Shown: positions 1-64,000 of the stretch, piece by piece
How the letters are laid out: every line of letters begins with the position of its first letter
How positions within the stretch are numbered: position 1 is the stretch's first letter
Source of the DNA: Sulfurifustis variabilis
GTDB lineage: Bacteria > Pseudomonadota > Gammaproteobacteria > Acidiferrobacterales > Sulfurifustaceae
Length of the DNA stretch: 64,000 nucleotides
Assembly (NCBI RefSeq): GCF_002355415.1
Contig: NZ_AP014936.1
Location: forward strand, 806,001 to 870,000
Direction of reading: 5' to 3'
Position numbers and translations under genes: made by a program
The notes under the pieces: generated by a model
What the model was told of the DNA's origin: nothing
What the model saw: the letters and a program-made list of their open reading frames with translations, nothing else
Database searches by the model: none

Positions 1-2
1 GG

Positions 3-668
3 CAGCGCCTGTTCGCGCGCGTCTGGGGACGCGAGGGCCGCCGCCCGCTCGATCTGCCGCTGCCGTCGCCGCCCGTTCACCCGGACGGCATGTACGGACG
101 GGTCGAGGTGTCGCAGACATCCGTGCGCCAGGAGATCACGCGCTCGCTGCTCAAGCGCATCGGCGCGGCGGAGCACCGCGTGTGGATCTCGACGGCGTAC
201 TTCATACCTTCGTGGCGGATCCGCCGCGCGCTGCGCCGGGCCGCCCGGCGCGGCGTGGACGTGCGCGTCGTGGTGCCCGGCCCGTGCACCGACCATCCCG
301 CGGTGCGCCACGCGGGGCGGCGCTTCTACGGCCGGCTGCTGCTCGCGGGCGTACGCATCCTCGAGTACCAGCCCCGCTTCCTGCACAGCAAGGTGGCGCT
401 GTGCGATCAATGGGCCTCCATCGGCTCGAGCAACTTCGATCGCTGGAACCTGCGCTGGAACCTCGAAGCGAACCAGGCGGTCGACGACCCGCGCTTCGCC
501 GCGGCGGTCGCGCGCATGCTCGAGGGCGACTTCGCGGCGGCGCGCGAGTGGGGATACAGGGACTGGAGCCGCCGGCCGCTGCTGGCCCGGCTGCGCGAGT
601 ACCTTTGGGGCAAGGTGGACCTCTGGCTCAACACGCTCGACCGCAAGCGGGCGCCGCGCGACGGATGA
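3..668 (+). CDS. Phospholipase D-like / cardiolipin synthase-like protein, C-terminal part
   Basis: The gene begins before the window. The open frame runs from base 3 to a TGA at 668 and gives about 221 residues of the C-terminal half. It carries a complete second HKD motif of the phospholipase D superfamily: HSK, then D four residues later, then GSSN. That motif is the catalytic half-site of cardiolipin synthases of the ClsA/ClsB type and related phosphatidyltransferases. The stretch before it (VWISTAYFIPSWRIRRAL, then RGVDVRVVVPG) matches the usual strand-helix run of the second PLD repeat. The likely role is condensation of phospholipids to cardiolipin at the inner membrane, but the first HKD motif is outside the window, so the exact substrate is inferred. 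The C-terminal tail is rich in Arg and Trp. An internal ATG at 90 is unlikely to be the true start because the frame is open and protein-like upstream of it. Confidence 0.8.
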   Translation, partial: QRLFARVWGREGRRPLDLPLPSPPVHPDGMYGRVEVSQTSVRQEITRSLLKRIGAAEHRVWISTAYFIPSWRIRRALRRAARRGVDVRVVVPGPCTDHPAVRHAGRRFYGRLLLAGVRILEYQPRFLHSKVALCDQWASIGSSNFDRWNLRWNLEANQAVDDPRFAAAVARMLEGDFAAAREWGYRDWSRRPLLARLREYLWGKVDLWLNTLDRKRAPRDG

Positions 669-943
669 CCGCGCGGGAGGCGTGCCCGTGCCGCGGATCG
701 AGGGAAACAATCGGGTTCCGCGCACCCGGGTGGTGCGCCCCGTGCCCGCGGAAGGCCGTCCGGGTGCAGGGCCGGCGGCCGGACGCCGGCGCTCCCGCCC
801 TTGGACGCGCGAAGCGTCGTGCGATCGGCGCGGCGGCGCTCGTGCCGCGAAGTGGCATGTCGATTGCTCGGTTCCGGTCGGAGCGCATCGACGGCGGTCG
901 TCGGTCGCCTGATTGAGCACGAACGTTCGAGCATGACGGGGAC

Positions 944-2533
944 ATGAGCGTCGCGCACGCCACGCACGGAATCGTCGTCGCCCCCCATGCGGAGGCCGCG
1001 GCCGACGGCGCCGGGATCCTCCGCGAGGGCGGCAACGCGATCGAGGCGGCGATCGCGATGGCCGCCTCGCTCTCGGTGCTCTACCCGCACATGACGGGTC
1101 TCGGCGGCGATGCATTCTGGCTCTGCCGTCCCGCGGAAGGCGGGCTGTTCGGGATCGACGGGAGCGGGGCCGCGGCGCGGCGCGCGGACGCGGCGTACTA
1201 CCGCACGGCCGGGCTCGACGCGGTACCGGTGCGCGGCCCGCTCGCCGCGCTCACCGTCGCCGGCGCCGTGTCGAGCTGGACGCTCGCGCAGGACGAAAGC
1301 CGGCGGCGTTGGGCGGGGCGCATGCCGCTCGCGCGCCTGCTCGCGCCCGCGATCGCGCATGCCGAGCGGGGCGTCGCGCCGAGCGCGAGCCAGTGCGCGG
1401 CGACCGCGCGCAAGCGCGACGAGCTCATCGGCCAGCCGGGTTTCGCCCGGGCGTACCTCGACGACGGCGCTCCGCCGCGCGCCGGCGCGCCGCGCCGCCA
1501 CGCCTCGCTCGCGACCGCGCTCCGGCGGTTGAGCGCCGCCGGGCTGGACGATTTCTATCGCGGCGAGGTCGCCGCGTCGCTCGCCGCGGATCTCGCGCGG
1601 GCGGGAAGCCCGCTCGCGGCCGGCGACCTCCGGCGGCAGCGGGCGACGCGCATGCCGCCGCTGGTGCTGGCGCACGGGGCCGGGACCGTCTATAACCTCG
1701 GCGCGCCGACGCAGGGCATCGCCTCCCTCATGATCCTCGGACTCTACGACCGGCTGCGGCCGCACCCCGACGTCGATTCGGCGGCGTACGTGCATCTCCT
1801 CGTCGAGGCCACCAAGCAGGCGTTTCGCGTGCGCGACCGCTGGGTGCGCGATCCGCGCGATCTCGACGTCGACCTGCGATCGTTCCTCGACGGTTCGGCG
1901 CTCGCCGAACGCGCCGGGCGCATCGATCCAACCCGGGCTTCGCCCTGGCGTCCGGGCGAGACCGGCGACACGACCTGGTTCGGCGCCATCGATCGCGCGG
2001 GGCGGGCGGTCAGCGTCATCCAGAGCCTCTACCACGAGTTCGGCAGCGGCGTGGTGCTGCCGGGCACCGGCATCTGCTGGCAGAACCGCGGGTGCGCGTT
2101 CACGCTCGATGCGGCGAGCGCCCGGTTCCTGCGTCCGCAGCGCAAGCCGTTTCACACGCTCAACCCGGCGATGGCGGAGCTCGCCGACGGCCGGCTGCTC
2201 GTCTACGGCACCATGGGCGGCGACGGCCAGCCGCAGACGCAGGCCGCCGTCTACACGCGCTACGTCACGCACGGGCAGCCGCTCGACGCGGCGATCGCCG
2301 CGCCGCGCTGGGTGATCGGGCGCACGTGGGGGCCGCCTTCGGCGGCGCTCAAGCTCGAATCCCGGTTCCCGCGCGCCGTGGTCGACGGCTTGCGGGCGCG
2401 TGGGCACGAGGTCGATCTCGTCGACGGGTACGACGCCCTGATGGGGCACGCCGGCGCGCTGGTGCGCCACGCCGACGGTGCGCTCGAGGGCGCCTCCGAT
2501 CCGCGCAGCGACGGCGCGGCGGTGGGCGTCTGA
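944..2533 (+). CDS. ggt: Gamma-glutamyltransferase family protein
   Basis: A 529-residue protein of the N-terminal nucleophile hydrolase gamma-glutamyltransferase family. These enzymes hydrolyse or transfer the gamma-glutamyl group of glutathione and related amides. The N-terminal GGNAIEAAIAMAASLSVLYP run and the TGLGGDAFWL segment are family signatures. The autocatalytic cleavage site is seen as T343-T344-W, so Thr343 would become the nucleophile of the small subunit; most enzymes have TTH there, and Trp replaces the His. No signal peptide is visible, so this looks like one of the cytoplasmic GGT-like enzymes rather than the periplasmic glutathione scavenger, and its substrate is uncertain. 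The last base of the stop codon is the first base of the ATG of the next gene (TGATG), which indicates translational coupling to the TauE/SafE exporter. Confidence 0.85.
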   Translation: MSVAHATHGIVVAPHAEAAADGAGILREGGNAIEAAIAMAASLSVLYPHMTGLGGDAFWLCRPAEGGLFGIDGSGAAARRADAAYYRTAGLDAVPVRGPLAALTVAGAVSSWTLAQDESRRRWAGRMPLARLLAPAIAHAERGVAPSASQCAATARKRDELIGQPGFARAYLDDGAPPRAGAPRRHASLATALRRLSAAGLDDFYRGEVAASLAADLARAGSPLAAGDLRRQRATRMPPLVLAHGAGTVYNLGAPTQGIASLMILGLYDRLRPHPDVDSAAYVHLLVEATKQAFRVRDRWVRDPRDLDVDLRSFLDGSALAERAGRIDPTRASPWRPGETGDTTWFGAIDRAGRAVSVIQSLYHEFGSGVVLPGTGICWQNRGCAFTLDAASARFLRPQRKPFHTLNPAMAELADGRLLVYGTMGGDGQPQTQAAVYTRYVTHGQPLDAAIAAPRWVIGRTWGPPSAALKLESRFPRAVVDGLRARGHEVDLVDGYDALMGHAGALVRHADGALEGASDPRSDGAAVGV

Positions 2534-3342
2534 TGGTCGCGAAGCTTCTCGTGTACGCGCCGTTGCTTTTCGCCTGCGGCGCCCTCGCCGGCCTGAGCGC
2601 CGGACTGCTCGGCGTCGGCGGCGGCATCATCGTCGTCCCGTTCCTCTATCACGTCTACACGGCGCTCGGCCTCGGCACCGAGCTCGCCATGCCGCTCGCG
2701 GTCGGCACCTCGCTCGCGACCATCGTGCTCACGTCGGGCGTGGCGGCGCGCGGACACCACCGGCGCGGGACGGTGGACTGGCCGATGGTCCGCGGCTGGC
2801 TGCCGCCCGTGATGCTCGGCGTCGCGCTCGGCGCGGGCTATTCGTTCGTCACCTCCGGCGCATCCCTGAAGACCCTCTTCGGCATGCTGCTCGCGGTCAC
2901 CGCGCTGCACATGTTCGTCGCGACCTTCCGGCCGGTCAGCGTCGGGCGCGAGCTGCCGGGGCGGCGCATGCAGTCGGCCTTGGGCGTGGCGGTCGGCAGC
3001 CTCGCCTCGGTGCTCGGCATCGGCGGAGGAACGCTCATGGTGCCGCTGCTCAATCTGTACCACTACCAGATCCATCGCGCCGTCGCGACGGGCTCGGTCT
3101 TCGGCGTGGTCATCAGCCTTCCGGCGACGTTCGCGTACGTCGCCGGAGGCTGGGGCGAGACGGCGCTGCCGGCCGGCAGCACGGGCTACGTCGACTGGAT
3201 CGCCTTCGCGCTGCTCGTGCCCGCCTCGATCCTGTTCGTGCCGCTCGGCGTGCGGCTCGCCTACCGGCTCGACGTGACGCTGCTGAAGCGCGTGTTCGCG
3301 CTGTTCCTCATTGCGGTCGGGCTCGAGATGGCGCTCGGCTGA
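2533..3342 (+). CDS. TauE/SafE family membrane exporter (putative sulfite/sulfonate-related anion exporter)
   Basis: A 269-residue polytopic membrane protein with about 7-8 hydrophobic segments. It has the two glycine-rich half-repeats typical of TauE/SafE (DUF81): GLLGVGGGIIVVPFL near the N-terminus and LGIGGGTLMVPLL in the second half. Family members export sulfite, sulfoacetate or other small organic anions. The gene overlaps the preceding gamma-glutamyltransferase by one base (TGATG), so the two are co-translated. The 3' end overlaps the 3' end of the opposite-strand M1 peptidase gene by about 82 bases. Sulfite export would fit the Xsc pathway at 10-15 kb in this window, but the gene lies outside that operon, so the link is an inference. 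The substrate cannot be told from sequence. Confidence 0.85.
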   Translation: MVAKLLVYAPLLFACGALAGLSAGLLGVGGGIIVVPFLYHVYTALGLGTELAMPLAVGTSLATIVLTSGVAARGHHRRGTVDWPMVRGWLPPVMLGVALGAGYSFVTSGASLKTLFGMLLAVTALHMFVATFRPVSVGRELPGRRMQSALGVAVGSLASVLGIGGGTLMVPLLNLYHYQIHRAVATGSVFGVVISLPATFAYVAGGWGETALPAGSTGYVDWIAFALLVPASILFVPLGVRLAYRLDVTLLKRVFALFLIAVGLEMALG

Positions 3343-5462
3343 GCCTTCGGCGCGGCCAGCGGGCTCCGCGGCTCGAGCTCGAGCTGCGCGCGCTCCGGCG
3401 AAAGCGCGACCTGCAGCGGCGATTCCGCGACGGGCCATTCGCCCTTGAGCACGTTCGCGGCCTCCGGACCCTCGAAGACCAGGTAGCCGTAGCGCGAGTA
3501 GTGCGGCAGCTTGCGCGCGAGCGCGGGAACGCTCGCGGCGTTCGGCGCGCCGAGCCAGGCGACCGCGTTGCGGCCGCCGGCCGCGAGCGCCACGCTGCGG
3601 GCGGCGCGGGCGTAACGCCGGCCGTCCACCCGCACGCCGTCCGCATCCACCTCGACGCCCCGGTCCGCGAGCCGGCGCGCGACCTCCGGGCGGAACCGGT
3701 TCTCCCAGCCGAGCAGCCACACGGCGCGGTCGTCCGGCAGCGCCGCGATCTCCGTGTCCTCGACGATCGCGAAACCCGCCGGCCTCGCCCAGCTCTCCGC
3801 CAGCGCGTAGTACGCCCGACGCACCGCGGCCGGCGCTGCGCCGGGCAGCACGATGAGCCCGCGCTCCGCCCCGTAGACCCGACCGAGGGAGGGCGGAAGC
3901 TCCGCGGGATCGAGCCGGCGAAAGAGATCGAAGCGCGGATCGACCGCGAGCAGCAGCGGGCGCTCGGCAAAGCGCAAATCGAAGCGCAATCGCCGGCCCG
4001 GCATGTGAAGCACGGTCTCGTGCGCCGGCGCGCGTCCGGCGAGCTGCACCGCGATCGGGACGCGGAGCCGGTAGGGGCGGCCGGGCTGACGCTGGGTCAT
4101 CCGGCCGCGCACGCGGAACTCTTCGCCGTCGTGCGTGACGCGGACGTCGGCGAGCTCGAGCGCCGGCGCGCCCGTCCGGTCCACCCACTGCGCGAGCTCC
4201 GCCTCCAGCCGGCGGCCCGACGCCGCCTCGAACGCGCGGCGGATGTCGTCGAAGCCCGCGACCGTGAAGCGATGCCGCTCGTAGAAGCGGCGGAGGCCGG
4301 CGAGGAAGGTCTCGTCGCCGAGACGGAGCCGCAGCGCGTGAAACAGCATCACGCTCTTTCCGTAGCCGACGGCCTGGCTCGCTTCTCCGTGGCGCGCGCG
4401 GAACTCGCGCAGCGGGAAGTCGCGCGCGCCCGTGACGTAATCGGCGTACTTCTGCAGCAGGCCCCGTCGGTATGCCGCGCCGCGCCCGTCGCGTTCGGCC
4501 AGGAGGTGATCCGCGAGATAGGTCGTGAGCCCCTCGGCCCAGTTGCCGCTCGCGTAGTCGAGGTAGACGCCGTTGCCCCACCAGTTGTGCAGCACCTCGT
4601 GGGGATACGACGTATCGATGATGAAGGGCAGGCGCAGGACGCGGGGCCCGAGCAGCGTGAAGGACGGCATGCCGAGCCCGGTCTCCCACGCGTTCTCGAT
4701 GAGCGCGAACTTCGCGTACGGGTAGGGCCCGATCAGGCGGCTGTAGAGATCGAGGTAGCGCGCCGTCGCCGCCAGGTAGCGCCGCGCCAGCGCTTCGTCG
4801 GGCTCGCGCAGGTAGACCTGCGCCTCCCCGTGCGGGGTCGCTTCCTTATATAGATGAAAGCGCGCGCCGACCAGGTAGATGTCGTCCTGCGGGTGTTGCT
4901 CCTCCCAGGTGACGCCGCCCGGTTCCCGCGTCGCGCGGCCCTGGCTCACGACGTGCCAGGCGGACGGGTGCCGGACCGCCAGGGTGAACCGAAGCAGCTC
5001 GTCGCCGAAGCGCGCGAACCAGTGGCTGCCGGAGTCGAGGTACACCATCTCGGGCGAGACGATACCCGCCGGCATCGCGCGAAGATCCACGGGGGCCGGC
5101 AGGCGCCCCGCGTAGACGAGCGTCAGCCGCGTCCGGTCGGGCGGAAGCTCGACCGTATAGCGCTTGAGCGATCGCGGCCCGCCGTCCACCGGCGATCCGT
5201 GCAGGCGCGCTCCCGGTTCCTCGGCGCGCGGCTCGAAGGCGCCGTCGAGCAGGAACGAGAGCGGCCGCGGAAAGCCGGCCGGAAGGGTGATCTCGTCGCG
5301 CACCGCGAGGTGCCCGCGCTCCGGCGAAAGGGCGACCGTGAGCGCGTGCCGCACCACGGGCGGGGTTTCCGCCGACGCCGCGCCGGCCGCGCACAGGAGC
5401 GCGCAGAGGGCAATGGCACGCACGCGCCGGGGTAGGGCGCCTGCGCCGGCCTGCGCTACCAT
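3261..5462 (-). CDS. Secreted M1-family zinc metallopeptidase
   Basis: A protein of about 733 residues with an N-terminal signal peptide (hydrophobic core AIALCALLCAAGAASA). The zinc site is explicit: HEVLHNWWGN followed by the glutamate in NWAEGLTTYLA 18 residues on, which is the HExxH-(x18)-E pattern of M1 aminopeptidases. The usual GxMEN exopeptidase motif is not present; at that place the protein has ENAWETGLGMPSF, so it belongs to an atypical M1 branch. It is probably periplasmic. The start is uncertain. ATG at 5462 is taken here; ATG at 5471 and GTG at 5423 are alternatives, and none has a clear ribosome site. The ATG at 5462 overlaps the ATG of the divergent ChaN gene. The C-terminal 27 codons overlap the end of the convergent tauE-like gene. 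Confidence 0.85.
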   Translation of the reverse strand: MVAQAGAGALPRRVRAIALCALLCAAGAASAETPPVVRHALTVALSPERGHLAVRDEITLPAGFPRPLSFLLDGAFEPRAEEPGARLHGSPVDGGPRSLKRYTVELPPDRTRLTLVYAGRLPAPVDLRAMPAGIVSPEMVYLDSGSHWFARFGDELLRFTLAVRHPSAWHVVSQGRATREPGGVTWEEQHPQDDIYLVGARFHLYKEATPHGEAQVYLREPDEALARRYLAATARYLDLYSRLIGPYPYAKFALIENAWETGLGMPSFTLLGPRVLRLPFIIDTSYPHEVLHNWWGNGVYLDYASGNWAEGLTTYLADHLLAERDGRGAAYRRGLLQKYADYVTGARDFPLREFRARHGEASQAVGYGKSVMLFHALRLRLGDETFLAGLRRFYERHRFTVAGFDDIRRAFEAASGRRLEAELAQWVDRTGAPALELADVRVTHDGEEFRVRGRMTQRQPGRPYRLRVPIAVQLAGRAPAHETVLHMPGRRLRFDLRFAERPLLLAVDPRFDLFRRLDPAELPPSLGRVYGAERGLIVLPGAAPAAVRRAYYALAESWARPAGFAIVEDTEIAALPDDRAVWLLGWENRFRPEVARRLADRGVEVDADGVRVDGRRYARAARSVALAAGGRNAVAWLGAPNAASVPALARKLPHYSRYGYLVFEGPEAANVLKGEWPVAESPLQVALSPERAQLELEPRSPLAAPKAQPSAISSPTAMRNSANTRFSSVTSSR

Positions 5463-6615
5463 GGCTCGCATGCGCTTCGGCAGAACTCTTCTGGTGCTCG
5501 GGGTCACGGCCCTGCTCTCGGCTCCGGTCGCCTTCGTCCTCGGGGAAACGAGCGCGGCGGCGACGCGCGTGGTGAAGCTCCAGGACCTGCCGGCGCTCGA
5601 GAGCATCCTCGGCCAGCTTGCCGGCAAACGCGTGGTGTACGTCGGCGAGTCGCACGACCGCTACGATCACCACCTGAACCAGCTCGCGGTGATCGAGCGC
5701 ATGCACGCCGCGTCGCCCGACCTCGCCATCGGCGTCGAGTTCTTTCAGCAGCCCTTCCAGCCGCATCTCGACGCGTACATCCGCCGCGAGATCGACACGA
5801 CCGAGATGCTCGCGCGCACCGAGTACTTTCGCCGCTGGCAGTTCGACTTCCGTCTCTACGCGCCCATTCTCGCCTATGCGCGCAGCCACGGCATCCCCGT
5901 GATCGCCCTCAACGTGCCGACGGAGCTGACGTCCAAGGTGGGGCAGAACGGGCTGGAGAGCCTCACCGCCGAGGAGCGCGCCTCGCTTCCGAAGAACATC
6001 GACCGCTCGGACGCCGATTATCGCGCGCGCCTCGAAAGGATATTCCGCCAGCATGCCGGCTCCGAGAAGCGGGACTTCGACCGGTTCGTCGACGTCCAGC
6101 TCCTGTGGGACGAAGGCATGGCCGCGCGCGCGGCGGAGTATCTGCGCGCGAACCCGTCGCGCCGGATGGTGGTGCTCGCCGGCACCGGCCACCTCGCCTA
6201 CGGCGCAGGCATACCCAGCCGGCTCGGGCGCCGCGTGCCGGTGACGAGCGCCATCGTGCTGCAGGGCGGCGGCATCGAGCTTTCGCCGGACATCGCCGAT
6301 TTCGTGCTGCTCTCCGAGGAACGGAGGCTGCCGCCCGCGGGCACGCTCGGCGTCGTCCTCGAACCCGTGGACGGCGTGCACATCGCGGGGTTCGCGGAGG
6401 AGAGCGCCGCGCAGACCGCGGGGCTTCGCCGCCACGATCAGATCGTGGCCGTCGACGGCCGGCCGGTGGGGAGCGTCGCCGACGTCAAGGCGCTCCTCTG
6501 GGACAAGTCGCCCGGCGAACGCGTGAAGGTGACCGTGAGCCGCGGGTTCTTCGATCCGAGCGAGCAGCAGTTCGAGGTCGAGCTGCGCGCGCACCAGAAA
6601 GCCGGTGACAAGTGA
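5461..6615 (+). CDS. ChaN-family haem/iron-regulated protein fused to a C-terminal PDZ domain
   Basis: A 384-residue exported protein. The N-terminus has a hydrophobic signal segment (TLLVLGVTALLSAPVAFVLG). The central part is the ChaN/Cofac_haem_bdg fold: KRVVYVGESHDRYDHHLNQL, GVEFFQQPFQPHLD, and MVVLAGTGHLAYGAGIP. Family members bind haem at the outer membrane or periplasm. The last 90 or so residues form a PDZ domain (GTLGVVLEPVDGVHIAGF, then AGLRRHDQIVAVDGRPV), which is not part of classical ChaN. No lipobox cysteine is seen. ATG at 5461 or 5470 could be used; neither has a clear ribosome site. The TGA stop at 6613-6615 lies inside the left arm of heptad hairpin A. The protoporphyrinogen oxidase gene follows 86 bases later in the same direction, so a haem-related pairing is plausible. 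Confidence 0.8.
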   Translation: MARMRFGRTLLVLGVTALLSAPVAFVLGETSAAATRVVKLQDLPALESILGQLAGKRVVYVGESHDRYDHHLNQLAVIERMHAASPDLAIGVEFFQQPFQPHLDAYIRREIDTTEMLARTEYFRRWQFDFRLYAPILAYARSHGIPVIALNVPTELTSKVGQNGLESLTAEERASLPKNIDRSDADYRARLERIFRQHAGSEKRDFDRFVDVQLLWDEGMAARAAEYLRANPSRRMVVLAGTGHLAYGAGIPSRLGRRVPVTSAIVLQGGGIELSPDIADFVLLSEERRLPPAGTLGVVLEPVDGVHIAGFAEESAAQTAGLRRHDQIVAVDGRPVGSVADVKALLWDKSPGERVKVTVSRGFFDPSEQQFEVELRAHQKAGDK

Positions 6616-6693
6616 TAAGTGCACAATGACGAGTTGCGGGGCGCGCCGTGCGCGCTCGTCAACTCATCACTTGTCACTCGGCACTTATCGCTG
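6604..6693 (+). repeat. Heptad-built intergenic inverted repeat, copy A
   Basis: The left arm (6604-6635) reads as successive 7-base units GGTGACA, AGTGATA, AGTGCAC, AATGACG, AGTT. The right arm (6662-6693) reads ACTCATC, ACTTGTC, ACTCGGC, ACTTATC, GCTG. About 23 of 32 positions pair. Between them is a GC-rich core (6636-6660) that holds a small GCGCGC-type palindrome. The stop codon of the ChaN-like gene lies within the left arm. The right arm ends 8 bases before the ATG of the protoporphyrinogen oxidase gene. It has the same layout as copies B, C and D. Confidence 0.85.
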
Positions 6694-6701
6694 TTTTTAG
6701 G

Positions 6702-8042
6702 ATGCGTGTGCTCGTCGTCGGGGGCGGTATCTCGGGGCTCGCCACCGCCTGGTTCCTTCACCGTCGCGGACGGTCGGTCGTCGTGCTCGAAGCCGGCGCC
6801 GAACCGGGCGGAAGCATCCGGACCGAACGGCGGGACGGATTTCTCGTGGAGGGCGGTCCCAACTCGACGCTCTATCGCGACGGCGCGCTCGCCGAGCTGG
6901 TGCGCGGGCTGGATCTCGAGCGCGAGCTGATCGAGGCGAACGCCGCCGCGAAGCGGCGCTACATCGCCAAGGGAGGGCGGCCGGAGCCGCTCCCGGACGG
7001 CCCCCTCGCCTTGCTTTCGACGGGCGTCTTCACCCCGGCCGGCAAACTGCGCCTGCTGCTCGAGCCGTTTCACGGCCGCGCGGCGGCCGAGGAATCGATC
7101 GCGCAGTTCGTGCAGCGCCGCCTGGGCCGCGAGTTCCTCGACTGGGCGATCGATCCCTTCGTGTCCGGCGTCTACGCCGGCGACCCGGCGAGGCTGTCCG
7201 TGCGCGCGGCGACGCCGAAGATCTATGCGCTCGAGGCGGAGTACGGCTCCCTGTTTCTGGGCGCGGCGGCGCGGATGCTGCGGGGCCGACCGAGCGGCCC
7301 GCAGCCGACGGGGCGCCTGATTTCATTCCGGACCGGCATGCAGACGCTGCCGCGGGCGGTCGCGCGGGCTCTCGGCGACCGCTTCCGCGCGGGCCAGGCG
7401 GTCGAGGCGATCGAGCGCACGCCGACAGGCTGGGCGGTCCGTACGCCCGCGGGCACCGACGAAGCGGAACGACTCGTGCTGGCGGTGCCCGCCTACCGCG
7501 CGGCCGAGCTGCTGGCGCCGATCGATCGAGCGCTCGGCGAAGCGCTGGAGGGCATCCGCTATCCGCCGGTCGCCTCGGTCGCGTTGGGGTTCGAGCGCGC
7601 GCAGGTCGCCCATCCGCTCGACGGATTCGGGATGCTCGTTCCCGGACGGCTTGGCCGCGAGACGCTCGGCGTGCTTTTCTCGTCGACGCTCTTCCCCGAG
7701 CGGGCGCCGCCGGGGCGGGTGCTCCTCACCGCCTTCGTCGGCGGCGCCCGGCACGAGACGGCGGGCACGCTCCCGGAGGCGGCGCTCGTCGAGCGCGTGC
7801 TCGCCGATCTCGGCCCGCTCCTCGGCATCCGCGATGCACCGGTGTTCCGGCACCTGACATGCTGGCCTCGGGCGATCCCGCAGTACGAGCTCGGGCATCT
7901 CGGGCGGCTGGCGCGCATCGATCGAGCGCTCGACCGCCTCCCCGGGCTGCACCTTCGGGCGAACTGGCGGGACGGCATATCCCTCGTCGACTGTGTGGCG
8001 AACGCGCGCGCGCTCGCCGACGCGCTCGCGGCTCCCGCCTGA
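6702..8042 (+). CDS. hemG: Protoporphyrinogen oxidase (FAD-dependent, HemY/HemG class)
   Basis: A 446-residue flavoprotein that oxidises protoporphyrinogen IX to protoporphyrin IX, the penultimate step of haem synthesis. The N-terminus has the FAD dinucleotide-binding motif (VLVVGGGISGLATAWFL) with an acidic residue at the end of the second strand (VVVLEAGAEPGG). The middle carries the family run DWAIDPFVSGVYAGDP, and the C-terminus has the second FAD contact in HLRANWRDGISLVDCV. The length suits the oxygen-dependent class. The start at 6702 is chosen because the protein aligns from MRVLVVGG. There is no convincing ribosome site; the ATG follows the right arm of hairpin A, in a TTAGGATGCG context almost identical to that of the ligase gene at 12040. 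A 15-bp perfect hairpin follows the gene. Confidence 0.92.
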   Translation: MRVLVVGGGISGLATAWFLHRRGRSVVVLEAGAEPGGSIRTERRDGFLVEGGPNSTLYRDGALAELVRGLDLERELIEANAAAKRRYIAKGGRPEPLPDGPLALLSTGVFTPAGKLRLLLEPFHGRAAAEESIAQFVQRRLGREFLDWAIDPFVSGVYAGDPARLSVRAATPKIYALEAEYGSLFLGAAARMLRGRPSGPQPTGRLISFRTGMQTLPRAVARALGDRFRAGQAVEAIERTPTGWAVRTPAGTDEAERLVLAVPAYRAAELLAPIDRALGEALEGIRYPPVASVALGFERAQVAHPLDGFGMLVPGRLGRETLGVLFSSTLFPERAPPGRVLLTAFVGGARHETAGTLPEAALVERVLADLGPLLGIRDAPVFRHLTCWPRAIPQYELGHLGRLARIDRALDRLPGLHLRANWRDGISLVDCVANARALADALAAPA

Positions 8043-8116
8043 TCGGGAGAACGACCGCTCGTCCCGCCGGCTCATCCATCTGCGGGACCCATCCGATAAG
8101 CGCGGCGAACGGCCTT

Positions 8117-8150
8117 CCGACTGCAAACGCCTATCGGCGTTTGCAGTCGG
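8117..8150 (+). terminator. Perfect 15-bp hairpin after hemG
   Basis: A perfect inverted repeat has its left arm at 8117-8131, a four-base loop TATC at 8132-8135 and its right arm at 8136-8150. It lies 74 bases after the hemG stop and 44 bases before the DUF4382 gene. No T-run follows, so it may be an RNA-stabilising or processing hairpin, or a protein-binding palindrome, rather than a standard intrinsic terminator. Confidence 0.5.
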
Positions 8151-8194
8151 TAACATCCGGCACTGTTTCTCAACCAATAAGCGATCAATAAACC

Positions 8195-9136
8195 GTGTCT
8201 ACCCCACGTTTTTTTCTTTCGCTGTCCCTGGCCGGACTGCTCGCCGCCTGTGGCGGAAGCAGCGATGACGGAAACGCCACCGGCGAGCTCACCCTGCAGG
8301 TCACCGACGCGGCCGTCGACGGCGCCCTCCAGGTCGTCGTTCAGTTCAGGGGTATCGAGCTGCATGGACCCGGCGGAACGCAGACTTATTACTACTGCGA
8401 AGACGCGAGCACGGGCGAAACGGTGCTGAGCGCCGCCGCCTGCGCGCATCCGGCGCCCAGGCAGCTCGACCTGCTCGCCCTCACCGACGGCCTGACCGAG
8501 TTCCTGCTCGACGGTCTGGTCACCGAGGCCGGCCGCTACGCCTGGGTCCGGCTGCTGGTCGACGCCGAACCGGACGTGAGGGATTCCTACATCGTGATGC
8601 CCGACGGGGAGCACGAGCTCCTCGTCCCGAGCGGTGCCGAGACCGGGCTCAAGCTCAATCGCGGCTTCACGGTCCCGGCCGGTGGCACCGCCGATTTCAC
8701 GATCGATTTCGATCTGCGCAAGTCGGTCCACGACCCGCTGTCCGGGGGCGTCGACTACCTGCTTCGGCCGACGCTGCGGATCGTGGACAGCGCCGAGGCC
8801 GGCGCCATCGCGGGCGAGGTCGACGCGGCGCTCGTGACCGACGGCTGCACGCCGGCCGTCTACGCGTACACGGGCGCGGGCGTGACCCCCGACGACGTCG
8901 ACGGCGCCGCGCCCGATCCGGTCACCACGGCCCAGGTCAAGCTCGACGAGGAAACCGGCCTGTACCGCTACAAGGCCGCCTTCCTCGAACCGGGTAATCA
9001 CACCGTCGCCTTCACGTGCCAGGCCGCCGGCGACGATCCCGCGATGGACGACGCCATCGTCTTCTCCGGTGCCGCGACCGTGGCCGTGGCCCCCGGAACC
9101 GTCGCGACCCACGAATTCCAGGCTTCGCTGCCGTAG
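8195..9136 (+). CDS. DUF4382 domain lipoprotein
   Basis: A 313-residue protein with a GTG start and a lipoprotein signal peptide: the hydrophobic run [13 protein letters not shown] ends in a lipobox whose Cys is followed by GGSSDD. The mature N-terminal half ([20 protein letters not shown] and FRGIELHG) matches the DUF4382 domain, a beta-sandwich found in surface or periplasmic lipoproteins. The second half ([12 protein letters not shown], later [15 protein letters not shown]) looks like another beta-rich domain of carboxypeptidase-regulatory type. The function is unknown. It stands alone between two hairpins, so it is probably a single-gene transcript. No clear ribosome site precedes the GTG. 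Confidence 0.75.
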
Positions 9137-9143
9137 CACTACC

Positions 9144-9171
9144 CGGGCGCGCCGGCTTCGCCGGCCGCCCG
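9144..9171 (+). terminator. GC-rich hairpin after the DUF4382 gene
   Basis: About 12 base pairs with one bulge pair 9144-9156 with 9160-9171 around a TTC loop. It begins 8 bases after the stop of the DUF4382 gene. There is no T-run, so its role as a terminator is uncertain. Confidence 0.4.
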
Positions 9172-9275
9172 GTTCCCGGCGGCCCGGCTTGATTCCGAGG
9201 GGCGAGGCCCCAGGGAGGGGTGCTAGGCAAGAGGGCGGCCGCGGTGGTTTACTTGGCGGCCCCAGGGCGAAGCTC

Positions 9276-10352
9276 ATGACCGCGCGCATCGACATCCCCG
9301 CCATTCCCGTCGTGAAGGCCCCGCAGACGGCCGAGGTACTCGCGAGCCTTCCCGTGCTCTCGGATGCCGAGCGTGCGGCGCTCGTCGCCCGAATCAAGCG
9401 CCTGCTCGAGGAGCAGGACGCCGTATTGATCGCGCACTACTACGTCGACGCGGAGATTCAGCGGCTCGCCGAGGAGACCGGCGGCTACGTCTCCGACTCC
9501 CTCGACATGGCCCGCTTCGGGCACGAGCACCCGGCGCGCACGCTCGTCATCGCCGGGGTGCGCTTTATGGGCGAGACGGCCAAGATCCTGAATCCCGAGA
9601 AGCGCGTGCTGATGCCGACCCTCGAGGCCGAGTGCTCGCTCGATCTCTCCTGCCCGGCGGCCGAGTTCGTTCCCTTCTGCGACGCGCACCCCGACCACAC
9701 CGTGGTCGTCTACTCGAACACGAGCGCCGAGGTGAAGGCGCGGGCGGATTACGTCGTCACGTCGTCGATCGCGGTGAAGCTCGTCGACCACCTCAGGAAG
9801 CAGGGCAAGAAGATCCTGTGGGCGCCGGACAAGCACCTCGGCGCGTACATCAACTCGGTGACGGGCGCGGACATGCTCATCTGGCCGGGCTCGTGCGTCG
9901 TGCACGACGCCTTCAAGGCGGACGCGCTGGCCGCGCTCAAGAAGGAGCGCCCGGGCGCCGCCGTGCTCGTCCATCCCGAGTCGCCCGCGGCCGTCATCGC
10001 GCTGGCCGACGCCGTCGGCTCGACCACGCAGCTCATCGAGGCGGCGAAGCGTTTGCCGAACAAGGAGTTCATCGTCGCCACGGACAGCGGCATCTTCTAT
10101 AAGATGCAGCAGGCCGCGCCCGAGAAGACGTTCCTGGAAGCGCCGACGGCGGGGAAGGGCCCGAGCTGCATGGCCTGCGCGCACTGCCCGTGGATGGCGA
10201 TGAACAGTTTGGCGCGCGTGGCCGTGGCGCTCGAGACCGGCGCGAACGAGATCCACGTGGAAGAGGAGATCCGCCGCAAGGCGCTGCGCGCGACGCAGCG
10301 GATGCTCGATTTCGCGAAGACGCTGAAGGCGCCTGTCCTCGGCGACGCCTGA
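9276..10352 (+). CDS. nadA: Quinolinate synthase A
   Basis: A 358-residue enzyme that condenses iminoaspartate with dihydroxyacetone phosphate to quinolinate in de novo NAD synthesis. The fold repeats are visible: [31 protein letters not shown] and [13 protein letters not shown]. The three cysteines that hold the 4Fe-4S cluster fit LDLSCPA or its neighbour ECS, GSCVVHD, and [13 protein letters not shown] at 9276 is chosen because NadA homology begins there; the frame extends upstream only as low-complexity sequence. The gene is alone: nadB and nadC are not adjacent. The sulfonate operon promoter lies in the 158 bases after its stop. Confidence 0.95.
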
Positions 10353-10382
10353 CGGCGGGAGCGGGCGCCCGGAGCAGAGGGT

Positions 10383-10412
10383 TTGACAGCCCTCTCTTTT
10401 GGGCGTGAGAAT
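10383..10412 (+). promoter_or_regulatory. Putative sigma70 promoter of the sulfoacetate operon
   Basis: TTGACA at 10383-10388 is a perfect -35 hexamer. With an 18-base spacer, GAGAAT at 10407-10412 is a fair -10. It sits in the nadA-sauS gap and points toward the dehydrogenase gene, whose ribosome site (AGGAGGAG) lies at about 10497-10504. Confidence 0.6.
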
Positions 10413-10426
10413 GTAAACGCTTTCAT
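10411..10426 (+). promoter_or_regulatory. LacI-family operator (cre-like palindrome)
   Basis: The 16-base palindrome ATGTAAACGCTTTCAT has the central CG and the TGtAAaCGcTTtCA pattern typical of operators bound by LacI/GalR/CcpA-type repressors. Seven of eight half-site pairs match. It starts at the end of the putative -10 box, a position where a bound repressor would block initiation. The LacI-type gene at 18560, in the same cluster, is the obvious candidate ligand-responsive regulator. Confidence 0.65.
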
Positions 10427-10510
10427 AGCGCCCTGCGTCACAGGCCGGGGTGGAGCCTTGAACAAGCTCCGGGGTCGACGAGCCCGGGAGCAGCCAGGAG
10501 GAGCCCGGAA

Positions 10511-11953
10511 ATGTCGGCCACCGAGCCCGGCCGCGGTACGCCTTCCGTTTCGCCCGACCCCCGCGAGGTCGTCGCCGCGCTGGTTGCCCGCGCCCGCGCC
10601 GCCCAGCAAGCCTACGAACGCTACGGCCAGGCCCAGGTCGACGAGGTCGTGACCGCCGCGGCCTGGGCCGTCGTCGAGCCGTCGCGCTCGCGCGAGCTCG
10701 CCGAGATTGCCGTGCGCGACACCGGTCTCGGCAACGTCGAGGACAAGGTCCGCAAGAACCGGCGCAAGACGATGGGGTTGCTGCGCGACCTGCGCGCCGC
10801 GCGCTCGGTGGGCGTGATCGCCGAGTACCCGGAGAAGGGGATCGTCGAGATCGCGCGGCCGGTGGGCGTCGTCGGCGCGATCGTGCCGTCCACGAACCCC
10901 GCCGCGACGCCGATCAACAAGATCATGAACGCCCTCAAGGGGCGCAACGCCGTGATCGTCTCCCCGAGCCCGAAGGGCCTGAGCACCTGCACGCGGCTCA
11001 TCGAGCTCGTGCACGCCGAGCTCGATCGCGTCGGCGCGCCGCGCGACCTGGTGCTGCAGCTCCCCGCGCCGGTGACGAAGGCGCTGACCGAGGAGCTGAT
11101 GCGCCAGGTCGACCTCGTGGTCGTGACCGGCTCGCAGGGCAACGTGCGCGGCGCCTACGCGAGCGGGACGCCGGCGATCGGGGTGGGCACGGGGAACGTC
11201 CCGGTCATCATCGATGCCGACGCCGACCTCGACGATGCGGCGGCCAAGATCGCCGCCTCGAAGACCTTCGACAACGCGACGAGCTGCTCCTCCGAGAACA
11301 ACCTCGTCATCCTCGACGCCGTCTACCGCCCCGCGCTCGGCGCGCTCGAGCGCGCCGGCGGGGCGCTGCTCGCGGCCGAGGAGAAGGCGCGGCTGAGGCA
11401 GGCGATGTGGGCGCAGGGAAAGCTCAGCCCCGCCGTCGTCGCGCAGAGCGCGCCGGACATCGCCCGCGCCGCGGGGCTCGCGCGCCCGGCGCTCGCGCAC
11501 GCGCGGTTCCTGATGGTCGAGGAGACGGGCATCGGCAAGGACCACCCCTTCTCGCGCGAGAAGCTCTCGCCGGTGCTCACGGTCTACCGGGCGAAGGACT
11601 TCGACGACGCCTTCGAGATCACGCGCCGCCTGCTGCTCAACCAGGGCGCGGGGCACTCGTGCGGCATCCACACCCGCAACGACGAGCACGTCATGCGCCT
11701 CGGGCTGGAGCTGCCGGTGTGCCGCGTCATCGTGAACCAGGCGCACGCGTTCGCGACCGGCGGCAGTTTCGACAACGGGCTGCCGTTCTCGCTGTCGATG
11801 GGCTGCGGCACCTGGGGCGGGAACAGTATTTCCGACAACCTGAACTACCGGCACTTTCTCAACATTACGCGCATCGCGCGCACGATCCCGCCGGACGAGC
11901 CGACGGAAGACGAGCTCTTCGGCGCCTACCTGAGGAAATACAGTGATAAGTGA
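10511..11953 (+). CDS. sauS: Acylating sulfoacetaldehyde dehydrogenase (CoA-dependent aldehyde dehydrogenase)
   Basis: A 480-residue enzyme of the acylating aldehyde dehydrogenase family (AdhE N-domain/SauS/EutE-like). In this context it would reduce sulfoacetyl-CoA with NAD(P)H to sulfoacetaldehyde and CoA. The cofactor region is PVGVVGAIVPSTNPAATP. The catalytic cysteine is Cys259 in FDNATSCSSENNLVI. The glycine-rich GVGTGNVPVIID and C-terminal GGSFDNGLPFSLSMGCGTWGGN also fit the family. The identity as SauS rather than an acetaldehyde or propionaldehyde dehydrogenase rests on its neighbours, a CoA ligase and Xsc, as in the sau cluster of Cupriavidus. It is the first gene after the promoter/operator, with ribosome site AGGAGGAG. 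The last three codons and stop lie in heptad hairpin B. Confidence 0.85.
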   Translation: MSATEPGRGTPSVSPDPREVVAALVARARAAQQAYERYGQAQVDEVVTAAAWAVVEPSRSRELAEIAVRDTGLGNVEDKVRKNRRKTMGLLRDLRAARSVGVIAEYPEKGIVEIARPVGVVGAIVPSTNPAATPINKIMNALKGRNAVIVSPSPKGLSTCTRLIELVHAELDRVGAPRDLVLQLPAPVTKALTEELMRQVDLVVVTGSQGNVRGAYASGTPAIGVGTGNVPVIIDADADLDDAAAKIAASKTFDNATSCSSENNLVILDAVYRPALGALERAGGALLAAEEKARLRQAMWAQGKLSPAVVAQSAPDIARAAGLARPALAHARFLMVEETGIGKDHPFSREKLSPVLTVYRAKDFDDAFEITRRLLLNQGAGHSCGIHTRNDEHVMRLGLELPVCRVIVNQAHAFATGGSFDNGLPFSLSMGCGTWGGNSISDNLNYRHFLNITRIARTIPPDEPTEDELFGAYLRKYSDK

Positions 11954-12031
11954 TGAGTGCAAAGTGATCAGTTTCGGTGCGCGCTTCGCGCGCTCATCAA
12001 CTTGTCACTTATCACTTAGCACTGATCACTG
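11942..12031 (+). repeat. Heptad-built intergenic inverted repeat, copy B
   Basis: The left arm (11942-11973) consists of AGTGATA, AGTGATG, AGTGCAA, AGTGATC, AGTT. The right arm (12000-12031) consists of ACTTGTC, ACTTATC, ACTTAGC, ACTGATC, ACTG. About 26 of 33 positions pair, counting one flanking base pair. The core (11974-11999) contains GCGCGCTTCGCGCGC, itself a small hairpin. The stop of the dehydrogenase gene is inside the left arm, and the right arm ends 8 bases before the ligase ATG. Confidence 0.9.
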
Positions 12032-12039
12032 CTCTTAGA

Positions 12040-13548
12040 ATGCGTACGATCCGGCACATCGTCGACACCCGCGCGGCCGAGCAGCCGGAGAAGGCCTACC
12101 TCATCGCGCCCGAGACCGGGCGCACGCTCAACTACGGGAAGCTGCGTCGCGACGCCCGCCGGCTCGCGGCGTTCCTGGACGCGAAGGGCGTGCGCCCGGG
12201 CGAGACGGTGTGCCTCATGATGCACAACGGCTATCAGGCCGCCGATCTGTTTCTCGGCATCATGTACGCCGGCCGCGTCGTCTCGCCGATCAATCTGCTC
12301 GCCCAGCCCGCGCAGCTCGAATACGTGCTCGATCACTCCGACGCGCGGCTCGTTTTCGTGGCCGAGGCCTACCGCGAGCGGCTCGAGGCCGCGCTCGCCA
12401 GGCTCGATCGCCCCGTTGCGGTCGAGGCGATCGACGTCGATGCCGAAGCGCTGTTTCCCGAGCTCGCCGAGGGCGGCTCGCTTCCCGCCGTCGGCGAAGA
12501 CGACGCGGCGCTCCTCATGTACACCTCCGGCACCACCGGACGCCCTAAAGGCGCGCTCCTCACGCACAGGAACGTGGTCGCCGGGGGACGCTTCACGAGC
12601 GACGCGCACGAGCTCACGGAGAGCGACCGCGTGCTCTGCTCGCTGCCGCTCTACCACATCAACGGCCAGATCGTGACGACGGTCGCGCCGCTCGTGCACG
12701 GCGGGAGCGTCGTGATGCCGCACAAGTTCAGCGTCTCGAGCTTCTGGGAGCTGCTCGCGCGCCACCAGTGCACCTGGTTCAACGTCGTGCCGACGATCGT
12801 CGCTTACCTTCTGAACGAGCCGGACCAGCGGGTCGCGCGCAGGGAGCTCGACCTCTCGCGCGTGCGCTTCGGCCGCTCGGCCTCGGCGGCGCTGCCGCCG
12901 AACCTGCACCAGGCGTTCGAGCGCACCTTCGGCTTCGGCATCATCGAGACGATGGGGCTCACCGAGACGGCGGCCCCGGTCTTCTCCAACCCGCTCGATC
13001 CCGCGAAGCGCAAGTACGGCACGCCCGGGCGGCCCTTCGGGGTGGAGGCCAAGATCGTCGACCGCGAGGGCAGGGCGCTTCCGCCCGGCGAGATCGGCGA
13101 GATCCTCGTGCGCGGCGACAACGTCATGAAGGCCTATTACAAGGACCCGCAGAACACGGCGAAAGCGCTCGACGCGGACGGCTGGTTCCACACCGGCGAT
13201 CTCGGCTACCGCGACGCGGACGGCTTCTACTTCGTCACCGGGCGGCTCAAGGAGCTCATCATCAAGGGCGGCGAGAACATCGCGCCGCGCGAGATCGACG
13301 AGGCGCTCTACCGGCACCCGGCGGTGCTCGAGGCCGCCGCGGTCGGCATCCCCGACGCCAACTACGGCCAGGAGATCCTCGCGTGCGTGGTGCTCAAGCC
13401 CGGGAGCCGCTGCTCGGAGGACGAGCTGCGCGGCTTCTGCCTGAACGAGCTCGGGCGGTACAAGACGCCGAAGGTCATTCGTTTCGTCGATTCGATTCCC
13501 AAGGGGCCGTCCGGCAAGGTCCAGCGGCTCAAACTACTCGAGATCTAG
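12040..13548 (+). CDS. sauT: AMP-forming acyl-CoA ligase, probable sulfoacetyl-CoA synthetase
   Basis: A 502-residue ANL-superfamily ligase. The AMP-binding P-loop is YTSGTTGRPKG; other motifs are LPLYHINGQ, the GLTET adenine-site motif, WFHTGDLGY and the C-terminal lysine in GPSGKVQR. It lies between the acylating dehydrogenase and Xsc, so the expected substrate is sulfoacetate, activated with ATP and CoA to sulfoacetyl-CoA, AMP and PPi. The substrate is inferred from context only; related ligases act on short-chain or oxalate-like acids. The ATG at 12040 is chosen because homology starts at MRTIRHIVDTRA and the longer frame only reads through hairpin B. As with hemG, no ribosome site is visible before the ATG. 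Confidence 0.85.
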   Translation: MRTIRHIVDTRAAEQPEKAYLIAPETGRTLNYGKLRRDARRLAAFLDAKGVRPGETVCLMMHNGYQAADLFLGIMYAGRVVSPINLLAQPAQLEYVLDHSDARLVFVAEAYRERLEAALARLDRPVAVEAIDVDAEALFPELAEGGSLPAVGEDDAALLMYTSGTTGRPKGALLTHRNVVAGGRFTSDAHELTESDRVLCSLPLYHINGQIVTTVAPLVHGGSVVMPHKFSVSSFWELLARHQCTWFNVVPTIVAYLLNEPDQRVARRELDLSRVRFGRSASAALPPNLHQAFERTFGFGIIETMGLTETAAPVFSNPLDPAKRKYGTPGRPFGVEAKIVDREGRALPPGEIGEILVRGDNVMKAYYKDPQNTAKALDADGWFHTGDLGYRDADGFYFVTGRLKELIIKGGENIAPREIDEALYRHPAVLEAAAVGIPDANYGQEILACVVLKPGSRCSEDELRGFCLNELGRYKTPKVIRFVDSIPKGPSGKVQRLKLLEI

Positions 13549-13565
13549 AGAAGCAGGAGATTGGC

Positions 13566-15323
13566 ATGAGCGGACAACCGCGAGAGAAGGCAGTCCCGAC
13601 CCCCACACCGGCCGGCAAGGTGCGCATGACGCCGAGCGAGGCGCTGGTCGAGACCCTGGCCGCGCACGGCGTGGACAAGGTGTTCGGCATCGTCGGCTCG
13701 GCCTACATGGACGCGCTCGACATCTTTCCCGCCGCCGGCATCCGGTTCATCTCCGTCGCGCACGAGCAGAACGCCGCGCACATGGCCGACGGCTACTCCC
13801 GCGCGACCAACCGCCACGGCGTGTGCATCGCGCAGAACGGACCGGGCATCACGAACTTCGTCACGGGCATCGCGGCCGCGTACTGGGCGCACTCGCCGGT
13901 GGTCGCGATCACGCCGGAGACGGGCAGCCTGGGCGTCGGGCTCGGCGGCTTCCAGGAAGCGAACCAGATGCCGATCTTCTCCACCATCACGCAGTACCAG
14001 GTCCACGTGAACCACCCCGCGCGCATCGCCGAGCTCACGAACCGCGCCATGACCATCGCCATCAACGAGCGCGGCCCGGTGCAGATCAACATCCCGCGCG
14101 ACTACTTCTACGCCGACATCGAGGCGGAGATCCCGCCGGTCCAGTACCTCGAGCGCGGCCCGGGCGGCGCGCAGTCGCTCGACGAGGCGGCGCAGCTGCT
14201 CGCGCAGGCCAGGTATCCCGTCATCATGGCCGGCGGCGGCGTCATCATGTCGGGCGGCGTCGAGGAGGCGCGGCTGCTCGCCGAGTACCTGTGCGCGCCG
14301 GTGGTGACGAGCTACCTGCACAACGACGCGTTCCCGGCCTCGCACGAGCTCTCGACCGGCCCGCTCGGCTACCAGGGCTCGAAGGCCGCGATGCGGCTCA
14401 TCGCGAAGGCGGACGTGGTGCTGGCGCTCGGCTCGCGCCTCGGTCCTTTCGGGACGCTGCCCCAGCACGGCATGGACTACTGGCCGAAGGACGCGAGAAT
14501 CATCCAGGTCGACGCCAACCCGCGCATGCTCGGGCTGGTGAAGAAGATCGCCGTCGGCATCTGCGGCGACGCGCGGCAGGCGGCCGCGGAGCTGCTCGCG
14601 CGGCTCAAGGCCCAGAGGGGCCCCGCGAAGCGCAACGAGGCGCGGATCGCCGAGATCCGCCAGGCGAAGGAGGAGTGGGCGAAAGAGCTCGCCCAGTGGC
14701 CCTCGCCGTCCGAGAGCGGACGCATCGGCCCGCGTCAGGCGCTGGCGGCGCTCGCGAAAGCGCTGCCCCAAAACGCCATGGTCTCGACCGACATCGGCAA
14801 CGTCTGCTCGGTGGCGAACAGCTACCTCCACTTCGACCAGCCGCAGAGCTTCTTCGCCGCCATGAGCTTCGGCAACTGCGGCTACGCCTTCCCGACGATC
14901 ATGGGCGCGAAGGTCGCGCGGCCCGACCGGCCGGCGATCGCCTACGTCGGCGACGGCGCCTGGGGCATGAGCCTCGCCGAGGTGATGACCTGCGTGCGCG
15001 AGGACATCCCGGCGATCGCGGTCGTGTTCAACAACATGCAGTGGGGGGCCGAGAAGAAGAACCAGATCGACTACTACGGCAACCGCTTCGTCGGCACGAA
15101 CCTCACCAATCCCAACTTCGCCGAGGTGGCGAAGGCCATGGGCGCTGAGGGCGTGCGCGTCGACCACGTCGACCAGATCGGCGACGCGCTGGCCGCCGCC
15201 GTCAAGTCCAACCGCTGCACGGTGCTCGACGTGCAGCTCACGCGCGAGCTCGGCGAGCCGTTCCGCCGCGACGCCCTGAAGAAACCCGTGCGGTATCTCG
15301 CCAAGTACAAGGCGTATACGTAA
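13566..15323 (+). CDS. xsc: Sulfoacetaldehyde acetyltransferase
   Basis: A 585-residue thiamine-diphosphate enzyme that splits sulfoacetaldehyde with phosphate into acetyl phosphate and sulfite, the desulfonating step of taurine, isethionate and sulfoacetate degradation. The N-terminus MTPSEALVETLAAHGVDKVF and GIVGSAYMDALDIFPAAGI is diagnostic for Xsc rather than other ThDP enzymes. The activating glutamate is in AHEQNAAHMADGYSRA. The ThDP/Mg site begins GDGAWGMSLAEV and ends in FNNMQWGAEKKNQ. ATG at 13566 has a good ribosome site (AGGAGA). It follows the ligase gene after 17 bases, so the two are co-transcribed. Hairpin C follows the stop. Confidence 0.96.
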   Translation: MSGQPREKAVPTPTPAGKVRMTPSEALVETLAAHGVDKVFGIVGSAYMDALDIFPAAGIRFISVAHEQNAAHMADGYSRATNRHGVCIAQNGPGITNFVTGIAAAYWAHSPVVAITPETGSLGVGLGGFQEANQMPIFSTITQYQVHVNHPARIAELTNRAMTIAINERGPVQINIPRDYFYADIEAEIPPVQYLERGPGGAQSLDEAAQLLAQARYPVIMAGGGVIMSGGVEEARLLAEYLCAPVVTSYLHNDAFPASHELSTGPLGYQGSKAAMRLIAKADVVLALGSRLGPFGTLPQHGMDYWPKDARIIQVDANPRMLGLVKKIAVGICGDARQAAAELLARLKAQRGPAKRNEARIAEIRQAKEEWAKELAQWPSPSESGRIGPRQALAALAKALPQNAMVSTDIGNVCSVANSYLHFDQPQSFFAAMSFGNCGYAFPTIMGAKVARPDRPAIAYVGDGAWGMSLAEVMTCVREDIPAIAVVFNNMQWGAEKKNQIDYYGNRFVGTNLTNPNFAEVAKAMGAEGVRVDHVDQIGDALAAAVKSNRCTVLDVQLTRELGEPFRRDALKKPVRYLAKYKAYT

Positions 15324-15333
15324 TAAAGGGAAA

Positions 15334-15420
15334 ATGTTGAATGTTTAATGCTTGATTTTGAATTGAGGAGCGCGCAGCGCGCACTTCGATTGAACATTCA
15401 AAATTCAACATCAAGAATCG
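15334..15420 (+). repeat. Heptad-built intergenic inverted repeat, copy C (AT-rich class)
   Basis: The left arm (15334-15365) reads ATGTTGA, ATGTTTA, ATGCTTG, ATTTTGA, ATTG. The right arm (15389-15420) reads ATTGAAC, ATTCAAA, ATTCAAC, ATCAAGA, ATCG. The core between them carries GAGCGCGCAGCGCGCAC. The arm sequence is quite different from copies A and B, but the 7-base period, arm length of about 32 and GC core are the same. It lies between xsc and the tctC-like gene. Confidence 0.85.
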
Positions 15421-15449
15421 CGTCCCAACTTCCACCAAGGAGGAGCGTC

Positions 15450-16421
15450 ATGAGAAGCAAGCTGAAGTGCAGTCGCTGTTGGTTGCCCTTCGTCTCTGCG
15501 GTATCGGTACTGCTCGTCGGTTTCACGGCCCTGGCCCAGGACCGCTACCCCACGCGCGCCATCGAGTTCATCGTACCCTTCGGCCCGGGCGGCGGCGCGG
15601 ACCAGCTCGCCCGCCAGTCGGGCAAGCTGCTCGAGCCGATGCTCAAGGTCTCGATCCCCGTGCTCAACGTCCCGGGCGCGACCGGGGCAACCGGCATTTC
15701 CAAGCTCGTGGGCTCGGCCCCCGACGGCCACACCATGGCGATCTACATCGCCGACACGCACGCCCTGCTCGCGACCTCCAACCCCCCGTACACCATCGAC
15801 GACATCACGCCCGTCGCGCGCATGATCTCGGCGCCGTCGTTCCTGTTCGTCAAGCAGGACAGCCCGATCAAGAACTGGAAAGACTTCGAGAAGGCGGCGA
15901 AGGAGAAGCCGGGCGCGCTCAGGGTCGCGACGGTGGGCTACGGGAGCGTGGACGACATGACGCTCACCTTCCTGGAGAGCAAGGGAATCAAGGTCAATCA
16001 GGTCCCGTACCCGAAGCCGAGCGAGCGCTACGTGTCGGTGCTCGGCGATCACGTCGAAGCGCTCTACGAGCAGGCCGGCGATGTCGCGAGCTTCCTCAAG
16101 AACAAGCAGATGCGTCCGATCATCGTCTTCGGCGACAAGCGCTCGAGCGAGTTCCCCGACGTGCCGGCGTCGAAGGAGGTGGGCTTCGACATCGGCCTGC
16201 CGCAGTTCCGCTCGGTCGTGGTCCACGGCAAGACCGACCCGAAGGTCATCAAGGCGCTCTCCGATGCCTTCGCCAAAGTGGCGGCGACCCCGGAATACAA
16301 GAAGTTCCTCAAGGAGCAGATGGCGGCCGAGGACAGCCACATGCCGGCCGATGCGGCGGCGAAGTTCATGCGCGGCGAGCTCGAGACGATGAAGAAGCTG
16401 GCCAAGCCCAAGGGCAAGTGA
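15450..16421 (+). CDS. Tripartite tricarboxylate-type transporter substrate-binding protein (TctC family)
   Basis: A 323-residue periplasmic solute receptor of the Bug/TctC family. The signal peptide spans about residues 1-30 (WLPFVSAVSVLLVGFTALAQ). The mature protein starts DRYPTRAIEFIVPFGPGGGADQLAR, the classic receptor signature. It should capture the substrate for the membrane pair encoded just downstream. Given the operon, the ligand is expected to be sulfoacetate or a related sulfonate, which is an inference. ATG at 15450 follows a strong AAGGAGGAG site. The receptor gene comes directly after hairpin C, which may set the ratio of enzyme to transporter expression. Confidence 0.9.
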   Translation: MRSKLKCSRCWLPFVSAVSVLLVGFTALAQDRYPTRAIEFIVPFGPGGGADQLARQSGKLLEPMLKVSIPVLNVPGATGATGISKLVGSAPDGHTMAIYIADTHALLATSNPPYTIDDITPVARMISAPSFLFVKQDSPIKNWKDFEKAAKEKPGALRVATVGYGSVDDMTLTFLESKGIKVNQVPYPKPSERYVSVLGDHVEALYEQAGDVASFLKNKQMRPIIVFGDKRSSEFPDVPASKEVGFDIGLPQFRSVVVHGKTDPKVIKALSDAFAKVAATPEYKKFLKEQMAAEDSHMPADAAAKFMRGELETMKKLAKPKGK

Positions 16422-16509
16422 GGGGCGGCCGGCCGTCGGGCTCCTTCCCCCGGCCCGGCGGCCGGCGCGGCTCTGCTCCAGCCCGCCTGCTGAACCGACG
16501 AGGACGTCC

Positions 16510-17034
16510 ATGGCATTCGAGATCCTCCGGCGCGTCGCCCCCTACATCGCGGTGCTCGCCGCCGCGATCCTCCTCTATGCGGTCGCCGACCGCATCACCT
16601 ACATCGGCAAGGCCGGCCAGGTCGGCCCCGATCTCTGGCCGAAAGCGGTGCTCCTGCTCGCCATCGCCGCCGCGGTCTACCAGATCGTCTGCATCGCGGC
16701 GGCGTGCTGGCGCGAGCAGCCGGCCTTCCGCGAGCCCGTCGCCAGGACCGAGGGGTCGTACACCGGCCGGCTGCTGCTCGGGATGGGCATCACGGTCGCG
16801 TACGTCGCGCTGCTCAAGGTCATCGGCTTCATTCTCTGCACGCTGCTCTATCTCGCGGCGTTCATGTACATCGGCCGCTATCGCCGCCACCTGGCGATCG
16901 CGGTGAACAGCCTGATCGGCACGCTCGCGCTCGTGCTGATCTTCATGAAGCTCGTCTACATCTCGCTCCCGATGGGCAGCGGGCGTTTCGCGACGTTCAA
17001 CTACGCGCTGCTCGATCTCCTCGGCATCCGCTGA
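16510..17034 (+). CDS. Tripartite tricarboxylate-type transporter small membrane subunit (TctB family)
   Basis: A 174-residue integral membrane protein with about four hydrophobic segments (YIAVLAAAILLYAVAD; LLLAIAAAVYQIVCIAAACW; a central pair; LIGTLALVLIFMKLVYISLP). Size, topology and position between TctC-like and TctA-like genes identify it as the small subunit, although this family has little sequence conservation. The next gene starts 2 bases after the stop, so the transporter genes are tightly coupled. Confidence 0.85.
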   Translation: MAFEILRRVAPYIAVLAAAILLYAVADRITYIGKAGQVGPDLWPKAVLLLAIAAAVYQIVCIAAACWREQPAFREPVARTEGSYTGRLLLGMGITVAYVALLKVIGFILCTLLYLAAFMYIGRYRRHLAIAVNSLIGTLALVLIFMKLVYISLPMGSGRFATFNYALLDLLGIR

Positions 17035-17036
17035 CC

Positions 17037-18563
17037 ATGTGGGACATTCTCGGCAATCTCGCCCACGGGTTCGTCGCCTGCCTGCAGCCGGTCAACCTCC
17101 TCATCCTGTTCGTCGGCATCGTGGTCGGGCTCATCGTGGGGGTGCTGCCGGGGCTCACGCTGGTCATGGGGGTGATCCTGGCGCTGCCATTCACCTACGG
17201 CATGGACGTCACGCCGGCGATCATCCTGCTCACCGCGATGTACGTCTCCGGCACCTACGGCGGCGCGCCCACGTCGATCCTGTTCAAGATCCCGGGCGAG
17301 CCGATCCACGTGCCGCTCCTCTGGGACGGCTACGAGATGGCCCGACAGGGCAGGGCCGCGGAGGCGCTCGGCTGGACGCTGGTCGCCGTGCTCGTGGGCG
17401 GCCTCGTCTCCGCCACCATCATGGTGAGCCTCTCGGAACCGGTGGCGAAGCTGGCGCTCAGCTTCTCGACGCCCGAGTACTTCGCGATCGTGCTCTTCGG
17501 CCTCACGAGCGTGGTCTCGCTCGGGCGGGGCAGCCTCCCGAACGCGATCATCAGCCTGTGCCTCGGGCTGCTCATCGCCACGGTCGGCGTCGATTCGATC
17601 TACGGCGCGACCCGCTACACCTTCGGCATGCCGCTGCTGCTCGACGGAATCGAGTTCCTCACCGTCATGGTCGGCGCGTACGGGCTCGGGGAGGTGTTCA
17701 TCCGGCTGCGCGAGGGCTTCGCCACGGCGCCGATCCAGAAGGTGGCGGAGATGCGGACCCGCCTGCCGTCCTGGCGGCAGATCTCGCGGCTCAAAGGCGT
17801 GCTCGTGCGCAACGCGCTGCTCGGCAACATCGTGGGCCTCGTGCCCGGCGCCGGCGCGACGATCGCCTCGTTCGTCGCCTACGGCTTCGAGGGGCAGTAC
17901 AACAAGCGCCGCAAGGAGCTCGGCACCGGCATCCCGGACGGCATCGTGGCGCCCCAGACGGCCGCGACCTCCTCCGTCGGCGGGGCGCTGGTCCCGCTCT
18001 TCACGCTCGGCATTCCGGGCAGCGGCGCGACCGCGGTCATCCTCGGCGCGTTCCTGCTGCACGGCATCCAGCCGGGGCCGCAGGTGTTCCTCACCTCGAC
18101 CGAGATGATCTACACCGTGATCGCCTCGCTCTTCCTCGGGATCGTGGCCATGTGCATCGTCGGTTTCTTCGCCATCCGGCCGCTCGTCAAGATCCTCGAC
18201 TTTCCCGAAGCGGTCGTGTCCGCGTTCATCATGCTGCTCTGCTTCGTCGGCGCGCTCTCGATCCGCAACAACATCGGTGACCTCTGGCTCATGATCGCGT
18301 TCGGCGTGATCGGCTACCTCTTCGAGCGCTACCGCTTCCCGATCGCGCCGCTCGTCCTGGGTGTGATCCTGGGCCCGCTCGCGGAGAGCTCGTTCATGAC
18401 GACCATGATCAGCTACCAGAGCGACTGGACCGTCTTCTTCACGCGCCCGATCAGCGGCACGGTGATGGCACTGACGGGGCTCGCGCTGATCGTCCCGTTC
18501 GTCACGCATCTGTGGACGAACCGGCGGCAGCCCGGAGCGCTCCCGGCGGACAGGCCGGAATGA
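17037..18563 (+). CDS. Tripartite tricarboxylate-type transporter large membrane subunit (TctA family)
   Basis: A 508-residue polytopic permease. The TctA signatures are present: GVLPGLTLVMGVILALPFTY, SGTYGGAPTSILFKIPGEP near the N-terminus, and the inverted repeat SSVGGALVPLFTLGIPGSG in the second half. It would carry out sodium- or proton-coupled uptake of the ligand delivered by the TctC-like receptor. ATG at 17037 lies 2 bases after the TctB stop. Its own TGA overlaps the ATG of the LacI-type regulator (ATGA at 18560-18563), so the regulator is translated from the same transcript. Confidence 0.93.
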   Translation: MWDILGNLAHGFVACLQPVNLLILFVGIVVGLIVGVLPGLTLVMGVILALPFTYGMDVTPAIILLTAMYVSGTYGGAPTSILFKIPGEPIHVPLLWDGYEMARQGRAAEALGWTLVAVLVGGLVSATIMVSLSEPVAKLALSFSTPEYFAIVLFGLTSVVSLGRGSLPNAIISLCLGLLIATVGVDSIYGATRYTFGMPLLLDGIEFLTVMVGAYGLGEVFIRLREGFATAPIQKVAEMRTRLPSWRQISRLKGVLVRNALLGNIVGLVPGAGATIASFVAYGFEGQYNKRRKELGTGIPDGIVAPQTAATSSVGGALVPLFTLGIPGSGATAVILGAFLLHGIQPGPQVFLTSTEMIYTVIASLFLGIVAMCIVGFFAIRPLVKILDFPEAVVSAFIMLLCFVGALSIRNNIGDLWLMIAFGVIGYLFERYRFPIAPLVLGVILGPLAESSFMTTMISYQSDWTVFFTRPISGTVMALTGLALIVPFVTHLWTNRRQPGALPADRPE

Positions 18564-19588
18564 ACCGCCGGCCCGTCACCCTGATCGACGTCGCGCGCGC
18601 GGCGAACGTATCGATCGCGACGGTTTCGCGCGCGCTCTCGTTTCCCCACAAGGTCAGTCCGGAAACGCTCGGACGCATCGAACGGACCATCGAGGCGCTC
18701 GGCTACGTGGCGAACGGCAGCGCCCGCGCCCTCGCCTCGCGACGCTCGCGCACCATCGGCGCGCTCATCCCTTCGCTCGACAACCCGAGCTTCGCGACCA
18801 CCGTGCACGCGCTTCAGCGCGCCCTGGGGGAAGCGGGCTACACGGTGCTGCTCGCGTGCCACGAGTTCGACCCGGCCGCGGAGCGCCGGCTCGCGCGCAC
18901 GCTGATCGAGCGCGGCGTGGACGGCCTCGTGCTGCTCGGCACCGAGCACGAGCCGGAGGTCTACGCGCTGATCGAGCGGTTCCGGCTGCCGTACGTGCTC
19001 ACCTGGGCGCTCGAGGAGGGCGGGCGGCACACCTGCATCGGCTTCGACAACCGCGCCGCGGCCGCGCGGCTCACGGAGCACCTGCTCGCGCTCGGCCACC
19101 GGGAGCTCGCGATGATCTCGGGCATGACGGCCAACAACGAGCGGGCGCGCGAGCGGGCGCTGGGGGTGCGGGAGGCGCTCCGGCGCAGCGGCGTGGCGCT
19201 CGACCCGGGGCGCTTCGTCGAGGTCCCGTATACCCTCCAGAGCGGACGCGACGGGCTGGCGCAGGTCATCGGGCAGTCGCCGCGGCCGACGGCGGTGATC
19301 TGCGGCAACGACCTGCTGGCGATCGGCGCGATCGCCGAGTGCCACGCGCGCGGGCTGGGCGTGCCGGAGGACGTCTCCGTCACCGGCTTCGACGACATGG
19401 AGATCGCCGCCATGCTGAGCCCCGGGCTCACGACCATGCACTTCCCGACCCAGGAGCTCGGCGATCTCGCCGCGCAGCAGATCCTGCGGGCGATCGCGGG
19501 CGAAACCGTGCCGGCGCGCCAGGAGCTGGCGGTGCGGCTCGTGGTGCGCGGGACGACCGCACCCCCGCGCCGGGGTGCGGAATCTTGA
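18560..19588 (+). CDS. LacI-family transcriptional regulator of the sulfoacetate cluster
   Basis: A 342-residue repressor. The N-terminal helix-turn-helix is VTLIDVARAANVSIATVSRALS, followed by the hinge helix region and a periplasmic-binding-protein-like ligand domain (IGALIPSLDNPSFATTV; DGLVLLG; VTGFDDMEIAAMLSPGLTT). The start overlaps the stop of the TctA gene by three bases. The palindrome at 10411-10426 has the form expected for this family and overlaps the operon promoter, so autoregulation by repression with a sulfonate or its CoA ester as inducer is plausible. Known sulfoacetate clusters are described with other regulator types. The last two codons and stop are in heptad hairpin D. 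Confidence 0.92.
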   Translation: MNRRPVTLIDVARAANVSIATVSRALSFPHKVSPETLGRIERTIEALGYVANGSARALASRRSRTIGALIPSLDNPSFATTVHALQRALGEAGYTVLLACHEFDPAAERRLARTLIERGVDGLVLLGTEHEPEVYALIERFRLPYVLTWALEEGGRHTCIGFDNRAAAARLTEHLLALGHRELAMISGMTANNERARERALGVREALRRSGVALDPGRFVEVPYTLQSGRDGLAQVIGQSPRPTAVICGNDLLAIGAIAECHARGLGVPEDVSVTGFDDMEIAAMLSPGLTTMHFPTQELGDLAAQQILRAIAGETVPARQELAVRLVVRGTTAPPRRGAES

Positions 19589-19667
19589 ATGTTTAATGTC
19601 GAATCAATGAGGCGCGCGGAGCGCGCCCATCGATTCATAATTCAAAATTAAACATTCAACATTCTCT
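19581..19667 (+). repeat. Heptad-built intergenic inverted repeat, copy D (AT-rich class), between convergent genes
   Basis: The left side (19581-19608) reads AATCTTG, AATGTTT, AATGTCG, AATCAAT. The right side (19633-19667) reads ATTCATA, ATTCAAA, ATTAAAC, ATTCAAC, ATTCTCT. The core is GGCGCGCGGAGCGCGCC. The stop codons of both flanking genes fall inside it: the LacI gene ends in the left arm, and the last codons of ackA on the other strand are written by the right arm. It could act as a two-way transcript end. Confidence 0.85.
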
Positions 19668-20826
19668 TCACGTCCTCCGCGATCAGCAGCTCCTCGTTCA
19701 CCGGCACGACGTAGACGCCGACGCCCCCCGGCCGCGAGATGCGCGTCTCGCGGCCGATCGCGCCGCGGTTCGCGTCGACGTCGACGGCGACCCCGCACCA
19801 TTCCATGCCCGAGCAGATGCGCGCGCGGATCTCCGGGGCGTGCTCGCCGATGCCGCCGCCGAAGACGACGGCGTCGAGGCCGCCGAGCGCCGCCGCGTAC
19901 GCCCCGATGTACTTGCGCGCGCGATAGCAGAACGTCTCGATCGCGAGCCGCGCGCCCTCGTGGCCTTCGGCCTCGTGCCGCAGGAGCTCGCGCATGTCGC
20001 TGCTCGCGCCCGACAGCGCGAGGAGGCCCGACTCGCGGTTGAGCCCGCGATCGAGCGCGTCGGGGCGGAGGCCGTGCTCGAGCAGGCGCACGAGCACGCC
20101 GGGGTCGACGTCGCCGCAGCGCGAGGACATCACCAGTCCCTCGAGCGGCGTGTAGCCCATGCTGGTGTCGACCGATCGGCCGTCGCGGATCGCGGCGACC
20201 GAGCAGCCGTTGCCGAGCTGGAGCGTGATCACCCGCCGCGCCCGCTCGCCGCCGGCGAGCGCCACGCAGCGCTCGTACAGGTAGCGGTGGGCGATGCCGT
20301 GGAAGCCGTAGCGGCGTATGCGGTGCGGCCGTGTCCAGTCGGCGGGGAGGGCGTACGCGCGCGCGTAGTCCGGAAGGTCGTGGTGGAAGGCGGTGTCGAA
20401 GACCGCCACCATCGGCACGCGCGCCCCCATGCTCGCGGCCGTCGCGCGGATCACCTCGAGCGCGACCGGGTTGTGGAGCGGGGCGAGCGGGTTCAGCGCC
20501 TCGATCGCGCGCAGCGCGGCGTCGGTGAGCCGTGCCGGTGCGACGAACTCCTCGCCGCCGTGCACGACCCGATGACCCGTCGCGTGCACGGGCTCCAGCC
20601 GCTTCGCGGCGAGCCAGTCGATGACGTGGCGCGCCGCGCTGCCGTGATCCGGGGCCGCGACCCGCTCCTCGCCCCGGTCGGTGCCGATGCTCCAGCGGAA
20701 ACCGGCCGACGGTCCGAAGGCGCTCACCATTCCGGCGGCGAGCAGCTCGCAGGGCCCGGCGGCCGGCGCGCGGTACACCCGGAACTTCAGCGTGGAGCTG
20801 CCGGCATTGAAGATCAGGATCGACAT
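19648..20826 (-). CDS. ackA: Acetate kinase
   Basis: A 392-residue ASKHA-fold kinase that interconverts acetyl phosphate plus ADP with acetate plus ATP. The N-terminus ILIFNAGSSTLKFRVY, the HRVVHGGEEF segment, RYGFHGIAHRYL with the active-site His, and LGNGCSVAAIRDGRSVDTSMG are all AckA signatures. It is convergent with the sulfoacetate operon. Xsc makes acetyl phosphate and no phosphotransacetylase gene is present in the window, so this kinase could harvest ATP from the C2 unit; acetate would then be excreted or re-activated elsewhere. The last codons (MLNV and stop) come from hairpin D. Confidence 0.93.
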   Translation of the reverse strand: MSILIFNAGSSTLKFRVYRAPAAGPCELLAAGMVSAFGPSAGFRWSIGTDRGEERVAAPDHGSAARHVIDWLAAKRLEPVHATGHRVVHGGEEFVAPARLTDAALRAIEALNPLAPLHNPVALEVIRATAASMGARVPMVAVFDTAFHHDLPDYARAYALPADWTRPHRIRRYGFHGIAHRYLYERCVALAGGERARRVITLQLGNGCSVAAIRDGRSVDTSMGYTPLEGLVMSSRCGDVDPGVLVRLLEHGLRPDALDRGLNRESGLLALSGASSDMRELLRHEAEGHEGARLAIETFCYRARKYIGAYAAALGGLDAVVFGGGIGEHAPEIRARICSGMEWCGVAVDVDANRGAIGRETRISRPGGVGVYVVPVNEELLIAEDVKRMLNV

Positions 20827-21028
20827 GACGGGCTCATCCTCCCGCCCGGAGCCTATCAGGCCAGGACCGGTCGCGGTATCGAGCCCCGGGCCAAGGGGGC
20901 CGGCCGGGACCGGCCGATCGCCGGCCCCCGCCCCCGGCGATCCCCCGGGGTTCCTCGCTCGTCCCCCGCCGCATTGCCGTCCGTCGCAAGCGTGCTAGAT
21001 GAAAAGGAATACCCTTGGGGGACATGCC

Positions 21029-22489
21029 ATGTCGTGGATGCTGTTTCCGGACAACACCGCGCTGTCGGCGCTGGTGCTCTTCCTCATCGCGCTGCCGTTC
21101 CTGTACGCCGCGCGGATGCCCGTGCACGAGGCCCTGATGGGCCTCGCGCGCGCGGTGGCCGGCTCCTTCCGTCTCGCCGCCCGCTGGCTCTCGCGCTCGG
21201 CCGACGCCCTCCGGGCGCGCAACAAGACGGTGCTCCTCGCGCACGCGCGCGAGGAGGCGGGCGCCGCGATCGAGCGGGAGTTCGAGCGCGTGATGCAGCT
21301 CGTGACCCGGGACCTCAGCGGCTACCCGGCCCTGCAGCGCAAGCTGCTCGACGAGATCACGCGCGTCGAGGAGGACTACCAGCGCTGCAACGAGGTGCCC
21401 CCGCCGCCGCCGAACTGGACGAAGGCGGTCGAGACCATCGCGAAGATCAAGGACGGCGGCGACGGCCTCGTGGTGAAGATCCTGGAGGACATCGCCAACT
21501 CGGTCGACGACATCTACGGCAAGATCGTCACGGAGTACCGGCGCTCCTACGAGGAGCGGCACAAGATCCTGAAGGGGTTCATGCCGTTCTGGCGCTCGCT
21601 GCAGCAGACGCTGACGCGCGTCGACCGCAACATCAACGGCCTGAGCGACAGCGCCGCGCGCATCGACGCCCTGATGGAGAAGTACCGCGAGATCCAGGCG
21701 GGCTCCGAGCGCATGGAGCAGACGCTCACCTCCTCCGCCGCGACCCAGTTCGTGATCGCGGCGACCGTGATGCTCGTGGCGCTGGGCGGCGCCTTCGTCA
21801 ACTTCTGGCTGATCGCGCGCCCCATGTCCGCCATGGTGGGCGGCGGCGAGTACATCGCCGGGGGTCTCGAGGCCTCGCACATCGCCGCGCTCGTCATCAT
21901 CCTGGTCGAGGCGACGATGGGCCTCTTCCTCATGGAGGCGCTCGGCATCACGCACCTGTTCCCGCGGGTGCAGAACATGCCGGAGCGCCTGCGGCGCCGC
22001 CTCCTCTGGGTGTCGTTCACCATCCTGCTGATCCTCGCCGGCGTCGAGGTCGCGCTCGCGGTGATGCGCGAGCAGATCATCGCCGCCGACATGGCGTTCA
22101 AGCAGGGCCTGGGCGGCGCCGCGACCACGCCGCCGGCCGAGATCGGCTGGGTGGCGAGCATCCCGGTCGCCGGCCAGATGATCCTCGGCTTCATCCTGCC
22201 GTTCGCGCTCGCGTTCGTCGCGATCCCGCTCGAGTACTTCATCTTCTCCGGGCGCACGGTGCTCGGGGCCCTGTTCGTGAGCCTGCTGCGCGGCATGGCG
22301 TTCGCGCTGCGCATCGGGGCGAACATCGCAAAGCACCTCGTCGTCATCGTCGCCAAGCTCTACGACGCCGTCGTGTTCCTGCCGGTGCTCATCGAGCACT
22401 GGGTGCGCGGCCGCGGGACCGGCGCGCCGCGCGCGGCCGGCGGCGCCGTCGGCAAGCGCGCGGTCTTCGACCGGGAGCAGGGATCGTGA
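21029..22489 (+). CDS. Conserved multi-pass membrane protein of unknown function
   Basis: A 486-residue protein with a membrane segment near residues 10-30 (LSALVLFLIALPFLYAA). A long soluble region of about 170 residues rich in charged heptads, probably coiled coil, follows (EEAGAAIEREFERVMQLV; LMEKYREIQAGSERMEQTL). About five further membrane segments fill the second half (FVIAATVMLVALGGAFVNFW; IAALVIILVEATMGLFLM; VSFTILLILAGVEVALAVM; MILGFILPFALAFVAIPL). I do not recognise the family. ATG at 21029 is preferred over 20999 because GGGGGA lies at a proper distance before it. Its stop overlaps the GTG of the next gene (GTGA), so it is coupled to a VWA-type lipoprotein. A membrane complex of the two is likely but not shown. 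Confidence 0.75.
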   Translation: MSWMLFPDNTALSALVLFLIALPFLYAARMPVHEALMGLARAVAGSFRLAARWLSRSADALRARNKTVLLAHAREEAGAAIEREFERVMQLVTRDLSGYPALQRKLLDEITRVEEDYQRCNEVPPPPPNWTKAVETIAKIKDGGDGLVVKILEDIANSVDDIYGKIVTEYRRSYEERHKILKGFMPFWRSLQQTLTRVDRNINGLSDSAARIDALMEKYREIQAGSERMEQTLTSSAATQFVIAATVMLVALGGAFVNFWLIARPMSAMVGGGEYIAGGLEASHIAALVIILVEATMGLFLMEALGITHLFPRVQNMPERLRRRLLWVSFTILLILAGVEVALAVMREQIIAADMAFKQGLGGAATTPPAEIGWVASIPVAGQMILGFILPFALAFVAIPLEYFIFSGRTVLGALFVSLLRGMAFALRIGANIAKHLVVIVAKLYDAVVFLPVLIEHWVRGRGTGAPRAAGGAVGKRAVFDREQGS

Positions 22490-23142
22490 GGCGCCTGCTC
22501 GTGGCCTTCGCCTGCGCGGCCGCGCTCGTCGGCGGCGGCTGCGCCGACCAGGGCAGCCACGCCCAGGCCGTGTACCTGCTGGTCGACACCTCGGGCACGT
22601 ACGCCAAGGAGCTGCCGCGCGCCGAACGGGTCATCAACTACCTCCTCGGCACGCTCAATCCGGGCGACTCCTTCGCCGTCGCCCGCGTCAAGAGCCGCTC
22701 TTTCAGCGAGAAGGACATCGTCGCGAAGGCGACCTTCACGAAGGACCCGCTCGCCGCCAACCAGCAGAAGCGCGTGTTCAAGGAGCAGGTGGCCAAGCTG
22801 CGCCAGAAGGCGAAGGGCGGCAGCGCCTACACCGACATCACCGGCGGGGTGCTGCAGGGGGCGGAGTTCCTGAACGAGACCGGCGCCGGCAGGAAGACCA
22901 TCCTGATCTTCTCCGACATGCAGGAAGAGCTCGACAAGCAGGTCAAGCGCGACGTGCCGCTCAACCTCGTCGGCATCCGGGTGGTCGCGCTGAACGTGAC
23001 CAAGCTCTCGACCGACAACATCGACCCGCGGCGCTACGGCGGTCGGCTCGACGCCTGGGAGAAGCGCGTGCGCGAGGCGGGCGCCTCCGAGTGGCGCGTG
23101 GTCAACGATCTCGAGCACCTCGAGCGCATCTTCCGCAACTGA
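22486..23142 (+). CDS. VWA-domain-like lipoprotein
   Basis: A 218-residue protein with a GTG start that overlaps the previous stop. The signal peptide LLVAFACAAALVGGGC ends in a lipobox-like Cys. The mature part has a von Willebrand factor A fold: VYLLVDTSGTYAKELPRA resembles the first MIDAS strand (DxSxS is here DTSGT, so the metal site is changed), then TDITGGVLQGAEFLN, then KTILIFSDMQEEL with the acidic residue after the fourth strand. It probably sits on the periplasmic face of a membrane and works with the coupled 486-residue membrane protein. A short perfect hairpin (23155-23174) follows. Confidence 0.75.
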   Translation: MRRLLVAFACAAALVGGGCADQGSHAQAVYLLVDTSGTYAKELPRAERVINYLLGTLNPGDSFAVARVKSRSFSEKDIVAKATFTKDPLAANQQKRVFKEQVAKLRQKAKGGSAYTDITGGVLQGAEFLNETGAGRKTILIFSDMQEELDKQVKRDVPLNLVGIRVVALNVTKLSTDNIDPRRYGGRLDAWEKRVREAGASEWRVVNDLEHLERIFRN

Positions 23143-23154
23143 TCCGCTTCCCGC

Positions 23155-23174
23155 CGGCGGTCGGTCGACCGCCG
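23155..23174 (+). terminator. Short GC hairpin after the VWA gene
   Basis: Eight perfect base pairs (23155-23162 with 23167-23174) and a GGTC loop start 12 bases after the stop codon. There is no T-run, so termination is possible but weakly supported. Confidence 0.35.
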
Positions 23175-23358
23175 ACGCCCCTCGATCCGACGGCGCGCGC
23201 GTCTTGACACGGCGCGCGCGCTGATCGGGTCCTTTCCGTTCGTCCGTGCTCGTGCCCCGTCCGACGGAGACGGTCGGTAGCTCATCCCCTACGACTGCGA
23301 ACCGCGCGCGAGAAGCGCGCCGTTACAGTGCGCCCCGCTTTCATCAGGGGGTTACCTC

Positions 23359-25089
23359 ATGCGGCTTGCTCGCGCGTACTCGTTTTCTCTTTCCCTGGCG
23401 ATCGCCGGCCTGCTCGTCGCGTGCGGCGGCGGGGGAGGCGGCGGAGACGGTTCATCGGATGCCGGCGGCGACGCCGCGCTGGAAGGCTCGTCGCTCACCG
23501 GTGTCGAGACCGGCGTGCCGGTCAACCGCGTGTTCGAGCGCAGCATCACGAACACCAACGCGTACGCGAACAAGTTCGCCGACGTGACGTTGATGGCGGA
23601 GTACACCGCCCCGTCGGGACGCAAGGTCTCGTTCTGGGGCTTCTACGACGGCGACGGCGCCGGCGGCCAGGACGGAAACGTGTGGAAGCTGCGCTTCATG
23701 CCCGACGAGCCCGGTACCTGGACGTACACGTACGCCTGGTCGGACGGCACGACCGGCGGCTCAGGGACCTTCGACGCCGTGACGGCGCGCGCCGGGCGCG
23801 GTCTGCTGCAGCCGTACGAGGGGAACCCGCGCTGGCTCGCCTACGGCGGCAAGAACCCGGTGTTCCTCAAGTCGTACTACATCGGCGCGGGCGGCATCAC
23901 CGGCGTGCCGATCGACTGGGCCGCGGACCGCATCTACTCCAAGATCTCCGCACGCGGCTACAACCACGTCCAGATGAACATGCTTCCGATCGGGTGGACG
24001 TACCAGAAGCCGTCCGACGCCCCGGCCGACCACCTGAGCCAGCCGCTGTGGCGCGAGTCGCCGCGCGTCCAGAACCTCAAGGTCTGGAAGCGCATGGAGG
24101 AGCACGTCGCCTGGCTCAACAGCATGAACATCGGCATCCACTTCTTCATGGGCCTCGACCCGAAGCCGTCGGGCTCGGCCGACCAGTACTTCGCCCTGCA
24201 GCGGCTGGACGGCATGTCGGGGGACGACCGCGCGTTCTACATCCGCTACCTCGCGGCCCGGCTGGCGCCCTTCGCCAACATCTCCGGGTGGAACTACACG
24301 TGGGAGACCGACGGCAACGGCAGCGAGCGCGCGATGGCGGACCTGCTCGCGCAGTACGACCCGTGGTCGCACCTGCGCACGTATCACGACGAATACCCGC
24401 AGGACAACGATTTCGGAAACGGCAGCTACAACTTCGCCGGTATCGAGAACCACGGCTACTTCGGCAACGGCAACGGCAACCCGGCGACCGACTCGGCCTC
24501 GCACTACCAGGCGACGATCGACGCGTACCGCGGCAAGCCCGTGTACATGGTGGAGGGCAACGGCCTGTGGCGCGCCTGCTGGGCGAAGGACGCGGCCGAG
24601 ACGAGCATCACGCGCTCGGCCTGGGCGGTGACGCTCGCCGGCGGCTCGTTCACGTGGCAGGACACGCCAGATTGCGACTTCACCGATCCGTCCTCGAGCA
24701 TGTTCACCTGGCCGAGCGCGAACCCGATGGTCGACCGCGTGGAGGTGCTCTACAAGGTGATGACCCAGGACGTCGTCTTCCATCGCATGGCGCCGCGCAA
24801 CGACCTGCTCGCCGGCTGCTGGAACACGTTCGACGGCGGCGGCCCGGTGCCGGCCTCGCCGTGCTACGCGCTGGCGGAGCCCGGCAAGCAGTACGTCGTC
24901 TTCAAGGAGGACGGCGGCGCGTTCAATCTCACGGTCGACGCCGGCACCTACCGGGCCACGTGGATCGACACCCGCACGGGGGCCCGCCAGGCCGTGACCG
25001 GCGGGTCCGTCAGCGGCACGGGCGCGCCCGTGCAGTTCGTCTCGCCGAGCAGCTCAACCGACTGGGCGCTCGTCCTCACCGCGCAGTAA
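23359..25089 (+). CDS. Lipoprotein with DUF5060 domain and glycosidase-like TIM barrel
   Basis: A 576-residue lipoprotein: the signal peptide ends LLVAC and is followed by a run of seven glycines, a flexible tether. The DUF5060-type beta domain lies at about 45-135 (FADVTLMAEYTAPSGRKV; KLRFMPDEPGTWTYTY). A DUF4038-like glycoside hydrolase barrel follows at about 150-475 (GNPRWLAYGGKNPVFLKSYY; YNHVQMNMLP; NISGWNYTWE with a candidate acidic residue; YMVEGNGLWRA). A C-terminal beta domain of the collagen-binding-like type (YVVFKEDGGAFNLTVDAGTY) ends the protein. It may act on a plant or algal polysaccharide at the cell surface; the substrate is unknown. The gene is monocistronic and ends in a strong intrinsic terminator. 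Confidence 0.75.
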   Translation: MRLARAYSFSLSLAIAGLLVACGGGGGGGDGSSDAGGDAALEGSSLTGVETGVPVNRVFERSITNTNAYANKFADVTLMAEYTAPSGRKVSFWGFYDGDGAGGQDGNVWKLRFMPDEPGTWTYTYAWSDGTTGGSGTFDAVTARAGRGLLQPYEGNPRWLAYGGKNPVFLKSYYIGAGGITGVPIDWAADRIYSKISARGYNHVQMNMLPIGWTYQKPSDAPADHLSQPLWRESPRVQNLKVWKRMEEHVAWLNSMNIGIHFFMGLDPKPSGSADQYFALQRLDGMSGDDRAFYIRYLAARLAPFANISGWNYTWETDGNGSERAMADLLAQYDPWSHLRTYHDEYPQDNDFGNGSYNFAGIENHGYFGNGNGNPATDSASHYQATIDAYRGKPVYMVEGNGLWRACWAKDAAETSITRSAWAVTLAGGSFTWQDTPDCDFTDPSSSMFTWPSANPMVDRVEVLYKVMTQDVVFHRMAPRNDLLAGCWNTFDGGGPVPASPCYALAEPGKQYVVFKEDGGAFNLTVDAGTYRATWIDTRTGARQAVTGGSVSGTGAPVQFVSPSSSTDWALVLTAQ

Positions 25090-25108
25090 CCGGCAGTCCT
25101 TCCTCCTC

Positions 25109-25144
25109 GCCGCGGCGATCGCCCGATCGCCGCGGCTTTTTTTT
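25109..25144 (+). terminator. Strong intrinsic terminator
   Basis: A perfect 11-bp GC-rich stem (25109-25119 with 25126-25136) is followed at once by eight T residues (25137-25144). It lies 20 bases after the stop of the glycosidase-like lipoprotein gene. Confidence 0.95.
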
Positions 25145-25272
25145 GCCTTCCGGCAGTCGACGCCGCGTCAGGTGCGCCGCCGGGACGACGTCCGCGTCTT
25201 CGGGTTGGCCGCCGATCGTGCAGGTCTGTTATGGTGATCGTCCCATTCCCGTATAACCACACCGGAGGAGCC

Positions 25273-25689
25273 ATGGCGCAATCGATCAAGAAGGTGGATT
25301 ACTACGCGGCGCAGGTCCCGAACAAGCGCGGCGAGGCGGCGCGCGCGCTGAGCGCACTGGCCGAGTCGAACGTCAACCTGCTCGCGTTCACCGGGTTCCC
25401 GACGGGCAACGGGCGCTCGCAGCTCGACTTCGTGCCCGAGGACGGCGCCGCCTTCCGCGCCGCCGCCCGGCGCGCCGGGATCAAGGTGCGGCCGCGCAAG
25501 ACCGGCTTCGTGGTCATGGGCGACGATCGCCCGGGCGCGATCGCGCGCGTGCTCAAGCGCCTCGCGGACGCCCGCATCAACGTGACGGCCGTCGACGCGG
25601 TGTGCGCCGGCAAGGGGCGCTACGGCGCGATTCTCTGGGTTCGCCCCACGCAGGTCCGCAAGGCGGCGAAGGCGCTCGGGGCCAAATAA
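25273..25689 (+). CDS. ACT domain-containing protein
   Basis: A 138-residue protein that looks like two ACT-type ligand-binding modules: the first around YYAAQVPNKRGEAARALSAL, ending in SQLDFVPEDG; the second around KTGFVVMGDDRPGAIARVL, then DARINVTAVDAV. ACT domains bind amino acids or other small effectors and are usually fused to a regulated enzyme; free-standing ones may regulate in trans. The gene has a strong GGAGGAG site before ATG 25273 and its own short transcript after the upstream terminator. It is convergent with the pyruvate phosphate dikinase gene. The ligand is unknown. Confidence 0.8.
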   Translation: MAQSIKKVDYYAAQVPNKRGEAARALSALAESNVNLLAFTGFPTGNGRSQLDFVPEDGAAFRAAARRAGIKVRPRKTGFVVMGDDRPGAIARVLKRLADARINVTAVDAVCAGKGRYGAILWVRPTQVRKAAKALGAK

Positions 25690-25755
25690 ACCCGAGCCCG
25701 GATGGGCCGTCCGTGAGCGGAACGGCAATCACGAGTTAACCGTCGCCCGTCGCGG

Positions 25756-28566
25756 TCAGTCCCCGACCCGGGTCTTCAGCGCCGCCTGGGCGGCGGCGAG
25801 ACGCGCGACGGGCACGCGGTACGGCGAGGCGCTCACGTAGTCGAGGCCGACCTCCTCGAAGAAATGGATCGAGGAGGGGTCGCCGCCGTGCTCCCCGCAG
25901 ACCCCGAGCGCGAGATCGGGCCGCGCGCGCCGTCCCTTCTCCACGGCGATCCGCACGAGCTCTCCCACGCCCTCCACGTCGAGCGAGGCGAAGGGGTCGC
26001 GCTCGAGGATCTTCTTCTGCCGGTAGGCCGGCAGGAACTTGCCGATATCGTCGCGCGAGAAGCCGAACGCGAGCTGGGTCATGTCGTTCGTTCCGAACGA
26101 GAAGAACCGCGCCTCGCGCGCGATGCTGTCCGCCGTCAGCGCGCCGCGCGGCACCTCGATCATGGTGCCGACGAGGTAGGGGATCTCGACCCCGTGGGCC
26201 TTCGTCACCTCGGCCGCGACGCGGTCGACGATCGCCTTCTGGTCCCGCAGCTCGCGCACGTCGCTCACCAGCGGAATCATGATCTCCGGCACGACCGCCT
26301 GGCCCTCGCGCGCCAGGCGGCATGCGGCCTCGAAGATCGCGCGCGCCTGCATCTCCGTGATCTCGGGGAACGTGATGCCGACGCGCACGCCGCGATGCCC
26401 GAGCATGGGGTTGAACTCGTGCAGCTGCTCCACGCGCCGCAGCAAGGCGAGCTTTTCCTCGAGCTCGCGCCCGGTCTTGCCCGCGGCCTCGAGCCGCGCG
26501 ATGTCGACCATCACCTCCTCGCGCTTCGGCAGGAACTCGTGCAGCGGCGGGTCGATCGTGCGGATGGTGACCGGGCAGCCGTGCATCGCCTTGAACACGC
26601 CGTAGAAGTCCTCGCGCTGCAGCGGCAGCAGCTCCGCGAGCGCCTGGCGGCGATCGGCCTCGCGCTGCGACAGGATCATGCGCTGCACGATGGGCAGTCG
26701 GTCCTCGCCGAAGAACATGTGCTCGGTACGGCACAACCCGATGCCCCGCGCGCCGAAGGCATAGGCGAGCGCCGCCTGGTCGGGCAGGTCGGCGTTCGCG
26801 CGGATCTCGAGCCGCCGCTCGCGGTCCGCCCACTCGAGGAGCCGCGTGAAGCGCCGGTGTATGTCGGAGGACTCGGGCCGCATCTCCCCGGCCAGCACCT
26901 GCAGGATCTCGCTCGGGCGCGTGGCGATGCGCGCGATCTTCACCTCGCCGCTCAACCCGTCGAACGAGAGCCAGTCGCCCTCGCCGATGGTCTGATCGCC
27001 GATCCGGAGCGTGCGCCCGGCCTCGTCGATCGAGAGTCCGCCGGCGCCGACCACCGCGGGCTTCCCCATCTGGCGGCCGACGACCGCGGCGTGGGAGGTC
27101 ATCCCGCCGGTCGCCGTGAGGATGCCTTCGGCCACGTACATCCCGTGGATGTCGTCGGGCGCGGTTTCCTTGCGCACGAGGACGACCCGTTTGCCGTGCT
27201 CGCTCCAGCGCACGGCCTCGTCGGCGGAGAACACGGCCTGCCCGCAGGCCGCGCCGGGCGAGGCGGGCAGGCCGCGGGTCGCGACCGCCACCGCTTTCCA
27301 GGCGGCGGGATCGAAGACCGGCGCGAGGAGCTGCGAGAGCGAGGCCGGCTCGACGAGGAGCAGGGCCTGCCTCGGCTCGACGACCCCCTCGTCGACGAGG
27401 TCGGTCGCGATCACCACGGCGGCGTAGCCGGTGCGCTTGCCGCTGCGCGTCTGCAGCATGTACAGCCGCCCGTCCTCGATCGTGAACTCGAAGTCCTGCA
27501 CGTCCTGGTAGTGGCGCTCGAGCGTCGAGGTGTACTCGCGCAGCTGCGCGTAGGCTTCGGGCATGAGGCGCTCGAGCTCGCGGATGGGCTGGGGCGTGCG
27601 TATCCCGGCGACCACGTCCTCGCCCTGGGCGTTGACGAGGAACTCGCCGTAGAACTCCTTCGCCCCGGTCGCGGGGTTGCGCGTGAAGCCGACCCCGGTC
27701 GCCGAGCGCTCGCCGGTGTTGCCGAACACCATGGTCTGGACGTTTACCGCGGTGCCGATGTCGTCCGGAATCTCGTAGATGCGCCGGTACTCGATGGCGC
27801 GGGGGTTGTTCCAGGAGCTGAACACCGCGTCGCGCGCCATGCGAAGCTGCTCGCGGGGGTCCTGCGGGAACTCGCGGTCGGTGTGCTGTCGCACCACGTG
27901 CTGATACTCCACGACCACGTCGCGCAGCGCCTGCTCGTCGAGGTCGGTGTCTAGCCGCGCGCCGCGCAGCCGCTTGACGCTCTCGAACTTCTGGTCGAAC
28001 GCGTCCTTCGGAACCTGGAGGACGACGCTGCCGAACATCTGGAGAAAGCGGCGGTAGCTGTCGTAGGCGAAGCGGCCGTTTCCGGTGCGCGCCTTCAGAC
28101 CCTCGACCGTCTCGTCGTTCAGGCCGAGGTTGAGAATGGTGTCCATCATTCCGGGCATCGAGAACTTCGCCCCGGAGCGGACCGAGAGCAGCAGCGGACC
28201 GTCGGACGCGCCGAGCCGCGCCCCGGCGAGCTTCTCGAGCCGTTCGAGGCCGGCCGCCATCTCGCGCTCGACCGCGTCGGGCACTCTTCCGCCCTGCGCG
28301 TAGAAGAGCGCGCAGACATCGGTCGAGATCGTGAATCCGGGCGGAACGGGAAGCCCGGCGCGGGTCATCTCGGCGAGACCGGCTCCCTTGCCGCCGAGCA
28401 GGTCGCGCATCGTCCGGTCGCCGTCCGCCTTGCCGCCGCCGAAGAAGTAGACGTGCTTCCCGGCCTTCGCCAGGCGGGGTCGCGCGCCGCGGCGCGTCGT
28501 TGCGCCCGCCGCGCGCGGCCGGGTTGCCTTGGACGTTCCTTCGTTTCGTGTGCCGGGCCTGGCCAT
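25756..28566 (-). CDS. ppdK: Pyruvate, phosphate dikinase
   Basis: A 936-residue enzyme that interconverts ATP, pyruvate and Pi with AMP, PEP and PPi. The N-terminal nucleotide-binding domain starts KHVYFFGGGKADGD and LLGGKGAGLAEMT. The central swivelling domain has the phosphorylated His in GGMTSHAAVVGRQMGKPAVVG. The C-terminal PEP domain has GLCRTEHMFF and the Cys in LGVCGEHGGDP. About 35 basic, low-complexity residues precede the usual start; ATG at 28566 is kept because AGGA lies five bases before it and no start is nearer the domain. It may serve gluconeogenesis or PPi-linked glycolysis. Confidence 0.95.
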   Translation of the reverse strand: MARPGTRNEGTSKATRPRAAGATTRRGARPRLAKAGKHVYFFGGGKADGDRTMRDLLGGKGAGLAEMTRAGLPVPPGFTISTDVCALFYAQGGRVPDAVEREMAAGLERLEKLAGARLGASDGPLLLSVRSGAKFSMPGMMDTILNLGLNDETVEGLKARTGNGRFAYDSYRRFLQMFGSVVLQVPKDAFDQKFESVKRLRGARLDTDLDEQALRDVVVEYQHVVRQHTDREFPQDPREQLRMARDAVFSSWNNPRAIEYRRIYEIPDDIGTAVNVQTMVFGNTGERSATGVGFTRNPATGAKEFYGEFLVNAQGEDVVAGIRTPQPIRELERLMPEAYAQLREYTSTLERHYQDVQDFEFTIEDGRLYMLQTRSGKRTGYAAVVIATDLVDEGVVEPRQALLLVEPASLSQLLAPVFDPAAWKAVAVATRGLPASPGAACGQAVFSADEAVRWSEHGKRVVLVRKETAPDDIHGMYVAEGILTATGGMTSHAAVVGRQMGKPAVVGAGGLSIDEAGRTLRIGDQTIGEGDWLSFDGLSGEVKIARIATRPSEILQVLAGEMRPESSDIHRRFTRLLEWADRERRLEIRANADLPDQAALAYAFGARGIGLCRTEHMFFGEDRLPIVQRMILSQREADRRQALAELLPLQREDFYGVFKAMHGCPVTIRTIDPPLHEFLPKREEVMVDIARLEAAGKTGRELEEKLALLRRVEQLHEFNPMLGHRGVRVGITFPEITEMQARAIFEAACRLAREGQAVVPEIMIPLVSDVRELRDQKAIVDRVAAEVTKAHGVEIPYLVGTMIEVPRGALTADSIAREARFFSFGTNDMTQLAFGFSRDDIGKFLPAYRQKKILERDPFASLDVEGVGELVRIAVEKGRRARPDLALGVCGEHGGDPSSIHFFEEVGLDYVSASPYRVPVARLAAAQAALKTRVGD

Positions 28567-28712
28567 CGCATCCTGCTCCGCGTGTTCCTTCCTTACTGAC
28601 TGCGCACCGTGCGCATGGTTCGGCCGCCGCAGCGGTACCCCTGTTGCGCGTCCGGTGTTGCGCGGACCGCCAGGTCCTAGTATCGCGCGACGGCAGGGAA
28701 GCGGAGACGGGC

Positions 28713-29975
28713 ATGGAAACGCGGGTGCGCCGGCCGCACGGCCGGCTCTTGGCCATCCTGACGGCGTGGCTGCTCGGCGCGCTCGCGGCTCCGCCGGGAC
28801 CGGCGTTCGCCGCCGAGGCGTACGGCGAGGTGCCGGGCTGCATCGAGGGAAGCCTGCCGGCCGGGGATCCGCGGTACCCGGCGCCGCAGCTCGTCGTGAC
28901 CTGCGTGCCGCCGCCGGGCTCGCCCGCGGCGTGGAACGGCACGCTCGTCGTGCTCGTGCACGGGTACGTCGTGCCGCAGCGGCCGCTCGAGCTGCCGGTG
29001 TTCGATCTCGACGGGCTCAACGCGGCGCGGGTCCTCCTCAACCTCGGCTTCGCCTTCGCCACCAGCAGTTTTCACAAGAACGGCTACGCGGTGGAGCAGG
29101 GGGGCAACGACATCGACGCCCTCGTCCGGCACTTCCACGCCAACGTGGCCGCCGCGCGCCGGGTGCTCCTGGTCGGCGCCTCCGAGGGCGCGCTCATCGC
29201 CACCATGCTCGTCGAGCGCGACCCGGAGCGCTACGCCGGCGGCCTGGCGCTGTGCGGACCGCTGGGCGGCGCCGACTTCGAGATCCGGTACCTCGGCGAT
29301 TTCCGCGCGGTGTTCGACTATTTCTTCCCGCAGGTCTTCGACTTCGGCGTCGCCGGCGTTCCCGCCGACGCGCACCAGAACTACGGCGGATACGGGGCCC
29401 TCGTGCGCGACGCGCTGAACGGCGACCCCGCGCGGCGCGAGGCGCTCTTCCGGGTGACGGGTGTCGCGCGCGACCCCGATCGCCTTGCGGAGAGCGCGGT
29501 CGAGGCGGCGCTCGACGTGCTGCGTTACAACATTTTCGGTTTCAACGACCTGGCGGAAACGGCGGGAGGCAATCCGTACGGCAACGTCGACCGGGCGTAC
29601 GCGGGCTCGGACAACGACGCGGCGCTCAACGCCGGCGTGGAGCGCCTCGCCGCGTCTTCGACGGCGCGCGCCTATCTCGATCGGTACTACCTGCCGACCG
29701 GGATCCTGGCGCGTCCGCTCGTCGCCATGCACACGCGCCTCGACCCGCACGTGCCGTTCGCGCACCACCTCCGGTACGTCGAGGCGGTCCGGGCGAGCGG
29801 GCGCGCCGGTCGCCTGACGGCGCTCGCCGTCGACCGGTACGGGCATTGCGCCTTCCGCCCCGGGGAGATCCTCGGCGCGCTCGCGCTGCTCGCGGAGCGC
29901 ACCGGTCTCCTCGCGAGCGAGGCGCTTCGCGCCTATCTCCCGGAGATCGCGCCGCTGCGTCGCGAAAGCGAATGA
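28713..29975 (+). CDS. Secreted alpha/beta-hydrolase family protein
   Basis: A 420-residue protein with a signal peptide (LLAILTAWLLGALAAPPGPAFA). The hydrolase core is seen as GTLVVLVHGYV (oxyanion region), the nucleophile elbow LVGASEGALIATML with Ser near residue 157, the acid in AMHTRLDPHVPF and the His in DRYGHCAF. The spacing fits a serine esterase or peptidase. The insert between nucleophile and acid is long (about 180 residues) and would form a cap domain. Divergent from ppdK with 146 bases between them. The substrate is unknown. Its stop lies only 3 bases from the end of the convergent lipoprotein gene. Confidence 0.7.
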   Translation: METRVRRPHGRLLAILTAWLLGALAAPPGPAFAAEAYGEVPGCIEGSLPAGDPRYPAPQLVVTCVPPPGSPAAWNGTLVVLVHGYVVPQRPLELPVFDLDGLNAARVLLNLGFAFATSSFHKNGYAVEQGGNDIDALVRHFHANVAAARRVLLVGASEGALIATMLVERDPERYAGGLALCGPLGGADFEIRYLGDFRAVFDYFFPQVFDFGVAGVPADAHQNYGGYGALVRDALNGDPARREALFRVTGVARDPDRLAESAVEAALDVLRYNIFGFNDLAETAGGNPYGNVDRAYAGSDNDAALNAGVERLAASSTARAYLDRYYLPTGILARPLVAMHTRLDPHVPFAHHLRYVEAVRASGRAGRLTALAVDRYGHCAFRPGEILGALALLAERTGLLASEALRAYLPEIAPLRRESE

Positions 29976-29978
29976 CGA

Positions 29979-31193
29979 TCAGCAGATGAACGCGTTGAGG
30001 AAGGCGAGGGTGCGCGTGAGCGTGGAGACGTTCCCCAGGACGTCGGTCGCGCGCAGGACGAGCGCGTGGTTGCCGTTGCTGTACTGGCGGGTGTTGATCG
30101 CGATTCTCGGCGCCGACGCGGTCCCCTGATTTCCGAGCAGGTTCCCGTCCAGCAGGAAGACGCTGTCGGCCAGGAGCGCGTCGCCGACGGAGGCGCTGGC
30201 GGTGAAGGTGCCGCACAGGATGCTGTTTTCCGGCGGCTGCAGGTTCGTGATCGCCGGTGGCGTTTCGTCGAGCGGCACCACCGGCGCATAGCCGAAGAAG
30301 CCCGCCGTGCTCCCGTTCCAGCGATCGGCGGCGGGCACGAGTTGCCCGGCGGCGAGCCCCGTGGCGTTCGCGCCGCTCTGTGCGATCCGCAGCAGCGCGA
30401 CGGCGAGATCGTGGCGGTACGTTTCGGTGTCGAGCGCAATGCCGCCCACCGAGAGCAGCCTCCCGCCCTCCGCGCTGCCGTCGAGCAGCCCGTCGGCGCG
30501 GATGTCTTCCAGGCCGAGGGCGACGAACGAGGCCGAGGTGTGCGTCGTGTGCGGCGTCTGGCCGTTGCGCGTACCGGCCTCGGCAGTCCACTGCGAGATC
30601 GCCGCCTCGTAGAAGCCGTACTCGTGCCCGGGGCTGAGCCCGCCCGTCGCGCTGCCGGGGTCCGTGATGTGAAGGGGGGTTACCGCCCGCACGTCGAGGC
30701 CGAGCGCGGCGTTGAACGCGGCGAACCCCCGGTCGGTCGCCGCCTGCGCCGTCTCCCCGCCGCTCACGAGATGGTCGGCGAGACCGCTCGCGAGCGTGGT
30801 GAAGCTCGTGATGTTGCCCGCGGGCGGCGGCCCGCCGTTGACGTAGCGGACGAGCGAACGCAGGTGCGGCTGCGGCGCGAGCGTGACGTCGCGCGCGCTC
30901 GCTTCCTCGCGGTACACGCCGCCGCTCGCCTCGAGCAGCAGGATGCCGTCCGGCGTCTTCACCGAAAGGGCGTAGCGGCCGCTCGCATCGGTCGTCGCCT
31001 GACCGAGCAGCTCGCCCCTGCCTCCGTCGCGGTACGTCCAGGCCTGTACCGTCGCGCCCGACACCGGGGCGGCGAAGACGATGCCTTCGATGGCGCCGCT
31101 CGGGCGCTCGGGCGGCGTCGAATTGGAGCTCCCGCAGCCGGCGATGGCGGTCAGCGCCGCGGCGACGGCGCATCGCCGGAAGAGCCGCTTCAT
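29979..31193 (-). CDS. Lipoprotein with carboxypeptidase-regulatory-like domain, function unknown
   Basis: A 404-residue lipoprotein starting MKRLFRR with the lipobox ALTAIAGC followed by GSSNS. Residues 30-110 (GAIEGIVFAAPVSGATVQAW; TTDASGRYALSV) form a carboxypeptidase-regulatory-like beta-sandwich. A helical middle follows, and the end looks like a bacterial Ig-like domain (PPAITNLQPPENSILCG; LADSVFLLDGNLL; ALVLRATDVLGNVSTLTRT). It may be a surface or adhesion-type protein. ATG at 31193 is chosen over the track-length start at 31211 because it directly precedes the signal peptide. The outer-membrane barrel gene upstream on the same strand ends 19 bases before it, so the two form an operon. 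Confidence 0.7.
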   Translation of the reverse strand: MKRLFRRCAVAAALTAIAGCGSSNSTPPERPSGAIEGIVFAAPVSGATVQAWTYRDGGRGELLGQATTDASGRYALSVKTPDGILLLEASGGVYREEASARDVTLAPQPHLRSLVRYVNGGPPPAGNITSFTTLASGLADHLVSGGETAQAATDRGFAAFNAALGLDVRAVTPLHITDPGSATGGLSPGHEYGFYEAAISQWTAEAGTRNGQTPHTTHTSASFVALGLEDIRADGLLDGSAEGGRLLSVGGIALDTETYRHDLAVALLRIAQSGANATGLAAGQLVPAADRWNGSTAGFFGYAPVVPLDETPPAITNLQPPENSILCGTFTASASVGDALLADSVFLLDGNLLGNQGTASAPRIAINTRQYSNGNHALVLRATDVLGNVSTLTRTLAFLNAFIC

Positions 31194-31212
31194 GTCGATC
31201 GCCGCGCGCACG

Positions 31213-31851
31213 TCAGAAGAGCAGTACCGCGGCGACGGTGAACGTCGTCGCGTCGCCCGAGACGGGCTGTTCGTACTGCACGTGTATCCCGACGTCCCAT
31301 CCCCGGATCCAGGCCCGCTGCGCGGTCGCGTTCAGGACCAGCGCGAGGGTGTTGTCGTCGCGGTCCGGAAAACGCCGGTCGAGAAAGCCGTCCGCGGCCA
31401 CGGTCACGCGCTCCTCGAACCGGTCGCTCGAGTAAGCGAGGCCCGCGCCGGCCCAGGGCGCGAGCGGCCAGCGCGGAAACTTCGCCTGGTAGGAGAGCGC
31501 GGCGCCCACGCGGCGCACGTCCTGGCCGACCGCCCGACCGCCGGGATCGGTGTCGTAGCGGTGATAGAAGATCTCGCCGAGCAGGCGGCGATTCGCCTGG
31601 AGCCGCGCTGCGCCGAGCAGCGCGAGACGCAGGTAGATCTCGGCGTCGACCGCTCCGTCCGGGTCGTCGACGTCGCCGTGGCTCACGCCGGCGAGCAGCC
31701 CGCCCTGCAGGCCTTTCTCGGGGATCTCGCCGATGGCGGCCGCGTCGGCGACGGCGGGCGCGAGGCAGAGCGGCGCGGCGCACGCCAGGATGCGGATGGC
31801 AAGGCCGCCTCCGAAGGCGGCGCGTCCCGGCGGCGTGCGTGGCTGCGCCAT
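31213..31851 (-). CDS. Putative outer-membrane beta-barrel protein
   Basis: A 212-residue protein with a signal peptide ending in a run of alanines (LAPAVADAAAIGE). The mature part has alternating hydrophobic/polar strands (GLQGGLLAGVSHGD; AEIYLRLALLGAARL; VGAALSYQAKF; WAGAGLAYSSDRFEERV; TLALVLNATAQRAW; DVGIHVQYEQPV) and ends in a terminal Phe (VAAVLLF), the classic beta-signal. It resembles the YfaZ-type barrel family, but I am not certain of that. First gene of a two-gene unit with the lipoprotein gene downstream. ATG at 31851 is chosen as the last start before the signal peptide; the ribosome site is weak. Confidence 0.7.
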   Translation of the reverse strand: MAQPRTPPGRAAFGGGLAIRILACAAPLCLAPAVADAAAIGEIPEKGLQGGLLAGVSHGDVDDPDGAVDAEIYLRLALLGAARLQANRRLLGEIFYHRYDTDPGGRAVGQDVRRVGAALSYQAKFPRWPLAPWAGAGLAYSSDRFEERVTVAADGFLDRRFPDRDDNTLALVLNATAQRAWIRGWDVGIHVQYEQPVSGDATTFTVAAVLLF

Positions 31852-32168
31852 GTGTTGTTGTCCCGTTCCCTGGTCCGCCGGTTGGCGTCCGGCGACCGCG
31901 TCCGTTGGAATTGCGAACCGTGTGAACCGACGATAGAGAGAAGCGGCGCGGCTATCAACGCGGCGGCGGCGCGGGATTTGCGGCTTATCGCGCGAGCGCG
32001 CCGCCGACCGATCGATCGTCGCCTCGGTCCGACGGGCGGACACGCGCGCCGCAAACGCGCGTTGCGGGCTTCTCGGAAAACCCGAATCGCGGTGCGGAAA
32101 GGACCGTATGTCGGCCGCGTCGTGGCTCTGCCACACTCCGGGATCGATCGGGCGGTCAAGGAGAGACC
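31852..32168. other. Divergent intergenic region, nothing identified
   Basis: These 317 bases separate the minus-strand barrel gene from the plus-strand lipoprotein gene. I see no protein-like frame, RNA gene or clear hairpin. It presumably contains promoters for both sides. Confidence 0.5.
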
Positions 32169-32807
32169 ATGACATTGCGATCAGCTTCGTACGCCGGCGC
32201 CCTCTGGTGCGCGTTCCTCGTTTTCGCCGGGTGCGCCACGGGGCCGGCGGAACGCCGGGAGCGCGTCGTGTCGAGCCTGGCGGAGACGCAGAAGGAGATC
32301 ACGGACACGCGCGCGCAACTCGAACGCACGATGGCGTCGCTGATCACGCTGATGAACGCGCCGCCGGACGAGCTGCGCCGGAGCTACGAGCAGTACGCGG
32401 GCGACGTCGAGGCCATGCGGGACCACGTGGGCGCGATGGAGGCCCACGGCGAGGCGATGCGCGAGCGCAGTCGGCGTTATCTCGCCGGTTGGCGCCAGGC
32501 GGAGATCGAGGATCCGGAGCTGCGGAACATCAGCACGGAGCGACGCGAGGAAGTCGCGGCGCGACTGCAGCGCGTCGACGTGTCGTTGCAGGAGGCGCGC
32601 GCGGCGCTCGGACCGCTCCAGCGCGAGCTCGAGGACATCCGCAGCGCGGTGGGGAACGATCTGACGTCCGCGGGCGTCTCGGCGGTGGCCGGGAGCGAGG
32701 TGGCGCGCAGCGCCATGGACCACGGGGCCGCCGTCGCGCGTCTCATGGATCGGGCGATCGCCGATTTCGATCAGCTCGTCGCGCGCCTCGGCCCGGCGAA
32801 CCGCTAG
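32169..32807 (+). CDS. DUF2959-like coiled-coil lipoprotein
   Basis: A 212-residue lipoprotein: the signal region LWCAFLVFAGC has a lipobox Cys at about residue 22. The rest is almost entirely helical with heptad patterning (TQKEITDTRAQLERTMASL; EEVAARLQRVDVSLQEARA; FDQLVARLG). It resembles the DUF2959 protein at 47068 in layout, though with low identity. The function is unknown. The ATG is preceded by AAGGAGAG. It is monocistronic, facing a convergent stress-protein gene. Confidence 0.65.
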   Translation: MTLRSASYAGALWCAFLVFAGCATGPAERRERVVSSLAETQKEITDTRAQLERTMASLITLMNAPPDELRRSYEQYAGDVEAMRDHVGAMEAHGEAMRERSRRYLAGWRQAEIEDPELRNISTERREEVAARLQRVDVSLQEARAALGPLQRELEDIRSAVGNDLTSAGVSAVAGSEVARSAMDHGAAVARLMDRAIADFDQLVARLGPANR

Positions 32808-32828
32808 CGCAGCGTCGCCGCCGCCGGA

Positions 32829-33380
32829 TCAGTGCGGGAGCGGCGCATCGCCGCCCGGGTAGATGCGGGCATGGCGCGGCGGACGGCCGCGAACCGGTTC
32901 CGCTCCCGCACCGGACCCGCTCACGAGCGTGCGCTCGTCGATGTCCTCGTACTGGTCGATGTCGTCGAGGCGCGGCGGCGGTTCGCTCCCCACGACGGCG
33001 TCGACCCCGCTTGCCGATTTCGGCTCGCGCGACCTCCGCTCGTCCACGTCGACCGCGCCGTGCCGGTCCAGCACCTCGGCCGCCCGTTCGGCGCGGTCGT
33101 CGCTGGTTTGCAGCAGGATCACCGCATCATCGGCGGAGAGGGCGGGCCGCGCCGACGCCGTTTCCCCGGCGCCTCCCGCGGCGAGGCCGATGTCCTGCAG
33201 GAAGCGTTCGACGCCGCCCCGAGCCTCCTCCGGCGCGCCGCCGGCCTGCGCGCGGGCGACGAGCTCTTCCCCCGTCTGCACCCGGATGCGCTCGTTCACG
33301 AAGCCGGTTCGCTCGAGCGCCTGCACGGCGCTCTGAGCCCGGCCCATCGAGTCGAACAGGGCGATCACGGTCTTCGACAT
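32829..33380 (-). CDS. Stress-protein-like (YflT/general stress protein 17M-type) domain protein
   Basis: A 183-residue cytoplasmic protein. The N-terminus (KTVIALFDSMGRAQSAVQAL, then GFVNERIRV) is a ferredoxin-like module found in YflT/GSP17M-like stress proteins. A second similar strand-helix unit follows (DDAVILLQTSDDRAERAAEVL, DRHGAVDVDERR). The C-terminal 60 residues are acidic, proline-rich and probably disordered. ATG at 33380 has a good AGGAAG site. The role is unknown; related proteins respond to general stress. Confidence 0.6.
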   Translation of the reverse strand: MSKTVIALFDSMGRAQSAVQALERTGFVNERIRVQTGEELVARAQAGGAPEEARGGVERFLQDIGLAAGGAGETASARPALSADDAVILLQTSDDRAERAAEVLDRHGAVDVDERRSREPKSASGVDAVVGSEPPPRLDDIDQYEDIDERTLVSGSGAGAEPVRGRPPRHARIYPGGDAPLPH

Positions 33381-33610
33381 GTGCTTCCTCCTTCGCCGAG
33401 CGCCGCGCGGCGGTGCGAGGGCTGCCGTGCTGGAGCCTCCTCGCGTCCCCCGCTTCCCGCGTCGCCGATTGATCTGTTCGACGCGCCGCGCCCGCCCGGG
33501 TTCGCGCGCGAAGGCCGCGGCCTTAGTGACGGAATGCCGCGTTAGGGATTGCACCCGGTGAGCGGCGCGAATCCGCTTCCTTAAAGTGTCGACACAGCGG
33601 AGAAGCGACG

Positions 33611-34573
33611 ATGGACATCAAGGTGAAAGGACGCGACCGCGGTCGCGAGGCGACTCACCCCGGCGAGATTCCGAAGCGCGGCTGGAAGGACATCCTGTTA
33701 CGGACCAAGGAGCAGATCGGCGAGGACAACCTCTCGATCGTCGCCGCCGGCGTGGCGTTCTACGCCTTTCTGGCGCTGTTTCCGGGCATCGCCGCGCTGG
33801 TATCGATCCTCGGCCTGGTGACGAACCCCGCCGAGGTGGAAGGCTACGTCGAGTCCGCGCAGGGGGTCCTGCCGCCGGATGCGCTCGCGCTCGTGCGCGA
33901 CCAGGTCCACGCGATCGCTTCGGCCCCGTCACAGGCGCTGGGCCTCGGCCTGGCGATCAGCGTCGGCGCCGCGCTCTGGACCGCGACGGCCGGCGTGAAG
34001 GCGTTGATGGAGGCCCTGAACATCGTCTACGAGGAGCGCGAGGCGCGCGGCTTCCTCCGCTACTACGCGACCGCGATCCTGCTCACGATCGGCGCCGTGG
34101 TGTTCGGCGTTCTCGCGCTGGCGCTGGTGGCGGCCGTGCCCGTGGCGCTCGAGTGGCTCGCGCTGCCGCCGGTGCTCGAGGTCGTCCTCGGCCTCGCCCG
34201 CTGGTTGATCCTCGGCGGCGCCTTCGTGCTCGCGCTGGCGGTGCTCTACCGCTTCGCGCCGAGCCGCGAACGGCCGCAGTGGCGCTGGGTGAGCTGGGGC
34301 GCGGCGGCCGCGACGCTGCTCTGGCTCGCGGGCTCGGGGCTCTTCTCGCTCTACGTCGCCAACTTCGGCGACTACAACAAGACCTACGGCGCGCTGGCCG
34401 CGATCGTCATCCTGCTGACGTGGTTCTATCTCACGGCCTTCGCCGTGCTGCTCGGCGCCGAGCTCAACGCCGAGATGGAGCACCAGACGCGCGTGGACAG
34501 CACCGTCGGCGAGCCCAAGCCGATGGGCGACCGCGGCGCGCGCATGGCGGACTCGCTCGGCGGCGCGCGATAA
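33611..34573 (+). CDS. YihY/BrkB family inner-membrane protein
   Basis: A 320-residue protein of the YihY/virulence factor BrkB family (once mis-annotated as RNase BN). About six membrane helices are visible, starting with the family segment DNLSIVAAGVAFYAFLALFPGIAAL and ending with TYGALAAIVILLTWFYLTAFAVLLGAELNAE. The soluble tail carries EHQTRVDST, also seen in relatives. The function of the family is unclear. ATG at 33611 follows a GGAGAAG site. The gene after it begins 68 bases on with its own ribosome site. Confidence 0.9.
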   Translation: MDIKVKGRDRGREATHPGEIPKRGWKDILLRTKEQIGEDNLSIVAAGVAFYAFLALFPGIAALVSILGLVTNPAEVEGYVESAQGVLPPDALALVRDQVHAIASAPSQALGLGLAISVGAALWTATAGVKALMEALNIVYEEREARGFLRYYATAILLTIGAVVFGVLALALVAAVPVALEWLALPPVLEVVLGLARWLILGGAFVLALAVLYRFAPSRERPQWRWVSWGAAAATLLWLAGSGLFSLYVANFGDYNKTYGALAAIVILLTWFYLTAFAVLLGAELNAEMEHQTRVDSTVGEPKPMGDRGARMADSLGGAR

Positions 34574-34641
34574 GGATTTTGCAGCGACCCCGATCCGACG
34601 CGCCGGTCGGCCACATCGATGTCTGCGGACAAGGAGGTCCC

Positions 34642-35418
34642 ATGATCGCCGGGTTGCGACTGCACGGTTCCCTCACGCTCGTTTTTCTGCTCTGCGCGTG
34701 CGCCGGGCGCGCCGCACCCGAGGCCGCGATCGAGCCGCCCGGAGATCCGAAGACGCCGAAGACGAGGATGCTCGAGACCGGAGCGCGCGTGTTGCAGTCC
34801 AATGCGCCGCCGAGCACACTCGACGTGCATCTCGTCGGCTTTCACGCGGCCAAGGAGGACCCGTCCCATCAGATGGAGGCGCACCACTACTGCCGGCAGG
34901 TGAACGAGGACTTCGCCCAGTGCGCGCTCTACGACGGCGACGCGGCCGCCGCCAACCTCGTCGGCATCGAGTACATCATCTCGGAGAAACTGTTCGAAGC
35001 CCTCCCGGCGCAGGAGAAATCGTACTGGCACCCTCATAACTACGAGATCCTTTCGGGGACGCTCATCGGCCCCGGTCTCCCGGACGCGGCCGAGAAGGCG
35101 TTCATGAAGCGCAAGATGAACAGCTACGGCAAGACGTGGCATGTCTGGAACTCCGCCCCGTTCGGTCGCGAAGGCGACCGGATGCCGCTCGGCGAAGCGG
35201 TCCTCGAGTGGTCTTTCAACCGCGACGGCGAGGCGCTGCCGGCGATGATCGAGGCGCGCGACCGCCGCATGGGCCTCGATACCGCCGGGAAACGCGAGAG
35301 CCGGCGGGATCTCGTCCCGCTTGCGCACCCGCAGGCCGGCGTCGACGCGCTCAAGGGCAGGTTCGACCGGCCGACACAGGAGATTCCGGGCGTGATGGAC
35401 GAGGGCGCGGCGCGCTAA
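34642..35418 (+). CDS. DUF1264 (OBAP-like) lipoprotein
   Basis: A 258-residue protein. The signal peptide LTLVFLLCAC gives a lipobox Cys near residue 20. The mature domain has VHLVGFHAAKEDPSHQMEAHHYCRQ, QCALYDGDAAAANLVGIEYI, and YWHPHNYEILSGTL, which fit DUF1264, the family of plant oil-body-associated proteins and their bacterial relatives. The conserved His and Cys residues suggest a metal or redox role, but no activity is established. The ribosome site AAGGAGG is strong. Likely co-transcribed with the YihY gene. Confidence 0.75.
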   Translation: MIAGLRLHGSLTLVFLLCACAGRAAPEAAIEPPGDPKTPKTRMLETGARVLQSNAPPSTLDVHLVGFHAAKEDPSHQMEAHHYCRQVNEDFAQCALYDGDAAAANLVGIEYIISEKLFEALPAQEKSYWHPHNYEILSGTLIGPGLPDAAEKAFMKRKMNSYGKTWHVWNSAPFGREGDRMPLGEAVLEWSFNRDGEALPAMIEARDRRMGLDTAGKRESRRDLVPLAHPQAGVDALKGRFDRPTQEIPGVMDEGAAR

Positions 35419-35456
35419 GTCCCGTCGCGGCCGCGAGGTCTGCGTGCCCCTCGCGA

Positions 35457-35693
35457 CTACCGTTTCTCGATATAGAAGAGGAAATCGCCTTCTTCTGTGC
35501 GCAGCCGGCGCAAGAGCTCGTGCGCCGTCTGCTCGTCGAGGGCCCGGAAGCCGGCGAGCGATTCGGGATCGTCCGCGACGACCCGCAGGACCTGTCCGTC
35601 GTGCAGCTCGCCGAGGGCGGCCATCACCCGCTGCACGCACTCGACCGAACTCAGTCCGCGCAGGTCGAGCTCGACGTCGAAATACAGCGCCAT
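35457..35693 (-). CDS. TusA-like fold protein lacking the catalytic cysteine motif
   Basis: A 78-residue protein whose pattern matches the TusA/SirA two-layer sandwich: FDVELDLRGLSSVECVQRVM, then the acidic strand VLRVVADDPESL, then a C-terminal helix and the closing strand FLFYIEKR. In TusA the first segment reads LGLRCPEPV and its Cys carries sulfur; here it is LSSVEC, so the CPxP motif is gone and one Cys remains three residues later. It might be a binding or regulatory relative rather than a sulfurtransferase. The ribosome site before ATG 35693 is weak. The neighbours DsrE and SBP56 are also sulfur-linked. Confidence 0.6.
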   Translation of the reverse strand: MALYFDVELDLRGLSSVECVQRVMAALGELHDGQVLRVVADDPESLAGFRALDEQTAHELLRRLRTEEGDFLFYIEKR

Positions 35694-35833
35694 GCGGCTA
35701 ATCTACGCGTTTTCGCCAACGGCGACAGGCGGGGCAAGCCCGGATGCCGTTCGGACCCGTCGCCCAAAAAGCGCGGGGAACCCTGTCCGGGCGGGGCAGT
35801 CTCAAGGCTTTCGTTTCGCGCCGGAGGGGTGCC

Positions 35834-36046
35834 ATGGCAGACCAGATCGACATCGCGCACGAGCGCATCGAGCAGCAGCTCGCCGAAAGCCTGTCGCAGC
35901 GCGTGCGCTACAAAGGCAAATCCGCGCGTCGCTGCGCCGACTGCGGCGAACCCATACCCGACGTCCGCCGCCGGAGCGTGCCCGGCGTGCAAACCTGCGT
36001 CATCTGCCAGGAGGTGCGGGAGCGCGCCGCGCGCGAACGCCGCTGA
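35834..36046 (+). CDS. Small DksA/TraR-type C4 zinc-finger protein
   Basis: A 70-residue protein with the DksA/TraR C4 zinc finger: CADCGEPIP followed by VPGVQTCVICQE. A short N-terminal helix (IDIAHERIEQQLAESLSQ) precedes it. It is the size of YbiI/TraR-like short members that can bind in the secondary channel of RNA polymerase. The acidic tip residues of DksA are not obvious. ATG at 35834 has GGAGG eight bases before it; an upstream in-frame ATG at 35744 adds unlikely sequence. It is convergent with the metallo-beta-lactamase gene. Confidence 0.85.
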   Translation: MADQIDIAHERIEQQLAESLSQRVRYKGKSARRCADCGEPIPDVRRRSVPGVQTCVICQEVRERAARERR

Positions 36047-36070
36047 GGGAGGGAAGGCGGGCGGCGGCGG

Positions 36071-37045
36071 TCAGAAACCCGCCGCCTGCATCTCGAGATA
36101 CACCTGGTAGGCATTGCCGCGATTGGCCTGCTCGAACGTCGCCACCTCACGATACCGGCTCCAGTCGGTCTGCTCGTACGCCTCGTCGAAGGGCGTGAGC
36201 TCCTCGGCCGCCCGTCCCATGTGGCTGCGCAGGTGCTCGATGTAGCCGCGGGTGAACGCGATCGCCTCGCCCGCGTTCGCGGAGACGTCGCCGTGCCCGG
36301 GCACGATGTATCGGGGCCGGGGTGAAAGCGATTCCAGGTACTTGAGCCCGGCGAGCCAGTTTTTCGTGTTGACCTTCTCGCCTCCGAGGAACGGCAGGCG
36401 TCCGCCGAAGATCAGATCGCCCGAGAAGACCACGCCGGGCTCCTTCACGATCATGATCACGTCGTCGGGGGCGTGCGCGGGCCCCGCGTAGACGAGCTCG
36501 ATCGTCGTGTCGCCCATGTCGAAGCGCGTCCGGTCGCGGAACGTCCGGTCCGGCCTGACCACGTAGGTTTTCTCGTCGATCCAGGGGAAGAGCACGCCGC
36601 GGCGCTGCTCCAGGCGCTCCTCCGCGGCCGCGCTGCCGATGTATTCCGCCGCCGCCTCGTGCGCCCACACCGTCGCCTTCGCATGCTCCTTGAAGGTCTG
36701 CAGGCCGTACACGTGGTCGGCGTGATAGTGGCCCGCGACCACGACGACGACCGGCTGTGGCGTCACGCGCCGGATGTGCTCGAGCAGGAGGTAGCTCAGC
36801 GCCGGGGTGCCCAGCGCGTCGTAGACGACCACGCCCTTTTTCGTGACCACGAAGCCGGCGTTCGAGGTGTGGCCCTGGTTCTCCGGGCCGGGCACGCCGG
36901 CATGGCCGACCGTGTAATACACGTGCGTCTGCGGCAGGCGCCGGACCTCGAAGGGAATCGTGACCTCGCCGTAGGGCGTGTCGGCCGCGCCGCCGGTCTC
37001 GGTGAAAAAGGTCAGCAGCGCCAGGACGAACGATGCCGAAATCAC
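36071..37045 (-). CDS. Secreted MBL-fold metallohydrolase
   Basis: A 324-residue metallo-beta-lactamase-fold protein with a signal peptide (ISASFVLALLTFFTETGGAA). The metal site is GHYHADHVYG (HxHxDH), with further ligands in YAGPAHAPDDVI, FSGDLIFGG and VPGHGDVS. The GTG start at 37045 is chosen because AGGAGG lies seven bases before it and no ATG fits. The stop of the upstream DsrE-like gene is only 10 bases before this start, partly in the ribosome site, so the two are translationally coupled. Periplasmic MBL proteins paired with DsrE-like proteins are seen near sulfur-oxidation genes; the substrate is unknown. Confidence 0.85.
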   Translation of the reverse strand: MISASFVLALLTFFTETGGAADTPYGEVTIPFEVRRLPQTHVYYTVGHAGVPGPENQGHTSNAGFVVTKKGVVVYDALGTPALSYLLLEHIRRVTPQPVVVVVAGHYHADHVYGLQTFKEHAKATVWAHEAAAEYIGSAAAEERLEQRRGVLFPWIDEKTYVVRPDRTFRDRTRFDMGDTTIELVYAGPAHAPDDVIMIVKEPGVVFSGDLIFGGRLPFLGGEKVNTKNWLAGLKYLESLSPRPRYIVPGHGDVSANAGEAIAFTRGYIEHLRSHMGRAAEELTPFDEAYEQTDWSRYREVATFEQANRGNAYQVYLEMQAAGF

Positions 37046-37055
37046 GCCGGTCCTC

Positions 37056-37541
37056 CTATTGCATGTAGGCATGGCCTTGCTGCTGCAGGCGGATGATTTC
37101 GGCATCGCCCATCGGAACGAGCTGGACGAAGCCATGGATGTCCTTGGGATCGAGACCGCGGGCCTTGGCGGCGACCTGGCACATGCGGATCGAGATCATG
37201 CCGCCGACGGTGAGGCTCTGCGCGCGCTCCATGAGCGCCTTGTACCGGTCGATGTTCTTTACCGCGAAGTACTGCACTTCGGGGCCGTGCAGCACGAGGA
37301 CGATGGCCGCCTCGAACGGATCGCCGGCGTACAGGTTGGCGAGAAAGCTCGCCCGGTCGAGCAGCCGCTCCAGGCGTTCGGGGCTGTCGACCGCCACGTC
37401 GTACACGACCTTGTCCGGCTCGTAACTCGTCTCGGCCGGTGTCGCCGTGCCCCACGGCGCGGCCCGCTCGACTGCCGGGGCGGGCGCCGCCAGCAGGGCG
37501 GCAAGCGGGACCGCCATCGTCAGCGCTCTGTACACGTTCAT
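37056..37541 (-). CDS. DsrE-family-like periplasmic protein
   Basis: A 161-residue protein with a signal peptide (ALTMAVPLAALLAAPAPAVE). The mature domain KVVYDVAVDSPERLERLL, then IVLVLHGPEVQYFAVKN, ALMERAQSLTVGGMISIRMC and DIHGFVQLVPMGDAEIIRLQQQGHAYM follows the DsrE/DsrF-like fold, with a Cys (MCQVAA) at the place where DsrE-type proteins often carry their reactive cysteine. It heads a two-gene operon with the MBL protein. ATG at 37541 has AGGCAGG before it. A role in sulfane-sulfur handling in the periplasm is an inference. Confidence 0.75.
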   Translation of the reverse strand: MNVYRALTMAVPLAALLAAPAPAVERAAPWGTATPAETSYEPDKVVYDVAVDSPERLERLLDRASFLANLYAGDPFEAAIVLVLHGPEVQYFAVKNIDRYKALMERAQSLTVGGMISIRMCQVAAKARGLDPKDIHGFVQLVPMGDAEIIRLQQQGHAYMQ

Positions 37542-37725
37542 CGCACCTGCCTCTTTTCGTCGATTGTCTATCGATCCAGACGGCGCTGGGCCGTCCCCTA
37601 TTCCGATATCGGGATCGAGGTCTGGGCGTCGGGCCCGGGCGACATCGCGAACCCCGCCGCCGCCGCGGTTTACGCCGGGCGGCGCCTCTTCCGTCGCCAT
37701 CTGACCACAGTGCAAGGCCGAGAAA

Positions 37726-37745
37726 CAAACGGCGTGAGCCGTTTG
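37726..37745 (+). promoter_or_regulatory. Leader hairpin upstream of an EF-hand gene
   Basis: A perfect 8-bp stem (37726-37733 with 37738-37745) closed by a GTGA tetraloop of the GNRA kind lies 57 bases before the EF-hand gene at 37803. There is no T-run. It may lie in the 5' leader and stabilise or regulate the mRNA. Confidence 0.35.
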
Positions 37746-37802
37746 CTTCACGGCATCGTATTTGCAGAGCCTCGCCCAGTGCTGATCACAGAGGAGAAAG
37801 CC

Positions 37803-38120
37803 ATGCGAAGGATCGTGCCGACGTTCGTCGCCCTCGCGTTTTCCGCGGCATCCGCGCTCGCCGTGGCCGCCGAGCAGGAAACCCTGACCGGCGACTCCGG
37901 CCCGCCGGCGGCCATGCCGAGCTTCGAGCAGGCCGACAAGGACAAAAGCGGTTCGGTCGAGGCGTCCGAGACGACCGGTATCGCGGGCCTGGACCTGACG
38001 GCGGCGGACAAGGACAACGACGGCAAGCTCTCGCGCTCCGAGTACGAGTCGGCGAAGCAGTCGCACGAGCGGGGGACCGGCGGCTCGACGGCCCCGGAGC
38101 CGGGCGGCACGTCCCGCTGA
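37803..38120 (+). CDS. Small secreted two-EF-hand protein (paralogue 1 of 3)
   Basis: A 105-residue exported protein with a signal peptide (FVALAFSAASALAVAAE). Two calcium-binding EF-hand loops are complete: DKDKSGSVEASE and DKDNDGKLSRSE, the latter followed by YESAK. The tail is Gly/Thr/Pro-rich. It is similar in length and layout to the proteins at 42430 and 48725. It should bind two Ca2+ ions in the periplasm or outside; the partner is unknown. The site AGAGGAG precedes the ATG. A tiny membrane-protein gene follows 34 bases later. Confidence 0.8.
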   Translation: MRRIVPTFVALAFSAASALAVAAEQETLTGDSGPPAAMPSFEQADKDKSGSVEASETTGIAGLDLTAADKDNDGKLSRSEYESAKQSHERGTGGSTAPEPGGTSR

Positions 38121-38154
38121 TGACCGACCCCGTCATTTCCAAGGAGACCCAATC

Positions 38155-38232
38155 ATGATCGCAATACTGCTCTGGCTGCTGGGAGTGCCCATCACGGTGA
38201 TCATTCTGCTTTATCTTTTCGGCGTGCTCTGA
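38155..38232 (+). CDS. 25-residue single-pass membrane mini-protein
   Basis: ATG at 38155 has a strong AAGGAGA site seven bases before it and opens a 25-codon frame that encodes a nearly uniform hydrophobic helix (ILLWLLGVPITVIILLYLF). Short membrane proteins of this kind with a Gly-Val-Pro centre occur in many proteobacteria and have no known role. It lies between an EF-hand gene and a strong terminator, so it is probably the last cistron of that transcript. Confidence 0.6.
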   Translation: MIAILLWLLGVPITVIILLYLFGVL

Positions 38233-38283
38233 CGCGAGATCGCCCGGACGAGCCGACCGCCGGGTCGGCTCGGTCCGGCGCGG

Positions 38284-38308
38284 GCCCGCCGCACGGCGGG
38301 CTTTTTTT
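38284..38308 (+). terminator. Intrinsic terminator
   Basis: A perfect 7-bp G+C stem (38284-38290 with 38295-38301) and a GCAC loop are followed by seven Ts (38302-38308). A second perfect 10-bp hairpin lies just upstream, around 38249-38273. Together they close the EF-hand/mini-protein transcript. Confidence 0.9.
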
Positions 38309-38480
38309 GCCGCGCCTAAAATCCGGCTTGCAGCAAACGAGGCGCGGGGCTAGCGTAGTGCGGCTCCACGGGGGGACCGAGAATGCCGCCCTGTATCGCC
38401 GATAACCCGACGCCATCCCCGGCCGCCGTCCCCTGCGGTGCGATTCCCCGACGACAACCTTGCCTCCACAGGAGGAAGAC

Positions 38481-39680
38481 ATGCGCACACTGCACAAGGC
38501 CGCGGCGCTGCTTCTGGGTATCGCGATCACGGCTCCCGCGACCGCCGAGACCTGCCTCTCTCCGTATATCAAGGGGCTGCGCCAGCCCGAGAAGGTGATG
38601 TATCTCTGGACGCTCCCGGCCGGCGAGGGACGCGACTACCTCGCCGTGATCGACGTCGACAAGGCCTCGGCCACCTACGGCCAGGTCGTCAAGCGCGTCG
38701 AGGTCGAATCGACCGGCAACGAAGCGCACCACATGGGCTACACCGACGACCGCACGAAGATCTGGGCGGCGAGCCTCAACACGAGCCGCCTGTTCATCTT
38801 CGACGTGGCCACCGATCCGATGAACCCCAGGCTCGTCCGCACCATCGACGACGTGCCGCGGCTCACGGGACTCACCGGGCCGCATACCCCGTACGCGATT
38901 CCCGGCCGCATGCTGATCTCCATGGCTTCGGGTCCCGACGGCACCGGCCCGGGCGGGCTGGCGGAGTTCACGAACGACGGCGAGTTCATCGCCTCGCACG
39001 CGGCGCCGAACCATCCCTATGAAACGGTCATCAAGCCCGAGTTCAACCGCATGATCACCTCGAGCTGGGTGCCGCAGAAGACGTTCATGAGCTCGCTCGA
39101 CAAGTGGGATCCGAAAACCTTCTCGAACTCGATGCTCGTCTGGGACGTGAAGCGGCGCAAGATCGTGCAGGAGCTCAAGGGCGACCCGATCCCGCTCGCG
39201 GCGCGCTGGCTGCTCAAGCCCGGCGCGGTGCACGGCTACGCCATCAGCAACGCGGGCGACTCGCTCTGGATGTTCCGGCGCGAGAAGGACGGCCGCTTCA
39301 CCTATCGCAAGGCGGGTGACCTGGGCAAGGGCTGCGCGCCGGGCGATCTGCGCCAGTCTCCGGACGATCGCTTCCTCTACGTGAGCTGCATCGGCACGGG
39401 CGAGATCCAGGCATGGGACGTGCGCAGCCCCGAGAAGCCGCGCCTGCACGACACCGTGCAGGGTCTCGTCCAGACCAACATGATGCACGTGACCTACGAC
39501 GGACGCCGCCTCTACGTCACCAACTCGGCGATCAGCTCGATCGACTACTCGAGCCGGTACGCGCTCGATCTGATCCACATCGGCCCCGACGGGCGGATGA
39601 AGCTCGATCCCTATTTCCGGATCGACTTCTCGAAGGCGCCGGTCGGTCCGGCGCGGCCGCACGACATGCTGCTCAATTAG
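38481..39680 (+). CDS. mtoX: SBP56 family methanethiol oxidase (selenium-binding protein)
   Basis: A 399-residue periplasmic protein with a signal peptide (AAALLLGIAITAPATAE). The family blocks are clear: TCLSPYIKGLRQPEKVMYLW, GNEAHHMGYTDDRTKIWAASL, LTGPHTPYAIPGRML, GAVHGYAISNAG, NMMHVTYDGRRLYVTNS and PARPHDMLLN. Bacterial SBP56 proteins are copper-dependent methanethiol oxidases, yielding formaldehyde, sulfide and hydrogen peroxide; the conserved His residues here fit metal binding. ATG at 38481 has GGAGGAAG before it. The SCO1-type copper chaperone gene begins 18 bases after the stop, the same pairing described for known mtoX loci. It lies downstream of the terminator at 38308, so it has its own promoter. 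Confidence 0.92.
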   Translation: MRTLHKAAALLLGIAITAPATAETCLSPYIKGLRQPEKVMYLWTLPAGEGRDYLAVIDVDKASATYGQVVKRVEVESTGNEAHHMGYTDDRTKIWAASLNTSRLFIFDVATDPMNPRLVRTIDDVPRLTGLTGPHTPYAIPGRMLISMASGPDGTGPGGLAEFTNDGEFIASHAAPNHPYETVIKPEFNRMITSSWVPQKTFMSSLDKWDPKTFSNSMLVWDVKRRKIVQELKGDPIPLAARWLLKPGAVHGYAISNAGDSLWMFRREKDGRFTYRKAGDLGKGCAPGDLRQSPDDRFLYVSCIGTGEIQAWDVRSPEKPRLHDTVQGLVQTNMMHVTYDGRRLYVTNSAISSIDYSSRYALDLIHIGPDGRMKLDPYFRIDFSKAPVGPARPHDMLLN

Positions 39681-39698
39681 TAATAAGTAAGTAGAGGC

Positions 39699-40337
39699 AT
39701 GCCCGAAGGCCTGGCAAAGCGACGGGCGCTGCGGGTCGCCGCGGCGCTCGCCGGACTGCTCCTCGCGAACGCGACGGCACACGAGACCGGGTCGCCGCGG
39801 GCGGGCGCGGCGCCCAGCAACCGGCCCTTTCTCGGCGTGATCGGCCCCGCGCCCGACTTCGCGCTCCTCGACGCGGGCGGGCGGCGGGTCCGCCTTGCGG
39901 ACGATCGCGATCGCGTCGTCCTCATCGCCTTCGTCTACACAAGCTGCACGACGGCGTGCCCGACGCTCAGTCTCAGGATGTCCTGGGTGCTGCGCGCGCT
40001 GCTCGCGCGCGGCATCGACGGCCGCCGCGTGCGTTTCTACTCGATCACCGTGGACCCGGAGCGCGACTCGCCGGAGGTGCTTTCGCGTTATGCCCGTTCG
40101 TTCGCGCGCGACACTGACGCCTGGCGCTTCCTGCGGGAGTCGCCCGAACGGCTGCGCCCCGTTCTGGCGGCGTACGGCGAGTGGACGCGCGCGCTTCCGG
40201 ACGGCGAGCTCGACCACCCGGCGCGTCTGTACCTCGTCGACGGCCGTGCCCGGATTCGCGAGATTTACAGCCTCGCCTTTTTCAACGAAGAGCAGGCCCT
40301 TGCCGACATCGAGGCGCTCCTGTCGGAGCGGCCGTAG
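39699..40337 (+). CDS. SCO1/SenC family copper chaperone
   Basis: A 212-residue thioredoxin-fold protein with an N-terminal signal (VAAALAGLLLANATA). It holds the Sco copper motif CTTACP in YTSCTTACPTLS, the FYSITVDPERDSPEVL block and the third ligand His in ELDHPARLYLVD. Such proteins deliver copper to cytochrome oxidase; next to an SBP56 gene they are thought to metallate methanethiol oxidase. The distance of 18 bases and shared strand make an mtoX-SCO1 operon. The ribosome site GTAGAGG is moderate. Confidence 0.92.
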   Translation: MPEGLAKRRALRVAAALAGLLLANATAHETGSPRAGAAPSNRPFLGVIGPAPDFALLDAGGRRVRLADDRDRVVLIAFVYTSCTTACPTLSLRMSWVLRALLARGIDGRRVRFYSITVDPERDSPEVLSRYARSFARDTDAWRFLRESPERLRPVLAAYGEWTRALPDGELDHPARLYLVDGRARIREIYSLAFFNEEQALADIEALLSERP

Positions 40338-40657
40338 CCGTCGCGAAGCGTTTTTCGTTCGGCGCGCGACCGGCGGTTTTCGACAGGCAAAAAAAGCCCC
40401 CCGGAATTCGGAGGGCAGACCACCACTAGGAGGAGAACTGTAGGATTCGACAGCGGATGGCGCGGACGATTCCTCCGGGGGCGCTACCCTTTGTCGGTTG
40501 CAGGCCGCCATCGGTCCACGCCCGCAGGGCGACCGCGCGGCGTGCAGCGGCAGGGGCCCGACACGAGCGCGATTTCAGCCGCATGTCGTCGCCCGGACCT
40601 TGCGCGCCGCGGCGCGCTGGGTTGAACTAAGGCCGCATTCCGGAGGAGGTACCGCAC
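40338..40657. other. 320-bp non-coding stretch with one terminator-like hairpin
   Basis: No convincing gene is seen. A 55-codon frame from an ATG near 40458 is Arg/Ala-rich and has no good ribosome site. The stretch contains the hairpin at 40389-40416 and a well-formed AGGAGGAG at about 40429 that is followed by no start codon. The rest is probably the promoter and leader of the gene at 40658. Confidence 0.5.
40389..40416 (-). terminator. Minus-strand intrinsic terminator-like hairpin
   Basis: A stem of 40396-40402 with 40410-40416 (one mismatch) has seven A residues at 40389-40395, which read as seven Ts after the stem on the minus strand. No minus-strand gene lies directly upstream, because the next gene to the right is on the plus strand. 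It could stop antisense read-through from the minus genes at 41-42 kb. Confidence 0.5.
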
Positions 40658-41017
40658 ATGCAACGCACCAGCCGCCTGATGGCCGTGGTTCTCGTCGGCT
40701 TCGCATTCGGCCCCGCGGCCGGCCTGACCGCCGCCGCCCAGACCGGGTCGGACGGCGGATTGCCGTATGTCGAAAACGAAGCGTCGAAGGAAGAGCGGCA
40801 GTGGGAGAATCTTCGGGACGCCGGTGAGCGCGCCTGCAAGGAGGCGGTGGATTCCGCGGCGTTGCTCGGCGAGCAGCTCCAGGGTCTGACGCGCCACTTC
40901 TCGCGCACCCTCGTTCAGGTCTCCGGCGAGCTGACGCGCGGAATGGCCCAGGGCGTGGACCTCCTGGCCGAGCGCCTCGACGAGATGGCGGAGCGGATGG
41001 AGCGTTCGGCCGAGTAG
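40658..41017 (+). CDS. Small secreted helical protein, function unknown
   Basis: A 119-residue protein with a signal peptide (MAVVLVGFAFGPAAGLTAAAQ). The mature part is one long amphipathic helix or coiled coil (KEERQWENLRDAGERACKEA; LSARLDEMAERMERSAE-like end) with a single Cys. I do not recognise a family. GGAGGAGG before ATG 40658 is a strong start signal. It stands alone. Confidence 0.65.
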   Translation: MQRTSRLMAVVLVGFAFGPAAGLTAAAQTGSDGGLPYVENEASKEERQWENLRDAGERACKEAVDSAALLGEQLQGLTRHFSRTLVQVSGELTRGMAQGVDLLAERLDEMAERMERSAE

Positions 41018-41056
41018 CCGCAGGCGGCGCCCAAAGCGTTCGTCGCCGCCTGCCGC

Positions 41057-41476
41057 TCAGTGTGTCGGACCGGCGAGCGCGCCCGATTGCGTCAGCCGAA
41101 TGGCGTGAGGGATTCCGTCGGAGAGCTGCTCGGCGAGCTCCAGCGGGATCGCGAAATCGAGCACGAGCCCCGTCTGCGCGCGCAGCTGCAGCAGGACCGA
41201 CTGCTCGCCCGGGCTGATCCCCACCGCGAGCTCGACCGCCTGCATCGGCGCGGCGACGAGCATCTTCGCCGCGCCGCCCTTCGCGCGTTCCCGTCCCGCC
41301 AGCTCCTGCGCCCGGAGCAGACCCACGATGAGCTGCCCGAGCCGCTCCTGCGGGCAGCTCAGCCTCATCGTCGATCCGTCTTCGGTGTTGAGCGAAAACT
41401 GAACCTCGTAGCCGCCCGGAGCGGAATTGAACTCCGCCATCTCGGTGATCTTCTGAACCTTGTGGTTGTCCTTCAT
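41057..41476 (-). CDS. Hypothetical cytoplasmic protein
   Basis: A 139-residue protein without signal peptide or membrane segment. It has a beta-rich start (GGYEVQFSLNTEDGSTMRLSC) and two helices (ERLGQLIVGLLRAQELAGRE; PLELAEQLSDGIPHAIRL). I do not recognise it. GGAGG precedes ATG 41476. It follows the chalcone-isomerase-like gene by 37 bases on the same strand and is probably the second cistron of that unit. Confidence 0.6.
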   Translation of the reverse strand: MKDNHKVQKITEMAEFNSAPGGYEVQFSLNTEDGSTMRLSCPQERLGQLIVGLLRAQELAGRERAKGGAAKMLVAAPMQAVELAVGISPGEQSVLLQLRAQTGLVLDFAIPLELAEQLSDGIPHAIRLTQSGALAGPTH

Positions 41477-41513
41477 AACGTCCTCCGCTCTTCGTTTGCC
41501 GTTTGTAGGAACC

Positions 41514-42077
41514 TCACCACCTGCCGAGCATTGCCTGCTTCAGTCGCTGGTCGGCCGCACCGTCGCCGAGCCAGACCTTGAGCACCGCTTCCTGGAAATC
41601 CTCGCCGGGTATCTCCGTCAGCAGCCATCCGTTGACCCATATCTCGGTGCCTTCGGGGACGAGATCGACGCTGGCCTCGTCGCCCGCCCGAAGGTCGGGG
41701 AACGCGCTCCGGAACGCCTCCACGCGATCGCACAGCTGCGCGTAGGCCGTCTCGCTCGCATTCGCGCGGAAGCGCTCCAGCGACTCGTTCACCATGTCCT
41801 CCGCGGCGACGTCCCGCAGCAGGTGCAGGCGTATGCGCTTGGGCATCGGCGCCGCCATCGCCGCTTCGGGCGTATCCGCCTGCCGCGTCAGGTAGAGCGC
41901 AGCGACGTACACGTCGAAAAAGTAGTGCCGGCGCACGCCCGCGCCGTTCAGCACCAGTCGGGTGCCGTCGAGGAGCACGGCATCCGGAACGTGCACTCCT
42001 TCTATATCCTGTGCCCACGCCGGCGTGCAGACGAACACCGCCAACGCGACGATGGAGGTTCTGCTGCCGAGCCCCAC
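41514..42077 (-). CDS. Chalcone isomerase-like family protein (periplasmic)
   Basis: A 187-residue protein with a signal peptide (TSIVALAVFVCTPAWAQ). The mature domain (LVLNGAGVRRHYFFDVYVAALYL; KRIRLHLLRDVAAEDMVNES; GTEIWVNGWLLTEIPGEDFQEAVLKVWLG) matches the bacterial chalcone-isomerase-like family, which has the fold but no proven isomerase activity. GTG at 42077 is chosen because AAGGAGG lies exactly five bases before it; a TTG at 42092 would place the ribosome site inside the gene. Confidence 0.8.
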   Translation of the reverse strand: MGLGSRTSIVALAVFVCTPAWAQDIEGVHVPDAVLLDGTRLVLNGAGVRRHYFFDVYVAALYLTRQADTPEAAMAAPMPKRIRLHLLRDVAAEDMVNESLERFRANASETAYAQLCDRVEAFRSAFPDLRAGDEASVDLVPEGTEIWVNGWLLTEIPGEDFQEAVLKVWLGDGAADQRLKQAMLGRW

Positions 42078-42429
42078 GGATCCCTCCTTCAAGCGTAGCC
42101 GCTCCGAGCGAGCCTGTATTGTCCATCAGCATCCGAAACCGGCCCGATACCGTGCATTACCTATGCAGCCCAAGGTGGTCCTGACCCGGATCTCGGGTCT
42201 TTTTCGCCGTCGGGGCTCGGGCCTTCAAACCTGTTTCGGCGCGCGCGGAATTGTTGTCGGATGCCGACACGACGTGCTCCATGCGCGTTGCCGCAGTGCG
42301 CGATCGATGCATGCTGCGTGTCGTCACCGGGCTACAGCCCGTGTCTCCGGGCGCGTGATTTCGCGAACGCGGCTCGTGGCACCTGCATTGCAAACACTAA
42401 ATGTCGTTCACCCATCCTCAGGAGGACTC
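42078..42429. other. 352-bp divergent region with an orphan terminator-like hairpin
   Basis: No gene is seen between the minus-strand chalcone-isomerase-like gene and the plus-strand EF-hand gene. The notable element is the hairpin with T-run at 42183-42204. The rest presumably holds two promoters and the leader of the EF-hand gene; base composition is slightly less GC-rich than in the genes around it. Confidence 0.5.
42183..42204 (+). terminator. Orphan plus-strand terminator-like hairpin
   Basis: A six-base-pair perfect stem (42183-42188 with 42194-42199) is followed by five Ts (42200-42204). No plus-strand gene precedes it; the only plus-strand transcript it could end would start within the upstream divergent region. 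It may be a leader attenuator or the end of a small RNA. Confidence 0.45.
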
Positions 42430-42786
42430 ATGAAACGGACGATGCCTTTGGTGTTTGCGTTTGCCCTTTCTTCCGGCATGGCGGTCGCCGCGACGGAGGA
42501 CGAGCGCGGATCGCCGCAAGCCGGCGCGGGCGGCGGGTACGAATCGCGTGTCGACGGAGGCGGCATGAGCGGATCGGGCGGGGATGTGCCGTCGTTCAGC
42601 CAGGCCGATCGCGACAGCAGCGGATCGATCGAACGCGAAGAGGTGGACGCGATCCCGGGCATCGACTTCTCGTCCTCGGATCTCGACAGCGACGGGCGGC
42701 TCTCGCAAACCGAATACGAGGCCGCGCGTGCGGGCGGCGGGCCGGAACCCTCGCGCGACGCGCCGGAGCCGGGCCCGAGCCGCTGA
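42430..42786 (+). CDS. Small secreted two-EF-hand protein (paralogue 2 of 3)
   Basis: A 118-residue exported protein with a signal peptide (LVFAFALSSGMAVAATE). Two complete EF-hand loops are DRDSSGSIEREE and DLDSDGRLSQTE, followed by YEAAR. The linker before them is Gly/Ser-rich and the tail is Pro/Glu-rich. AGGAGG precedes the ATG. It is clearly related to the proteins at 37803 and 48725. It appears monocistronic. Confidence 0.8.
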   Translation: MKRTMPLVFAFALSSGMAVAATEDERGSPQAGAGGGYESRVDGGGMSGSGGDVPSFSQADRDSSGSIEREEVDAIPGIDFSSSDLDSDGRLSQTEYEAARAGGGPEPSRDAPEPGPSR

Positions 42787-43080
42787 ATCGCTAAAACGCT
42801 TGGCGGCGACCGGGTGACCTCCCGATCGCCGCCGCGTCCGACGAGCAGAAACGGAGTCGTTACCAATGGGCGTAAGTGTACGAGAGGACTGGTTGGGATC
42901 GGCGCGTCGTACGGCGGGGCCACCTGCCCGCAGGACGCGACCGGGAAGGATCGAGGAAGGGCGTACGCGAACGGGAAACGGCCGAGCCTCGCGCCGCAAC
43001 GAAGCGCGGGACCGGTCTGCGGACGCGTACCGCGCCTTGTCGTCGCCACGCCAGGAGGCGTGGGGTGGAGGAAGAAAGCG

Positions 43081-43311
43081 ATGAGCTATGGCTACGTCAC
43101 GACCGAACAGCTCCGAAAGGCCGAGGTCAACTATACGGACGAGTTGCCGCCGCTCTGGGTGCACGGGGTGAAGCAGACGACCGGAAGGGACCCGCGCGGG
43201 TATGTCGTCTGGGTCTTCCAGCGCAACGATCCGCTGGGCGGGCCGTTGGCGGTGACGCCGGAGGGCGTGGTCCTGCTTCAGGAGGCCTGGTCCAAAGGCC
43301 TGGTGCGCTGA
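43081..43311 (+). CDS. Hypothetical 76-residue protein
   Basis: A compact soluble protein (YVTTEQLRKAEVNYTDELPP; YVVWVFQRNDPLGGPLAV; VLLQEAWSKGLVR) with no Cys and no signal peptide. I do not recognise a family. ATG at 43081 has GTGGAGG at a proper distance, and the longer upstream frame is low-complexity, so the short form is chosen. The 294 bases before it hold no convincing gene. Confidence 0.6.
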   Translation: MSYGYVTTEQLRKAEVNYTDELPPLWVHGVKQTTGRDPRGYVVWVFQRNDPLGGPLAVTPEGVVLLQEAWSKGLVR

Positions 43312-43396
43312 AGAGGGGCGGCCCCTGCCGTCCTGGCGTGAGTCGCCGGTGCGCCTGGTGTAGGCTCTGCGCCTCTCCTTTTGAGCGGAAGAGGCG

Positions 43397-44515
43397 ATGG
43401 ACGTCAAGACGGTAGTGCTCGAGCGGTACTCGCAAGGCGCGAAGGCCCGGCAATCGGATCTGTGCTGCCCGGTCGATTACGACACCGAGCTGCTCGCGCT
43501 CATCCCCGAGGAGATTCGCGACAAGGACTATGGCTGCGGCGATCCGTCGCGCTACGTGCGGGAGGGCGACGTCGTGCTCGATCTCGGGTCGGGCGCGGGA
43601 AAGATCTGCTACATGGCCGCCCAGGTCACCGGCGCGCGCGGGCTCGTGATCGGGATCGACATGAACGACGACATGCTGGCGCTGGCGCGGAAGTACCAGG
43701 CCGCGATGGCGGCCAAGCTGGGGGGCGATCGCGTGCGCTTCGTGAAGGGCCAGATCGAGGACCTCGCCCTCGACGTGGAGGCGATGGAGCGCTACCTCGC
43801 GGGCCATCCGGTGCGCACGGCGTCGGAGTACGCCGGCCTTCAGGACTGGCAGCGTCGCCAGCGCCGGGAGGCGCCGCTCATTCCGGACGAATCGGTCGAT
43901 CTGGTGGTGTCGAACTGCGTGCTCAATCTGGTCGCCGACGAGCACAAGCGCCAGCTGATTCACGAGATCCACCGGGTGCTCAAGCCGGGCGGCCGCGTGG
44001 CGATCTCGGACGTGGTGAGCGACGAGCCGGTGCCCGAGCGCCTGAAGCGCGACCCCGAGCTGTGGAGCGGCTGCCTCGCCGGCGTGTTCCAGGAAGAAGC
44101 GTTCCTGCGGGCGTTCGCGGACGCGGGTTTCCTCGCCGTCGCCTACGACAAGTGGGAGGCGAAGCCGTGGCGCGTGATCGAAAACGTCGAGTTTCGTTCG
44201 GTGACGCTCACCGCCGTGAAGGGAACCGGGGAGCCGGAGCTCGACGGCGGGCACGCGGTGATCTACCGGGGCCCCTACGCATCGATCGCGGACGACCAGG
44301 GCCATGTCTATCCGCGCGGCGCCCGCATCGCGGTGAGCGAACGCAGTTTTCGCCTGCTGACCGAGGGCCCTTACAGGAAAGACTTCATCGGCATCGAGCC
44401 CGCGCAGCGCCGCGAGCCGAAACCCTTTTGCCTCCCGGCGGGATCGCGCCGTGCCCCGGCGGAGACGAAAGGGGCGCGACACGCCACGGGTTCGCCCGCG
44501 GGAGGGTGCTGCTAA
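43397..44515 (+). CDS. ArsM-like SAM-dependent methyltransferase
   Basis: A 372-residue class I methyltransferase. The SAM site is VVLDLGSGAGKICYMAAQ with the acidic end in VIGIDMNDDML. Cysteines lie where arsenite methyltransferases bind As(III): SDLCCPVDYD, VSNCVLNLV and WSGCLAGVF; the N-terminal YGCGDPS also fits ArsM-like enzymes. A C-terminal extension of about 100 residues carries a second domain and ends in GGCC, a terminal Cys pair that could load metalloid. No arsR or arsenic transporter gene is adjacent, so arsenite as substrate is a family-based inference. The ribosome site GGAAGAGG is fair. Confidence 0.75.
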   Translation: MDVKTVVLERYSQGAKARQSDLCCPVDYDTELLALIPEEIRDKDYGCGDPSRYVREGDVVLDLGSGAGKICYMAAQVTGARGLVIGIDMNDDMLALARKYQAAMAAKLGGDRVRFVKGQIEDLALDVEAMERYLAGHPVRTASEYAGLQDWQRRQRREAPLIPDESVDLVVSNCVLNLVADEHKRQLIHEIHRVLKPGGRVAISDVVSDEPVPERLKRDPELWSGCLAGVFQEEAFLRAFADAGFLAVAYDKWEAKPWRVIENVEFRSVTLTAVKGTGEPELDGGHAVIYRGPYASIADDQGHVYPRGARIAVSERSFRLLTEGPYRKDFIGIEPAQRREPKPFCLPAGSRRAPAETKGARHATGSPAGGCC

Positions 44516-44576
44516 GACGCGAACCCCGACCCGCCGCGGGCCGGCTGGTCGGGGTCCTTGCGCCGAGGAGCGGCGC

Positions 44577-45380
44577 TTACGGCGTGGCTTCGACCTGCGT
44601 CAGCACCCACTCCGCCATTCGCGGATTGGTCCCGTTCGGCGACGCCTCCACGCGCTTCACCTCGCCCATCCCGGGGCAGACCCACGAGACCGCCGAGTAC
44701 TGGCCGAACATGTTGCTCATCCGCGAGTGCTGGATCTTCAGGCAGTCGCTGTACGTCCCTTGCGGGACGGTCACGCTTTCGACGCCGAGCACGCTCCCCG
44801 TGTCGAGCAGCTGGCCCACGGTCATGCCGTTTCCGTCGGCGACCGGCGAGCCGCCGCCCCAGGAGTTGGACATGCTGGCGGTGTAGGCCGCGACCGGGTT
44901 GACGATCACCCGGGAGAAGGCGATGCCGCCGCTGTTCGGATCGAAGCGATCGAGCCGTTCCCACAGGTAGGCCGTGTCGGTTCCCAAATAGTGCAGCTGC
45001 TCACGCTGGCACATCGAGCTTCCCCGAACGCGTTCGCGCACCTCGGCGACGCGGGTGCCCGCGGCGTCGCTCTGCCGGGTGTAGCGCCGCGTCTCGGTAT
45101 CGCCGCAGACGGCGGTGAAAGCGGGGTAGCTCGTGGTCGCGAAGGTCTTCGCCGCCACCGTGCTCGCCTCGATGTAGTTCCGGTAGTCGTACGCCGGCGC
45201 GCCGGTTTCGCCGCCGGCAGGCGGCTGGGACCCGTGAAACTTCTTGAAGACGGGATTCTTGTCCCAGGCCCGCGAGGGATGGTCGCGGTCGTGGTCGTGG
45301 CGTCCGGTCGCCCAGACGGCGCTGGACCCCAGCGCCACCGCAAGCAGCGTCAGACCGAAAATCTTGTGGCGGCTTTTCAT
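44577..45380 (-). CDS. Secreted protein of unknown function
   Basis: A 267-residue protein with a signal peptide (IFGLTLLAVALGSSAVWA) and a His/Asp-rich segment just after it (GRHDHDRDHPSRAW) that could bind metal. The rest is beta-rich with four well-spaced cysteines (VCGDTE; MCQRE; DCLKI; VCPGMG) that probably form disulfides. The final part (VSWVCPGMGEVKRVE) resembles the ends of periplasmic beta-sandwich proteins of the DUF3108 kind, but I am not sure. GAGGAG precedes ATG 45380. It is convergent with the ArsM-like gene. Confidence 0.65.
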   Translation of the reverse strand: MKSRHKIFGLTLLAVALGSSAVWATGRHDHDRDHPSRAWDKNPVFKKFHGSQPPAGGETGAPAYDYRNYIEASTVAAKTFATTSYPAFTAVCGDTETRRYTRQSDAAGTRVAEVRERVRGSSMCQREQLHYLGTDTAYLWERLDRFDPNSGGIAFSRVIVNPVAAYTASMSNSWGGGSPVADGNGMTVGQLLDTGSVLGVESVTVPQGTYSDCLKIQHSRMSNMFGQYSAVSWVCPGMGEVKRVEASPNGTNPRMAEWVLTQVEATP

Positions 45381-45932
45381 CGTTGTGATCTCCTCTAATG
45401 GTGTTGCAGCTGACCCGACCCCGATCGCTTATCCCTAAGCGCCACCTGGTGCCCGGGCGCGTGCTCTCGCGCCACGAGGTGGCTCATCGAGTTAAGGCGT
45501 AGCAGGGAAATCCGGTATCAGGCGCGGAAGAGGTGCGGACCTGCGCGAATTCCGAGCGGCAAGTCCGCGCGGACACAGGCTTCTGCGAAAGTGCGTGAAC
45601 CGATCAACGGTATTTTCCGGCCGGCGAACAGCGGACCTGCCCGGACGGGTGTCCGGGGCTGCCCGGCACTTATATATGGTGACGAACGAGCCCGGACCGC
45701 GTCTGTCGGCAAACGGAGACACAGAAACGCCAAACCACTCAAGGACACGCATCGAGCGGCCGGGTTGCTGTCGCACACAAGCGACGGCGCCCGCGTGGCG
45801 CGACTCGCACACCGGGCCGTTCTGCCCGCGTTTGCCGCGTTTTTCGGTTCTGGCACACGGGTTGCTCAGCCGCTTTGCGGCCCGCTCATCGCCGGTGACC
45901 GGGTGCAAACGACCAACCTCAAGGAGGCTTAC
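45381..45932. other. 552-bp intergenic region without a recognised gene
   Basis: Frames here are short or low-complexity and lack ribosome sites. An imperfect palindrome around 45441-45480 (arms GCCACCT and AGGTGGC) surrounds a second GC hairpin. The AT-rich TTATATAT at 45669-45676 may be part of a promoter. The end of the region is the leader of the small lipoprotein gene. Confidence 0.5.
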
Positions 45933-46130
45933 ATGCGAAAGGGAACATGGGCAGCGCTGGTAGCGGCGGCATCGCTGGCGGGCGGTCTGGCCGCTTGCGA
46001 CCAGGCGGGTACGCCGGAGCAGCCGCGTACGACTCAGCCGCCGCGGCAGGAGCAGCCGTCCCAACCCGGCGGATCGAGCAGTCAGCCCGGACAGCCGGGT
46101 TCCCCGCCGTCGGGCGGCAGCACGCGCTAG
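45933..46130 (+). CDS. Small proline-rich lipoprotein
   Basis: A 65-residue protein. The signal peptide ALVAAASLAGGLAAC has a lipobox Cys, and the mature part (about 43 residues) is almost only Gln, Pro, Ser and Gly, so it is disordered. It could be a spacer or cell-wall-associated lipoprotein. The AAGGAGG site fixes the ATG at 45933. The function is unknown. Confidence 0.65.
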   Translation: MRKGTWAALVAAASLAGGLAACDQAGTPEQPRTTQPPRQEQPSQPGGSSSQPGQPGSPPSGGSTR

Positions 46131-46223
46131 CAGGCGGGCAATATCCGCCGGTCGGCGTTTGTCCGTCCGGCGGATCCGCCGCCGAAGCGCGCAGCAACAC
46201 CGCAAGCAGCAGGGAGGCACGGT

Positions 46224-46397
46224 TTGACGTATCGGGATCTGGTGGCGGCGGCGAACAGCGGCGACACGAAAGCGAGGGCCGAGCTCGCGATCGTCGAAAG
46301 CCGCATGCTGAACGAGGGAGTCGCCCGGTACGCCGGCCTCGACGAGCCGATCCCCGCGGACGAACCGGACGACCTTTACCCGCGCGCGGCCGCTTGA
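46224..46397 (+). CDS. Putative 57-residue protein with TTG start
   Basis: A frame opening with TTG eight bases after GGGAGG encodes a protein-like sequence: a helix-rich start (TYRDLVAAANSGDTKARAEL), the helix AIVESRMLNEGVARYAG and an acidic end (PADEPDDLY). Composition is balanced, unlike the shadow frames around it. No family is recognised. It lies between the small lipoprotein and YidB genes on the same strand. Confidence 0.45.
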   Translation: MTYRDLVAAANSGDTKARAELAIVESRMLNEGVARYAGLDEPIPADEPDDLYPRAAA

Positions 46398-46574
46398 CGT
46401 GGATGCGGCCGCGCGCGCCTGCGGCGGTCAGTCGAATCGTGGCCGGCCTGTGCGCCGAGGTCGCCCCGGATTGCGCGGCTTGGCGCGCTGATGTGAAGTG
46501 ACTCCTCGAGAAGTGGGGTACGGCGATCGCACGCCGGAATTCACGGAAAGAACCGCTTCACCCAAGGAGGAACG

Positions 46575-46994
46575 ATGGGTCTCTTCGACAGCATCAGCGG
46601 CGGCCTTGCCGGTCAGCTCGGCGGCCAGGGACAGAACGGCAACCTGCTGGCGGCCGCGGCGAAGCTCATCAGCAGCCGCGACGTGGGCGGCCTGAGCGGG
46701 CTGCTCCAGCTCTTCAATCAGAAGGGGAAGGGCGACGCCGTCGCCTCGTGGGTATCGAGCGACGAGAACCGGCCGATATCGCCGGACGAGGTCGAAGGCG
46801 TGCTCGGGCACGATCGCGTGCAGCGCATCGCCGACGAGGCCGGCATGTCGGAACCGGAAGCGTCCCGCGGCCTCTCGCGCCTGCTGCCGCAGCTCGTCGA
46901 CAAGCTCACGCCCGACGGCAAGGTGCCCGACAACGACTCCGCGGACAACACGCTGTCGCAGCTCGCGAGTCGCTTTCTCGGCAGCGGCAGGTAG
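46575..46994 (+). CDS. YidB family (DUF937) protein
   Basis: A 139-residue soluble protein. The Gly-rich start GLFDSISGGLAGQLG and the blocks WVSSDENRPISPDEVEGVLG, then ASRGLSRLLPQLVDKLTPDGKVP match the YidB family. The role of the family is unknown. AAGGAGGAA before the ATG is a strong start. It seems monocistronic. Confidence 0.9.
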   Translation: MGLFDSISGGLAGQLGGQGQNGNLLAAAAKLISSRDVGGLSGLLQLFNQKGKGDAVASWVSSDENRPISPDEVEGVLGHDRVQRIADEAGMSEPEASRGLSRLLPQLVDKLTPDGKVPDNDSADNTLSQLASRFLGSGR

Positions 46995-47067
46995 CCGACT
47001 CTCCGTTATCGATTGCCCCCGTCGCCGCGCTGGCGGCGCACGGCGCGCGCGTGCAAGAATCGGCGGC

Positions 47068-47763
47068 ATGCCGCGCCTCCCGGACGATCGCCCGCCGCAC
47101 GCCACGCAGAGTGCGCGCGCCTTCGGTCTCGCCGTCTTCGCGTCGATGGTTTTCGCCGCCGGCTGTCAGTCGGTGTACTACGGCGCGATGGAGAAGCTCG
47201 GCTACGAGAAGCGCGACATTCTCGTTTCCCGGGTCGACGACGCGCGCGAAGCGCAGCAGGAGGCGAAGCGGCAGTTCGAGTCCGCGCTGAGCCGGTTCAT
47301 TGCCGTGACCGATTTCTCGGGCGGAGAGCTCGAAGACCGGTACAACACGCTCAAGGGCGCCTACGAGGAGAGCGAGGAGCGGGCCAACGCCGTGCGCAAG
47401 CGGATCGACGACGTCGAGCGCGTCGCCGGCGATCTGTTCGCCGAGTGGACGCAGGAGCTCAAGCAGTACACGAACCCCGAGCTGCGCCGCGCGAGCCAGC
47501 GCCAGCTCGACACGACGCGCGGCCGCTACCAGAAGCTCATCGCCGTGATGCAGCGGGCGGAGAAGAAGCTCGATCCGGTGCTGGCGGCGTACCGCGATCG
47601 CGTGCTGTTCCTCAAGCACAACCTCAATGCCCGGGCGATCGCCTCGCTGCGGAGCGAGCGCGCGAAGATCGAAGCCGATATCGGCGCCCTCGTCGCCGAC
47701 ATGAACCGCTCCATCGCCGAAGCCGACGCTTTCATAAAGGACATGTCGCCCGAGCCGTCGTAA
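47068..47763 (+). CDS. DUF2959 family lipoprotein
   Basis: A 231-residue protein. The signal region LAVFASMVFAAGC ends in a lipobox Cys followed by QSVYYGAMEKLGYEKRDIL, the hallmark start of DUF2959. The rest is a long coiled coil (AREAQQEAKRQFESALSRF; EERANAVRKRIDDVERVAGD; LNARAIASLRSERAKIEADI). The function is unknown. The ribosome site before ATG 47068 is weak. The DUF3014 gene follows 64 bases later and may share the transcript. Confidence 0.85.
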   Translation: MPRLPDDRPPHATQSARAFGLAVFASMVFAAGCQSVYYGAMEKLGYEKRDILVSRVDDAREAQQEAKRQFESALSRFIAVTDFSGGELEDRYNTLKGAYEESEERANAVRKRIDDVERVAGDLFAEWTQELKQYTNPELRRASQRQLDTTRGRYQKLIAVMQRAEKKLDPVLAAYRDRVLFLKHNLNARAIASLRSERAKIEADIGALVADMNRSIAEADAFIKDMSPEPS

Positions 47764-47827
47764 CGGCGGGATGAGACGCGGTGCCGAAGGGGATAGAATC
47801 GGCTTTCCTCATCCCATTCGGCGAGAC

Positions 47828-48646
47828 ATGAACGGGTCCTCCACCGACACCAGGCAGACGGCGCTGTGGTCCGCCGTGATCGTCGTGCTGGTCGCGATCG
47901 CGGGCGGTCTTTACTTCTGGCTCGCGCGCGCGCCGGAGGAGGCGGCCCCGGTATCGGAACCGTCCGCACCGGCGCCGGCGGCCCCCGCCGAGCCGCAGAT
48001 ACGCCACCCGATCGAGAAGGCCCGGCCGGAGCCGGCGGAGCGGCCCAAGCCGCTCCCGCCGCTCGCCGAAAGCGACGGCGCGGTGCACGAAGCGGCGAGC
48101 GGCCTCATCGGCAAGGACGTCTTCGAAAAGTACTTCTACCCGAAGGAGATCGTGCGTCGCTTCATCGTCACGATCGACAACCTCCCCCGGAAGAAGCTCC
48201 CGCAACGCTACGGCCTCGCCAAGCCCGTCGAGGGCAAGTTCCTCGCGGCAGGCAAGTCCGGGAACATGACGATCGCCCCGAACAATTACCGGCGCTACGC
48301 GCCTTACGTCCGGCTCGCCGACGCCGTCGACACGAAGCGTCTCGTCGCCCTCTACGTCTACTTCTACCCGCTGCTCCAGGAGGAGTACCAGAACCTCGGC
48401 CAGCCCAACCGCTACTTCAACGACCGGGTCGTCGAGGTCATCGACGATCTGCTCGCGGCGCCCGAGCCGAAGGGCCCGATCCTGCTCGCGCAGCCGAAGG
48501 TGATGTACGAGTTCGCCGACCCGGCGCTCGAGGAGTTGTCGGCCGGACAGAAGATCATGATCCGCATGGGGCCCGAGAACGCGGCGCGCATCAAGGCGAA
48601 GCTCAAGGAGATCCGCGAGGCACTGGTTTCGGGGGCCGGTAACTGA
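47828..48646 (+). CDS. DUF3014 domain membrane-anchored protein
   Basis: A 272-residue protein with one N-terminal membrane helix (LWSAVIVVLVAIAGGLYFWLA), a Pro/Ala/Glu-rich linker (about residues 36-80) and a C-terminal domain (IVRRFIVTIDNLPRKKLPQR; RYAPYVRLADAVDTKRLVAL; YVYFYPLLQEEYQNLG) that fits DUF3014. It is probably anchored in the inner membrane with its domain in the periplasm. The function is unknown. Confidence 0.85.
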   Translation: MNGSSTDTRQTALWSAVIVVLVAIAGGLYFWLARAPEEAAPVSEPSAPAPAAPAEPQIRHPIEKARPEPAERPKPLPPLAESDGAVHEAASGLIGKDVFEKYFYPKEIVRRFIVTIDNLPRKKLPQRYGLAKPVEGKFLAAGKSGNMTIAPNNYRRYAPYVRLADAVDTKRLVALYVYFYPLLQEEYQNLGQPNRYFNDRVVEVIDDLLAAPEPKGPILLAQPKVMYEFADPALEELSAGQKIMIRMGPENAARIKAKLKEIREALVSGAGN

Positions 48647-48724
48647 CCGGCTCCCGCACGCGCTTGCGGCGCGTCCCGGGGTATCCATCGTCCAAGGCAG
48701 GACCCATCGTCCAAGGAGGACAGC

Positions 48725-49099
48725 ATGAAACCAGCCCTACCTGCTCTCGCAATACTTGCCCTTTCCGCCGCCCCCTTCGCGGCGCTCGCCGCGGAGGATC
48801 CGGCTCGCTCCCCGGCGCCCCCGGAGCAGACGGGCGTGCCGCAGAACCTCCCGCCGGGCGGCACCGAGACGCGCGGCAGCGGCGGTACGGCCGAAGGCGT
48901 CATCCCGGAAATGCCGGCCTTCAGCATGGTGGACGCCAACAACAGCGGCTATGTGGAGCAGGACGAAGCGGCGACCGTGGAAGAGGTCGATTTTCTTGCC
49001 GCCGACAGCGACAAGGACGGCAGGCTCACGCGCTCCGAGTACGAAGCCGCGCTGAAAGGCGCCGGCATGAAAAAGAAAGGAGAAGCCACGACGCGCTGA
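48725..49099 (+). CDS. Small secreted two-EF-hand protein (paralogue 3 of 3)
   Basis: A 124-residue exported protein with a signal peptide (LAILALSAAPFAALAAE). Two EF-hand loops are DANNSGYVEQDE and DSDKDGRLTRSE, followed by YEAAL. The first loop has Asn where the other two paralogues have Asp or Ser, so it may bind calcium less tightly. AAGGAGG precedes the ATG. It is monocistronic. Confidence 0.8.
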   Translation: MKPALPALAILALSAAPFAALAAEDPARSPAPPEQTGVPQNLPPGGTETRGSGGTAEGVIPEMPAFSMVDANNSGYVEQDEAATVEEVDFLAADSDKDGRLTRSEYEAALKGAGMKKKGEATTR

Positions 49100-49231
49100 A
49101 CCGCCGAGCGCGCAGAGCATCGGCAATCGCGAACGCCGCGGGACGACCCATTGGGACGGCAGCAGGCCGGTTCGCCGTGCCGCCGCCGGTGCCCGATCGC
49201 ACCGCGATACGATTCTAATAAGGAGTGACCC

Positions 49232-49903
49232 ATGGCGGCGCAGGCCGTACTCGTCACGGGTGGCACGCGCGGCATCGGCTACGCCACGGCGCAGGCCTTT
49301 CTCGCGCAGGGCGCGCACGTCGCGATCTGCGGGACGAACCCGGAAAGCCTCAGGGCAGCCGAGCACGCGCTCGAAGTCCTCGCCGTCCGGGCCGACGTGC
49401 GGGACCCGCAGCAGGTCCAGTCCTTCGTCGAGCAGGCCCGAAAGCGTTTCGGTCGCGTCGACGTGCTCGTCAACAACGCCGGCGTCGCCTGGTCCGGCGA
49501 CTTCGCCGATGAGGCTTACGAGAGCATCGCCCGCCAGATCGACGTGAACGTGAAGGGCGTGCTCTACACGGCGCGCGCCGTTTTGCCGTACATGCTCGAG
49601 CAGGGCGCCGGCGTCATCATCAACATCGCCTCCGGCGCTGGATTGACCGCTTTTGCCGGCATCACGACCTACTCGGCAACCAAATTCGCCGTCGTCGGCT
49701 TCACCGAGGCGCTCGACCAGGAAGTCCGCGACCGCGGCATCCGCGTCTACGGCGTTTGCCCCGGCCGCGTCGCGACCGACATGCAGCAGGCCTACGCCGG
49801 CCGCAAAATCGGCATGCCGCCGGAACAGGTGGCGAAACGAATCGCGGAGCTCGCCGGCCCGAAGCCACGTGCGCGAACGGGAAGCTGTGTCACTCTCGGT
49901 TGA
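49232..49903 (+). CDS. Short-chain dehydrogenase/reductase (SDR) family oxidoreductase
   Basis: A 223-residue classical SDR. It has the cofactor motif VTGGTRGIGYATAQ, NNAGVAWSG, the catalytic Ser in INIASGAGLT, and YSATKFAVV with catalytic Tyr and Lys. The C-terminal part after GVCPGRVATDMQQ is short, and the end (GPKPRARTGSCVTLG) looks slightly clipped compared with the usual 240-250 residues. The substrate is unknown. AAGGAG precedes ATG 49232. The DNA becomes AT-richer right after this gene. Confidence 0.85.
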   Translation: MAAQAVLVTGGTRGIGYATAQAFLAQGAHVAICGTNPESLRAAEHALEVLAVRADVRDPQQVQSFVEQARKRFGRVDVLVNNAGVAWSGDFADEAYESIARQIDVNVKGVLYTARAVLPYMLEQGAGVIINIASGAGLTAFAGITTYSATKFAVVGFTEALDQEVRDRGIRVYGVCPGRVATDMQQAYAGRKIGMPPEQVAKRIAELAGPKPRARTGSCVTLG

Positions 49904-50055
49904 CCTCGATCCCATGCATCGTTTCGGTGCACTACAGCTTTTCCTTAATTGGTTCTTCGAAAATCGTCGAAGCCCTATCTATAAAATGGCTGTTGAAAGC
50001 GCTTACAGCGGTTTATGGTGTCGCTAACTTCATGACCCTATAAGCGCGAATGCAA

Positions 50056-50085
50056 TTGACAAGAAGCGCAAAGCCCTCGTAGGCT
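50056..50085 (+). promoter_or_regulatory. Putative sigma70 promoter of the transglutaminase-like gene
   Basis: TTGACA at 50056-50061 and TAGGCT at 50080-50085 with an 18-base spacer lie in the AT-richer gap. The ribosome site GGGAGGAAG follows just before ATG 50119. Confidence 0.5.
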
Positions 50086-50118
50086 CACGGGCAATAAAAA
50101 AACAGGGAGGAAGCCGCC

Positions 50119-53100
50119 ATGCGCTCATCCGCATGGACGTGCGGGGGAGGGAGCCAGCAGGCTCCGTTGCTGACCAATCTTCGCCGTCGTCATTTTTTTC
50201 TGCGAGCAACGGCACTCGCCGTCGCCTTCGCTTTCCTCAATCTCTATCTCCAGCCTCTCGCGCTTGCCGCGAATCTTCCGGACTCACCCGAGACGCAAAC
50301 GCCTCGCGAGCCGACCAACGAAGAGAAGCTGAGCAAGAACCTCGAGACGATTGAGGCTCGCCTGGGCACGCTTGAGGCGAAGCTCGCCCGGGGCGAGGAT
50401 GCGAGCGCCGAAAAGCAGGCCTTGCAGGCAGCGCGCCAGGAGCTCGACGCGCTCGACACGCAGGCGCTCGCGGACTTCGCCGCCATAGAGGCGCGCCTGA
50501 AAGAGAAAAATCTCCCCGAGGTGATCCTGAACCGCCACTACGAAGCGGTGAACCAGTACAAGCAGGAAATGGCCGTGCTCAAGGCCAACCTCGACGAGCT
50601 CGACGCCGAGCCGACCGACGAGGGAAAGAAGCCCAAGGCACAGAAGGCCAGGGAGCATCTGAAGGCCAAGCAGAAGAAGAGGGGTCCAAAGACCAGGTTC
50701 GACCCGAACGACATGCCCAACAAGAGTCTCGAGGCCGACCCGAACAACAAGCCCAAGCTGACACCCGAGGAATTCACTCGTGCCGGGCTGCACAGCAACC
50801 CTTACGTCAAACTCGCCGCCCACGGCACTTACACTTTTGATCGACTCGCCGGTGCGAGTGACCCGGCCTACCTCACTGCGACGACAGAAGTTGTGCTTTC
50901 ACCGGCCATCCTGGCCAAGGCGGAGGAGCTGCAGCACAACCCCGTCGCGATCTACAACTGGGTGCGCAATAACGTCGAGTGGGTACCGAGTTGGGGCGCA
51001 ACACAAGATGCGGAGGTGACACTGGGTAGCCGCCGAGGGAATAGCTTGGACATCGCATCTCTTACGATCGCACTCCTTCGCGCGTCCGGCATCCCCGCCA
51101 GGTATGTGCACGGGACCATCGAAGTACCTGAAGACAATTTCAGGAGTTGGGCCGGTGGATTCAGCAATGTGACGGCGGCCGCAAACTTTGCATCCAGCGG
51201 TGGCATTCCCATAACCGGCATAACGACCGGGGGTCGGATCACTAAAGTGCAAATGGAGCACATCTGGGTCGAGGCAGCCATGGACTTCCGGCCGTCACGT
51301 GGTGCGGTCAACAGATCGGCTGATACCTGGGTCCCCTTGGATCCGAGCTACAAGGCCACGACGTTATCCGATGGTTTGGATGTCGCTGCGATTGCCGAAA
51401 TAGAACCAGCCGACATGTTCGAGTCGTTTCTGGCTAGTGGAACTACGAACGAAGAAGAAGCATGGGTCTCACAACTGAATCCGGCATCTTTGTCCGATAC
51501 TCAGGAGCAGGCAGACCAGGCTCTCGGTAGTTATTTGACGACTCTGCCGACAGCCACCGTGGGTACGGTGATGGGGGTGCGCGAGATCACAACGGATGTA
51601 AGAACGGTTCTGACCCAGTCACTTCCTTATGCCCTTAGGGTGATCGGTGCCCGGTACGGTTCGTTGCCAGAAACGCTGCAAAACCAGATGACGCTGGCAC
51701 TAGGGGTGGACATCTTGGGGGATCTAGTTGATTCCGTTACTTTCCCTTGGGCACGGGTAAACAACCACAAGGTAACTTTCTATTTTCGCCCTGCGACAAC
51801 CGCCGATGAGGAAACGCTGTTGTCGCTGATACCCGAGGATGCCACGGAGTTAAGCGATCTTCCCGCCTCCATTCCTTCGTATCTAGTTTATGTAGAGCCG
51901 ATATTGGCGGTTGACGGTCAGACGGTAGTGCAGGGTACCGCTATCCGGCTCGGGGAAGAGGTGCCGCTTGTCTACAGCACGACGCATCGCGGCACAAACG
52001 GTTCCATGGTTCGTCAGTACTCTGTTATCGCTGGATCCTATCTCAACATCACGATCACTGGTGGAAGCATTTCGCGGCTCAAAGTGGAAAATGTTGAGCA
52101 AAAGCTGGCGGAGGCGCGCTCGATCCTAAGCTCAGGAGACTCGGACGGCTTCGCGCTCTTATCCGGCGACAATCTTCTGGGAGACCTTTTCTTTGCCGCC
52201 GGCCTAAGTTATTGGGCGCAGTATCTCACTCAGTCCCATCTCGTTAGTGTTGCCGAGCGAGCCCGCCACGGGCTTCCAATGGGATTTGGATCGATAGGCT
52301 ACGAACCACACGTCCGCACATTTTTCGGTTTTCCGCGCGCAATAGAACGGGGGACCATGTCCGTAAACGTTTACCTGGCTTGGATCATTCAACATGCCGA
52401 TGGCGATAACTCCAAGAGATTGAGTCTTGGGTTACAGACGGGGCTATTGTCGTCAGCCCTCGAGCATGTAGTTCCGGAGACGGCGCTTTCGACGCCGGAG
52501 CGAGTGGTGCAAGGAATATCAGCTGCCAAGGCGTTAGCCATAGCGCAGGCCCAAGGGCAGCGTATCTATTACCTCACCCCGCAAAACCAGGCTTCCACGC
52601 TGCCGAATCTCGCACTGGATGCGTACTCGATGAGCGACATTCAATCAGCATTGGCGGCCGGGAAAGAAGTGCTTGCGCACACCAATCAGATTTCGATTAA
52701 CGGATGGGGGGGAGCCGGATATGTTCTCTTTGACCCCGTCAGCGGCGGAGGTACCTACAGGATCACTGGTGGGCTGAATGGCGGCGATTTGCCATGGGGC
52801 GACTGGGCATGGGACCTGGCCGGCGCCTCAATGGATATTTACAAGCTGTTTGAAAGGCTACGAAGGACACCGCCCAGGCTTGAGTTGACGGCTGCCGTGA
52901 TACAAGCAACGGACAAACTGATCGACGGCCTTGTTAAAGGAACGGTTCGCGTTGCAAAAGTTCAGGCAATTGAACATGGAAACCTGACGAGATCATGTCT
53001 CACTGAGACCCAGGCAGCGTCGCTCAAAAGCGCTCTATCAGCGATCCATAGTTTGTCTTGGGTCAATCGCATCCCCGGTATATCTGCGCCCGGTGCGGGC

Positions 53101-53208
53101 TACGCAACGAGGCTGGGCCAGTATATCGCGTACATGTATGTGCTTTTCACAATGATTCATTTCATGAACTTGAACGATGCGCTGGAAGAGTGCCCACAAA
53201 CGCCGTAG
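50119..53208 (+). CDS. Large secreted transglutaminase-like protein with replaced catalytic cysteine
   Basis: A 1029-residue protein. A hydrophobic export segment lies at about 29-50 (RATALAVAFAFLNLYLQPLALA). A coiled-coil region follows at about 65-200 (KNLETIEARLGTLEAKLARG). The transglutaminase-like core is at about 270-420: NPVAIYNWVRNNVEW, RRGNSLDIASLTIALLRASG, IPARYVHGTIEV, MEHIWVEAAMDF and WVPLDPSYK. The His and Asp of the triad are kept, but the position usually held by Cys is Ser (RGNSLD). The next 600 residues match nothing I recognise; a hydrophobic helix lies near the end (YIAYMYVLFTMIHFM). From about 50850 on, codon use becomes much less GC-rich than in the first 700 bases. A small membrane protein gene begins 3 bases after the stop. 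It may be a secreted effector or part of an export/processing system; neither is shown. Confidence 0.7.
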   Translation: MRSSAWTCGGGSQQAPLLTNLRRRHFFLRATALAVAFAFLNLYLQPLALAANLPDSPETQTPREPTNEEKLSKNLETIEARLGTLEAKLARGEDASAEKQALQAARQELDALDTQALADFAAIEARLKEKNLPEVILNRHYEAVNQYKQEMAVLKANLDELDAEPTDEGKKPKAQKAREHLKAKQKKRGPKTRFDPNDMPNKSLEADPNNKPKLTPEEFTRAGLHSNPYVKLAAHGTYTFDRLAGASDPAYLTATTEVVLSPAILAKAEELQHNPVAIYNWVRNNVEWVPSWGATQDAEVTLGSRRGNSLDIASLTIALLRASGIPARYVHGTIEVPEDNFRSWAGGFSNVTAAANFASSGGIPITGITTGGRITKVQMEHIWVEAAMDFRPSRGAVNRSADTWVPLDPSYKATTLSDGLDVAAIAEIEPADMFESFLASGTTNEEEAWVSQLNPASLSDTQEQADQALGSYLTTLPTATVGTVMGVREITTDVRTVLTQSLPYALRVIGARYGSLPETLQNQMTLALGVDILGDLVDSVTFPWARVNNHKVTFYFRPATTADEETLLSLIPEDATELSDLPASIPSYLVYVEPILAVDGQTVVQGTAIRLGEEVPLVYSTTHRGTNGSMVRQYSVIAGSYLNITITGGSISRLKVENVEQKLAEARSILSSGDSDGFALLSGDNLLGDLFFAAGLSYWAQYLTQSHLVSVAERARHGLPMGFGSIGYEPHVRTFFGFPRAIERGTMSVNVYLAWIIQHADGDNSKRLSLGLQTGLLSSALEHVVPETALSTPERVVQGISAAKALAIAQAQGQRIYYLTPQNQASTLPNLALDAYSMSDIQSALAAGKEVLAHTNQISINGWGGAGYVLFDPVSGGGTYRITGGLNGGDLPWGDWAWDLAGASMDIYKLFERLRRTPPRLELTAAVIQATDKLIDGLVKGTVRVAKVQAIEHGNLTRSCLTETQAASLKSALSAIHSLSWVNRIPGISAPGAGYATRLGQYIAYMYVLFTMIHFMNLNDALEECPQTP

Positions 53209-53211
53209 CCG

Positions 53212-53724
53212 ATGTCGACGCAGCTAGAAGCCATGACTCCGTTCGCGCTAGCGAAAATGTTGCTGGTCGTGATCGCAACGTCGTGGATTTTCCATGCGAT
53301 CGGAGGTGTGATCGCTCCGGCGAACAGCGAAGGCTTCGCTTGGGTCGGGGCTGCAGTCGCGAGCCTGGCAATAGTGCTTTTCGTCGTTCTTACAAGAGCA
53401 AGTGAACGCGTCTTTATCTTCATCGGCGCGATGCTTACCACCTCGATTGTGGTCGGAGCTGGAGTCTATGCGGCTACTTATCCGTGGTTATGGGTGGGGC
53501 TGGTCAGTGCCAACGTGCCGGTGTGTCTCCACATAGCTCATCGACTTTTTGATGATCGAGATGATTTTCTGTTTAGTTTGAGCAGCGCGTTCAAAGGTGA
53601 AGGTATTCCACAAACACACGAAGAAGGAATGGCGGGTCTCAAGGGTCTGCTCTTTCTAATCGCGTGCGCGATGGGTATCGCTGCAGAATACCAATTGGTC
53701 GTGTTTCTTTTCCTGAACCCGTAG
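53212..53724 (+). CDS. Small four-helix membrane protein, coupled to the transglutaminase-like gene
   Basis: A 170-residue protein with four hydrophobic segments (ALAKMLLVVIATSWIFHAIGG; GAAVASLAIVLFVVLT; MLTTSIVVGAGVYAATYPWLW; GLLFLIACAMGIAAEYQLVVFLF). No family is recognised. It starts 3 bases after the upstream stop and shares its low GC content, so the two were probably acquired together. In polymorphic toxin loci a small membrane protein in this place is often the immunity protein; here that is only a hypothesis. The ribosome site overlaps the end of the previous gene. Confidence 0.6.
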   Translation: MSTQLEAMTPFALAKMLLVVIATSWIFHAIGGVIAPANSEGFAWVGAAVASLAIVLFVVLTRASERVFIFIGAMLTTSIVVGAGVYAATYPWLWVGLVSANVPVCLHIAHRLFDDRDDFLFSLSSAFKGEGIPQTHEEGMAGLKGLLFLIACAMGIAAEYQLVVFLFLNP

Positions 53725-53769
53725 ATCCTTGGAGCTGTGCAAGAACGAAGAGAAAAAAGGGGCGGATTC

Positions 53770-53838
53770 ATGGCTAGGATATTCGTCCTTCTGTACGGCG
53801 CCGTTACGGCTACTGCTATGGTGCAGAGCTTTTTATAG
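53770..53838 (+). pseudogene. Possible 5' remnant of an MddA/NnrU-type membrane methyltransferase gene
   Basis: A 22-codon frame starts at an ATG with GGGG/GCGGA before it. Its first 13 residues (MARIFVLLYGAVT) resemble the N-terminus of isoprenylcysteine-methyltransferase-like proteins such as MddA, which usually continue with a hydrophobic FLYAIGF block. Here the frame changes character and stops at once. It could be a decayed stub left by recombination, or a chance mini-ORF. Confidence 0.25.
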
Positions 53839-54011
53839 CTAAAAAAATGGAAACCGACGCTTTGTTCCTATCGTTGCCAAAGCAAACGCAAGTAAACGGG
53901 GACCGCCAGCACACGGGGACAGATTCTTTTTTAGAACGATAAGAACGATCTAGATAGCCGGGCAAAAAAGGGCCTGGTCGACGGAAATAAGAATAACGGG
54001 GAGCAGGGCGA
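53839..54011. other. AT-rich spacer with a GGGGAC-type repeat remnant
   Basis: This is the least GC-rich spacer in the window. At 53898-53929 the sequence has GGGGACCG and, 17 bases later, GGGGACAGATTC, a motif type often seen in REP-like elements of proteobacteria, followed by a T-run. Only fragments are present, with no clear paired element. Confidence 0.35.
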
Positions 54012-57000
54012 ATGGGCTCGCGACAGGGGAGACGGGGAGGATTGGTGAGAAGGCTCGGTGTGGCTGCGCTTGCGGCGTGGCTTGTCGTGCCGTCCCCGGC
54101 TCTCGCTGGTGTACCCGAAGCCATCGGCTGGCTCGCGACACAGCAGAATGCGGACGGCAGTTTCGGCGGAACGCCGGGTTCGCTCGCAACCCCGGTCCAG
54201 TCCACTGCCGAGGTTCTGCGCGCGTACCAAACCGTCGGTCAGCAGAGCCAGCCGCCGTACGCACCCGCGCTCGCCTACCTTAATGGTGACACCGAAGAAA
54301 ACACGGAGTTCCTCGCCCGTAAGATCGTGCTGAATGCCGCGGCGGGCGGCGACGTCTCGGCGCTCGTCACTGCACTGCTTGCGCATCAGAACGCCGACGG
54401 CGGCTTTGGCGATCGGGCGGGGCATGACAGCACGGTATTCGACACCGGGTATGCGCTCGAAGCGCTGGCGGCTGCCAACTACACCTCGGGAACCTTTGTC
54501 GGTTATGCCGTCGGCTATCTGCTGAACAGGCAGTCCGCCGCCGGCGGTTGGGCGGACGGCGGGAACGCCGCCTCGGTGTTCACGACCGCCCAGGCGATGC
54601 GCGCGCTCTGGCCGTATCGCAACGCGTTTCTCGGTGTCTCCGCCTCCCTGACGGCGGCACAGAACTTCCTTCTGGCGCAGCGCGGCACGGATGGCGCCTG
54701 GAGCGAGCCGTTCGAGACGGCGCTCGCCCTGCGCGCGATCGTGCCGAACGCCACAGATCTCGCGCTCGTCGAAACGAGCGTAGCCGGTCTCGAAGCGGCG
54801 CAGCTCGCCAACGGCTCCTGGGTCGACGATGCGTACACAACCGCGCTCGCGTTGCAGGCGATTCAGGCTTACCAGGCGCGTAAGGGCGGCGCAGGCCCGA
54901 CGCTCACGGGTGCGATCAGCGGCTACGTTGTTCGCGCCGGCTCGACCGAACCGATTGCCGCCGCGCAGGTCGCGCTCGCCGAGCGCCTCGGCGTATCGGT
55001 TCTTACCAATGGCGACGGCTACTTCCTGATCCCGAACGTGCCGGCCGGCGATTACACCGTCACGGCCGGAAAGAGCGGCTACACGACGGCAAGCCGTGCG
55101 GTCACGGCCGCGGCCGGGCAGGTGACGCTCGCGGGCGCTCTCGTGCTCGATCTCGCCACGCAGTCGGGGCTCGCCGCAGGCCGTATCTTCGATGCGCAGG
55201 ACCTCACGGCGCTCGCGGGCGCCGCGGTGACGCTGACCGGCGGGGCGACGTACACGGCGGTGAGCGGCACCGACGGGAGCTTCAGCTTCGGCCCGCTCGC
55301 GCCCGGCGACTATGGCGTGTCGATCGCCAGGAGCGGCTACGACACCGTCACGGGCAGCGCGACCATCGTCGGCGGGCAGACGCTCACTATCAACCAGGGC
55401 CTGGTCAGGGCGGGCGGCTTCCAGGACGCCGAGCCGGCCACGATCACGGGAGCGGTCGCGAGCGCGACGACCGGCCTGCCGATCGCCGGCGCGGTATTCG
55501 ACCTCGGCGGCGGTCTCACCGCCACCAGCGGGGCGGACGGGCAGTTCGCGATCGCCTCGGTGCCGCGCGGTAACTACACCGCCACGCTCTCTGCGGGCGG
55601 CTTCGTCGCGCAGACTTATATAGTGAGCTTCCCCGCCGGCAGTCTCGGCAACCTCGGGACGCTCTCTCTTTACCCGGCGAGCGCAGCCAGCGCCCCGACC
55701 ACACTCGCCCTGAACGGCACCGTGGTCGACGGCGTGAGCGGCGCGCCCATTGCGGGCGCGACGGTGACGCTCACCGATACCGGTGCGACGGCGACGAGCG
55801 GTATCGACGGTCGCTTCCTGCTCGATGGCATCACTCTCACGAGCTTCAGCCTCACGGCGTCGGCGACCGGCTACCAGACGCGCACGGCGATGATCCAGGT
55901 GAGCGCGTTCGGCGAGGCGCAGGTGAGCCTCGCGCTCTCGCCGCCGGGAAGCGGCGCCACGGCGACGAACCTGCAGGGCGTGGTCCGCGATGCAACCAGC
56001 AGCGCACCCGTTGCGGGCGCGCGCGTGAGCATCGAGGGCACCACGCTCACGACCGTCAGCGATGCCACCGGCAACTACACGCTGAGCGGCATCGAGCCGC
56101 TGAGCTTCACGGTGTCGGTCGCGGCGGTCGGTTACGCGCAGGCACAAGGGAACATCACCCTCGCGAGCCACGGCAATTACACCCTGGATCCGCTCCTCCA
56201 TCCGCTGGCGGCCACGAGCTTCCAGGTGCTGTCGGTGAGCGCCAACCCGGCGAGCGCCGGCGCCAACGAGACGCTGCTATTCACCGCCGAGATAGCGAGC
56301 CTCCTGAGCGCACCCAAGGCGGCGCTGGTGACGGGCGAAGTGCTCGACGCCACGGGTACGTCGGTCGCGAACCTCACGCCGTACGCCGAAGGCACGACGA
56401 CGCCCGCGAGCGAGTTCAGTTTCGCCGCCGGGGAGACGAAGACGCTGACCCTGCCCTGGCCCACCGCGCAGCTCGCACCCAGCACGTACACCGTACTGGT
56501 TCGGGTCGTCGAGCCCGGCACGATCTACGCCTCGCGCCCGCGCGGCGAGATCCTGGCGGAAGGCGGCGGCTACGGCGCCATCGTGGGATCGAGCCGCATC
56601 GCCGGTGCGATGGCCATCGATCCGCCGCTCGCGCAGGCCGGGACAACGACCCCGGTCAGCTTCACGGCCCTGGTGCAGAACGGGGGTAACCTGCCGCTCG
56701 CGGAAGGCAGTTACGAGCTGACGGTGACGCAGCCGGATACCGGTACGCTGGTGCACAGTGCGGTGACCACGGCCGGCGGCATCGAGGTCGGGCAGCACGC
56801 GACGGTCGCCTTCGGCGGCTGGGTGCCGACCGCGACCGGCGACCTCGACGTGCGCGTGCGCTCACTCGCGGCCGGCGTGGCGGGCGAGATTGCCGGGAGT
56901 CTTTATGTCGGCGACCGGGCGAGCGGATCGTTCACCGTCGATCGAAACATCGTGCGCGAAGGCACCTCGACGGTTCGTGGCCGGGTCGCCATGCAGGGCG

Positions 57001-60000
57001 TGGACGTCCGCACCGGAACGAGCACCGACCCGCTCTTCGCGCTCGTGAAGGAGGCGGTGCGCAGGGGCGGTCTCTATACCGCGCCGGGCGGGACCAACTG
57101 GCACCGGACCAACCGTTGCCTCGGCTGCCATATCCAGACGCAGAGCGTATACGGGCTTGCCAGCTCGCTCGACAAGGCGGACGTCGACAGGCAGGCGGCA
57201 CTCTTCCTCTACAACGCGATTGCCGGGAGCCAGCAGTCCGACGGCGGTCTGCGCATCTCGCACCCGCAGCACACCAAGACGCAGACAACGCTCGGCCTCT
57301 GGTCGCTCAGCGCCTGGCCGGACAAGCTCGGCTCGTTCCGCGCCAAGTATCATGCGGCGCGGCATCTGCACGATCGCCGCCTCAACAGCGGAAGCGTCAC
57401 GTTCTGGCGCAACGACCATGCGAGCGCCGGCTGGTGGGTGTCGGACGTCTCGCATACGGCCTTGACCGTTACCGGCATGGCTGACCTCGTGCGCAGCGCG
57501 GACACCATCGATCTCTCACAGGTACGGCAGGACACGCTGAGTGAATCGCTGACCCTGGGCGGCGGCACGGAGCCGCGCGACCTCGCGCTCGGCGCCGACG
57601 GGGCCCTTTATGTCCTGAAAGCGAACGGCCAGATCAATCGCATCGATTTCGCGAGCGGGCAGACGACGACGGTGGTGACCGGCCTTCCCAACCCGAGCTT
57701 CGGCCTGGCGATCGCGCCCGATCAGAGCTTCCTGGTCAGCACCGAGACGGCCACGGGGCAGATCATCCGCGTCGCGCCCGACGGTTCTCGCAGCACGATC
57801 TACAGTCAAAGCGGGGTATTGCGGGACATCGAGTTCGGTGCCGACGGTTTCTTGTACGTCGCCGATTACCCGCGCAATCGCATCCTGCGGCTCACGTCGG
57901 CCGGGCAGGTCGTGAGTACGATCACCAGTGGGTTGTTCAACCGGCCGTCGGGGCTGCTCGCTCGCGCCGACGGCAGCGTCCTCGTCGCGAACCGCGATGC
58001 GTTCAATATCCTGCGGATCGCGAGTGACGGAACCGTCTCCATTCATACCGACGGTTTCTCTTTCCCGCCTTTATGGTTGGCCGATGCCCCTGACGGCAAC
58101 ATGTATGTATCCACTGCCGATTACAGCAACAGCGGCCAGTCCACGCCCGTCGGTCTCTCCCGTGTCGATCAATCGGGCATCGTGGAACGGGTCGCCGTCG
58201 GGGCCCTCTATCGACCGCTGCTGACGATCGACCAGACCGTCTGGGTAGCGAACGGCACGACGAACCGCCTGAATCAGATCGTTCCGGGTGTGCAACCGAC
58301 CGATCTGCTGCCTGCCTTCCGCACGGACATCGACCGTGCCGCCAGGTACTTCCTCGGCAACCACCGGGACAACTCGGGCGACAACGCCGTCCAGGCGATG
58401 CGCCTCGCCGGCATGGCCGAGGCGCGCTCGGTCACCGCCGACGCCACGTTGCGCGCAGACCTCGATACCGCGATCGCGTTCGCCGCCAACCTCCTGCGCT
58501 CGCGCCAGCGCGCCGACGGCGGCTGGGGGCGTTCCATCAATCAGGCGAGCGACCCGCTGATCACGGCCATGGTCGGCATCGCGATCGACTACACCGATCC
58601 GTCACCCGACGATCCCGCCGTGCGCCGGACCATACAGTATCTGCTCAACACGCAGGCCGGCGACGGATCCTGGAACAACGCCAACAACGGCCTGACCACG
58701 CGCCTCGCGTCCACCAGCTTCGTCATGGCCTACCTGCCGAAGGCGCTCGAGCGCCTCGGCGGCATCGACGTCGACCTGCACGTGAAGCTGCCGGCGAACG
58801 TGCAGCTCGCCAATCCCTCGATCGCGCCGACCACGGTGATCCCCGGCGTGGATGTGGAGTACATCTGGACGCTGCTCGGCGTGACGAGCGCCGGGCGCAA
58901 TGTCGAGTTCGATCTGACGCTGCTCGACATGCAGCTGAACGAAACCCGACCCGTCGCCACGGCGGCCTATCTCGAGTTCGACAACTCGTTCACGGCGGAA
59001 AAGCTGCAGATCGCGCTGGAGGTCCCGACGGTGCGGGCGGCGGCCGACATGGCGCTCGCCGTGTCGACCGACCGCCAGAACTACCAGCCGAACGAGTCGG
59101 TCTCGATCGGCGCCGTGGTGTCCAATACCGGACCGACGATCGCCTCCGGCGACGTGCGCCTGTCCATACGCGCCCCGGGGAGCGAGGTCGATTTGGCGCT
59201 GCTTCCGTCGATTCCGGTCAGCGATCTCGCTGCCGGCGCGCAGGTCGCGTATCCCGGCGAGTGGAACACGGGCAGCACGCTCGCCGGTGCCTACGAGGTC
59301 TACGGACGGCTCTACGACACCCAGGGACGCTTCCTGTCCGAGAGCCGCGCGCCGTTCAACATCGGCGCGCCCGCGGTGACGGTCGCGACGGGCGTCGCCA
59401 CCGACAAGCCGTCTTACGACGCGTGGGACACCGTGCAGATCGAGGGCCGCGTGCAGAATGTGGCGCCCAACGCCGTGCTCGCGCCCTCGCGCGTCGAAAT
59501 CACCGTTCGCTCGCCCGCCGGGCAGGTGCTTTATTTCGATACGCGCGATTTGGGCGAGCTCATGCCCGGCGCGCTGCGCGACCTGCCGTTCCCGATGACG
59601 CTCGCCGACGCACAGAGCGGCACCTATCCGGTCGAGCTCAAGCTCAAGGACCTGTTCACGCGCACGCTGTTGAGCACCAGCACCACCTCGTTCCAGGTGG
59701 TGCGGCGCGAGCTCCAGGCGATCAGCGGGACGGTCAGCGTGCAGACGCCGTCCGTGTACCTCGGCGATGCCAACGCCTGCACCGAGACCGCCAAGAACGT
59801 CTCCGCGACGGACCTCGCGAACGTCAAGCTGATCCATCAGCTGATCGACATGGGCAGCGGCGCGCTCGTGGACGAAGCCACCGAAACGGTGAACCTCCCG
59901 GCCGGCGGGCTGGTGTACAGCTACTTCCGCAACATCGACTCGAACGCGCTCGGTCTCGGCGGCTACAGCTGCGTGATCAAGGCCGAGCTGAACGGGGAGG

Positions 60001-61808
60001 AGAGGACGCTCGCCTTCGGCGGCTTCCAGGTCGTCCCACCCCCCATTCGCATCGACGCCGCCCTGGCCCTCGGCCCCCGCGGCCGCCTCCTCGTGCTGCT
60101 CGACAACGGCGGCTCGGGCCCGAACGCCGAGCCCTGCTCGAGCGTCACGAGCCTCTCGCTCGCGACGAGCTTCGTAGGCTTGAGCCCCGCGGCCGCCCTC
60201 GAAGCGCGCCTCTACGACGGCACGGGCGTGCTCGTCGACACCGAGACCGCCGCGCTCGCCTCCTTCGCGGGCGAGGTCGATACCGCCCCCGGCGGCACCG
60301 GCGCGAACCTGGTGTTCGCCGAGCTCACCGCCCAGTCCGCCGTCCTGCGGGTGGATCCGCTCGCCCCGGGCACGCCCCTCGGGGCGGGCTACCGCCTCGA
60401 CCTCGTCGTCACCGACGGCAGCCCCCTGATCGTCTCGAGCGGGCTCATCCACACCGACTGCTCCCAGACCATGCAGGTCGGCGACCTCTACGGCGCCTTC
60501 GCCGTCACGGCGCTGACGGCCGTGCCCGCGACCGACAACGCCTACCGCGACGACGACCCGCACGGGCCGCAAGACTCGCCCGGGCTCCTCGCCCAGCGCC
60601 GCTTCCTCGAGCGCCTGCTGACCGCCGCCGGCTGGTCCTACACGATCACCGACACGGCCGAAGCCTTCACCCGCGAGCTGCGCACCGGGGGCTACCGCAC
60701 CTACGCGCTCTTCGACGAGCAGGAGAAGCTCCCCGTCGACGTGCAGAAGGAGCTGCGCGAGGCCGCCTTCCGCGGCGAGGGCCTGCTCCTCGCCGGCAAC
60801 CACGACGCGCGCCACCACAAGCTCCTCGACGCCGCCGGCGTGAAGCTCATCGGCAACGTGAGCCACGCCGTCACCGCCGAGCACGAGCCAAGCCCGCTCG
60901 CGCTCGCCGGCGGCATCGGCCTCTATCCCCTCGACAAGGCGCTGCGCATCAAGCGCCTCACCGCCGACCGCTTCGCGAGCTACCTCACGAGCGGCCCGAG
61001 CCACGACAAGAACGATCCCAACGACTGCCGCGACCAGGCGCCGCTCTACGACAACGGCATCCCCGCCGCCCGGCCCGTCGACGAGTGCGAAGGCGCCCCC
61101 GACGCCTACCTCGACGCCGCGACGTTGAACGGCTACGGGCGCGGGCGCGCCGCCTTCGTCGGCGTCGACCTCCTCGCCCTCGCGACCCGCGACGGGGACG
61201 CGAGCCTCGCCGCCGCGACGATCCTCAAGGCCCTCGCCTGGGTGAGCCCGGGCGAGCCGGCCTACACGGTCGGCGCGGTCGTGCCGATCCGGATCACCCT
61301 GACGAACCAGGGCATCGCCACCGTCGCGAGCGTGACGCTACAGGCCGCCAACCTCGCCTTCGTCGACCTGCGCGAAGGGAGCCTCGTCGACGACGCCACC
61401 GTCGTCATCGACGTCGCCCTCGCCGTCGGCGAGACGAAGACCCTCGACCTCTGGGTGCGCCTGGCGAATCTCCCCGGCCCCGCGAGCCTCACCGCCACGG
61501 TCACCGCCCCCACGGTCGGCCTCGTCGCGAGCGCGGTCTACCCCCTCGAGGCCGTCCAGCCCGAGACCCTGGGCAGCATCAAGGCGCGTCTCGACGCCCT
61601 CATCGGCGCCAACCACCCGGACCGCCACGCCCTCGAGCTCGCCGCCGCCGACCTCGAGCGCGCGCTCCAGAACTTCGACCCGGCCAGAGCGATCGCCGAC
61701 GTGCTCAAGGCGACCGACGCGCTCCTCGGCCTTGCCGATCCCGCGATCGTCGACATCCGCGCGGCGCTGGGCACGTGGGTGGGGTGGGCGGGGGCGTATG
61801 TGTATTAG
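54012..61808 (+). CDS. Giant secreted multidomain protein: alpha/alpha-toroid, beta-sandwich repeats and a beta-propeller
   Basis: A 2598-residue protein with a signal peptide (VAALAAWLVVPSPALA). Domains in order, approximate residues: 35-290, a prenyltransferase/squalene-cyclase-like alpha/alpha toroid with repeated QNADGSFGG, QNADGGFGD, SAAGGWADGG motifs; 300-735, five carboxypeptidase-regulatory-like sandwiches (SGYVVRAGSTEPIAAAQV; TSGIDGRFLLDGI); 740-985, Ig/CARDB-like domains; 1010-1170, first half of a second toroid with C1036-L-G-C1039-H1040 and QQSDGGLRIS; 1180-1430, an NHL-type propeller (ALGADGALYVL; FGADGFLYVADYPRNRIL); 1440-1590, second half of the toroid (RQRADGGWGRS; QAGDGSWNN); 1590-2150, more Ig-like domains; 2170-2410, a glutamine-amidotransferase-like Rossmann unit (LLLAGNHDARHHKLLDAAGV); 2415-2510, an Ig-like domain; then a helical end. 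The CxxCH could bind haem c. No membrane anchor is seen. Codon GC rises after about 60000. Confidence 0.8.
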   Translation: MGSRQGRRGGLVRRLGVAALAAWLVVPSPALAGVPEAIGWLATQQNADGSFGGTPGSLATPVQSTAEVLRAYQTVGQQSQPPYAPALAYLNGDTEENTEFLARKIVLNAAAGGDVSALVTALLAHQNADGGFGDRAGHDSTVFDTGYALEALAAANYTSGTFVGYAVGYLLNRQSAAGGWADGGNAASVFTTAQAMRALWPYRNAFLGVSASLTAAQNFLLAQRGTDGAWSEPFETALALRAIVPNATDLALVETSVAGLEAAQLANGSWVDDAYTTALALQAIQAYQARKGGAGPTLTGAISGYVVRAGSTEPIAAAQVALAERLGVSVLTNGDGYFLIPNVPAGDYTVTAGKSGYTTASRAVTAAAGQVTLAGALVLDLATQSGLAAGRIFDAQDLTALAGAAVTLTGGATYTAVSGTDGSFSFGPLAPGDYGVSIARSGYDTVTGSATIVGGQTLTINQGLVRAGGFQDAEPATITGAVASATTGLPIAGAVFDLGGGLTATSGADGQFAIASVPRGNYTATLSAGGFVAQTYIVSFPAGSLGNLGTLSLYPASAASAPTTLALNGTVVDGVSGAPIAGATVTLTDTGATATSGIDGRFLLDGITLTSFSLTASATGYQTRTAMIQVSAFGEAQVSLALSPPGSGATATNLQGVVRDATSSAPVAGARVSIEGTTLTTVSDATGNYTLSGIEPLSFTVSVAAVGYAQAQGNITLASHGNYTLDPLLHPLAATSFQVLSVSANPASAGANETLLFTAEIASLLSAPKAALVTGEVLDATGTSVANLTPYAEGTTTPASEFSFAAGETKTLTLPWPTAQLAPSTYTVLVRVVEPGTIYASRPRGEILAEGGGYGAIVGSSRIAGAMAIDPPLAQAGTTTPVSFTALVQNGGNLPLAEGSYELTVTQPDTGTLVHSAVTTAGGIEVGQHATVAFGGWVPTATGDLDVRVRSLAAGVAGEIAGSLYVGDRASGSFTVDRNIVREGTSTVRGRVAMQGVDVRTGTSTDPLFALVKEAVRRGGLYTAPGGTNWHRTNRCLGCHIQTQSVYGLASSLDKADVDRQAALFLYNAIAGSQQSDGGLRISHPQHTKTQTTLGLWSLSAWPDKLGSFRAKYHAARHLHDRRLNSGSVTFWRNDHASAGWWVSDVSHTALTVTGMADLVRSADTIDLSQVRQDTLSESLTLGGGTEPRDLALGADGALYVLKANGQINRIDFASGQTTTVVTGLPNPSFGLAIAPDQSFLVSTETATGQIIRVAPDGSRSTIYSQSGVLRDIEFGADGFLYVADYPRNRILRLTSAGQVVSTITSGLFNRPSGLLARADGSVLVANRDAFNILRIASDGTVSIHTDGFSFPPLWLADAPDGNMYVSTADYSNSGQSTPVGLSRVDQSGIVERVAVGALYRPLLTIDQTVWVANGTTNRLNQIVPGVQPTDLLPAFRTDIDRAARYFLGNHRDNSGDNAVQAMRLAGMAEARSVTADATLRADLDTAIAFAANLLRSRQRADGGWGRSINQASDPLITAMVGIAIDYTDPSPDDPAVRRTIQYLLNTQAGDGSWNNANNGLTTRLASTSFVMAYLPKALERLGGIDVDLHVKLPANVQLANPSIAPTTVIPGVDVEYIWTLLGVTSAGRNVEFDLTLLDMQLNETRPVATAAYLEFDNSFTAEKLQIALEVPTVRAAADMALAVSTDRQNYQPNESVSIGAVVSNTGPTIASGDVRLSIRAPGSEVDLALLPSIPVSDLAAGAQVAYPGEWNTGSTLAGAYEVYGRLYDTQGRFLSESRAPFNIGAPAVTVATGVATDKPSYDAWDTVQIEGRVQNVAPNAVLAPSRVEITVRSPAGQVLYFDTRDLGELMPGALRDLPFPMTLADAQSGTYPVELKLKDLFTRTLLSTSTTSFQVVRRELQAISGTVSVQTPSVYLGDANACTETAKNVSATDLANVKLIHQLIDMGSGALVDEATETVNLPAGGLVYSYFRNIDSNALGLGGYSCVIKAELNGEERTLAFGGFQVVPPPIRIDAALALGPRGRLLVLLDNGGSGPNAEPCSSVTSLSLATSFVGLSPAAALEARLYDGTGVLVDTETAALASFAGEVDTAPGGTGANLVFAELTAQSAVLRVDPLAPGTPLGAGYRLDLVVTDGSPLIVSSGLIHTDCSQTMQVGDLYGAFAVTALTAVPATDNAYRDDDPHGPQDSPGLLAQRRFLERLLTAAGWSYTITDTAEAFTRELRTGGYRTYALFDEQEKLPVDVQKELREAAFRGEGLLLAGNHDARHHKLLDAAGVKLIGNVSHAVTAEHEPSPLALAGGIGLYPLDKALRIKRLTADRFASYLTSGPSHDKNDPNDCRDQAPLYDNGIPAARPVDECEGAPDAYLDAATLNGYGRGRAAFVGVDLLALATRDGDASLAAATILKALAWVSPGEPAYTVGAVVPIRITLTNQGIATVASVTLQAANLAFVDLREGSLVDDATVVIDVALAVGETKTLDLWVRLANLPGPASLTATVTAPTVGLVASAVYPLEAVQPETLGSIKARLDALIGANHPDRHALELAAADLERALQNFDPARAIADVLKATDALLGLADPAIVDIRAALGTWVGWAGAYVY

Positions 61809-62059
61809 TTGGACAGGAAGTCGGCTGCCTGCCTTCGTGCCCGCGGGCGGGGCAAGCCGGCTCCTTTCGATCGGTTTCGGAGATTCTTCGCGCTCTTCGT
61901 GACGAGATTGCAGACGTTCTCGTCCTGACCACTGCACTCGGCCTTTGTCCCGTCCGCCCGGCGGCCTCGTGTCTATACTCCAAAGGCGGGCCATCCCGCG
62001 TTGCCTTCCCCAGCTGGGGGCGGGCATTTGGATCAACGACAAAAGCGGGAGGCTCTTCC

Positions 62060-62974
62060 ATGCGTAACGCGCGTTCCCTCATTCTCGGCGTCTGTCTGGC
62101 TTCGCTGACGGCGGCCGGCGCCGCGCAGGCGGCCAAGAACGAGGCGCCTGCCAAGCCCCAGACCGAGATGGAGGCGGCCTTCGCGGCGGCGAACGCCGTC
62201 GCGCAGCACGGCCCGGGCGAGGTCAAGCTGGGCGACCAGGCGATGCTCGAGCTGCCCAAAGGATTCGTCTACGTGCCGCCCAGGGAGTCGGGCAAGCTGA
62301 TGCACGCGATGGGCAACCGCACCGGGGACGATCTGCTCGGGCTCGTCTTTCCGGCCAGCGACGAAAACTGGTTCGTGGTGATCCGGTTCGATCCCGCGGG
62401 CTACATCAAGGACGACGACGCGAAGGACTGGGACGCGGACGAGCTCCTCGCCTCGCTCAAGGCGGGGACCGAAGAGGCGAACAAGGAGCGCGCGGCGCGC
62501 GGCATCTCGGCGGTCGAGGTGGTCGGCTGGGTGGAAAAGCCCCACTACGACGCGGCCTCCCACCAGCTCGTCTGGTCGATCGCCGCGAAGGACAAGGGCC
62601 AGCCGGACACGGCCGACCAGGGCATCAACTACAACACCTACGCGCTCGGCCGCCACGGCTACATCAGCATGAACCTCGTCACCGACCGCAAGCTGATCGG
62701 CCAGTACAAGGCCGCGGCGCGGACGCTGCTCGCGAACCTCGACTTCAACGACGGCAAGCGCTACGCCGACTTCGACGCGTCGACCGACAAGGTCGCGACC
62801 TACGGGCTCGCCGCGCTGGTCGGCGGCGTCGCCGCGAAGAAGCTCGGCCTCTTCGCCGCGCTCGGCGTGTTCCTCGCGAAGTTCTGGAAGCTGATCGCGA
62901 TCGCCCTGTTCGCCGGCGGCGGCGTCCTGACGAAGGTGTTCAAGCGCCGCAAAGAGGGTGACATCGCCGCCTGA
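62060..62974 (+). CDS. DUF2167 family membrane protein
   Basis: A 304-residue protein with a signal peptide (SLILGVCLASLTAAGAAQAA). The soluble DUF2167 domain contains GEVKLGDQAMLELPKGFVYV, GLVFPASDENWFVVIRFDP, GYIKDDDAKDWDADELLASL and NTYALGRHGYISMNLV. Two membrane segments follow near the C-terminus (LAALVGGVAAKKLGLFAALG; LIAIALFAGGGVLTKVF), ending in a basic cytosolic tail. Family function is unknown. GGGAGG precedes the ATG. The next gene, an M50-type protease, overlaps the 3' end if its upstream GTG is used. Confidence 0.9.
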   Translation: MRNARSLILGVCLASLTAAGAAQAAKNEAPAKPQTEMEAAFAAANAVAQHGPGEVKLGDQAMLELPKGFVYVPPRESGKLMHAMGNRTGDDLLGLVFPASDENWFVVIRFDPAGYIKDDDAKDWDADELLASLKAGTEEANKERAARGISAVEVVGWVEKPHYDAASHQLVWSIAAKDKGQPDTADQGINYNTYALGRHGYISMNLVTDRKLIGQYKAAARTLLANLDFNDGKRYADFDASTDKVATYGLAALVGGVAAKKLGLFAALGVFLAKFWKLIAIALFAGGGVLTKVFKRRKEGDIAA

Positions 62975-63704
62975 CGCCTGCGGCGTGAAGACCCTGCTGT
63001 TCCTGCTGAGCGCGCTCAAGCTCGGCAAGGTCCTGACCACGGGCGGCACCATGGTGCTGTCCGTGTTCGCCTACGCGCTCATCTTCGGCTGGTGGTACGC
63101 GGTCGGCTTCGTGCTGCTCATCTTCGTGCACGAGATGGGCCACTACGTCGCCGCCCGCCGGCGCCGGCTCGAGGTGGGCGCGCCCACGTTCATTCCGTTC
63201 GTGGGCGCGTGGATCGAGCTCAAGCAGCTTCCGCACGACGTCGAGACCGAGGCCTACGTCGGCATCGCCGGCCCGCTCGCCGGCACGCTCGGGGCGCTCG
63301 GCTGCTACTTTCTCGCGCGCGACCTGGACAGCTCCCTGCTGCTCGCGCTCGCCTACGCGGGGTTCTTCATCAATCTCTTCAACCTCATTCCGCTGTCCCC
63401 GTTCGACGGCGGACGCATCACGGCGATCATCTCGCCGCGCGTCTGGCTGCTGGGCGTGCCGATCCTCGTCGCGCTCTTTTTCTACCGACCGAGCCCGCTG
63501 CTCATCCTCGTGGCGATCCTCGCGGCCCCGCAGGTGTGGAAGGCCATCAAGCACGACCCGGACACGCCCGAGAACGCGCGGTACTACGACGTGCCCCTCG
63601 AGACGCGCCTGCAGTACGGGTTCTTCTACCTCGCGCTCGCCGGCTTCCTCGCCATCATGGCCCACGACGTCCACGAGATGCTCGGCCCCGCCCTGCGCGG
63701 CTGA
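62958..63704 (+). CDS. M50-type site-2 membrane metalloprotease
   Basis: A protein of up to 248 residues. The zinc motif sits in a membrane helix, LIFVHEMGHYVAARR (HExxH), and the second metal motif is NLIPLSPFDGGR (the LxPxxxxDGG form of site-2 proteases). Other hydrophobic helices lie at VLSVFAYALIFGWWYAVGFVLL, LAGTLGALGCYFLA and ILVALFFY. Such enzymes cut within the membrane plane, often in signalling. Start options are GTG 62958, which overlaps the DUF2167 gene by 17 bases, or GTG 62985; the former has AAGAGG directly before it, the latter has no ribosome site. With the DUF2167 gene it forms a two-gene unit. Confidence 0.85.
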   Translation: MTSPPDACGVKTLLFLLSALKLGKVLTTGGTMVLSVFAYALIFGWWYAVGFVLLIFVHEMGHYVAARRRRLEVGAPTFIPFVGAWIELKQLPHDVETEAYVGIAGPLAGTLGALGCYFLARDLDSSLLLALAYAGFFINLFNLIPLSPFDGGRITAIISPRVWLLGVPILVALFFYRPSPLLILVAILAAPQVWKAIKHDPDTPENARYYDVPLETRLQYGFFYLALAGFLAIMAHDVHEMLGPALRG

Positions 63705-63832
63705 GATCGGGCGGGCGTCCCGCTAGGCCGGAATACCTGTCTATCGAATAACACCTCGCAGGACGCCTGGCTTGCGGCGCCGGGACCGCTTGGGCAGTAT
63801 CGTGCCCGATCGACCACTTCAGGGCGGACACG

Positions 63833-64000
63833 ATGAGCGACCCTTGCGCTGCCGAGTGCTGCGCACTCGATGCACTCGAGCGCCGTCAGAAGCGAACCCT
63901 GAAAGCGGTCCTGGCCGTCAACGCGGGCATGTTCGTGGTGGAGCTCTCCGCCGGCCTCATCGCAGGATCGAGCGCGCTGCTCGCCGATTCGCTGGACATG
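63833..64000 (+). CDS. Cation diffusion facilitator family transporter, N-terminal part
   Basis: The gene runs off the window after 56 codons. A Cys-containing start (SDPCAAECCALDALERRQKR) is followed by the first membrane helix of a CDF-type transporter (VLAVNAGMFVVELSAGLIAG) and the metal-site motif SSALLADSLDM. Members export Zn, Co, Fe or other divalent cations. The Cys-rich N-terminus may sense or hand over metal. The ribosome site is weak (GGCGGACA). Confidence 0.85.
   Translation, partial: MSDPCAAECCALDALERRQKRTLKAVLAVNAGMFVVELSAGLIAGSSALLADSLDM

What the first reader, a model, noticed from the sequence alone, without database searches (positions are those of the whole stretch)
54012..61808. 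2598-residue secreted protein with a propeller inserted in an alpha/alpha toroid
The second toroid appears split: its first half (about 1010-1170) and second half (about 1440-1590) flank an NHL-type beta-propeller, with long arrays of beta-sandwich domains on each side and an amidotransferase-like unit near the C-terminus. I do not know of this domain order. A role as a cell-surface scaffold or capture machine is a guess.
Basis: partly seen in the sequence, partly recalled or inferred. Interest (0 to 1): 0.65.

Follow-up and report, generated by a model that had tools for sequence, protein, structure and literature searches.

The report
Giant partner of polymorphic toxin system
A very large secreted bacterial protein, built from a ring-shaped domain with a propeller inserted halfway round it, is encoded beside what looks like an interchangeable antibacterial toxin and its antidote, and probably serves as the toxin's surface scaffold.

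Summary
The 2598-residue ORF (54012-61808) is real. The split second toroid holds up. An NHL/virginiamycin-B-lyase-type propeller (1165-1428) sits between two half-toroids (996-1164, 1429-1587), and four orthologues in other genera keep this order with an invariant RC[LFY][GA]CH[IV]QTQ motif. Half 2 is a toroid by profiles. Half 1 is one by weaker homology. AlphaFold resolved only the propeller. The 50119 gene is a secreted transglutaminase-fold protein without its catalytic Cys, of the kind Zhang et al. 2012 described in polymorphic toxins, here without RHS repeats. Relatives end in swappable C-termini (NucA/NucB DNase, NlpC/P60, DUF6310), with a SUKH immunity gene in one and tandem orphan C-terminal cassettes in others. 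The window's toxin tip and the 170-aa membrane protein after it lie in the lowest-GC stretch of the window. Toroid partners occur in 15 of 369 sampled gammaproteobacterial genomes, inactive transglutaminases in 25, both in 13 (expected 1; p 1.7e-15). Best explanation: the giant protein is the scaffold and target-recognition partner of a two-protein polymorphic toxin, with split toroid plus propeller as one of several exchangeable middle modules. The link is genomic. Delivery, toxicity and any haem are inferred.

The parts
54012..61808 (+). giant secreted partner protein, 2598 aa
   Evidence: ORF; orthologues of 2611 and 2594 aa aligned end to end
54012..54110 (+). Sec-type signal peptide, residues 1-33
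   Evidence: read from sequence (RR, hydrophobic core, ALA-G); hydrophobic segment 16-34
54111..54887 (+). N-terminal alpha/alpha toroid, residues about 34-292; the conserved hallmark of the partner family
   Evidence: Pfam Prenyltrans/SQHop_cyclase; profile A4 finds it in 15 of 369 genomes at E<1e-20
54903..56216 (+). five CarboxypepD_reg (transthyretin-like) repeats, about 298-735
   Evidence: Pfam 1.4e-59
56229..56966 (+). CARDB-like beta-sandwich domains, about 740-985
   Evidence: alignment with orthologues; family HMM hits in orthologues
56997..57503 (+). first half of second toroid, residues 996-1164
   Evidence: orthologues G666/G610 score 19.3/15.7 bits against N-toroid HMM, best of 5000 shuffles 10.5
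57117..57131 (+). CLGCH motif (C1036, C1039, H1040), within NRCLGCHIQTQS, invariant core in five orthologues
   Evidence: CxxCH in 5 of 20000 shuffles of the protein
57504..58295 (+). inserted six-bladed NHL/Vgb-type beta-propeller, residues 1165-1428 (modelled about 1185-1395)
58296..58772 (+). second half of second toroid, residues 1429-1587
   Evidence: Pfam SQHop_cyclase_C/N, PDB 8pak 7.7e-14
58773..60071 (+). CARDB/MG2-like beta-sandwich array, about 1588-2020
   Evidence: CARDB and MG2 hits; conserved 'mg' module across family
60072..61286 (+). class-I amidotransferase-like domain with a ~140-aa insert (about 2036-2180) that relative G031 lacks; no catalytic Cys seen
   Evidence: sequence comparison; GxCxG absent; fold assignment inferred
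61287..61805 (+). DUF11-like sandwich and C-terminal helical tail
   Evidence: Pfam DUF11 E 0.018, below cut-off; conserved in A2
50119..53208 (+). secreted inactive-transglutaminase protein, 1029 aa: signal peptide, coiled coil, TGase domain 266-409, motif GAGYVLFDPVSGGGTYRITGGLNGG, then variable tip
   Evidence: Pfam Transglut_core 1.5e-17; S where 3isr and active enzymes have Cys
52786..53208 (+). candidate C-terminal toxin tip of the TGase protein (140 aa, no known family)
   Evidence: divergent after shared motif in relatives; GC 0.53; no Pfam hit above cut-off
53212..53724 (+). candidate immunity protein, 170 aa, about four transmembrane segments
   Evidence: 3 bp after the TGase stop; GC 0.528; hydropathy; no family hit; by position like the SUKH gene in G199

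Best explanation
The giant protein is the conserved partner of a two-protein polymorphic toxin system. Both proteins are exported by Sec (signal peptides seen). The smaller one carries an inactive transglutaminase fold, which Zhang et al. suggested anchors toxins by binding peptides, and ends in an exchangeable toxin tip neutralised by the small gene after it. In relatives with long RHS-type toxins the toxin brings its own filament; here it does not, and the giant partner's arrays of beta-sandwich domains probably supply the scaffold that displays the toxin outside the cell. The middle of the partner is an exchangeable module and probably the target-recognition part: split toroid with NHL propeller here, other propellers, FG-GAP propeller, vWA or Ig-like domains elsewhere. 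Shown: domain order, gene pairing across genera, loss of the TGase Cys, variable tips, orphan tip cassettes, SUKH immunity in one relative, anomalous GC of the window's tip and candidate immunity gene. Inferred: physical interaction, surface display, recognition, toxicity, and the role of the CxxCH motif.
For: Every short (coiled-coil, non-RHS) TGase locus in the class sample lies beside a partner gene or its C-terminal part: window, G020, G075, G165, G199, G225, G320, G390, G409. Several are separated by a few bp or overlap. Genome co-occurrence 13 seen against 1.0 expected, Fisher p 1.7e-15. Long TGase genes also have a toroid gene next to them in 8 of 12 testable loci, and a named plasmid of Spartinivicinus ruber has a squalene-oxidase-repeat protein 48 bp before an RHS/TGase/Hint toxin. 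In G156 the GATase-like part of the partner and the TGase domain are read in one ORF. TGase Cys replaced by Ser/Ala, His and Asp kept. Toxin-type tips: NucA/NucB 4.1e-14, NlpC/P60 2e-7, DUF6310 6.2e-14; SUKH-1 gene 5.9e-9 after the NucA/NucB tip. Tandem orphan tip cassettes in G409 and second copies with other tips in G075 and G225. GC of tip and 170-aa gene 0.53 against 0.687, the lowest of the window. Partner of G224 has an IPTL-CTERM sorting signal above cut-off. Inactive TGases in polymorphic toxins: PMC3482391.
Against: The window's own toxin tip and candidate immunity protein match no known toxin or immunity family. Two strong-scoring toroid partners (G198, G293 contig 28) have no TGase gene beside them, and four of twelve long TGase genes have no toroid neighbour. 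Adjacency does not prove binding. In the window (and G017) the order is toxin, small gene, partner, with a 287-bp gap before the partner in the window, and the partner gene has host-like GC while the toxin gene does not, so the two may have different histories. No outer-membrane export route was identified for either protein.
Confidence: 0.6

Rival explanations
1. The giant protein is an independent surface adhesin or S-layer-like scaffold that uses its toroids and propeller to bind polysaccharide or protein, and sits next to the toxin genes only because both belong to a horizontally exchanged surface-protein island.
For: Carboxypeptidase-regulatory, CARDB and propeller arrays are common in adhesins and S-layer proteins (partial match to the Kustd1514 S-layer family). 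Host-like GC of the giant gene against low GC of the toxin gene. Two toroid partners without a TGase neighbour.
Against: The pairing recurs in many families with co-directional, nearly touching genes, and domains of the two genes are fused in one ORF in G156.
Confidence: 0.25
2. The giant and TGase proteins form a trapping machine like bacterial alpha-2-macroglobulin: toroid as a thioester-type domain (C1039-x-x-Q1042), MG-like sandwiches, capture of proteases or rival proteins.
For: MG2 match 6.4e-7 though below cut-off; weak TED_complement matches to N-terminal toroids of relatives; CHIQ/CHVQ conserved in five orthologues.
Against: No CxEQ motif. The first Cys and the His are equally invariant, which a thioester does not need. 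The motif-bearing toroid is present in only part of the family.
Confidence: 0.07
3. The second toroid is a covalent c-type haem protein and the giant protein takes part in extracellular electron transfer or redox sensing rather than in a toxin system.
For: Invariant CxxCH, very unlikely by shuffling; genome encodes cytochrome c assembly proteins; protein is exported.
Against: Only one CxxCH in 2598 residues, no second invariant His or Met as distal ligand among the conserved columns, and most family members lack this toroid.
Confidence: 0.05

Closest known systems
Inactive-transglutaminase RHS polymorphic toxins (Zhang et al. 2012, PMC3482391)
   Same: Secreted protein with an N-terminal transglutaminase domain lacking a catalytic residue, variable C-terminal tip, immunity gene after it in relatives
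   Different: No RHS array in the short toxins seen here; a giant toroid-bearing partner is encoded next door, which that paper does not mention (no hits for prenyltransferase, toroid, CARDB or NHL)
Bacterial teneurin-like proteins (Raoelijaona et al. 2026, PMC13018210)
   Same: Secreted polymorphic toxins with transthyretin-like domain, six-bladed NHL propeller, variable tip and immunity gene
   Different: There the propeller is in the toxin itself and packs on a YD shell; here NHL and transthyretin-like domains lie in a separate partner protein and there is no YD shell
Squalene-hopene cyclase / prenyltransferase alpha/alpha toroids (PDB 8pak, 2sqc)
   Same: Fold and repeat motifs of half 2 and of the N-terminal toroid
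   Different: No DxDD catalytic motif; secreted; one ring interrupted by a propeller
Bacterial alpha-2-macroglobulins
   Same: Toroid plus strings of macroglobulin-like sandwiches
   Different: No CxEQ thioester motif; domain order different; MG2 match below cut-off

Membership tests
[quoted passage not shown]
   Transglut_core 266-409, signal peptide in first 50 residues
Inactive-transglutaminase polymorphic toxin (window gene 50119-53208) | One or more catalytic residues (C, H, D) lost | tested here: met
   Cys replaced by Ser (GNSLD); His and Asp kept
Inactive-transglutaminase polymorphic toxin (window gene 50119-53208) | RHS repeat array after the transglutaminase | tested here: not met
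   No RHS hit in Pfam or NCBIfam; RHS present in the long S. ruber relative
Inactive-transglutaminase polymorphic toxin (window gene 50119-53208) | Variable C-terminal toxin domain | tested here: inconclusive
   Met in relatives (NucA/NucB, NlpC/P60, DUF6310); window tip matches no toxin family
Inactive-transglutaminase polymorphic toxin (window gene 50119-53208) | Immunity gene directly downstream | tested here: inconclusive
   SUKH gene in G199; in the window a 170-aa membrane protein of no known family
Squalene/oxidosqualene cyclase or prenyltransferase enzyme | Toroid fold | tested here: met
   Pfam and PDB matches
Squalene/oxidosqualene cyclase or prenyltransferase enzyme | Catalytic DxDD motif | tested here: not met
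   Absent from the whole protein
Alpha-2-macroglobulin | CxEQ thioester in a TED toroid | tested here: not met
   No CxEQ; CHIQ instead
c-type cytochrome domain | CxxCH haem-binding motif in an exported domain | tested here: met
   CLGCH 1036-1040, invariant in five orthologues; signal peptide
c-type cytochrome domain | Covalent haem and axial ligand | not testable with these tools
   No conserved second His/Met found; needs spectroscopy
Teneurin-like protein | FN-plug, NHL and YD shell in one chain | tested here: not met
   NHL yes; no RHS/YD repeats in P0001 or P0002

The most novel reading that the evidence does not exclude
A two-protein class of polymorphic toxin in which a giant toroid-bearing partner replaces the RHS filament and carries an exchangeable recognition head; in one branch the head is a ring interrupted halfway by a propeller and bearing a covalently bound haem or an internal thioester at the invariant CxxCHxQTQ site.
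Probability: 0.3. Interest if true: 0.8.

Novelty: new variant of a known kind. Interest (0 to 1): 0.62.

Why it matters
It would add a conserved second component to a widespread but little-studied group of toxin systems, show that a toxin's delivery scaffold can be supplied by a separate protein, and give a testable role to giant secreted proteins annotated only as 'prenyltransferase/squalene oxidase repeat' or 'carboxypeptidase regulatory-like'. The propeller inserted in the middle of a toroid is also an unusual fold nesting, with a conserved cofactor-like motif.

Tried and rejected
Single-sequence AlphaFold of 985-1600 and of half 1 alone: propeller resolved, halves not. Profile alignment of the joined halves to the N-terminal toroid spans the junction, but column-shuffled controls reach the same score in a few of 100 runs, so it was dropped as evidence. 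Pfam finds nothing in half 1 of any of three orthologues tested. Search for an uninterrupted toroid with the CxxCH motif found none in 249 genomes of the phylum or in plasmids. No match of the partner's C-terminal part in plasmids. PHROGs and Rfam gave nothing. Promoter/terminator scan no better than chance. Literature searches found no report of the toroid/inactive-transglutaminase pairing in the open library; subscription papers were not searchable.

Full report
Observation. The ORF at 54012-61808 encodes 2598 residues with a Sec signal peptide. Pfam and PDB profile searches give, in order: an alpha/alpha toroid, five carboxypeptidase-regulatory repeats, CARDB-like sandwiches, an NHL/virginiamycin-B-lyase propeller, a squalene-cyclase-like toroid segment, a CARDB/MG2-like array, and a DUF11-like domain before a helical tail. 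An amidotransferase-like domain is visible only by comparison of orthologues. It has no nucleophile motif.

Split toroid. The genome holds one copy. Full-length orthologues occur in G017 (same family) and G020 (same order), and shorter ones in G610 and G666 of another family of the class. In all five the order is half-toroid of 165-173 aa, propeller of 253-264 aa, half-toroid of 156-159 aa. Half 2 is a toroid segment by Pfam (1.5e-7) and by PDB (8pak 7.7e-14). Half 1 gives nothing in Pfam, but its G666 and G610 versions score 19.3 and 15.7 bits against an HMM of N-terminal toroids from other proteins, while the best of 5000 shuffled sequences reached 10.5. I read about six helices on each side, as a 12-helix ring would need; this count is by eye. 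AlphaFold without an alignment built only the propeller, six blades at block pLDDT about 57-88, which Foldseek matches to virginiamycin B lyase and NHL domains. A joint profile alignment of both halves to the N-terminal toroid was not better than shuffled controls. So the split is well supported by homology and lengths, not by a structure.

Motif. Half 1 carries RC[LFY][GA]CH[IV]QTQ[SA] in all five orthologues; in the window C1036, C1039, H1040, Q1042, Q1044. CxxCH arises in 5 of 20000 shuffles of the protein. The protein is exported and the genome encodes cytochrome c assembly proteins, so a covalent haem is possible. The spacing C1039-x-x-Q1042 also recalls macroglobulin thioesters, but CxEQ is absent. 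Neither is shown.

Neighbour. The 50119 gene encodes a secreted 1029-aa protein with a transglutaminase domain (1.5e-17). In all six aligned relatives the catalytic Cys is Ser or Ala while His and Asp remain; PDB 3isr has Cys at that place. The alignment runs to a motif like GAGYVLFDPVSGGGTYRITGGLNGG, after which the C-termini differ. Identified tips are a NucA/NucB nuclease (4.1e-14), NlpC/P60 (2e-7) and DUF6310 (6.2e-14); the first is followed by a SUKH-1 immunity-type gene (5.9e-9). G409 has five short downstream genes repeating the 3' end of the TGase gene, most with other tips, and G075 and G225 have second TGase copies with other tips. These are the hallmarks of polymorphic toxins, and inactive transglutaminases in such toxins were described by Zhang et al. 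2012 (PMC3482391), always with RHS repeats after them. The window's toxin has none.

The window's own tip matches no family. It and the 170-aa, roughly four-TM protein 3 bp downstream have GC 0.53, and the stretch from about 52800 to 54000 is the lowest in the 64 kb (mean 0.687, sd 0.046), whereas the giant gene has 0.695. This fits a recently exchanged toxin/immunity cassette beside a resident partner gene. It is suggestive, not proof.

Pairing. In an even sample of 369 genomes of the class, N-terminal toroids of this type (E<1e-20) occur in 15 and inactive TGase genes (E<1e-30) in 25; 13 genomes have both, 1.0 expected, Fisher p 1.7e-15. Of the strong toroid genes with enough flank, nine of eleven have the TGase gene next to them; one of the nine (G120) is divergently oriented, and G198 and G293 contig 28 are the exceptions. 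All nine short TGase loci have the partner or its C-terminal part beside them. Long TGase genes (ORFs of about 1200-3600 aa) have a toroid gene beside them in 8 of 12 testable loci. A named record, Spartinivicinus ruber plasmid pA, shows a squalene-oxidase-repeat protein 48 bp before an RHS/TGase/Hint toxin. In G156 the amidotransferase-like part and the TGase domain share one ORF. The phylogenetic dependence of these genomes was not modelled, so the p value is only a guide.

Exchangeable middle. Partners share the N-terminal toroid, carboxypeptidase-regulatory repeats and C-terminal sandwich array, but the middle differs: split toroid plus propeller (window, G017, G020, G610, G666), propeller arrays (G031, G156 contig 132), FG-GAP propeller (G260), vWA (G320, G199), Ig-like domains (G075). 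This suggests a recognition head on a common scaffold. The G224 partner has an IPTL-CTERM sorting signal above cut-off, and G610/G666 end in a hydrophobic segment followed by arginines (read from sequence), so at least some partners are anchored at the cell surface.

Mechanism. I propose that the giant protein displays and aims the toxin: the toxin's inactive transglutaminase fold binds the partner or another surface peptide, the sandwich array gives reach, the middle module recognises a target, and the tip enters the target cell. Domain order and pairing are shown; binding, display, recognition and entry are inferred. Confidence 0.6 for the partner role, about 0.9 for the inserted propeller.

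Novelty. Inactive-transglutaminase polymorphic toxins are known, so this is a variant of a known kind. I found no open-access report of the giant toroid-bearing partner, of non-RHS members relying on it, or of the propeller-interrupted toroid.

Noticed in passing
window 53725-54011: The 287-bp gap before the giant gene has GC 0.49 and contains a 'GGGGACAGATTCTTTTTT'-type sequence resembling REP/RAYT transposon remnants (from memory, not tested).
   Followed up: no
L070 (G409) 6420-15501: TGase toxin gene followed by five short genes that repeat its 3' end, most with other tips: a large store of orphan toxin cassettes.
   Followed up: partly
L116 (G666) 402-6782: TGase toxin gene broken into several frames, with further tip cassettes and an inverted copy of its 5' part: a rearranging locus.
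   Followed up: partly
L065/L096 (G293 contig 28): ORF of over 6100 aa with the same toroid and sandwich array, no TGase gene within the 13 kb examined after it; not resolved further.
   Followed up: partly
L069 3796-6966 (G225): Second TGase toxin with a tip containing GNGVYFTDP, which resembles ADP-ribosyltransferase toxins by eye; no Pfam match.
   Followed up: no
window 62201-63704: DUF2167 gene followed by an M50-peptidase-like gene downstream of the giant gene.
   Followed up: no
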